Source: a virus. From it: a stretch of DNA of 28,358 bases. The number at the start of each line of letters is the position of its first letter. Position 1 is the first letter of the stretch. This document shows positions 1-28,358 of the stretch, piece by piece. A program made the translations under genes and the position numbers. A model generated the notes under the pieces. The model saw only the letters and a program-made list of their open reading frames with translations. It was not told the DNA's origin and did no database searches. The stretch lies in the IMG/VR virus record IMGVR_UViG_3300020471_002216, positions 1 to 28,358 of that record; one strand, given 5' to 3'.

Positions 1-1257
1 AAGTCGAGATACAAAAACCTTTACCTTGCTTTCTTGATTTGAGAATTTTTCTCCTCCTACTAATATATTGTTTAGACCATTATTGATGTCTCGATCAAAA
101 ATCTCATATTTTTGAGGATTCATTAGCTCTGCAATTTTAGGAACTACGAATTCAGCTTTTGTAGTATAGTCAGCAATTAGAACTCTTCCCACAGATTCAT
201 TCTGAAAAAGTTCTTGCATAGCTTGTAAGTTGCGTTGATTGATGCCGCCTTTCTCGGGGTCCGTTCCCATAGTAACAAGAAGTATTGCTTGTTGCATACA
301 TCTTCCAATGGCCATATCCATTTTTTTAAGCTCGTCTTTAAAGCTTATATCTGCTAAAACGGGATATCCCATAGGTACAGCAAAAGGCTCATAATCTTGC
401 TTCTTATAAAAAACGGCTACTATTTTATCTATATCCAATGGTATCTGTACAGCCGCACTTCTTGTTGTATCGATTTGTTTTTGAATATTCTTGGGGAGAG
501 AATCAAATATCTGTTTATCCTCTTCTGTAGTACGCTGCTTTAATCTCTCAAGTTCATAATTGGTAACTAATTTATAATATACGGGATTATTGAAGGCTAA
601 AGTCCCTGTCATTCTAATATCCGCAGGGTTTACGAGCATATAAGAACTTGGAAGTTTATTAGCTGAACTTAATGTAGACGATAAATTACTACCAAAAGTT
701 TGTGTTATTTTGCTAACTTCTTGATTACTTAATGTAGCGTCAAATCTATATATAAATACATTACCTGATCTATAATATTCTCTAAAAAATTGATCTTGAA
801 AATCCCAAATATTTAATTTATTAAATAAAGCCTCAAAAAAAGATCGAGATTTTTTACTTGCTCCCCTAAAATAAATATCTCCTAGAGAAAATTCTGTCAT
901 CAAATCTACAACATTTCTAAACTGAGAAAAATTATAGTAAGCTTTTTGACATAAAATTACAGCGTCTCTAACATCTAAACTTTTAGTGCTACTATCTCCA
1001 TATTCGTAAGAATATTTAAATGGTACTAACCCATTAGAAATATTGGCATATTTATCAGTACGATTGATAGTCGCAGACTTATTACGTCGAGTGGTGGTAT
1101 ACCCAGTGTTAATATTTGCAGTAGATTCATAAGCCATAAAAGGAGTTGTATCTTCATCTATTTTCTTAGATGCTGTACTAGTCATCTTTTTAGCTGATTT
1201 TTTAGCGGGTTTTCTCCCAGTAGCAGATGTTTTTGCGGCTTTCTTAGGCTTACTCAT
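1..1257 (-). CDS. Phage portal protein, N-terminal 419 residues (3' end outside window)
   Basis: An uninterrupted minus-strand frame runs from ATG at 1257 to the window edge. The portal is the dodecameric ring at the capsid vertex through which DNA enters and leaves. The call rests on position directly downstream of the large terminase and on portal-like segments such as FREYYRSGNVFIYRF, DIDKIVAVFYKK and KDELKKMDMAIGR. The first 35 or so residues are a Lys/Ala/Ser/Thr-rich basic tail (MSKPKKAAKTSATGRK...), which looks like a disordered histone-H1-like extension and is not needed for the portal fold. A 21-nt gap separates it from the terminase stop and holds a TGTAAT-like element. No Shine-Dalgarno is visible. 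The portal call is by pattern recognition; another head protein is possible but less likely. Confidence 0.75.
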   Translation of the reverse strand, partial: MSKPKKAAKTSATGRKPAKKSAKKMTSTASKKIDEDTTPFMAYESTANINTGYTTTRRNKSATINRTDKYANISNGLVPFKYSYEYGDSSTKSLDVRDAVILCQKAYYNFSQFRNVVDLMTEFSLGDIYFRGASKKSRSFFEALFNKLNIWDFQDQFFREYYRSGNVFIYRFDATLSNQEVSKITQTFGSNLSSTLSSANKLPSSYMLVNPADIRMTGTLAFNNPVYYKLVTNYELERLKQRTTEEDKQIFDSLPKNIQKQIDTTRSAAVQIPLDIDKIVAVFYKKQDYEPFAVPMGYPVLADISFKDELKKMDMAIGRCMQQAILLVTMGTDPEKGGINQRNLQAMQELFQNESVGRVLIADYTTKAEFVVPKIAELMNPQKYEIFDRDINNGLNNILVGGEKFSNQESKVKVFVSRL

Positions 1258-1268
1258 AATTAATAAAC

Positions 1269-1277
1269 TATTACACT
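1269..1277 (-). promoter_or_regulatory. Candidate promoter element before the portal gene (AGTGTAATA)
   Basis: Reads AGTGTAATA on the minus strand, beginning 20 nt before the portal ATG, just past the terminase stop. The same core precedes other genes that open a non-coding gap in this window. TGTAAT is one base from a canonical -10 hexamer. Its promoter role is inferred. Confidence 0.35.
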
Positions 1278-1278
1278 T

Positions 1279-3111
1279 TTAACGGAACATTTGAGGTAAA
1301 AAGGTAGAATTTATTTCATTTTCATTTGTATTCTTACCGTCATTGTAACATTTAAGACCCCAATTAGCTAGCATTAAAGTAGTATAGTTGTCTTTTCGAG
1401 CTCTATGAGGAGAAGTGCTTCTTTTCAAATGTTGAGGTAAATCAAAGGTTTGAGTTCCTTTTGCTGTAGATTTTACCTCTACCAAGGCACATTGTTTTTT
1501 TGTAGAATAAATTAAAGTATCTTGTGTTTCTATAAATTCTCCAATATTATTTTCTTCAACTAACTTTAAATTAATATTATGATTGGATTGCTTGTCAAAA
1601 GCTGAACCATTGGCTGTTGTGCGTGAGGCAAACCATATTTTCTTGTGATCTATAGCAGCTTGAAGATGTTCGTTAGCTTTTCTTAAAAAATCACTAGTAA
1701 AATTTTGTTTAAAACAAATGCGGTGATCTGTTTTATTTAAGTCTCTTTTAAATCTTCTTATTTCTTTTAAATAATCAGCCCCATCCTTAGAAGCGTCAAA
1801 ATCTATAAATTTAAGATTTATACCAGCATTAATAAAGTTTTCTGATTCATTGCAACTATCTAAAAATTGATATCCTGCATTATCAATGACTATTAGCTCT
1901 ATATTAAAATTGGTGTATAAATAAAAAAGATAATTTATATGTTGTTTTAAATCTCCTCCCGCCACAGCATAGCTATGAACCAAAGTCCCTTCGCCCGTAC
2001 TTTCGTCCACCTCTAACAATGACATCGCAAAAAAATCAGAGCTAGGACTATTAGAAAAAGACGGATCAATACCTAAAATATATCTACAATCTGATTTACC
2101 CCTTACTAAAGTGGTTGGACTCTCTCCATCAGGTATAGTACATAAATGCATTTTTTTAGCGCTAAAGTAAGAGTCTGAACCATCAGTAAATTGAGCGCAG
2201 TATTCCCTTAAGAAAGAAGAATGAGAAGCACCACCGTCTTGAGCTTCCTCAATTACTGTTTTATCTATCATTTCTTCTGGTAACGCTTCATAACCCATTT
2301 GAGAAATAAAATAATTTGCATCCCCACTCTCATCTGAATAAATTTTATTAGTCCACTCTTTATAAGTTTTATATAAATTTTCAAAAGTATAAGAAGCAGA
2401 AGAAAGGGCTATCATTTTAGAGTTATTTTCAAACTGCATTCTATCTTCCTCTTTCATTTTACCTCTTTTTATTAAATCATCTTCCATAGTCCTCACTTCT
2501 AATCTTTCTTTCATATTTTGAGGAGCCACTAAAAAAGGCATTAAAACAGTATTTATTAGCTCTTCTGGTAATAACAAAAACTCATCCAGCAAAAGAATAT
2601 TAGCCCTAAAACCTCGAATTTTTTCACCGTTAAGAGGAATGGCGGTGATAGTGCCTCCATTTATAGACCATTCAAATTGATCATTTCTTTTGGATGGCTT
2701 GGCAGCGAATGCTTGCTGTAATAATTCAGCGCCCTTAGAAGTGACTATTTTTTCTAGATTATTAAAAATAAATCTTGCAGTACGAAAAGTAGGTCCCGCA
2801 ATAAGAATCTTAGTGCCAGGATTAAATATACATTGCAGAAAACAAAAAATAGATGCTATAAAAGTTTTACCGCAGCCGCGCCCCCATACACACATGGAAA
2901 AATTTCTGTTCATCATTCCCTTCAGTGTTATTTCTTGAAAGGGAGCAAGCTTAATTCCTGAGATTAGTTCGGTAGTAATCCCCAAGTTAGAAGATAAAAA
3001 TTTAGCCAAAGAAACTTTAGCCTCTTTATCTTCAAGTACACCTTCTAACTTCAACAACTCTTTGTTAATATCGGGCGTATCTTTTTTATATTTATCAGGG
3101 CAATACCACAT
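1279..3111 (-). CDS. Terminase large subunit (DNA-packaging ATPase/nuclease)
   Basis: This is the packaging motor that docks on the portal, pumps DNA into the procapsid and cuts the concatemer. At 610 aa it is the same size as T4 gp17. The N-terminal ATPase shows Walker A WGRGCGKT (residues 76-83) and Walker B ILLLDE (D176, E177). The C-terminal RNase-H-like nuclease begins with ILGIDPSFSN (D349), followed by the acidic strand LIVIDNAGYQ. Both domains look intact. It starts 2 nt after the preceding oxygenase stop and is followed by the portal. Unlike T4, no tail sheath or tube gene lies between terminase and portal. Confidence 0.93.
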   Translation of the reverse strand: MWYCPDKYKKDTPDINKELLKLEGVLEDKEAKVSLAKFLSSNLGITTELISGIKLAPFQEITLKGMMNRNFSMCVWGRGCGKTFIASIFCFLQCIFNPGTKILIAGPTFRTARFIFNNLEKIVTSKGAELLQQAFAAKPSKRNDQFEWSINGGTITAIPLNGEKIRGFRANILLLDEFLLLPEELINTVLMPFLVAPQNMKERLEVRTMEDDLIKRGKMKEEDRMQFENNSKMIALSSASYTFENLYKTYKEWTNKIYSDESGDANYFISQMGYEALPEEMIDKTVIEEAQDGGASHSSFLREYCAQFTDGSDSYFSAKKMHLCTIPDGESPTTLVRGKSDCRYILGIDPSFSNSPSSDFFAMSLLEVDESTGEGTLVHSYAVAGGDLKQHINYLFYLYTNFNIELIVIDNAGYQFLDSCNESENFINAGINLKFIDFDASKDGADYLKEIRRFKRDLNKTDHRICFKQNFTSDFLRKANEHLQAAIDHKKIWFASRTTANGSAFDKQSNHNINLKLVEENNIGEFIETQDTLIYSTKKQCALVEVKSTAKGTQTFDLPQHLKRSTSPHRARKDNYTTLMLANWGLKCYNDGKNTNENEINSTFLPQMFR

Positions 3112-3113
3112 TT

Positions 3114-3788
3114 TTACTCTATATCGTAAAACTGAGAATACAATCTTTGTTGTTCTTTTGGCATGTTTGGTTCAAAAACATAATAATAAGTAGCTAAAGA
3201 TAATCTAAACCTGTCTTCAGGACACTCCAAAGGAATGGGGCATCCGTGATAAGATTCTTCATCGGTATTAAAAATAACCATTTTATTAAAGGTTGGCGGT
3301 ATGTCTACTACCTTTTCGGTTTTATCTTTATTCCAAAGTTCTAAATTTCCATTCCACTCAGGTTTCCAATTTTTATTTAAAAAAAGTAAAACATTAATTT
3401 TTCTTACTAAATTTGTTTTTTTGTTGTAATTGAAATCTTTATGAATGTTTAATTTACCCCCTCGACCCGTGCAATGGATACCTCCTCCTGTATTTAAGGG
3501 GTCATCTATTATTCCTGAAATCCCAGTTATCTGTTTTAAGAAATATAAAAATTCAGTGGAATGAAGTTCCCATATGATTTTTTGAACTTCGAATGGCATT
3601 GCACTGGGGTCTTCTAACCATCGTTTATTAACTTGAAAATTGTAATCTTTCTGCTTCCACTCTAAATTCTCCATATTATTTTCTATGGAATTCAAGCACT
3701 CAGTTAAATCATCTTCATTAAAAAAATGATCTATAATTTTGTGCGGAAAAGGGCGTGAATTTTTATATCTATAATTATGTAGGTACAT
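3114..3788 (-). CDS. 2-oxoglutarate/Fe(II)-dependent oxygenase (prolyl-4-hydroxylase-like)
   Basis: A 224-aa oxygenase of the double-stranded beta-helix type, which uses 2-oxoglutarate, O2 and Fe(II) to hydroxylate a substrate. The iron triad is visible as H116-x-D118 in LNIHKDFNYN and H181 in ESYHGCP. The 2OG-binding arginine is probably R195 in RFRLSLATYYY (R193 is adjacent). Hydrophobic strand patterns between these (INVLLFLN, NKMVIFNT) fit the fold. It lies between the terminase and the ERCC4-type nuclease, 5 nt after the latter's stop. Such enzymes are common in large phages and usually of unknown substrate; protein, DNA base or glycan hydroxylation are all possible. Confidence 0.85.
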   Translation of the reverse strand: MYLHNYRYKNSRPFPHKIIDHFFNEDDLTECLNSIENNMENLEWKQKDYNFQVNKRWLEDPSAMPFEVQKIIWELHSTEFLYFLKQITGISGIIDDPLNTGGGIHCTGRGGKLNIHKDFNYNKKTNLVRKINVLLFLNKNWKPEWNGNLELWNKDKTEKVVDIPPTFNKMVIFNTDEESYHGCPIPLECPEDRFRLSLATYYYVFEPNMPKEQQRLYSQFYDIE

Positions 3789-3793
3789 TATTG

Positions 3794-4726
3794 TTAAAGA
3801 CTTTTTTTATCGTAGGCCAATTGTAAGTCAATTTTTTTATAAATACAATTACTAAAAAATATTTTTTCTATAACTCTAACTGATTCTTTTCTTCCTTTGA
3901 CAAAAAGGAATTGTATGTGATCATATTTTTGTATCATTTCACGCACTTTATGAAATATAAATTCAGGAGTTACTTTTATTTTTTTAGAAATGTACGGAAG
4001 AAAGGGAAAAGCTAATGCATTAGTAAGAGTATCTTCTATTACTATGATTAGATTGGCGTCATTTTCCGCCGCCCTTTCTATTTCTCTACAAAATCTATCA
4101 TAATTTTGGACACTGATAGTTGATATAAAATCTGCTAACGATTTTCTTTCTATATAGCAGTTGCAAGTCAGAGATTTTTCGCTTAAAGCGTAGTCTCCAA
4201 ATTTCAAACCTTTTATTTCTGTGGGCAAGTTAAATTTTAAAGGTAATTGCTCACGAGTATCTACATATATTTTACAATCTTTTTCTTCGCTACTGATGGC
4301 TATATTTTGAGTTTTTTTATATTTATTTTTAAATCCTAAAGATTTACAAAGTTTGTAATAATCATTAAATTTTTTTTCAAATGATATTATAGATGGAAGT
4401 GCTAAACTACGAAGTTCTACTTGGCAAGGGGAATATATTAATCCTTTTTCTTCTTTTCTTTTGGTTAGTATTTTTTTTAAATATTCTTTAGCATCTTTTT
4501 CCGATAAATTATCTAACCATTTTAATAAGTTGGTTTTAGTGTTAAAGTCTGTCTTAAAATAGTATTCTTTAGATTTAAATTTTATAATTTTACCATCGTA
4601 TAAATCATAACGAGGGCAATATTTTTGATAGTAAGCGGCTACCCGAAGATCGTGCTTTTTTAAATGAGAATGAAGCTTTCTCTCCGTTTCGAATTCTTGT
4701 CCACATACTTTACATTTAAAACTCAT
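3794..4726 (-). CDS. C2H2 zinc-finger / ERCC4-type nuclease
   Basis: A 310-aa two-domain protein. The N-terminus has a C2H2 finger, C5-x2-C8-x12-H21-x3-H25. The C-terminal half has the signature of the ERCC4 (XPF/Mus81-like) nuclease: VDTREQ (D156, E159), GDY (177-179) and IERKS (E193, R194, K195), the metal-binding core of structure-specific endonucleases. The central 50-140 region is Lys-rich and unassigned. Its position among packaging genes suggests trimming of branched DNA before packaging, the job endonuclease VII (gp49) does in T4, but that is inference. It overlaps the upstream sulfotransferase stop by 11 nt. Confidence 0.8.
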   Translation of the reverse strand: MSFKCKVCGQEFETERKLHSHLKKHDLRVAAYYQKYCPRYDLYDGKIIKFKSKEYYFKTDFNTKTNLLKWLDNLSEKDAKEYLKKILTKRKEEKGLIYSPCQVELRSLALPSIISFEKKFNDYYKLCKSLGFKNKYKKTQNIAISSEEKDCKIYVDTREQLPLKFNLPTEIKGLKFGDYALSEKSLTCNCYIERKSLADFISTISVQNYDRFCREIERAAENDANLIIVIEDTLTNALAFPFLPYISKKIKVTPEFIFHKVREMIQKYDHIQFLFVKGRKESVRVIEKIFFSNCIYKKIDLQLAYDKKSL

Positions 4727-5453
4727 ATTTAAATCTTTTTATATCTTCTTCGTAAAGTTTGTGTATAATCTCTTGATTTTTTTTTGTATAAAACTTTTTA
4801 TAGTTAGGCTTGTTGTAAATTTTACCCTCTCTTTTTAAGGTAGTATTTTTGAGCTTGTTTTTCTTTAAAACCACATTAAAATTATTTTTTAATTTTTCAA
4901 ATTTACAAATATAATCTAGTTTTATTTTTCCATTTAATTCAATCCACCTAACTTGAGGCATTATCCATCTTCCATTTAGTCGATTATTTAATATCCTATT
5001 GTTGTCAAAACGGGGGTCGTAAATTAAATCTTTTTGAGATTCAAGCCTTTCGATAAAACTTGAAAAAGCAGTCTTAAATTTTAAAAATAACTTTTGATCA
5101 GTAAAATCATTTTTTTTATTAGCAAGAAGTTCTCTTCCTTTGTTCCATGCTCTAATGCGGGCTGAAGCGCCCCTAGTTGAAAATTGACCCGTGTCAGCAA
5201 GGTACTGAAAATAAACAACTTCGGCATGAGACCATAAATACCAAGAAAGTAGTCTGTCCCAAGGATTTCTAACTATTGTAAATTTAAAATAATTTTTTAT
5301 ATCATAATGATTATCATATTCTTCAAGAGTTAAATGCTGTGCGGTTTCAGGCTTCCACCCATGATCAAATTTAAAATTAAAATATTTTTCAACACTTGTG
5401 CCACCCGTGCGAGGAATGTGTACAAAAATTATTTTTTTATCATGTAAAATCAT
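4716..5453 (-). CDS. Sulfotransferase family protein (PAPS-dependent, type 2)
   Basis: A 245-aa member of the carbohydrate sulfotransferase superfamily, which moves sulfate from PAPS to a sugar hydroxyl. The 5'-phosphosulfate loop is HIPRTGGTS (residues 12-20). The 3'-phosphate site is IVRNPWDRLLSWY (R62, S70). The C-terminus is Lys/Asn-rich. No signal peptide or membrane segment is seen, so it is probably soluble in the infected cell. It lies away from the sugar island, between the 361-aa unknown protein and the ERCC4 nuclease, and starts 1 nt after the upstream stop. A second paralogue lies at 11670-12281. Confidence 0.85.
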   Translation of the reverse strand: MILHDKKIIFVHIPRTGGTSVEKYFNFKFDHGWKPETAQHLTLEEYDNHYDIKNYFKFTIVRNPWDRLLSWYLWSHAEVVYFQYLADTGQFSTRGASARIRAWNKGRELLANKKNDFTDQKLFLKFKTAFSSFIERLESQKDLIYDPRFDNNRILNNRLNGRWIMPQVRWIELNGKIKLDYICKFEKLKNNFNVVLKKNKLKNTTLKREGKIYNKPNYKKFYTKKNQEIIHKLYEEDIKRFKYEF

Positions 5454-5454
5454 T

Positions 5455-6540
5455 TTAATTTAAAACTTCATCTTCTGACAACCCCATGATCCTCGCTTTA
5501 ATCTCATCCATTGAACTTAATTTTTTAACCTCTTCAGAAATAGATTCTTTTCGTAGTTGCGCTAAGTGGATCATCTTTTGTCTTGATTCTTCTGACTTCC
5601 ACATTTCAACTAAATTGAGTATGCTGGCATTTTCTTTCAATTGATTTTTTAGCCTGTCACTTCTTTTTTCTTTTAAACTTTCTAAAAGTTTTTGTTGTCT
5701 ATTTACAGATTGATGATATTCATTTTGTGCAGTATTTATAGCCTCAACTAAAGACATTGCTATTCGCCTTCCATCTGTATCATTGGCCGCGTCATCTAAT
5801 AAATTTTGTAAATGCTCTACGCGGTGTTGAATGTTAGAAGCGATAACTACTTCTGAAGACAAAACAATGTATTGATCTACCTCTTCTTGAGTTAAATCAT
5901 TTTTGTCACATGTATACCTTACAAAACTTGATTCAAAAAGTTCTCGTGTTCCTGTGGAATTATAACTATTAATTTGATGTATGAAGCGGTAAGTGTTCAT
6001 ATACCCCAATAAAGATTCTACGTTTTTCTTTTCTTTTGCTGTTAGCTTTTCTTTATCCCATTTTTCATAAATATATTTATTAATTTTTGATAGGGCCAAG
6101 CTAAAAGTAGAAGGAGGCTTATATTCGTCGTGGGTAATATTTATTTCTTCCGAAGAATCGTGGGAGGGGTCTATTTGTTTTATGTAATCTTCAACAACTT
6201 TAGCTTCTTTATTTAAATTAGTAATCTTTTCATTAGCAAAAATAACCCTCGCTATTTCTACGAAAGTCATCATTTTATAATTATTATCTATAAATTCTTT
6301 ATGCTCATCTGTAAGCTCTATCTCTTTATGTTTATACTCTTGAGCCGCTCGGGCTTTAATACTTTGATCTGCTAAAAATGCTTTAACAGCTTTGCCCTCC
6401 TTGCTTCTTCCGTCTACTTTTTTATCTGGAAAGGCTAAGTTTATTAACTGTAATAAAGAAGGGGGGTTTTCAGGTCTAGAATTCCATTCCCGAATTATTG
6501 TTTCCTTTTGCTGATTAGATAAAATTATTTCTTCACTCAT
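5455..6540 (-). CDS. Unknown 361-aa protein with duplicated N-terminal helical domain
   Basis: No family is recognised. The N-terminus appears to hold two divergent copies of one 45-55 residue helical unit, about residues 7-60 and 76-122. Each runs from an L(S/T)-x2-(Q/H)KE helix through a (L/I)-x2-(L/I)A/AR helix to an (N/D)-x-(E/S)(A/G)K motif, a layout like paired helix-turn-helix domains. Residues 150-361 are charged, largely helical and coiled-coil-like (250-350 rich in Q, E, K, R). The start codon overlaps the sigma-factor stop (ATGA). A DNA-binding partner of the sigma factor, or a small terminase, could be proposed from position and shape, but neither is shown by the sequence. Confidence 0.6.
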   Translation of the reverse strand: MSEEIILSNQQKETIIREWNSRPENPPSLLQLINLAFPDKKVDGRSKEGKAVKAFLADQSIKARAAQEYKHKEIELTDEHKEFIDNNYKMMTFVEIARVIFANEKITNLNKEAKVVEDYIKQIDPSHDSSEEINITHDEYKPPSTFSLALSKINKYIYEKWDKEKLTAKEKKNVESLLGYMNTYRFIHQINSYNSTGTRELFESSFVRYTCDKNDLTQEEVDQYIVLSSEVVIASNIQHRVEHLQNLLDDAANDTDGRRIAMSLVEAINTAQNEYHQSVNRQQKLLESLKEKRSDRLKNQLKENASILNLVEMWKSEESRQKMIHLAQLRKESISEEVKKLSSMDEIKARIMGLSEDEVLN

Positions 6541-7220
6541 ATTATATCTATTTCCCCTTTTTCTAAAACTTTTTTAACCTTTTCTATAATAGCTTTTTTA
6601 ATATTTTTAATATGTTTATAACCAGGAAGCCTTCCTTCTTCTGAGCTTTTATAATTCATTATAGTAGCTACCTCTTCATCTGATTTATTTTCAATATATA
6701 TTAATTGATAAACTGTTCTTTCTATTGGTTTGAGTCTGAGTAACATAGCTTCATGAAGTTTTTTTGTATTAGATTTAAAACTATTATTATTATAAGATAA
6801 ATTTTTAGCCTCAACGAAATGATGATCCATAGAGACGGGTATTTTTAAATTTTGCGCGTCTTTTTTGTTCTTACTCCAATATTCATAAAGAGGACATCTT
6901 ATACATTGCTTTTCGAATAAAGTGCAACCGTCTAGTTCTTCTGCCGCAGCGCATTTTAAACAAGGACGAGTAAAATTTCCGTAATTATTTCTTACTAAAT
7001 TCTTAAGTTGATTAGAAATTATTCTATTTAGCCACGGCTTTAGAGGTTGTTTGGGGTCATAAAGTTTCCATTTTTTAAAAATATGTATTTTTATAATTTG
7101 AGAAACATCTTCAAAATCCATCCAAGCTAAAGACTGCAAGTTCCATTTAGATTTCCTTTTACGGATTTCCTCATCGATAACTTGTATACAATCTTCAAAA
7201 TTTTTATGAGTATCGCTCAA
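6537..7220 (-). CDS. Phage sigma-70-like RNA polymerase sigma factor with cysteine-rich insert
   Basis: A 227-aa protein with region 2 near residues 30-80 (DFEDVSQIIKIHIFKKW ... PWLNRIISNQLKNLVRN) and a region 4 helix-turn-helix near 160-220 (LKPIERTVYQLIYIENKS, DEEVATIMNY). It would redirect host RNA polymerase to phage, probably late, promoters, as T4 gp55 does. Between the two regions sits a cysteine cluster (C87, C90, C99, C106, C109), a likely zinc site unusual for a sigma factor. The start is TTG, 1 nt after the stop of the zinc-ribbon gene; the next ATG (codon 34) would remove the front of region 2. It is coupled to the next gene by an ATGA overlap. Confidence 0.78.
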   Translation of the reverse strand: MSDTHKNFEDCIQVIDEEIRKRKSKWNLQSLAWMDFEDVSQIIKIHIFKKWKLYDPKQPLKPWLNRIISNQLKNLVRNNYGNFTRPCLKCAAAEELDGCTLFEKQCIRCPLYEYWSKNKKDAQNLKIPVSMDHHFVEAKNLSYNNNSFKSNTKKLHEAMLLRLKPIERTVYQLIYIENKSDEEVATIMNYKSSEEGRLPGYKHIKNIKKAIIEKVKKVLEKGEIDII

Positions 7221-7221
7221 A

Positions 7222-7590
7222 CTATTGAGAGGAACGTGGTCTAATTGCGGAGCTTTCTTTTTTTAATTGCGCCAAAGTTTCTTCTGGCGAAAGGGGATTT
7301 TTTTCTCTTTCTGGAGCGTTTTTAGGAGGAGGAGAGGAGGAGTGCTGCTCCATTATACTGCCTAATGTAGGAGCTGGAGAATCAAAAGTTTCTAAACCGA
7401 ATTCTAAACCGTTTAGATTTTCAAATGATACACGATTTTCTTCTACTTCCCGTGGTTCTTGTTTAGCATTAGAAGCTGGATGACTTACGCTACCCAAAGA
7501 AGCTCCGCAGCTTTGACAAAAGTTTGGCTTTTGCAAAGTATAGGCATGAGCGTGGCCACAGCTTTGGCAATATACCTTTAGATTACTCAT
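7222..7590 (-). CDS. Small zinc-ribbon protein
   Basis: A 122-aa protein whose N-terminus is a zinc ribbon with C8-x2-C11 and C25-x2-C28 (YCQSCGH ... FCQSCGA). Residues 35-122 are Pro/Ser/Glu-rich and look disordered. It is the first gene of the block that includes the sigma factor, which starts 1 nt after its stop, so a transcription-related role is plausible but not shown. A TGTAATA element lies 15 nt before its ATG. Confidence 0.7.
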   Translation of the reverse strand: MSNLKVYCQSCGHAHAYTLQKPNFCQSCGASLGSVSHPASNAKQEPREVEENRVSFENLNGLEFGLETFDSPAPTLGSIMEQHSSSPPPKNAPEREKNPLSPEETLAQLKKESSAIRPRSSQ

Positions 7591-7596
7591 GAAGTA

Positions 7597-7605
7597 TATT
7601 ACAGC
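7597..7605 (-). promoter_or_regulatory. Candidate promoter element before the zinc-ribbon gene (GCTGTAATA)
   Basis: Minus-strand GCTGTAATA begins 15 nt before the zinc-ribbon ATG. It shares TGTAATA with the elements before portal and PhoH. It would drive the sigma-factor/terminase block. No clear -35 is seen in the surrounding A/T tract. Confidence 0.3.
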
Positions 7606-7651
7606 AAAAAAATAAAAAAAACAAAATAAAAATAAATATTTTTATAAAAAG

Positions 7652-7681
7652 AGTGTAATGATAATCTCTTTTAGTGTAAGA
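7652..7681 (+). promoter_or_regulatory. Two candidate promoter elements facing the small plus-strand ORF
   Basis: Plus-strand AGTGTAATG (7652-7660) and AGTGTAAGA (7673-7681) repeat the element found before minus-strand genes, here in the opposite direction. The second begins 15 nt before an ATG at 7688. With 7597-7605 they form a divergent pair across an A/T-rich gap. Confidence 0.3.
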
Positions 7682-7687
7682 TATTAC

Positions 7688-7858
7688 ATGAAAAACTTGT
7701 GCCCCAAAAAAAACGCTCTTTTAAAAAAACTTAAAAAAATAGGAGACTTAAGTTTAATTAACTGTTCTCATAAAGACGATGATATTAGTGATAACTCTAG
7801 AAATATCAATCGTTTAGCTCGTGATTGTTTTGAAGCTTTAAGTAAGAGTGTTAATTAA
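7688..7858 (+). CDS. Small plus-strand ORF, 56 aa, unknown
   Basis: The only plausible plus-strand gene. The frame is open from ATG 7658 (66 aa), but ATG 7688 is preferred: it lies 15 nt after an AGTGTAAGA element, the same spacing as at the PhoH and zinc-ribbon genes. The 7658 ATG overlaps the first copy of the element. The product is small and basic at the N-terminus (MKNLCPKKNALLKKLKKIG), then acidic and polar, with no signal peptide or known domain. It ends tail-to-tail with the PhoH-like gene, the two stops overlapping within TTAATTAA. The ORF could be fortuitous in AT-rich DNA; the fact that it fills the gap between PhoH and the zinc-ribbon gene supports it. Confidence 0.45.
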   Translation: MKNLCPKKNALLKKLKKIGDLSLINCSHKDDDISDNSRNINRLARDCFEALSKSVN

Positions 7859-8631
7859 AAAATTAATTTTAATTTTTTTGTTAAAAACTTAACTAACTCA
7901 GACCTCATTACATCCTCCTCATCAAATGAAAAAGTATTTATACCTTGAGATATACTTTCTTGATCTGTAAATAACTTGAACATTTTTTCAAACCCATGCT
8001 GCTTTTCCCCCTGTTTAATATCTGTTTGCATGGGATCAGCCAAAATAAAACATTTGCTACCTTCTCCCAATCTTGTTAATACAGTAGTGATTTCTTTTAT
8101 AGTTGAGTTTTGAGCCTCGTCCAAAATAATACATTTAGCTTTCCAGTTCATTCCTCTTGCAAAATTAACTGGAAACATGCTTACTCTTCCTTCTTGCTCT
8201 AATTTTTCAACCCTAGTGGATTCTAACAACTCTTCTAGTTTATCTAAAAAAGGTAAATTAAAAAATCTTAATTTTTCTTCCGCTGAACCTGGTAAGTATC
8301 CCAAACTTTTGTCAGAAGATTCTACGGCTGAACGCAAATACATAATATCACTTATACTCTTCATGTTAAGTAACTGAAGAGCGCAGTAAGTAGATAAAAG
8401 AGTCTTTGAAGTTCCAGCGGGGCCATTAACTAAAACAATTTTAGTGTCAGGATGTAAAGCAATTTTAAAGAACTCCTTTTGTTTTTTTGTCCAAGGAAAT
8501 TGCTTTAACTTAATTTGTCTTTTAATAGGGTTTTCAGGAGAAAAATTTTCAGCTAAAGAATCATTGATTTCTTCTGCTATTTCTTTTTTTATACTCGTTC
8601 TACTAGAACGAGTTTTTTTCGAACTTGCCAT
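7855..8631 (-). CDS. PhoH-like ATPase
   Basis: A 258-aa P-loop ATPase of the PhoH family, common in marine and other large phages; its biochemical role there is unsettled (RNA-related ATPase/helicase-like activity is often proposed). Walker A is NGPAGTSKT (residues 69-77) and Walker B is CIILDEAQN (D171, E172). The PhoH-typical VNFARGMNW and DPMQTDIKQG segments flank it. The first 40 residues are a basic, Ser-rich extension. It is preceded by an AGTGTAATA element 16 nt before the ATG and has no Shine-Dalgarno. Confidence 0.9.
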   Translation of the reverse strand: MASSKKTRSSRTSIKKEIAEEINDSLAENFSPENPIKRQIKLKQFPWTKKQKEFFKIALHPDTKIVLVNGPAGTSKTLLSTYCALQLLNMKSISDIMYLRSAVESSDKSLGYLPGSAEEKLRFFNLPFLDKLEELLESTRVEKLEQEGRVSMFPVNFARGMNWKAKCIILDEAQNSTIKEITTVLTRLGEGSKCFILADPMQTDIKQGEKQHGFEKMFKLFTDQESISQGINTFSFDEEDVMRSELVKFLTKKLKLIF

Positions 8632-8638
8632 TTGTTAT

Positions 8639-8647
8639 TATTACACT
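8639..8647 (-). promoter_or_regulatory. Candidate promoter element before the PhoH-like gene (AGTGTAATA)
   Basis: Minus-strand AGTGTAATA begins 16 nt before the PhoH ATG in a 22-nt gap. TTGATG lies 16 nt upstream of its TGTAAT, a fair -35 match, although it falls inside the coding end of the preceding gene. Confidence 0.38.
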
Positions 8648-8653
8648 AAAAAA

Positions 8654-9619
8654 CTATTCCGCATCAAAGAAAAACATATGAAATAATCTAGAGTCTAGTT
8701 TATTGCTACCAAAATATTGAGTAGCTGCGTGAACAAGTTTGGCGTCCCATATCGCCATTCGATTATATACATTACCCACCGTATCTACTAACTCCCACGG
8801 AGTTTTATCGTAAAAATTTCCCTGAAACATATCCCAGTAAAGTTCTTCATGAGATTTATTAAATTTTTTACAATCAGCATCGGTGGGATATTTTCTCAAA
8901 CCATTACCTTTGTGTTTAAAAAAGCTTGTGCCACATTCAGCAGGTGCATTGGGAGTAAGGAAAACAACTGCTGCATATGTTTGACCATCAGTGTGATAAA
9001 CCAATTGGTCTTCGGCTGTACAAAATTGAAAAACTCCGTTATGAGGTTGATTATCCCAACCTGTTATTTTTTTATTTAATGTATCCTCTAAAAATTCACG
9101 AGTGCCCTCAAAAAAGGTTTTTTGCTTGGTTCTTTGCCCCTTATGGTATTCTTTATTATGTTGAAAATCTAAACCAAGAGCGTACTCCCTAACTTCATCT
9201 GGGTTAGAATAAAAATTATCTACAGCAATAATACTAGGATGAACATTTTGTATTTTAGTATTAGGCTTTTTTCTTTTGAAGTAAGGATTAGGGACGGTTG
9301 CTATTTCATGTAATGAATTTAAAAATACACAAGAAAATTTTACATCTTTAATTTCTTCCTCTGACTCAAAAGATATTTCAAAGCCTATTGATTCGCCTTT
9401 GAAATTGATATCTGATTTAATTTTATTGTGATAAATTTTATAGACATCATTTCTATTGTGAAAAATCCCACTTATTATTTCAGTATCATTATATTTAATA
9501 TATATATTTTCAATCTCTTCTTCTTCGTGAAAAATCCAGCCCTTTAAAGTAAAAAGCTTTCCCTTTTTAAGAAATTTATCTATATAAAATTTTACAGAAG
9601 GATGTAATGTATCATGCAT
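8654..9619 (-). CDS. 2OG-Fe(II) oxygenase (DUF6445-like) with N-terminal beta-sandwich domain
   Basis: I place the start at ATG 9619 (321 aa), which overlaps the preceding rfbB stop by 8 nt; the longer frame to 9721 would overlap rfbB by 110 nt. The C-terminal two-thirds is an oxygenase with H209-x-D211 (VYHTDGQTY), distal H297 (DAKLVHAATQ) and R311 (SRLFHMFFF). The spacing and the FLTPNAPAECGTSFF segment resemble DUF6445. The first 110 or so residues (LKGWIFHEEEEIENIYI ... IGFEISFES) resemble the GWxF-type accessory domain often fused to glycosyltransferases. The substrate is unknown; linkage to rfbB suggests a glycan or glycoprotein. Confidence 0.75.
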   Translation of the reverse strand: MHDTLHPSVKFYIDKFLKKGKLFTLKGWIFHEEEEIENIYIKYNDTEIISGIFHNRNDVYKIYHNKIKSDINFKGESIGFEISFESEEEIKDVKFSCVFLNSLHEIATVPNPYFKRKKPNTKIQNVHPSIIAVDNFYSNPDEVREYALGLDFQHNKEYHKGQRTKQKTFFEGTREFLEDTLNKKITGWDNQPHNGVFQFCTAEDQLVYHTDGQTYAAVVFLTPNAPAECGTSFFKHKGNGLRKYPTDADCKKFNKSHEELYWDMFQGNFYDKTPWELVDTVGNVYNRMAIWDAKLVHAATQYFGSNKLDSRLFHMFFFDAE

Positions 9620-10553
9620 ATGAAGCGATGGTTTTTTTAATTCCGCGTTTAAAAGTATGAGAAGGTTTCCAAAATAGCTCTGAACGAATTTTACGAGCGT
9701 TAATAGCGTACCTAAGATCATGTCCCAATCTATCTTCTACAAATTCTATTGCTGTAGAAAATTCAACATTCAACTCATTACATATTGCCTCTATAACTTG
9801 CATATTTGTTTTTTCGCAGTTAGAACCTACGTTATAAGTTTCCCCCGTTTTTCCTTGGGTTAAAATTTTCCATACAGCGCTACAGTGATCTTCCACATAA
9901 ATCCAATCTCTTACGTTTGAACCTTGACCGTAAACAGGAATTTTTTTGCCTTCTTTTAAACTGTTTAAAATTGTTGGAATAAACTTTTCTTTATGTTGAT
10001 TGGGGCCATAATTATTAGAGCAGTTAGAAATTGTAATAGGCAAATTAAAAGTGTGATAAAAAACTCTAGTTAAATGATCTGAAGCCGCCTTAGATGCTGA
10101 ATATGGGTTTCTAGGATCATACGGAGTACTTTCTTTAAATTTACCAGTTTCCCCAAGGCTTCCATATACTTCGTCGGTTGAAATATGATGAAATCTTTTT
10201 ACCTTATTAGCAAGAGCAGATTTAAGTAAATTATGAGTTCCCATAACATTTGTCTCTAAGAAAATGTTAGGATTTTTAATGGAATTATCTACATGACTTT
10301 CTGCCGCAAAATGGACAACATGAGTGGGTGCGTATCTTTTAAATACATCATTTACCTGCGGCCCCCTTGTTATGTCTAAGTGCCTAAAACGGTATTTTGG
10401 ATTAGAGATAAATTCTTCGCAATTCTTTTCATTAGCAGCGTAGGACAAGCAATCTACATTTAAAAGGCTTTCAATTTCTCCACGATTTTCTAAAACATAT
10501 TTAATAAAATTAGAGCCTATAAAACCTGCTCCACCTGTTACTAATAATTTCAT
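9612..10553 (-). CDS. rfbB: dTDP-glucose 4,6-dehydratase
   Basis: Converts dTDP-glucose to dTDP-4-keto-6-deoxyglucose, the branch-point precursor of L-rhamnose and of 4-amino-4,6-dideoxy sugars. It is an extended SDR with NAD site TGGAGFIGS (residues 6-14), dehydration residues T126-D127-E128 in STDEVYGS, and Y151-x3-K155 in YSASK. The family-typical NCSNNYGPNQ and RDWIYVEDH are present. At 313 aa it is somewhat shorter than the bacterial enzyme (about 350). It is preceded by an 87-nt gap with a TATAAATA box. Its pathway partners lie far away: rfbA at 26550 and the epimerase/reductase at 22441. Confidence 0.93.
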   Translation of the reverse strand: MKLLVTGGAGFIGSNFIKYVLENRGEIESLLNVDCLSYAANEKNCEEFISNPKYRFRHLDITRGPQVNDVFKRYAPTHVVHFAAESHVDNSIKNPNIFLETNVMGTHNLLKSALANKVKRFHHISTDEVYGSLGETGKFKESTPYDPRNPYSASKAASDHLTRVFYHTFNLPITISNCSNNYGPNQHKEKFIPTILNSLKEGKKIPVYGQGSNVRDWIYVEDHCSAVWKILTQGKTGETYNVGSNCEKTNMQVIEAICNELNVEFSTAIEFVEDRLGHDLRYAINARKIRSELFWKPSHTFKRGIKKTIASYA

Positions 10554-10561
10554 TGATTAGA

Positions 10562-10571
10562 TATTTATACT
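10562..10571 (-). promoter_or_regulatory. TATAAATA box before rfbB
   Basis: The minus strand reads AGTATAAATA, starting 18 nt before the rfbB ATG. TATAAATA is the T4-type late promoter -10 sequence, and AGTRTAA also fits the element before the portal and PhoH genes. It sits in an 87-nt gap (10554-10640) that otherwise shows nothing recognisable. Confidence 0.4.
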
Positions 10572-10640
10572 ATTTTTTTGAAATCGTTGCAATGCTTTAA
10601 TTATTTTATTGTGATGTTGGCATTTTTATTTACAGTTTTT

Positions 10641-11060
10641 TTAATATTTTATTATATAATTAGAGCATACACCATAGCAATTTTTAATATCATGATTTTT
10701 TATTTCAGGTTTTACCGCAATGCTATTTGGGGGCGGGATCACATGCGGATGTGACCAAATTATACCTTTGCTCGTTAAAGTACAATTATCATTTTCATGC
10801 CAAAAGCAATGAATTCCGTCTTCTAGCATTTTTTGTAAAGCCTCAAGATTTTTTGCATGACACCACAAATTTTTATCCTTAAGTAAAGAAGCGTTAACAT
10901 GATGCATTGGTTCATCATGGCCAAGGTGATATCCCCCTTCTTTTAGCCACACATCAACTTCACAATCCAAACCCATTTTTAGGACTTCTTGAATACGAGT
11001 AGGATGATTTTCTAAATCGCTACTACCATCAAGATTACCTCTATGAGATATCAATAGCAT
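10641..11060 (-). CDS. Short glycerophosphodiester phosphodiesterase-like (PLC-like TIM barrel) protein
   Basis: A 139-aa protein carrying the N-terminal GDPD active-site pattern: ISHRGN (H6, R7), an E-x-D pair in LDCEVDVWLK and the following H in GYHLGHDEP, residues that bind metal and phosphate in the family. Full GDPD enzymes are about 240-300 aa, so this is roughly a half barrel and may be a minimal relative. It ends a long run of coupled sugar genes, its start overlapping the previous gene by 20 nt. Similar short proteins occur in polysaccharide clusters; activity is unproven. Confidence 0.6.
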   Translation of the reverse strand: MLLISHRGNLDGSSDLENHPTRIQEVLKMGLDCEVDVWLKEGGYHLGHDEPMHHVNASLLKDKNLWCHAKNLEALQKMLEDGIHCFWHENDNCTLTSKGIIWSHPHVIPPPNSIAVKPEIKNHDIKNCYGVCSNYIIKY

Positions 11061-11670
11061 TTTTTAAACCTTTGCCTCCATACCATTCGTACCCTTTTTG
11101 TTTTCCCCAAAAATCCGTAGAATTATCCTCAAATGTTTTCCAACCAATTTGTTGAGGGTTCATAAAAACAGCATTATCACTAAAATTATCAAATTTTTTT
11201 TCGTACAAATTACTCAATCCATTTGTAGAATAATCCCACTCACTTTTATTCCACCAATTCAGAAGGTAGTCTGTTTTACCGTACATCAACAAATCTCCAA
11301 TGATTTTTTTATCTAAATCGGTTTGTTCGGTAACGAGTAAATTATGTTTAAAAATATCTTTATTTTCTATATAATCATAAGCTCTATTTTTTAAAGTAAA
11401 TTCACAATTATTTAATTGGCAAATTTCAAAACCTTTTATACAAAAATATGGATGACCTCTTCCTAATTCATTTTCTTTTATGTCAGTTATCCAAAATATT
11501 TCATTGCACTTATCGGTGATATATTTAGGCGGTTTGATTCCGTGTCCAGAGAGAACGATAAAAAAATCTTGTTCCAAATCTAAATATTTTTTTAAAGCAT
11601 TTTGTACCCAATGAAATTTATATTCTTCATTAGGTCTAACAAATATATGAGATAAAAGTAGCCCCGTCAT
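11041..11670 (-). CDS. Unknown 209-aa protein of the sugar cluster
   Basis: Not recognised. It is soluble, aromatic-rich (many W and Y, e.g. NWWNKSEWDYS, KGYEWYGGKG) and shows an alternating N-terminal pattern (MTGLLLSHIFVRP, DFFIVLSGHG) like the first strands of a Rossmann or GT-A sheet. The segment ENELGRGHPYFCIKGFE may form a substrate loop. It starts at the last base of the preceding sulfotransferase stop codon and overlaps the GDPD-like gene. A glycosyltransferase-like role is a guess from context. Confidence 0.6.
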   Translation of the reverse strand: MTGLLLSHIFVRPNEEYKFHWVQNALKKYLDLEQDFFIVLSGHGIKPPKYITDKCNEIFWITDIKENELGRGHPYFCIKGFEICQLNNCEFTLKNRAYDYIENKDIFKHNLLVTEQTDLDKKIIGDLLMYGKTDYLLNWWNKSEWDYSTNGLSNLYEKKFDNFSDNAVFMNPQQIGWKTFEDNSTDFWGKQKGYEWYGGKGLKNAIDIS

Positions 11671-12281
11671 TAAAAATCGTATTTAAATAATTCTAAATCT
11701 TTTTTATAAAAATTTTCTATAATTTTTTTAGTATCATCATTATATTCTTGAGTATAATCATGATTCTTTTTAACAGTTTCTCGTGCTTTACCTATTTTTT
11801 TAAACTCTTCGAAGTCTAAACCTAAATGATCGTATACTTGTTTTAGTTCAGTATTTAATTGCTCGAATTTTACAACTTTATTTATAGCAATTTTATCATT
11901 TATACATATAAATTCATTTTGATTTACGAAATGAACATCTTTAGACCATTTCGAATCTACAAAAGTTTTACAAAAATTTTCAAAAGATTGCCCTTCAGGA
12001 ATTGAGATTGGGTGATTTAATCTGGATAAATTTCTATTCTGACTAAAATCTCTATACCCCGACAAAAATCTATCAAAAGGATTCCTTACCACAGCAAATG
12101 AAAAATAATCTTCTAAATTTTTTTTATCTTTTAATGATGATAATTTTAAATGGTGAAGATCAGGTAATGGATCATTTCTGTCAGAAACAGCGAAAATGTT
12201 TTTAAAGGAAAGGTGAATAGAAGTCCCAGCAGTTTTGGGTACGTGCATAAATATAAATTTTTTTTCTTCGCAAATGAACAT
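11670..12281 (-). CDS. Sulfotransferase family protein, second copy
   Basis: A 203-aa PAPS-dependent sulfotransferase, 40 aa shorter than and divergent from the one at 4716-5453. The 5'-phosphosulfate loop is HVPKTAGTS (residues 13-21). The 3'-phosphate site is VVRNPFDRFLSGYRDF (R66, S74). Its site inside the sugar cluster, one base after the WavE-like gene stop, points to a glycan acceptor. No membrane anchor is seen. Confidence 0.87.
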   Translation of the reverse strand: MFICEEKKFIFMHVPKTAGTSIHLSFKNIFAVSDRNDPLPDLHHLKLSSLKDKKNLEDYFSFAVVRNPFDRFLSGYRDFSQNRNLSRLNHPISIPEGQSFENFCKTFVDSKWSKDVHFVNQNEFICINDKIAINKVVKFEQLNTELKQVYDHLGLDFEEFKKIGKARETVKKNHDYTQEYNDDTKKIIENFYKKDLELFKYDF

Positions 12282-12282
12282 T

Positions 12283-13059
12283 TTAAAGTACTTCTCTAAA
12301 ATTATTGCGATAGACTATCTTTTTATGAGCCCATTTACATATATAATTTTTCATTTTATTTATATCAACTTTTAACACTTTAGTTTCAAATATTATTTTA
12401 TTATCATAAGATATAAGTAGATTTTTATTTAAGTCAGCAAAATAACAAGGGTAACGAGGAACGTTTTCGTAAATTAGTCTATCTTCAAGAAAATATAAAA
12501 TGGCCTTACATAAAATAGTTTCGGCACAATGTTCAAATTGTACAAAATCGGGCTGTAATTTTCTTTTCCCGTCATACATATCTAATAAAAATTTATATGC
12601 CTGAATAAGAACTGAAGTTTTTGCTACGAAAATATGATCTCCCATATGATGAGTAAATTCGCCCCACGGTTTGTAAAATATATTCCCGCATACTAATTTA
12701 TTATCATCACGTAAAAATTCAGAAATTAATGGTTGTAAATTTTCATAACCCTCGTCAGACCTAACTTTAATTGTATATTTAGTCTTTACCTTCTTTAATC
12801 CTTGATAAGTGGTATATAATGCATAATAAAAAGTACTATCTTTTAAAACACCCTGTGTAGATTCTAAATCAGGTAGTGGAGATTTTATTATTAAAGTATC
12901 TTTATCATTTTCTATTTTCTCTGTAGAGTCGCCGTCGTAACAACTAACCACTACTGCATTTCGCATGATTCCAATTTTTTTATAAAATTTTATATAATCA
13001 CGACAATCACTATCAGCCTTTTGAGGCCCTTGAATCAGCACAGAAAAATCCGAATTCAT
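12283..13059 (-). CDS. WavE-like glycosyltransferase
   Basis: A 258-aa protein with the features of the WavE lipopolysaccharide-synthesis family: the N-terminal strand SVLIQGPQ, a middle block with the acidic motif YTIKVRSDEGYENL (the family's RSDE, a putative nucleotide-sugar/metal site), and FTHHMGDHIFVAK. WavE participates in outer-core LPS assembly in Vibrio; its exact reaction is not well defined. It starts 1 nt after the upstream stop of the nucleotidyltransferase/isomerase fusion. Confidence 0.7.
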   Translation of the reverse strand: MNSDFSVLIQGPQKADSDCRDYIKFYKKIGIMRNAVVVSCYDGDSTEKIENDKDTLIIKSPLPDLESTQGVLKDSTFYYALYTTYQGLKKVKTKYTIKVRSDEGYENLQPLISEFLRDDNKLVCGNIFYKPWGEFTHHMGDHIFVAKTSVLIQAYKFLLDMYDGKRKLQPDFVQFEHCAETILCKAILYFLEDRLIYENVPRYPCYFADLNKNLLISYDNKIIFETKVLKVDINKMKNYICKWAHKKIVYRNNFREVL

Positions 13060-13060
13060 T

Positions 13061-14215
13061 TTATTTAAAAGATGAGGACACCCTTGTCATATGTCTCCCC
13101 CCATCAAAAGAAGACTCTTTCAATTTTTTTATGATATGTTTTAAAGAATTTAAATCAGTATATTTTTGGGGTATACTAAAGAAGTTGGCGCAGTTATGCC
13201 TTCTTGCCATTTCCGCTGTGTATTCATCGGTTACCAAGGCAGCCCTAACATTTTCTTGTTTGTTGGCTAAAATATTTACACCTTGACCTGTTCTGCAAAA
13301 ACCCAAAACAAAATCACAAATTTTAGAATTTAAAGAGTCAACGCTTTGAAGGACGTAAGGATTATAGTCTGCATCTTTTTCTAAAAAAGTTCCAAAATCA
13401 ATATATTTGATTCCCATTTCATTTAAGATTAATTTCGCCTCTTCTTTGCGCTCATATCCCGAGTGATCTGAGCAAAGGCCCACTGGTTTTTCTCCAAATT
13501 CAAAAGCTACTTTTTCTACGAAAAATTCTAGCTCTTCAGGAGTGCCTAATACGTGCATCTTTTTAACTTTTTCTATACCCACTTTTAGGCCATCTCTAAT
13601 TAAAAGATTATACATTGGGCAGATATAAAACTCATCTTTAGTTCTAATATTCTTATTTACAAGCTCTTCTGCATAATCAACAAACATTTTGCCCGTTTTA
13701 TAATAATAAACACCAACTGCCGCGTCCGAACTTATAACTTGCTTCTCTGCGGTTTTGGTAGCGTAACCATTTTTGTCTAAAGCCACATAACTATGTGCAG
13801 GGCTATTCGCTTTAAAAGTTAAAATTAAACCATCTAATTCTTCACTAATATTGTCTGGATTAAAAGGGTCTTGAAAATAAACGTCGGGTGTATAAATAAT
13901 TAAAGGTAAATCATTATTGATATACTCTTTGGCTAATAAGCAGGTAGATACAGAGCCATCCGTGTCGTGATCTATGACTACTATATTAACATCTTTACCA
14001 AACTTTTTCTTTAATATTTCATCGATAGAAAAATTATTGATATGTTCTAATCTAACTGCAAAAGTAATATTACACTGAGAAGTGTTAAAAGATTCCATCG
14101 CCCAATCTATTACCTGTTTTGTTTTTGCCATGATAAGTGGCTTGGGCATTTTGTAACCACCATCTAAAAAACGTTGAGCTTTTCCAGCTATGGGCAATAA
14201 TAAGTTATATTTCAT
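13061..14215 (-). CDS. Sugar nucleotidyltransferase fused to RpiB/LacAB-type sugar-phosphate isomerase
   Basis: A 384-aa two-domain protein. Residues 1-235 form a nucleotidyltransferase (LLLPIAGKAQRFLDGGYKMP with the signature loop, KPLI, and a Mg-binding aspartate in LIIYTPDVYF). Residues 243-384 form a ribose-5-phosphate isomerase B/LacAB domain: GLCSDHSGYE (D250, H251), GFCRTGQGVNILANK with the catalytic-type C307, and ARRHNCAN (H340). The isomerase would interconvert keto- and aldo-sugar phosphates; the transferase would activate a sugar-1-phosphate with an NTP. The gene is linked by ATGA to a PfkB kinase and lies next to a KdsC-like phosphatase. I know no standard bacterial gene with this fusion; the sugar is unknown. 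Confidence 0.82.
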   Translation of the reverse strand: MKYNLLLPIAGKAQRFLDGGYKMPKPLIMAKTKQVIDWAMESFNTSQCNITFAVRLEHINNFSIDEILKKKFGKDVNIVVIDHDTDGSVSTCLLAKEYINNDLPLIIYTPDVYFQDPFNPDNISEELDGLILTFKANSPAHSYVALDKNGYATKTAEKQVISSDAAVGVYYYKTGKMFVDYAEELVNKNIRTKDEFYICPMYNLLIRDGLKVGIEKVKKMHVLGTPEELEFFVEKVAFEFGEKPVGLCSDHSGYERKEEAKLILNEMGIKYIDFGTFLEKDADYNPYVLQSVDSLNSKICDFVLGFCRTGQGVNILANKQENVRAALVTDEYTAEMARRHNCANFFSIPQKYTDLNSLKHIIKKLKESSFDGGRHMTRVSSSFK

Positions 14216-14904
14216 TTTTTAATTAAATAATTAGAAACCTCATTTGATGTTTCTAAAGTTGCCTTTTCTAAGGAATAATTATACATTTTTTTTAAAAAAA
14301 AGCTAGCGAAAATATCTCCCGCGCCGTTTACATTTAAATTTTTTATAGGAGATGTATGCCCTTCAAAAACAATTTTTCTATTAATTATAACTTCGCATCC
14401 ATTTTCATCATGAAATACTATCGGAGTTTTTACTTTTATATTTTTATATAATTTTTTTCTTTCTCTAGAGTCAAAAATAATTTTAGCTTTACGCATATAT
14501 TTTTCGTAAGCTTTTCTGTTGGTTTCAGTGCAAAAATCTAAACTAACATTTATTTTTTGAAAATCTATTGCATTTATATTTTCAATATCATCTATGTAAG
14601 CAATATGTAGCCAATCTATATTATCATAATTTATTGAGACATTTTTAAATTTTTTTTTACCGTAAGTCAGAGAAGTTCTTGAAGATTTATTTAATTCACT
14701 CAATATTATTGCTCTTTTACTACCGCAAAAATAATTATGATACTTTACGCTTTCTAAAGGATTTTTAGATATATTAGAGATTCCACCTATTGAATCGCAT
14801 TGTTGTAATACGAAATTAGTTGTGCCTAAATTTAATTCGTCCACCTCATAAATAGAATCGAAATATTTTAAACCAAATAATCCTAAGTTAAAATTTTTCT
14901 TCAT
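14212..14904 (-). CDS. PfkB/ribokinase-family sugar kinase
   Basis: A 230-aa kinase, shorter than the usual 300 or so. The PfkB C-terminal signature is clear: NVNGAGDIFASFF, with the catalytic base D197 and anion hole GAG (194-196). The N-terminal substrate region is reduced, lacking the usual glycine-rich GG motif and most of the beta-lid. It phosphorylates a sugar or sugar phosphate using ATP. It lies between the KdsC-like phosphatase (17-nt overlap) and the nucleotidyltransferase/isomerase fusion (4-nt overlap), implying one pathway, possibly making a sugar-1-phosphate or bisphosphate. Confidence 0.78.
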   Translation of the reverse strand: MKKNFNLGLFGLKYFDSIYEVDELNLGTTNFVLQQCDSIGGISNISKNPLESVKYHNYFCGSKRAIILSELNKSSRTSLTYGKKKFKNVSINYDNIDWLHIAYIDDIENINAIDFQKINVSLDFCTETNRKAYEKYMRKAKIIFDSRERKKLYKNIKVKTPIVFHDENGCEVIINRKIVFEGHTSPIKNLNVNGAGDIFASFFLKKMYNYSLEKATLETSNEVSNYLIKK

Positions 14905-15415
14905 TATCTAAAGATTGGAATTTTGTTAGATTATCTTTATGAGGGATTAAACCGCTATCATGCAACTTGTAAAAAAGTTCCATAATTACATTTTTGCCGC
15001 CGTTAGAATTTAAACATATAATGTCGCCATCAGTATCTTTTAATTCTCTACATGCGTCAGCGGGACAATAAGAATAACCCACTGATTTTAATAAGTCTAA
15101 GTCAAATAGATCATCTCCAATGGCAACCATTTCATCCGTAGTGCAATCATATGTCTTTGAAAAATCTTTTAAAAAATCTATTTTATTTTTACCTCTCGAA
15201 TAATAAAAATCTATATTCCTATTTTTAGCTACAGCTTCGTTTACATTATTATCGCCAGACAAAAAGCAAACTTTTACCCCTCTAGATACTAACCTTTTGA
15301 TAGCTGTAAAGTCTTTGTCACAAAAAGTCTTGTAAATCCCGTTGCCAGAATTATCGTAATATTTAGAACCGTCAGTTAAAACGCCGTCTACATCTAATAT
15401 AACTAATTTTATCAA
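14888..15415 (-). CDS. KdsC-like HAD phosphatase
   Basis: A 175-aa class C0 HAD hydrolase like KDO-8-phosphate phosphatase. Motif I is ILDVDGVLTDGS (nucleophile D8, acid D10), motif II CFLSGDNN, the motif III lysine lies in RGKNKIDFL, and motif IV is VAIGDDLFDLDLL. The family removes phosphate from sugar phosphates; here the likely substrate is an intermediate of the adjacent kinase, isomerase and nucleotidyltransferase. No KDO synthase or CMP-KDO synthetase is in the window, so a KDO role is not supported. Confidence 0.87.
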   Translation of the reverse strand: MIKLVILDVDGVLTDGSKYYDNSGNGIYKTFCDKDFTAIKRLVSRGVKVCFLSGDNNVNEAVAKNRNIDFYYSRGKNKIDFLKDFSKTYDCTTDEMVAIGDDLFDLDLLKSVGYSYCPADACRELKDTDGDIICLNSNGGKNVIMELFYKLHDSGLIPHKDNLTKFQSLDNEEKF

Positions 15416-15416
15416 A

Positions 15417-16145
15417 TTAAAATTCTCCCCTTATACTTTTATCCACAGAATAAGTTTCATGTAATTCAGTCAACTCTTTACTATATTCTGAATAATTCCA
15501 TTTACCTTTAACAATAGCAGTGGCAACATAAGGATAAACTGAAGAGTCCCAATGACCCAAGCCCCTTTTGGGTTCATTATTATAATAATATAAATTTTTA
15601 TGTCCCATAATTCTTGATAAAATATGAGCCTTGGGTTCAAATTCATGAACTTTATTTATATTGCAATTTTCGTAAAGTTTCAATAATGATTTTAATTTTA
15701 CCAAACAGGGCTGTACTGAAAAATAAGAATCACCGTTTTTAGGTAAATGATATAAACATTTTTCTCCTTTGTATTTTTTTTCTGAGAAATTTAAGTTACC
15801 GCCTTTTATAAGCTTAATGTAATCAATAGAGTCTTCTTTCATTAAGTTAATTTTAGAAGAGATAAAATTTAAATCAGGCTCTGCATACAAAGGCATATCT
15901 TCATGATGAAAAATTGCATATTCTTCTTTTATATTTTTTAAACACGAGGCAACTCTTTTATTATAACTCAAAGAATCTTCGTATTGTATAAGTTGCCAAT
16001 TTTCTGGAATACAATCACTTTTTTCATTAGAGAAAACATAACGTGAGATATTATTAGGAAAATATTTATCGACTTGTCCGAAGAACATTGGCCACACATC
16101 GCTATAACTGATGTGCGAATACATAATGATGCCATAGTTGTTCAC
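15417..16145 (-). CDS. Glycosyltransferase-like protein, unknown
   Basis: A 242-aa soluble protein with an alternating start (YGIIMYSHISYSDVWPMFF), a strand ending in acidic residues (YAIFHHEDMPLYAEP, resembling the metal-binding acidic motif of GT-A enzymes) and a later SYFSVQPCLVKL segment. These features resemble phage and polysaccharide-cluster transferases, but no family is named with confidence. It overlaps the upstream 276-aa gene by ATGA, and the KdsC-like gene follows it 1 nt after its stop. Confidence 0.6.
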   Translation of the reverse strand: MNNYGIIMYSHISYSDVWPMFFGQVDKYFPNNISRYVFSNEKSDCIPENWQLIQYEDSLSYNKRVASCLKNIKEEYAIFHHEDMPLYAEPDLNFISSKINLMKEDSIDYIKLIKGGNLNFSEKKYKGEKCLYHLPKNGDSYFSVQPCLVKLKSLLKLYENCNINKVHEFEPKAHILSRIMGHKNLYYYNNEPKRGLGHWDSSVYPYVATAIVKGKWNYSEYSKELTELHETYSVDKSIRGEF

Positions 16146-16972
16146 AAATCTTTGGTTATATCTACGAGTGTTAAAGGGATTTTATGGATGTGAAAATGCC
16201 ATTTATAAAGTTTGTGATTGTCTATGCATAAGTGTCGAGGCCATTTCAATAAATTTTTACTTTGATTATTTTTTTCTTTTAGCATTTCATTACTGAATTC
16301 TTCTTCAGCATTACTCTCTACCCAACCATTTAAGCAGGAATTTACATAATCACTATTTTTTTGATAATAGTCAAACATAAAATCATATAAGTTTCCAACG
16401 ATTGTCATGTTACAACTATTAGAATAAAACCAATGATCAGGTATACCATGATTAAATTGATCCCAAAATGCACAATGTAAATTGTTCATGTCCGAATCTA
16501 ATAGTAAATTAAAGTTGGTTGCATAATATTTTTGAGGACAATGTTTGCCACGGGTTCCTAAATCAAACCTAGCTAGTATGGTGCAATCATATTGAAAATC
16601 GTTTTCAGTTTCAAAATTATTTTTAATATCTATGACTTTTTTTCTAGAATATAAAAAGCTTAAAGTTCTCGATATTACGTTATTTTTTAAATCTCCAAGT
16701 GAATTTCTATTTATCCCTTCATCAAACCACTCTTGATTTTTGCATATTTCTTGTCTTGAAAAATCTATTTGTTCTTCAAAGATTTTATCCTTTGTTAAGC
16801 TACCATAAAGATTATTATACTCTTGTATATTTTTTGTGTCCCAGCTATGAGTAAAAATATCTACTTGGTTATTAAGTAATATTTTTTTATTAATATACTC
16901 AAATGCGTGATGGAAAGCTGATAGTCCACCAGAGTTTTCCATATACCCGTGTAGACACAAGGCTATTTTCAT
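16142..16972 (-). CDS. Putative glycosyltransferase (HSWD-type), unknown acceptor
   Basis: A 276-aa protein. The opening MKIALCLHGYMENSGGLSAF, the VDIFTHSWDT segment and the acidic YDCTILARFDLG (D-x-D-like after a hydrophobic strand) match a pattern I recognise from uncharacterised glycosyltransferase-like proteins of phages and giant viruses. A later SDMNNLHCAFWDQFNHGIPD region is probably the acceptor loop. No membrane segment. It overlaps both neighbours by 4 nt. Confidence 0.62.
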   Translation of the reverse strand: MKIALCLHGYMENSGGLSAFHHAFEYINKKILLNNQVDIFTHSWDTKNIQEYNNLYGSLTKDKIFEEQIDFSRQEICKNQEWFDEGINRNSLGDLKNNVISRTLSFLYSRKKVIDIKNNFETENDFQYDCTILARFDLGTRGKHCPQKYYATNFNLLLDSDMNNLHCAFWDQFNHGIPDHWFYSNSCNMTIVGNLYDFMFDYYQKNSDYVNSCLNGWVESNAEEEFSNEMLKEKNNQSKNLLKWPRHLCIDNHKLYKWHFHIHKIPLTLVDITKDL

Positions 16973-17568
16973 TTGTTGAAAATTGTAAATTCGGTTAGGT
17001 CTCTGTAGTCTGGTTCTTCTACTTGATCCTCTGCATGTTTAGGGTATACCCCAAGTAGCATCATTCCTCTAGCTGCCCATTCTGGGGTAATATATGAATT
17101 ATAGCCCATGAACTCAGGGTCATCTTCATAATAAGAAGTTTTTTCGTGTCTACCAGACCATCTAAGTTTTTTTAAGGCTTCGTAAGCTTCAGTGCTATCA
17201 GTTAAAACCATACCACCTTTACCAATCTTTAAAGGTTTTTTAATACCAAAAGATAAGCACATTAAAGTATCTTTTATGTACATACCAGAAGTTAATCTTT
17301 TAGCTGCATCATAAATAGGGTAAGGTTTAAGTTGGTAAATACCTTTCCATTTTGTATCTTCAAAAACAAGTTTACCCCCCGACTGCTTTATGGATTGAGG
17401 TACTGATATATATGTTCTTTTAGGTATTGTTACTTCATCCACTTTAAGGTAGTCACAACACATTCTTATTGCGTTAGTGCAGTTATCACAAGAAACTGCG
17501 TATTTAGCTCCCGTATATTCAGCCATGTTCTCTTCGAACATTTCTACTACTTTTTGAGGATTATTCAT
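16969..17568 (-). CDS. Compact DegT/DnrJ/EryC1/StrS-type sugar aminotransferase
   Basis: A PLP-dependent sugar aminotransferase of only 199 aa, where the family is usually 370-400. It keeps the N-terminal large-domain signatures: FEENMAEYTGAKYAVS, YDAAKRL with the PLP-nitrogen Asp (D87), and CLSFGIKKPLKIGKGGM with the Schiff-base lysine, probably K111. It ends soon after the GYNSYITPEWAA segment and lacks the C-terminal domain. The frame is open and tightly coupled to its neighbours, so this looks like a stable short form, not a decaying gene. Together with rfbB it could make a 4-amino-4,6-dideoxy sugar, acylated by the adjacent GNAT enzyme. Confidence 0.75.
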   Translation of the reverse strand: MNNPQKVVEMFEENMAEYTGAKYAVSCDNCTNAIRMCCDYLKVDEVTIPKRTYISVPQSIKQSGGKLVFEDTKWKGIYQLKPYPIYDAAKRLTSGMYIKDTLMCLSFGIKKPLKIGKGGMVLTDSTEAYEALKKLRWSGRHEKTSYYEDDPEFMGYNSYITPEWAARGMMLLGVYPKHAEDQVEEPDYRDLTEFTIFNK

Positions 17569-17959
17569 TTTCTAAAATAACACATTCAAACTTTTTCTTC
17601 CAACCTAAAGACAAGAAAGTATTTATGCTGGCCTCATTACCCTTTTTAGCTTGAGCCCTCATTTTAGTTTCTGGAAAAAAATCTATTAAACATTTTAACA
17701 TTTTTTTTGCTACTCCTTTTTTTCTATGTTCTGGGGAAACAGCTAATCTGACATCACCTCTTACATGTCCAATAAATCCGATTCTTTCTCCGCTTTCGCC
17801 AAAAGCTATTAAATGATTTTCCCCATGTTTGCTCATAAATAATTCATGCTCTTTAGTGGTAATCTCTTCATTAGAAAAGAAACCGTCTGAACATTGATTT
17901 CTTAACAATCTTATAAAATCCCAATCTTTATTTTCAGATTTTTTTATTACTAATTCCAT
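17561..17959 (-). CDS. GNAT-family N-acetyltransferase
   Basis: I prefer ATG 17959 (132 aa, starting MELVIKK), which overlaps the previous stop by 10 nt; the longer frame to 17995 would overlap by 46 nt. The GNAT core is clear: DVRLAVSPEHRKKGVAKKML holds the acetyl-CoA pyrophosphate loop (motif A R/Q-x-x-G-x-A), followed by MRAQAKKGNEASINTFLSLG, the typical motif B. It transfers an acetyl group from acetyl-CoA to an amine, here plausibly the amino-sugar made by the adjacent aminotransferase. Confidence 0.83.
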   Translation of the reverse strand: MELVIKKSENKDWDFIRLLRNQCSDGFFSNEEITTKEHELFMSKHGENHLIAFGESGERIGFIGHVRGDVRLAVSPEHRKKGVAKKMLKCLIDFFPETKMRAQAKKGNEASINTFLSLGWKKKFECVILENE

Positions 17960-18750
17960 ATATCCACTTCGTTCGATAGAGTTCGGTGATTCCAATACAT
18001 ATTTAAGTATCCTCTATAGTAACAGCCCTTGAGATTCAAGTGGTAACCTAATGATGAACCAATGTCTATGTATTGATTATTATCATAATTTTTAAATAAT
18101 TCATATATCATATAATTACTTAACGTAGCGGCAGCAAACAAGAATACATGATCTTTAATATTATTTTCTTCTACCCAATTCTTAGCTTCTTCTACTAGAC
18201 CATAATTGTTTACCATGCAATTAGTGCCACATTTAAAATCTTTTACTACCTCAAATGGCAGATTAGTAAAGTCTGCATTCTCATTACAGATCATCACTAT
18301 TTTTTTATTAGAAAATTCTGGCAAGATTTCCGTCACAAATCTATGATAATTTGCATTTATCATTAAATTAGAAAAGGACAAGTGGTCATCGTCGCCTTCT
18401 CCATATAGCTCGGTACAAAATTTCCAAGACACATCGCCATAAGATGCGTTTTGTGCAGGTATGCCTTTAAAATAATTTTCTTTTCTGAACTTAAAAGCTT
18501 CTACTAATTTTTGATGAAAAAAGGTATGCTTCTCTGGATAAAACTCTTTTTGTTCTTCTGGTAAATATTGACCATTAAACCTTGTATCGTCTCCATGCAA
18601 ATCACCTTGTATAAAGTAGCTGTCAGCTAAAACCACTACATTATTTTGTAAGACTGTTACTTCGCCATCTGAAAATCGAGAAAAAGCAAAAGGAGTCTTA
18701 TTGACTATTAAATCTTTTATTTTATCAAATTCTTTTGTAAAGTCTTTCAT
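17950..18750 (-). CDS. GT-D-type glycosyltransferase (DUF1792-like)
   Basis: The start is placed at ATG 18750 (266 aa), giving an ATGA overlap with the SDR stop; the longer frame begins at 18771. The FAFSRFSDGEVTVL motif near the N-terminus and the late DIGSSLGYHLNL segment match the GT-D fold family (DUF1792), where a D-x-E pair after the first strands serves the nucleotide-sugar site. These enzymes add hexoses in streptococcal glycoprotein and polysaccharide assembly. A KIVMICNENAD strand and a VFLFAAATLSNYM strand fit a Rossmann core. Confidence 0.68.
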   Translation of the reverse strand: MKDFTKEFDKIKDLIVNKTPFAFSRFSDGEVTVLQNNVVVLADSYFIQGDLHGDDTRFNGQYLPEEQKEFYPEKHTFFHQKLVEAFKFRKENYFKGIPAQNASYGDVSWKFCTELYGEGDDDHLSFSNLMINANYHRFVTEILPEFSNKKIVMICNENADFTNLPFEVVKDFKCGTNCMVNNYGLVEEAKNWVEENNIKDHVFLFAAATLSNYMIYELFKNYDNNQYIDIGSSLGYHLNLKGCYYRGYLNMYWNHRTLSNEVDIWN

Positions 18751-19796
18751 GAGTAGTTTTTCTGTGCCCAAGAATAAATTCTGGATAGCGACTCTTCTAA
18801 ATCTATATCCAAACTGTAGTCTAATTCATTTTTAATTTTATCGACTGAAGGACACCTTCTTTTTGGTTCATGTTTATAAACAATGGGTCTTTCTACTAAT
18901 TCTACTATATCTTTTTTGCCACATACTTTTTCAACAAGTTTAGCCAATTCTATCATTGAAATTTCGTTTTCTGGATTACCAATGTGGTAAAGAATATCTT
19001 TTCCTTTCGTTAAAACCTTTATGCAGCCCGCCATAAAATCCCCGTACCAACAGAATGTCCTTGTCTGAGTACCAGGAGCATAAACATTAATTTTTTCCTC
19101 TCTAATGCATTTAGACATGAAGTTTGGTATTACTCTTTTGTCGTGCTGTCTAAAATAACCTACTACATTAAATGGCCTTACTATTTTGCAATCTAAATTA
19201 AATTGATCCCTAAAAACATAAGATAAAGTTTCTATGTACATTTTAGTTACATCGTAACACGATCTTTTATCTAGGGTCTTAACTGATGGCGTGTAGGACT
19301 CATCCGTAGGTATAAACTCCGCAGGAGGAGTACCCAATACCTCAGAAGAAGAGAAATTTAGGATTCTAGAATTATGCTGTAAAGCTAGCTCTAATAAATT
19401 TTTAGTTCCCACAGTGGAGACCTCCATAGTCTCAATCGGAAACCTTTCATAAAAATAAGGACTTGCACATCCACTACAATTAATTATGAAATCAATTTTT
19501 TCTTTATGAAGTTTTAAACTTAAATCTGTAATTAAGTCATGATCAATATTAATTAAGTTTTGATCTTCAAGATGTTTGTCGTTTTGTCTTCCTAAATAAT
19601 TGTCTACAGAGATAATTTTACATGGATAAGAGAATTTTTCTCCATTGAGGTACAAAAAGTATTTAACAAATAAAGAGCCTAAAAATCCAGCGCCTCCGCA
19701 GACAAGCACAGTTTTACCCTCAAAGTCATAACAGTTATATTCTGTTTTTTTGTAAACTTCTTCGAAATCTCTTATAAAGTTTTTTTCTAATTGCAT
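18747..19796 (-). CDS. NAD-dependent sugar epimerase/decarboxylase (UXS-like extended SDR)
   Basis: A 349-aa extended SDR with NAD site VCGGAGFLGS (residues 32-41) and the catalytic Tyr-x3-Lys in RSCYDVTKMYIETL. Several segments parallel UDP-glucuronate decarboxylase: RSCYD before the catalytic pair, a VRPFNVVGYF strand, RTFCWYGDFMAG and HEPKRRCPSVDKI. UXS makes UDP-xylose from UDP-glucuronate; another epimerase or dehydratase of a nucleotide sugar is possible. It overlaps the preceding glycosyltransferase by 10 nt and the following one by 4 nt. Confidence 0.83.
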   Translation of the reverse strand: MQLEKNFIRDFEEVYKKTEYNCYDFEGKTVLVCGGAGFLGSLFVKYFLYLNGEKFSYPCKIISVDNYLGRQNDKHLEDQNLINIDHDLITDLSLKLHKEKIDFIINCSGCASPYFYERFPIETMEVSTVGTKNLLELALQHNSRILNFSSSEVLGTPPAEFIPTDESYTPSVKTLDKRSCYDVTKMYIETLSYVFRDQFNLDCKIVRPFNVVGYFRQHDKRVIPNFMSKCIREEKINVYAPGTQTRTFCWYGDFMAGCIKVLTKGKDILYHIGNPENEISMIELAKLVEKVCGKKDIVELVERPIVYKHEPKRRCPSVDKIKNELDYSLDIDLEESLSRIYSWAQKNYS

Positions 19797-20722
19797 TTTA
19801 TATATTCTTTGAAATCATTTTTATCATCATAAAACCAAGTGCTAGCTTCGGCAAGGTCTCTTTCAATATCTAGCTTTAAATTTTCCCACCGTGGGCCCTT
19901 GGGGTCAGTCACTACCATATCCGAGGGAATAGTTGATAAAGACCTAAGTTTATCACCATCTTTAATTAATTCCCTCCATTGTTCCACTCTTTCTTCTAAA
20001 GTGCCTTGTGGTGGATTTCCTTTACAAAACACGCCTGAAAGACCTACGTGCATAGACCTACATTGATCTGGCTTTAAAGCGAATAAATTATTATCAAGCA
20101 TCATCCTTTCAAGCGAACCGTCGTGATGAGTATGCTCGTGAGGAGCTATTCTCAAATTATTAAATCTAATCATATTAAACTTTATAGGATCAGAGAAAAA
20201 TAATTCATTTTCAAGATAAGGACTAATATAGTTGTCTATAGCTTTTACTGAAATGCAAGATGGAGAGGTTAGTTGATAATCTCCAATTAATATATCTCCA
20301 CGACCATTCATTTCGGCCTCGGCTCTTCTTTTGTGAGCTATGGCAAATATCCTATCATATTTAGATAAATACTCTTCATAACACACTCTATTAAATCTTA
20401 AATAATCTTCAGTGGGAATCATGTCCTCTTCGCCCACTATTACGAACTCGTCTGCTTCAGCCGCAGACATAGGATATAAACTTAAAATATTGTGGAATCC
20501 CGTGATTGGACAATCAATCTTCTGCTTAACGTAAAGCTTGGTATCTACGTTTGGATTTCTTTTTTTAAAGTCTTCGATTACTTTATTTTCTTCGGGGTCA
20601 TAGCCTTCTTCAGTGTGAAATCTTAATTTATAGTTTTCAAGCTCTCCAGACTTCTCTAGCTGTTCTAAATATAGAAATAGCAAGTCAGGCTTGTTATAAA
20701 TTGTTATTGCTATAACATTCAT
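19787..20722 (-). CDS. GT-A-fold glycosyltransferase
   Basis: A 311-aa protein starting with a GT-A strand (MNVIAITIYNKPDLLFLYLEQL), followed by ADEFVIVGEEDMIPTEDYL, in which the E-E-D triplet occupies the place of the metal-binding D-x-D. RFNNLRIAPHEHTHHDG may supply the late histidine ligand. The pattern is GT13/GT2-like, but the family is not certain. No membrane segment. Its start overlaps the last base of the UDP-GlcNAc 2-epimerase stop, and the UXS-like SDR follows with a 10-nt overlap. Confidence 0.7.
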   Translation of the reverse strand: MNVIAITIYNKPDLLFLYLEQLEKSGELENYKLRFHTEEGYDPEENKVIEDFKKRNPNVDTKLYVKQKIDCPITGFHNILSLYPMSAAEADEFVIVGEEDMIPTEDYLRFNRVCYEEYLSKYDRIFAIAHKRRAEAEMNGRGDILIGDYQLTSPSCISVKAIDNYISPYLENELFFSDPIKFNMIRFNNLRIAPHEHTHHDGSLERMMLDNNLFALKPDQCRSMHVGLSGVFCKGNPPQGTLEERVEQWRELIKDGDKLRSLSTIPSDMVVTDPKGPRWENLKLDIERDLAEASTWFYDDKNDFKEYIKCN

Positions 20723-21717
20723 TAATTAAAAAACTTGAGACTTTTTACAACCCCTTCAGAGGCTTTACCATCCCCATAAGGACATTTAGCATTCACTTGG
20801 TAATCATAAACTAAATCATTAAATATTTTATTTAGATCGGAAGGGCTTGGGCACATGAAACTATGAACACCTATACTCTCTTTCCTTTCCGTAGTCTTTC
20901 TGCATACTATTACTTTTTTGTTTAGAAAGGAAGCTTCTTCTTGAATTCCTCCGCTATCACTAATTATAAGTTTACAATTAGCTATTTCTTTGATCATTTG
21001 ATCATACGAAAGAGGTTCAAGTATTTGAACGTTTTTTAAAAAAATTCTACATTCTTGGACTCTTGGGTTTGGGTGTAAGGGTATTTTAAATCGTAGATTT
21101 CTGTGCTGTTCTGCGAGTTTTGATATCTCTTGAAACCATTCTGGTAAACTATCATGATTTTCTCTTCTGTGCATTGTCACTAAAACAGTTTCGCCGTAAT
21201 AAGAGTTTACGTTGAGTAAATTATCTAGAACAGTGTTTCCAACTGTAGTGATTGACCCGCTTACTTTCTCTTCTTTTAGACCTGTAGAATTTGCTGAAGT
21301 TGGGCAAAGGTTTACGGAGGCTATTCTAGATATCATTTGTCTGTAAGCTTCCTCTGGGAAAGGATTATCTAAATCGTAAGAACGAAGCCCCGCTTCTAGA
21401 TGAATCACTTTTACCTTTCTATTGTAAGCCGCTAAAGCCACCGCATAAGCTGACGCCGTATCACCCTGAACTAAAACGTAGTCAAAATCTTCCCATTCTA
21501 CATCACTAACAAGAATATTAGCTATTACTTCATTTAATCTATTATGATTACCTTCAGGAATACTAATCTCATAATCAAATTTATTTTGTTGTATTAAGTC
21601 AACATGCTGACCAGTAAATAAAGTATTATAAATTATTCCAGATTTTTCAAAAGCATTGAATAATGGCTTTATTTTTATCCATTCAGGTCTAGTGCCAAAT
21701 GCAATTAGAATTTTCAT
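20722..21717 (-). CDS. wecB: UDP-N-acetylglucosamine 2-epimerase (non-hydrolysing)
   Basis: Interconverts UDP-GlcNAc and UDP-ManNAc. Family signatures include FGTRPEWIKIKPL (residues 8-20), VQGDTAS (D86), HLEAGLRS (E108, R112), FPEEAYRQMIS, VTMHRRENH with the catalytic-region histidine, HPNP, and SDSGGIQEEAS for UDP binding. At 331 aa it is about 45 residues shorter than E. coli WecB, mostly at the ends and loops. No UDP-ManNAc dehydrogenase is seen in the window, so the product may go directly to a glycosyltransferase or to a pathway encoded elsewhere. Confidence 0.92.
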   Translation of the reverse strand: MKILIAFGTRPEWIKIKPLFNAFEKSGIIYNTLFTGQHVDLIQQNKFDYEISIPEGNHNRLNEVIANILVSDVEWEDFDYVLVQGDTASAYAVALAAYNRKVKVIHLEAGLRSYDLDNPFPEEAYRQMISRIASVNLCPTSANSTGLKEEKVSGSITTVGNTVLDNLLNVNSYYGETVLVTMHRRENHDSLPEWFQEISKLAEQHRNLRFKIPLHPNPRVQECRIFLKNVQILEPLSYDQMIKEIANCKLIISDSGGIQEEASFLNKKVIVCRKTTERKESIGVHSFMCPSPSDLNKIFNDLVYDYQVNAKCPYGDGKASEGVVKSLKFFN

Positions 21718-22448
21718 TAAATATTTATTAATTTAAAACCCTTGCTCACGATGTCTTTTAAAGCTTGCCCAAAGTGAGTGCCGTGATAGTTAACTGAGAT
21801 CGCGTGTTTATCTACTCCAAATTTATAAGCAAATTCTGGATTTGATCCCCACATTTCTAAGTCGTCTTGCGGATGAGGGGGAACGTAAGTAGCAAGCCCT
21901 AAATGCTTTTGTATGGCGTATGAAAAATACATATCTTCGCCGCACACCTTACTTTGTGGTTGGGGAGCTTCAGACCAAAAGGCTCCAAGCCATTCTCTTT
22001 TAAAAAACCAACTGTGACCAACTATGTCAACTTGTTCAGTCTTTTCATTTGGTTTGGCCCAACCATGTTGAGTATAGCTTTGATAGTCTAAATCGTTGAA
22101 TATAACGCCGTTTGTGCCGAGTAGGCCATTATACTCCTCAATCGTATTTAAACAGCTCTCAAGCCATTTTGAACCTGGTATGGTATCATCATCAAACACG
22201 CATACATATTCTGTTTCGGCATTTAGTGCATAAGCGAATCTAGCCCAAACCCCAAAATTCTGATTGTTCATGCTAACTATACAGCTTTTCAATAAATCAT
22301 AATCAAAAGGACATTCATTCGTAGCGCCATTTTGCCAAAACATAACGCTCGCAGGAGTTACAGTTTGCCTTTTGATAGATTCTATTTGAGCCTTTAACGC
22401 ATGGGGTCTTCTAAATCCATTTAATATAACGGTAACATTTTTACTCAT
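21717..22448 (-). CDS. GT2-like glycosyltransferase
   Basis: A 243-aa GT-A enzyme. The N-terminal TVILNGFRRPHALKAQIESI and IKRQTVTPASVMFWQNG are typical GT2 strands, and VCVFDDDTIPGSKWLESCL carries the metal-binding acidic motif (DDD). A late GEDMYFSYAIQKHLG segment resembles the family's E-D acceptor helix. It starts inside the end of the preceding epimerase/reductase gene (8-nt overlap) and is soluble. Donor and acceptor are unknown. Confidence 0.83.
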   Translation of the reverse strand: MSKNVTVILNGFRRPHALKAQIESIKRQTVTPASVMFWQNGATNECPFDYDLLKSCIVSMNNQNFGVWARFAYALNAETEYVCVFDDDTIPGSKWLESCLNTIEEYNGLLGTNGVIFNDLDYQSYTQHGWAKPNEKTEQVDIVGHSWFFKREWLGAFWSEAPQPQSKVCGEDMYFSYAIQKHLGLATYVPPHPQDDLEMWGSNPEFAYKFGVDKHAISVNYHGTHFGQALKDIVSKGFKLINI

Positions 22449-23310
22449 TTTTCCAGTTTTTCAAACAGTCTTCAACTGCTTCAATGCTAGCCTTGACTTT
22501 GAAGCCTGAATTTATTAATTTTGAATTATCCAAAACACAATTTGATCGTGGAGCTTTTACATCAATATTTTTATAAAATTCTTTTTCAGTTAAAATATCA
22601 TAAGAATCAATAAGTTTGTATTCCTTTAATAACTCAGCAACTTGCTCGGTATTAACTGGATCAGTGTTTACGATATTATATATACCATAATCACATTTTT
22701 CTTTTGCTAAATGGATACAGGCTTGGACAAATTCTTTTCTATGACTAATAGAATTAACAGCGCCTAATAATTTTTCATAATTTTGTAATTTACTTAAGTA
22801 ATTACGAGGACTATCAATATTATCGAAAGGTATCCTTAATCTTGCTATATAAGACTTTTCCCATGTAGATTCGATAATTGATTCAGCTATTGTTTTCGTG
22901 TTACTATAAAAGCTGCCTGTTATTTCAGAAAGAGCATGAAAGTTAGGCTCATCCTCTTCAGTGAAGCCCGCTCCATTATTATCACCAGTATAAATACACC
23001 CAGAAGAAATATGTAATAGAGTAGCGTTTGTTATCGAGCAAGCGGTGGCAACAGTCTTGGCTAATTCGACGTTGCCTTTATAACATTCGTCTTTATTATC
23101 TTCGCAAGCGTCTACATTGGGTTTGCCTGTATAACCTGCACAATTAATCAATACAGATATACCATTATTATCAATAAGCTCTGCTAAATCTTTTAAAGAA
23201 TAATAATTATCTTTTTTTCTACTAAATTCTCTAAATGATACGTTTTGATCAATAAGCTCTTGAACAAAGGCTTGGCCTATATAACCTGATGCTCCTAATA
23301 TTCCAATCAT
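22441..23310 (-). CDS. Bifunctional dTDP/UDP-4-keto-6-deoxyglucose 3,5-epimerase/4-reductase-like (RmlD-type SDR)
   Basis: A 289-aa SDR with cofactor site LGASGYIGQ (residues 5-13) and catalytic Y135-x3-K139 in SFYSNTK. The stretches CAGYTGKPNVDACED, SSGCIYTGD, FTEEDEPNF and PFDNIDSPRNYLSKLQNYEK closely resemble the plant NRS/ER enzyme and its giant-virus relatives, which both epimerise and reduce the 4-keto sugar to L-rhamnose. With rfbA and rfbB this would complete dTDP-L-rhamnose without a separate rmlC, which is not seen here. A monofunctional RmlD is the alternative. The ATG overlaps the stop of the TnpB-like/Cas12 gene (ATGA). Confidence 0.82.
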   Translation of the reverse strand: MIGILGASGYIGQAFVQELIDQNVSFREFSRKKDNYYSLKDLAELIDNNGISVLINCAGYTGKPNVDACEDNKDECYKGNVELAKTVATACSITNATLLHISSGCIYTGDNNGAGFTEEDEPNFHALSEITGSFYSNTKTIAESIIESTWEKSYIARLRIPFDNIDSPRNYLSKLQNYEKLLGAVNSISHRKEFVQACIHLAKEKCDYGIYNIVNTDPVNTEQVAELLKEYKLIDSYDILTEKEFYKNIDVKAPRSNCVLDNSKLINSGFKVKASIEAVEDCLKNWKNE

Positions 23311-24809
23311 TTAACTTTTGTTTTTTTTCTTTTGGGTTTAGGATTGACTATTCTTACTCCCTCTTGGGCTAAAGTTTTGCAAGCATTAACATCTCGATGA
23401 AGCTGCGCGTCACAGCCGCCGCATTTAAACTTTTTGGTTGATATTGCTAGATTCTCATTCTTATGACCACAAACGTGGCAAATCTGAGTAGAAGCAAAAT
23501 ATTTATCTACCTGAGTAAATACCTTGCCTCTTCTATGAGATTTATATTTAATTTTATCTTTGAGAGCTCCCAATGAAGCGTCTAAGGTAGCACGATTCTG
23601 TAGTCTTTTTAATCCTTGGCCATTTTTAGCATATGAGCCGTTTTCATTTTTTATGGCTTGTTTTTTAGCTGACATTTGTTTTATGTCAAGAGACTCCATT
23701 ACTACGTGAGAAATATTATCATCATTTGTAATTTGATGAGATATTTGATGTTGAAAGTTATCTCTAAGATTAGTAAGTTTTTCGTGAAGCTTATCGCACT
23801 TGTTTTTTGCTTTAAGCCAGTTTTTACCTCCGCATGTTTTTCGACTCATATTTCTGTCTAAGCGCTGTTTCTTGCGAAATATTGTTTTTAAAAATCTAGG
23901 ATTATCAATAATTTCACCTTTATCATCAGATTTTCCTGTTGCCTTAGTAAGATAATTATCTCCTACCCCCAAGTCAATACCTAAAGTTTTATTAAGGGTT
24001 ACTTTTTTTGGAGGCTCGGGAAAAGCCACGCTTTGCCTAAAGTTTATGGTGATAAAGTATTTGCCTGTTTTGGTGCGTTCGACGGTTGCGGTTTTTACTT
24101 CGCCGTCTATTATTCTGTGGGCTCTGAATTTTTGAGGAGCTTTCTTTAGTAGGGGAAATGTAACGGCGTTATTTTCAAAATCAACTTTAACACTGTCAAA
24201 AGTACAAGACTGTTTTGTCCATCTACCTTTAAATGAGGGTTTGCCCGTGTCACTTTGGCGTTTATCGAAAAACGCTTTCCATGCATCATCTAAATTTAAA
24301 GCTGTGTGGTAATATGGCTCACCCGAACATTCTTTAAGCCAAGGATACTCTTCTCTTAAAAATTTTATTTGTCTTTTAGCATTAACAATAGCTATCATTT
24401 TATTGGCTTGCTTGGGAACAGCTTCAACCATTTTTTTAGTTTTTTCGTCTTTGACCTTTTTAAGAAGACACCTTTCGGTTTCCAACTCATTGATTTCAGG
24501 ACGTATTGTTTTTAAGATTTCTACTCCTTTATCATAGGGTAAAATTAATTCATCACGTAAACGTTTAAATTCAGAGGCATAAAATTTTTGTTGCTCTTCT
24601 GTGTCTCTGGGCAAAGAGCTTAAATAATCAATGTTTTGCTCTTTAGAATATTTGGAGACGGCTTCATAATAATCATTTTGAAAAGCTAAAAGCCAATTAT
24701 AAATAAAGCGAGTATTACCAAAGCATTGATTTAAATATTTTTTACCTTTTTTATTGGGACGAAGGCGATATTTTACAGGAAGAGTCTCTTCTTTGATTTT
24801 AGTTTTCAT
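23307..24809 (-). CDS. TnpB-like compact Cas12 (type V) RNA-guided nuclease candidate
   Basis: A 500-aa RuvC nuclease. The N-terminus is OrfB_IS605 helix-turn-helix-like (KYRLRPNKKGKKYLNQCFGN, then TRFIYNWLLAF). It carries RuvC-I LGIDLGVGDN (D279), RuvC-II HVVMESLDIKQMS (E372), a zinc ribbon C444/C447 and C463/C466, and RuvC-III LHRDVNACK (D473), so the catalytic triad is intact. ISDra2 TnpB is 408 aa with D191, E278 and D361, so most of the extra length lies before RuvC-I, roughly residues 55-145, as expected for a Cas12-like recognition lobe. The tail is strongly basic. It lies 239 bp from a 22-spacer CRISPR array, and its stop overlaps the next ATG, leaving no room for a TnpB omega-RNA. 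No TnpA or IS ends are seen. Subtype is uncertain (V-U/V-F-like). Confidence 0.85.
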   Translation of the reverse strand: MKTKIKEETLPVKYRLRPNKKGKKYLNQCFGNTRFIYNWLLAFQNDYYEAVSKYSKEQNIDYLSSLPRDTEEQQKFYASEFKRLRDELILPYDKGVEILKTIRPEINELETERCLLKKVKDEKTKKMVEAVPKQANKMIAIVNAKRQIKFLREEYPWLKECSGEPYYHTALNLDDAWKAFFDKRQSDTGKPSFKGRWTKQSCTFDSVKVDFENNAVTFPLLKKAPQKFRAHRIIDGEVKTATVERTKTGKYFITINFRQSVAFPEPPKKVTLNKTLGIDLGVGDNYLTKATGKSDDKGEIIDNPRFLKTIFRKKQRLDRNMSRKTCGGKNWLKAKNKCDKLHEKLTNLRDNFQHQISHQITNDDNISHVVMESLDIKQMSAKKQAIKNENGSYAKNGQGLKRLQNRATLDASLGALKDKIKYKSHRRGKVFTQVDKYFASTQICHVCGHKNENLAISTKKFKCGGCDAQLHRDVNACKTLAQEGVRIVNPKPKRKKTKVK

Positions 24810-24821
24810 AATTACTTATTT
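24792..24821 (+). promoter_or_regulatory. Weak candidate plus-strand promoter for the intergenic RNA
   Basis: TTGATT at 24793-24798, then 17 nt, then TTATTT at 24816-24821 (or TATTTT with 18 nt), would start a plus-strand transcript near 24828-24831, right before the GAGAGGGGG hairpin. It overlaps the first codons of the nuclease gene. AT-richness makes chance matches easy. Confidence 0.2.
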
Positions 24822-24830
24822 TTTAAATTT

Positions 24831-25028
24831 GAGAGGGGGAAGGTTTTACCCTCCCCCCTTGCTCTAGGACTTTTCTACTCTGCCTCGAATCAACTTTTGA
24901 GGGTTGATTGTTATGAGCCATATCTAGTAGACATAACTTTCTGTCCAACCGACAGTAGAGTGAACTTTCGTTCGACTAAAAATGATGATAGATAATTTTT
25001 GCTTTGGAGTAAAGAGGTTTTTTTATTT
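24831..25028 (+). ncRNA. Candidate tracrRNA/scaffold RNA of the Cas12 locus (five consecutive hairpins)
   Basis: The 239-bp gap 24810-25048 has no ORF but holds five hairpins in series: H1 24835-24857 (GGGGGA/TCCCCC-type stem, loop TTTTA), H2 24888-24909 (AATCAAC/GTTGATT), H3 24910-24937 (GTTATG/CATAAC, wide loop), H4 24941-24955 (CTGTC/GACAG) and H5 24959-24977 (GAAC/GTTC extended by AGT/ACT around one bulge). Segment 24895-24906 (TTTTGAGGGTTG), which includes the whole H2 loop, can form 12 continuous pairs (three G-U) with repeat positions 7-18 (CAGTCCTCGAAA). A second short match is AGGACT at 24866-24871. A T-rich run at 25018-25031, after a weak CTTT/AAAG stem, could end the transcript. 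The plus strand is favoured because the G-U pairs would be A-C mismatches on the other strand. Ends are approximate. Confidence 0.5.
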
Positions 25029-25048
25029 TTTACTGAAGCAATGTAGGA

Positions 25049-26525
25049 ATGTTGTAATCCTTGAAATATGTATTAGTGCGAAACTAAAACTCAATAAGGA
25101 ATACCATAATGTTGTGTTGTAGTCCTCGAAATATGTACCAGTGCGAAACATCGTTTCTTGGATAGGGGAATAAAGTACAGTGTTGCAGTCCTCTAAATCT
25201 TCACCAGTGCGAAACGTTGCATACCCAGCAACTTGGGCAGTTCTCGTGTTGCAGTCCTCTAAATCTTCACCAGTGCGAAACAGATAACCCTCCATCATGC
25301 CGTTCACGTAGTGTTGCAGTCCTCGAAATCTTCACCAGTGCGAAACAAAACATGTGAAAATGCAGGTGATCGCCATGTGTTGCAGTCCTCTAAATCTTCA
25401 CCAGTGCGAAACTTCTTTCGGTTATTATCCATTATCTCGAAGTGTTGCAGTCCTCGAAATCTTCACCAGTGCGAAACAATACTTTCCTATTCTCGGACAC
25501 CTTAAGTGTTGCAGTCCTCGAAATATGTACCAGTGCGAAACACGAACTAGTCGCAAAAGCTGACAAAGGTTTGTGTTGCAGTCCTCGAAATATGTACCAG
25601 TGCGAAACTGCCTACCTACAGAGCTAAGGATCTCAGGGTGTTGCAGTCCTCGAAATATGTACCAGTGCGAAACCCCCTTCCTTACTTATAAAGTTAGGAC
25701 AGTGTGTTGTAGCCCTCGAAATTAGTACCAGTGCGAAACCCATTAGTGCCATTCATGTACTCATGAGCGTGTTGCAGTCCTCTAAATATGTACCAGTGCG
25801 AAACATGGATCAGATGGAATTATTCTACGATCGTGTTGTAGTCCTCGAAATCTTCACCAGTGCGAAACCGTCGCTCGGGCTTCTTCAAATTCTTTGATGT
25901 GTTGCAGTCCTCGAAATTAGTACCAGTGCGAAACCCCGATTGGTTCCAGAAGGAACACGCCAGGTGTTGCAGTCCTCGAAATCTTCACCAGTGCGAAACT
26001 AATAGTAGCATGGTAGGTTGGGAAATAATGTGTTGCAGTCCTCTAAATCTTCACCAGTGCGAAACAATCCTTGCGATTACACAACCACAATAACAGTGTT
26101 GCAGTCCTCTAAATCTTCACCAGTGCGAAACCTCAAAGCCTCAGGAGCGTCAATTGTGAGCGTGTTGCAGTCCTCGAAATCTTCACCAGTGCGAAACACT
26201 AGATGGGTTATAAATACAGCTACCATGTGTTGCAGTCCTCTAAATATGTACCAGTGCGAAACCTAAAGGGTCGGCGTTGGCGGGTATATTAGGTGTTGCA
26301 GTCCTCGAAATATGTACCAGTGCGAAACACTGTATCGGTGCTTTTGTAGGAAGCATAACGTGTTGCAGTCCTCGAAATCTTCACCAGTGCGAAACAGACG
26401 GAGCCACCTATTTTAACAGAATTCGTGTTGTAGTCCTCGAAATCTTCACCAGTGCGAAACTGTGATCTACAAAATCAACAATCGCCCGCGTGTTGCAGTC
26501 CTCGAAATCTTCACCAGTGCGAAAC
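25049..26525 (+). CRISPR. CRISPR array: 23 repeats of 36 nt, 22 unique spacers of 28-31 nt
   Basis: Repeats start at 25049, 25114, 25180, 25246, 25311, 25377, 25442, 25506, 25573, 25638, 25704, 25769, 25833, 25899, 25964, 26030, 26096, 26162, 26227, 26293, 26360, 26425 and 26490. The plus-strand consensus begins GTGTTGCAGTCCTC and ends ACCAGTGCGAAAC; the middle is variable (see findings). Its ends can pair (TTGCA with TGCGA, plus GT/AC outside). The first repeat is the most degenerate (ATGTTGTAATCCTTG); the last is perfect. Spacers are all different and about 42% G+C by hand count, against about 30% around them. The plus strand is assigned because repeat-end pairing and the 5' GTTGCAG and 3' GAAAC ends suit it, but the degenerate repeat at the low end is usually leader-distal, so orientation is open. 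Only 24 bp separate the array from the rfbA stop. Confidence 0.96.
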
Positions 26526-26549
26526 AGGACTTCTGTAAAATGTCAATGA

Positions 26550-27404
26550 TCACGAAAGCCTTTCAAGATACTTTTTGTATTCTACATCAGGCATTTTCGA
26601 TATAAGTGTTTGTAAATCTTTTTTGGAAAGAAGTCCAGCTTTATATGCAGCTTCTTCGGGGCATCCTATTTTAATTCCCTGACGTTGTTCTATCACCCTA
26701 ACATACTCTCCTGCTTCATTCATACTGTGACACGTTCCAGCGTCAAGCCATGCACATCCGCGATTGATTTTGTAAACTTTTAAATTCTCACCTCTTAGGT
26801 ACGTTTTTATCACATCAGTGATTTCTAGTTCTCCTCGCGCAGAGGGTTTTAAAGATGACGCAACTTTAACAACGGATTTATCAAATATATAAAGACCAGG
26901 AATGGCTAAATTCGTTTTTGGATTTTGTGGTTTTTCTTCGATTGAAATGGGCGCTCCACGTTTATTTAATTCTATAACGCCATATCTTTCGGGGTCATTT
27001 ACTTCATACGCGAATATTGTACCGCCTTGAATAAAATTCTTAAAAGCTCTCGCGAATACAGAACTTCCATAAAAGAGATTGTCACCCAGCAAAAGTGAAA
27101 TATTATCTTGACCAATGAAATCTCTTGCAATCGTAAAAGCTTGCGCTATACCTTTGGGTTGTGCCTGTTTCTTGTAAACTATTTTTGCTCCGAAACGAGA
27201 ACCGTTACCGAGTGTTTGTTTAAAAGCGGGTAAATGTTCGGGGCTAGAAATAATACAAATCTCATTAATACCATTCTCTAAAAAAGTAGATAAAGAATAA
27301 TATATTAATGGTTTGTCATAAATAGGGAGCAAACTCTTGGTTACGCCTAATGTCATAGGGTAAACTCTAGTTCCCTTACCTCCTGCTAATATTATTCCTT
27401 TCAT
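26550..27404 (-). CDS. rfbA: Glucose-1-phosphate thymidylyltransferase
   Basis: Makes dTDP-glucose from glucose-1-phosphate and dTTP, the first step of the dTDP-rhamnose route and the substrate of the rfbB enzyme here. Signatures: ILAGGKGTRVYPMTLGVTKS (residues 5-24), SLLPIYDKPLIYYSLS, LLLGDNLFYG with the metal-binding D108, EEKPQNPKT, and RGCAWLDAGTC. At 284 aa it is the normal length and looks intact. It starts 5 nt after the GT17-like gene stop. Downstream, 24 bp past its stop, begins the CRISPR array, so the sugar operon is interrupted by the CRISPR locus at this point. Confidence 0.95.
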   Translation of the reverse strand: MKGIILAGGKGTRVYPMTLGVTKSLLPIYDKPLIYYSLSTFLENGINEICIISSPEHLPAFKQTLGNGSRFGAKIVYKKQAQPKGIAQAFTIARDFIGQDNISLLLGDNLFYGSSVFARAFKNFIQGGTIFAYEVNDPERYGVIELNKRGAPISIEEKPQNPKTNLAIPGLYIFDKSVVKVASSLKPSARGELEITDVIKTYLRGENLKVYKINRGCAWLDAGTCHSMNEAGEYVRVIEQRQGIKIGCPEEAAYKAGLLSKKDLQTLISKMPDVEYKKYLERLS

Positions 27405-27409
27405 ATAGA

Positions 27410-28189
27410 TTACTTAATCCATCTAGAAAGATTGTGCTGATTTTTAACGATATAATCAGGGAATGAATTGTCAATATCAACTTTGTGATATCTATAACCT
27501 TCTCTTGAAAGAGGGTCTTTATTCTCTTTGATATTATTAGAAATATTTTCCAACACTTCAGGAGTATTAAATTCAGTGTGGGCGTATGATTGGATTTTAC
27601 TTTTAATAATTTCCTCTCCACCGAAAAAAGTAAAGTGCCAACCACCATCGTTAAAAATTGGTCCAGTTATAAGACTTCTATCTTCTGCGGGTTCTCTAAT
27701 ATTTTCAACGCTAGTATTTTTTAAGTATTTATAGGTTGCTGCTCTTGTACCAAACCATTGATCAGTTTCATAATTATTAAGATAGTATACATATCTTTTC
27801 TGTTGAAAGGTGAAATGAGTATTATGAGTTAACCATTCGTCTTTTTTTTCTATAATTTCTGGTTTTGGTATCTCATCCAAATCACTATTCAAAATTAAAT
27901 CATCATCCTCAAAAATATCCAAATTCATTATAGAGTTTCTAGAATATGCTCCTGCTGCCCAAGGGTCCGAAATTGTATATGGAATATTTATAAAATTATG
28001 AATTATTTTTTTTTCCCATTTAGAAAATCTTTCTTTATTTTTTAAATATACACTTTCTTTAGGATTTCCAGAAAAAGTTTTGTTTCCATCGGTAATAATA
28101 AATTTATCAACACAAGGGTCAAGAATATTTAATCTAAGTTCGAGAAAATCTAATTCATCGTGAAAAATAAAACAATCGTAAGTTTTCAT
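27410..28189 (-). CDS. GT17-like glycosyltransferase
   Basis: A 259-aa protein resembling family GT17 (beta-1,4-mannosyl-glycoprotein N-acetylglucosaminyltransferase type): the opening YDCFIFHDELDFLELRLNIL, VDKFIITDGNKTFSGNPK, the acidic LNSDLDEIPKPEI (metal/nucleotide site), GGWHFTFFGG, and KIQSYAHTEF all follow the family order. A fair Shine-Dalgarno (AAAGGAAT) lies before its ATG, one of the few in this window. It probably adds a sugar to the glycan the neighbouring enzymes build. Linkage and acceptor are not deducible. Confidence 0.82.
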   Translation of the reverse strand: MKTYDCFIFHDELDFLELRLNILDPCVDKFIITDGNKTFSGNPKESVYLKNKERFSKWEKKIIHNFINIPYTISDPWAAGAYSRNSIMNLDIFEDDDLILNSDLDEIPKPEIIEKKDEWLTHNTHFTFQQKRYVYYLNNYETDQWFGTRAATYKYLKNTSVENIREPAEDRSLITGPIFNDGGWHFTFFGGEEIIKSKIQSYAHTEFNTPEVLENISNNIKENKDPLSREGYRYHKVDIDNSFPDYIVKNQHNLSRWIK

Positions 28190-28201
28190 ATATTATTCCT
28201 T

Positions 28202-28358
28202 TTATTCTGCTATTGGGTTAGTGTCGGGATGTACTTGACAAAAATAGTCTATATTTTGAGGTTGATCCTTAAATACTTCTACTTCTGTAAAAATTTTCAA
28301 CTTCTTCAAATCTTCTGAATCAAAGTCGCCATATCTGTCTCCTATAAAATTTTGTTCA
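28202..28358 (-). CDS. C-terminal end of an unknown protein (5' part outside window)
   Basis: An open minus-strand frame of 52 codons runs from the window edge to TAA at 28202. It contains GDRYGDFDSEDLKKLKIF and YFCQVHPDTNPIAE at the very end. No family is recognised. It is followed by a 12-nt gap with a Shine-Dalgarno for the GT17-like gene, and so continues the same operon upstream. Confidence 0.55.
   Translation of the reverse strand, partial: EQNFIGDRYGDFDSEDLKKLKIFTEVEVFKDQPQNIDYFCQVHPDTNPIAE

Follow-up and report, generated by a model that had tools for sequence, protein, structure and literature searches.

Does a phage in which a TnpB-like gene adjoins a CRISPR array bring an interference system of its own, or do two unrelated elements merely lie side by side? 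The window (the whole 28,358 nt stretch of IMG/VR record IMGVR_UViG_3300020471_002216) has both on its minus strand, flanked by rmlA and rmlD, within 3.2 kb of phage DNA, in the order array, noncoding RNA, effector (Table 1). Our preferred reading is a miniature type V-like CRISPR-Cas interference module that is self-contained, is carried by the phage and would work by the mechanism proposed below. The components listed in the original prediction were all recovered: a 500-aa RuvC nuclease with D279/E372/D473 and a zinc ribbon; a hairpin-rich noncoding gap (24810-25048; fold z = -4.1); and 23 repeats of 36 nt with unique spacers. We add that the repeats are not identical and that the effector is encoded downstream of the array. 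The same module occupies the same rmlA/rmlD site in a second phage, IMG/VR 3300031972_002136 (hereafter L001). There, array and gene remain linked in the same order, the RNA between them is conserved and, as in the window, the effector stop codon overlaps the rmlD ATG. The two arrays carry different spacers, with none in common. In a relative, L011, rmlA and rmlD almost adjoin, as an empty site, and the insertion site between the two genes is fixed.

L001 was the sole match in IMG/VR scans with the single protein, with the two-sequence alignment and with the repeat pattern, while broader protein scans returned relatives at no more than 35% identity. Neither phage record contains Cas1, Cas2 or a Y1 transposase; each contig is a fragment, beyond whose ends adaptation genes could lie. 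The prediction is supported in that the phage DNA combines an RNA element, a type V effector resembling TnpB and an array that lacks adaptation genes.

Table 1. Features of the module and its flanks in the window, in order along the minus strand.
Feature	Position	Strand	Remarks
rmlA-like nucleotidyltransferase	26550-27404	-	upstream flank
Leader, 24 nt	26526-26549	-	between rmlA stop and first repeat; L001 copy nearly identical
CRISPR array	25049-26525	-	23 repeats of 36 nt (consensus GTTTCGCACTGGTGAAGATTTCGAGGACTGCAACAC), 22 spacers of 28-31 nt
Degenerate terminal repeat	25049-25084	-	last of 23
Conserved noncoding stretch, candidate tracrRNA	24810-25048	-	fold and conservation; between array and effector
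Promoter-like TTTACT-17-TATCAT	24985-25013	-	5' edge of structured RNA; L001 has a single base change
Candidate anti-repeat AGTCCTAGAGC	24861-24871	-	inferred; pairs with AGGACT (repeat positions 24-29)
Strong G+C hairpin GGGGGGAGGGTAAAACCTTCCCCC	24835-24858	-	after candidate anti-repeat; terminator or stabiliser of RNA
Cas12/TnpB-like effector, 500 aa	23307-24809	-	ORF, alignment, fold model
N-terminal (REC-side) insertion, ~aa 55-145	24375-24647	-	alignment
RuvC D279	23973-23975	-	intact
RuvC E372	23694-23696	-	intact
Lid insertion, aa 380-402 (..KNENGSYAKNG..)	23604-23672	-	alignment
Zinc cysteines C444/C447/C463/C466	23412-23480	-	four, intact
RuvC D473	23391-23393	-	intact
rmlD-like reductase	22441-23310	-	downstream flank; ATG overlaps effector stop codon (ATGA)

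In the mechanism that we propose, minus-strand transcription of the phage operon would include the array and the intergenic stretch would yield a tracrRNA, whose 3' AGTCCT would pair with the AGGACT of every repeat. The tracrRNA and crRNA together would rebuild the scaffold that TnpB holds in one omegaRNA, and the guided effector would cut spacer-matching DNA beside a PAM, most likely that of competing phages or plasmids present in the same cell. Spacers may be replaced through inter-array recombination or by host-supplied adaptation proteins, rather than by a Cas1-Cas2 pair of the phage's own.

The intergenic stretch is probably used as a tracrRNA. Its core folds at -52.2 kcal/mol, and none of 200 shuffles was equally stable. 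Since 230 of 242 columns (~95%) are identical to L001 while synonymous sites are ~49% identical, the RNA appears to be constrained in its own right, and this constraint covers ~150 nt of multi-stem structure. In joint folds, the 3' end of the RNA pairs with the repeat next to the crRNA handle; all six pairs are kept in 43 of 43 repeats of both arrays, and both kinds of change seen in the segment leave G-U pairs. The best duplex between repeat and RNA over the whole noncoding stretch was not stronger than with shuffled repeats (72% as good), and the 6-nt anti-repeat match alone could be due to chance. Promoter-like sites in the region are not more numerous than expected by chance. The RNA had no match in Rfam and no relative among annotated phages. 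An effector that uses crRNA alone, with the conserved stretch acting as a 5' leader or regulatory element of its mRNA, would agree with the insignificance of the pairing by energy alone, with the hairpin at 24835-24858 directly preceding the start codon and with the tabulation of V-U2 (C2c8) as tracrRNA-free (PMC11641405). We consider this unlikely, given that the multi-stem constraint exceeds the needs of a leader hairpin, that the promoter-like site lies at the 5' edge of the RNA and that the pairing persists throughout both arrays.

All 22 spacers of the window array differ from one another. Its repeats vary mostly at positions 14-17, 22 and 30. In the repeat haplotypes, adjacency clustering was weak (p 0.06) and positions 14-17 were not linked to position 22 (p 0.41), so recombination is only suggested. 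No protospacer was found for any spacer in the following searches. Near matches of the spacers of both arrays in ~1.05 Mb of related phage loci did not exceed the shuffled control, and sensitive blastn of the arrays against phages and plasmids gave only matches with E ~5-6. Exact patterns merged from spacers (six spacers) had a single match in IMG/VR, which was L001's own spacer, and the window array had no protospacer in 44 whole virus records. The best match of all these searches, between the 5' end of spacer 15 and virus record G043, agreed at 20 of 21 nt, but with 9 mismatches in 31 nt, about what chance would give for the DNA searched.

The module probably serves to attack rival DNA. Alternatively, it might regulate genes of the host or act in counter-defence inside the infected cell: a regulatory role was proposed for the cyanophage system of CL131 (PMC6293099), and the lack of any phage target in ~1 Mb of related phage sequence, or among annotated phages and plasmids, fits this as well. 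It nevertheless seems unlikely to us, because the RuvC site, which is not intact in known silencing effectors such as Cas12m, is intact here, and because complete spacer turnover between two phages suits shifting rivals better than fixed host genes.

An alignment that includes TnpB and C2c8 proteins shows no variation at D279, E372, D473 or the four zinc cysteines. The effector is 89% identical between the window and L001 (dN 0.064, dS 0.85, dN/dS 0.075) and, by this comparison, is under strong purifying selection. Its N-terminal insertion is absent from standard TnpB, and C2c8 and CL131 proteins have shorter ones at that place. Of ~60 proteins compared, only C2c8 and CL131 match the lid insertion at full length, while Cas12n and L142 have shorter versions. 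An AF2 model (pLDDT 79, pTM 0.70) matched ISDra2 TnpB (Z 27.7), Cas12f (~19) and LaTranC (17.7). An earlier structure prediction from two sequences had a pLDDT of 33 and was useless.

The profile search and tree put forward in the original prediction were both run. The strongest NCBIfam match was guided_TnpB (217.6 bits, above its cut-off of 100), V_cas_c2c8 reached 104.2 bits (under its 350-bit cut-off) and the transposon-specific IS200_TnpB cut-off was not reached. In PADLOC, the best match was the Cas12u4 model (2.9e-52), and Cas12f matched at 9.8e-49. The tree gave no supported clade: the effector sits on a long branch outside the starred C2c8 clade, a grouping with C2c8 and CL131 gp061 is not rejected (p-AU 0.374), and neither is one with Cas12n (p 0.457), with which it did not group and which was represented only by a 254-aa fragment of 9j09. 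By these sequence comparisons, there is no supported placement inside V-U2 (C2c8) or Cas12n. NENGSYAKNG occupies the place of the V-U2 lid motif (EDGxGYxQNG...GLNK). The predicted independent capture of TnpB, or an intermediate between TnpB and type V, is not borne out by a long branch with such groupings left unrejected. A separate type V variant from the phage's own TnpB capture, with the scaffold RNA moved upstream as tracrRNA and spacers turning over by recombination in polymorphic repeats instead of through Cas1-Cas2, is conceivable, but we hold it only tentatively.

Type V traits in the broad sense are present, namely an effector of TnpB/Cas12 fold whose RuvC D-E-D residues and zinc ribbon are intact, and array-effector linkage in both the window and L001. 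The best reading appears to be a functional type V-like CRISPR effector. That an ordinary IS605/IS607 TnpB landed near an unrelated array is very improbable, even with guided_TnpB as the strongest NCBIfam match and ISDra2 TnpB as the closest fold. The module has neither the TnpA (Y1 transposase) of IS200/IS605 elements nor their omegaRNA over the 3' end of the gene with a guide beyond the right end, for which the overlap of stop codon and rmlD start leaves no place; the IS200_TnpB cut-off is unmet; and linkage, order and intervening RNA are conserved in two phages. The same observations, apart from the cut-off and with the shared site added, argue against an IS605 TnpB whose mobile guide lies elsewhere, the outcome that the original prediction had named as its refutation.

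Phage TnpB-CRISPR loci without cas1/cas2 have been published, so the kind is already known, and the prediction's claim of novelty, set against CasPhi and Cas-lambda, compared too narrowly; two closer precedents exist. Cyanophage vB_AphaS-CL131 carries a type V-U2 system, a C2c8-like gp061 with a 10-spacer array (PMC6293099). It shares the phage-borne TnpB-like effector and array without adaptation genes, the lid insertion and the presence of an N-terminal insertion, but the proteins are 30% identical over 328 aa, its array lies downstream of the gene, its repeats are nearly uniform and of different sequence, and no tracrRNA is reported. The isolated Thermus phages Lalka8/27a/27b have a TnpB-like gene adjoining an array without cas1/cas2 (PMC11437467). 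Their repeats also come in variants and one spacer is duplicated, whereas the 564-aa effector has no BLAST match to ours, the array is directly 3' of the gene with a different repeat, and a constrained RNA between array and gene is undescribed. Cas12n (type V-N, formerly V-U4/C2c9; RdCas12n 9j09), a tracrRNA-dependent TnpB-like effector of ~500 aa with an AAN PAM, resembles ours in its longer lid and in the best PADLOC match (Cas12u4). Its tracrRNA lies inside the Cas12n mRNA (PMC11641405), a position from which that of the candidate tracrRNA here, 5' of the start codon, may differ. ISDra2 TnpB (IS200/IS605), the closest solved fold, has the same RuvC and zinc motifs; the window differs in its linked array and two extra insertions, and in lacking a Y1 transposase and room for a 3' omegaRNA. 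The likeness to Cas12f (V-F), which acts as an asymmetric dimer on one guide RNA, is by fold only. The layout is unmatched among the examples checked, and the order array-RNA-effector, the constrained upstream RNA, repeat variation confined mainly to fixed positions and, in the absence of adaptation genes, the complete replacement of spacers are distinctive.

If functional, the module would offer a compact RNA-guided nuclease, 500 aa long, for which a candidate guide RNA of ~120 nt has been defined. It would also be a natural example of a virus keeping a diverse guide library without adaptation genes. It would add a further branch to the roughly 50 TnpB-to-Cas12 events inferred (PMC12669027), and so refine that picture rather than overturn it. 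Because two phages share effector and RNA yet have no spacer in common, how such arrays are renewed can be tested directly.

Virus-borne mini-CRISPR arrays likewise carry guides used between viruses, but have one or two spacers and rely on host Cas proteins (PMC6858448), whereas this phage brings its own effector. Although borrowing of host Cas proteins by virus arrays is known (PMC6858448; PMC11656645), it is highly doubtful that the present array is such a decoy or mini-array with an incidental nuclease, as a pattern of its repeat was not found in 84,980 species genomes, it has 22 spacers and the adjoining effector is subject to the purifying selection described above.

On the minus strand, the module reads rmlA, leader, CRISPR array, noncoding stretch, effector gene and rmlD, and the original prediction had its coordinates and its catalytic and zinc residues right: alignment confirmed D279, E372, D473 and four zinc cysteines in the effector. 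The window belongs to a phage: it is listed as a virus in IMG/VR and encodes a large terminase subunit along with PhoH, a sigma-like factor and an ERCC4-type nuclease. Relatives of its terminase are encoded in at least 599 IMG/VR stretches; annotated phages contributed only distant relatives among the matches listed, which align with part of the protein at <28% identity. From 9612 to 22448, the phage carries an extended series of sugar-nucleotide, glycosyltransferase and sulfotransferase-like genes.

Positions of the module components and flanking genes in the window
Feature	Position or length	Strand	Remark
rmlA	26550-27404	minus	upstream neighbour of the module
Leader	24 nt	minus	between rmlA and the CRISPR array
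CRISPR array	26525 to 25049	minus	23 repeats and 22 spacers
Noncoding stretch	25048-24810	minus	between array and effector gene
Effector gene	24809-23307	minus	500 aa
rmlD	23310-22441	minus	downstream neighbour of the effector gene

The effector scored 217.6 bits against the NCBIfam guided_TnpB model (cut-off 100) and 104 bits against the C2c8 (V-U2) model, below its cut-off of 350; among PADLOC models, it matched Cas12u4 (2.9e-52), Cas12f (9.8e-49) and Cas12u2 (9.1e-45). Structure prediction gave a usable model (pLDDT 79, pTM 0.70) from a 45-sequence alignment, which is mostly TnpB and may bias the model toward TnpB. The predicted fold was closest to ISDra2 TnpB (Z 27.7), followed by Cas12f (~19), LaTranC (17.7) and Cas12n (15.2). 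Compared with ordinary TnpB, the effector is extended at two places: ~85 residues are inserted close to the N-terminus and ~20 in the lid. Of ~60 relatives compared, C2c8 and the cyanophage effector CL131 gp061 match the lid insertion at full length and also have their own insertions in the N-terminal part; the lids of Cas12n and of the relative L142 are shorter. In the tree, the effectors of the window and of L001, a second phage contig, form one long branch of uncertain placement; grouping them with C2c8 plus CL131 (p 0.374) or with Cas12n (p 0.457) was not rejected. Reading the locus as a transposon is very unlikely: neither record contains a Y1 transposase, and in both phages the stop codon of the effector and the start codon of rmlD overlap (ATGA), so that the omegaRNA typical of TnpB, which lies at the gene's 3' end, would have no room.

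L001 (3300031972_002136), the one other contig in which scans of IMG/VR found the module, has it at the same site, followed by rmlD, glycosyltransferase and wecB homologues. The two effectors are 89% identical (dS 0.85, dN 0.064, ratio 0.075), and the protein is therefore under strong purifying selection. In L011, a relative whose terminase is 80% identical to that of the window, rmlA and rmlD are ~10 bases apart, and this junction is an empty site for the module. In two other relatives, L019 (608-890) and L021 (404-1222; a methyltransferase-like ORF, judged by eye), the junction holds different inserts, so genes may be exchanged there. rmlD is 71% identical to its L001 counterpart, and the nearby effector, glycosyltransferase and wecB are 89-93% identical; the rmlD divergence is possibly a recombination edge adjoining the module.

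The array comprises 36-nt repeats and spacers of 28-31 nt, no two of which are identical. Across the 43 repeats of the window and L001 (L001:77-1388), positions 18-21, 24-26, 29, 31 and 33-35 are invariant, and positions 14-17, 22 and 30 vary most. The repeats consist of a few recurring types (GAAG, ACAT, ACTA), freely combined, which is unusual in a CRISPR array. The two arrays share no spacer; one spacer occurs twice in L001 (L001:954-982 and 1216-1244), and the array of the Thermus phage Lalka8 likewise has one duplicated spacer. The predicted absence of adaptation genes held, as Cas1 and Cas2 models found no match in the window or L001, both fragment contigs. The array is likely renewed through recombination between arrays or through host adaptation proteins. 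No convincing protospacer was found for the spacers of either contig in any DNA searched; by analogy, the module may serve to attack competing phages or plasmids.

That the noncoding stretch works as an RNA is best supported by its conservation (230/242 columns identical between the window and L001, whereas only about half of the synonymous sites of the neighbouring gene are), together with its predicted fold (z -4.1). When the structured RNA is folded jointly with the repeat, its 3' end (AGTCCTAGAGC) is predicted to pair with the repeat segment AGGACT, adjoining the GCAACAC handle and the guide. These six pairs are kept in all 43 repeats; the changes within the paired segment, A27G and C28T, each leave a G-U pair. 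The energy of the RNA-repeat duplex by itself was not above that of shuffled repeats. A tracrRNA:crRNA scaffold built on the 3' half of the repeat would fit the pairing and the pattern of repeat conservation. The 5' edge of the structured RNA has a promoter-like site that differs by one base in L001; such sites are no more frequent in the region than expected by chance.

Phage-borne TnpB-like CRISPR systems without adaptation genes are already known, and the module would be a variant of this kind. TnpB is inferred to have become associated with CRISPR arrays independently about 50 times (PMC12669027), and published phage systems that lack adaptation genes include a V-U2 system in cyanophage CL131 (PMC6293099), the TnpB-CRISPR loci of the Thermus Lalka phages (PMC11437467) and numerous V-U-like systems from landfill phages (PMC12607003); phages <200 kb are said to carry CRISPR systems only rarely (PMC11656645). 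In the phage and plasmid precedents compared (CL131, Lalka and Microcystis C2c8), the array lies downstream of the effector, whereas here it lies upstream, with the RNA between. The IMG/VR contig 2928400839_000002 contains a TnpB-like ORF (3890-5185) and, ~140 nt downstream, an array (5325-5683) with repeats of ~30 nt (GATAGACAATAACATAAGATGTATTTAAAT); the two may be another TnpB-CRISPR pair carried by a virus, on a separate branch.
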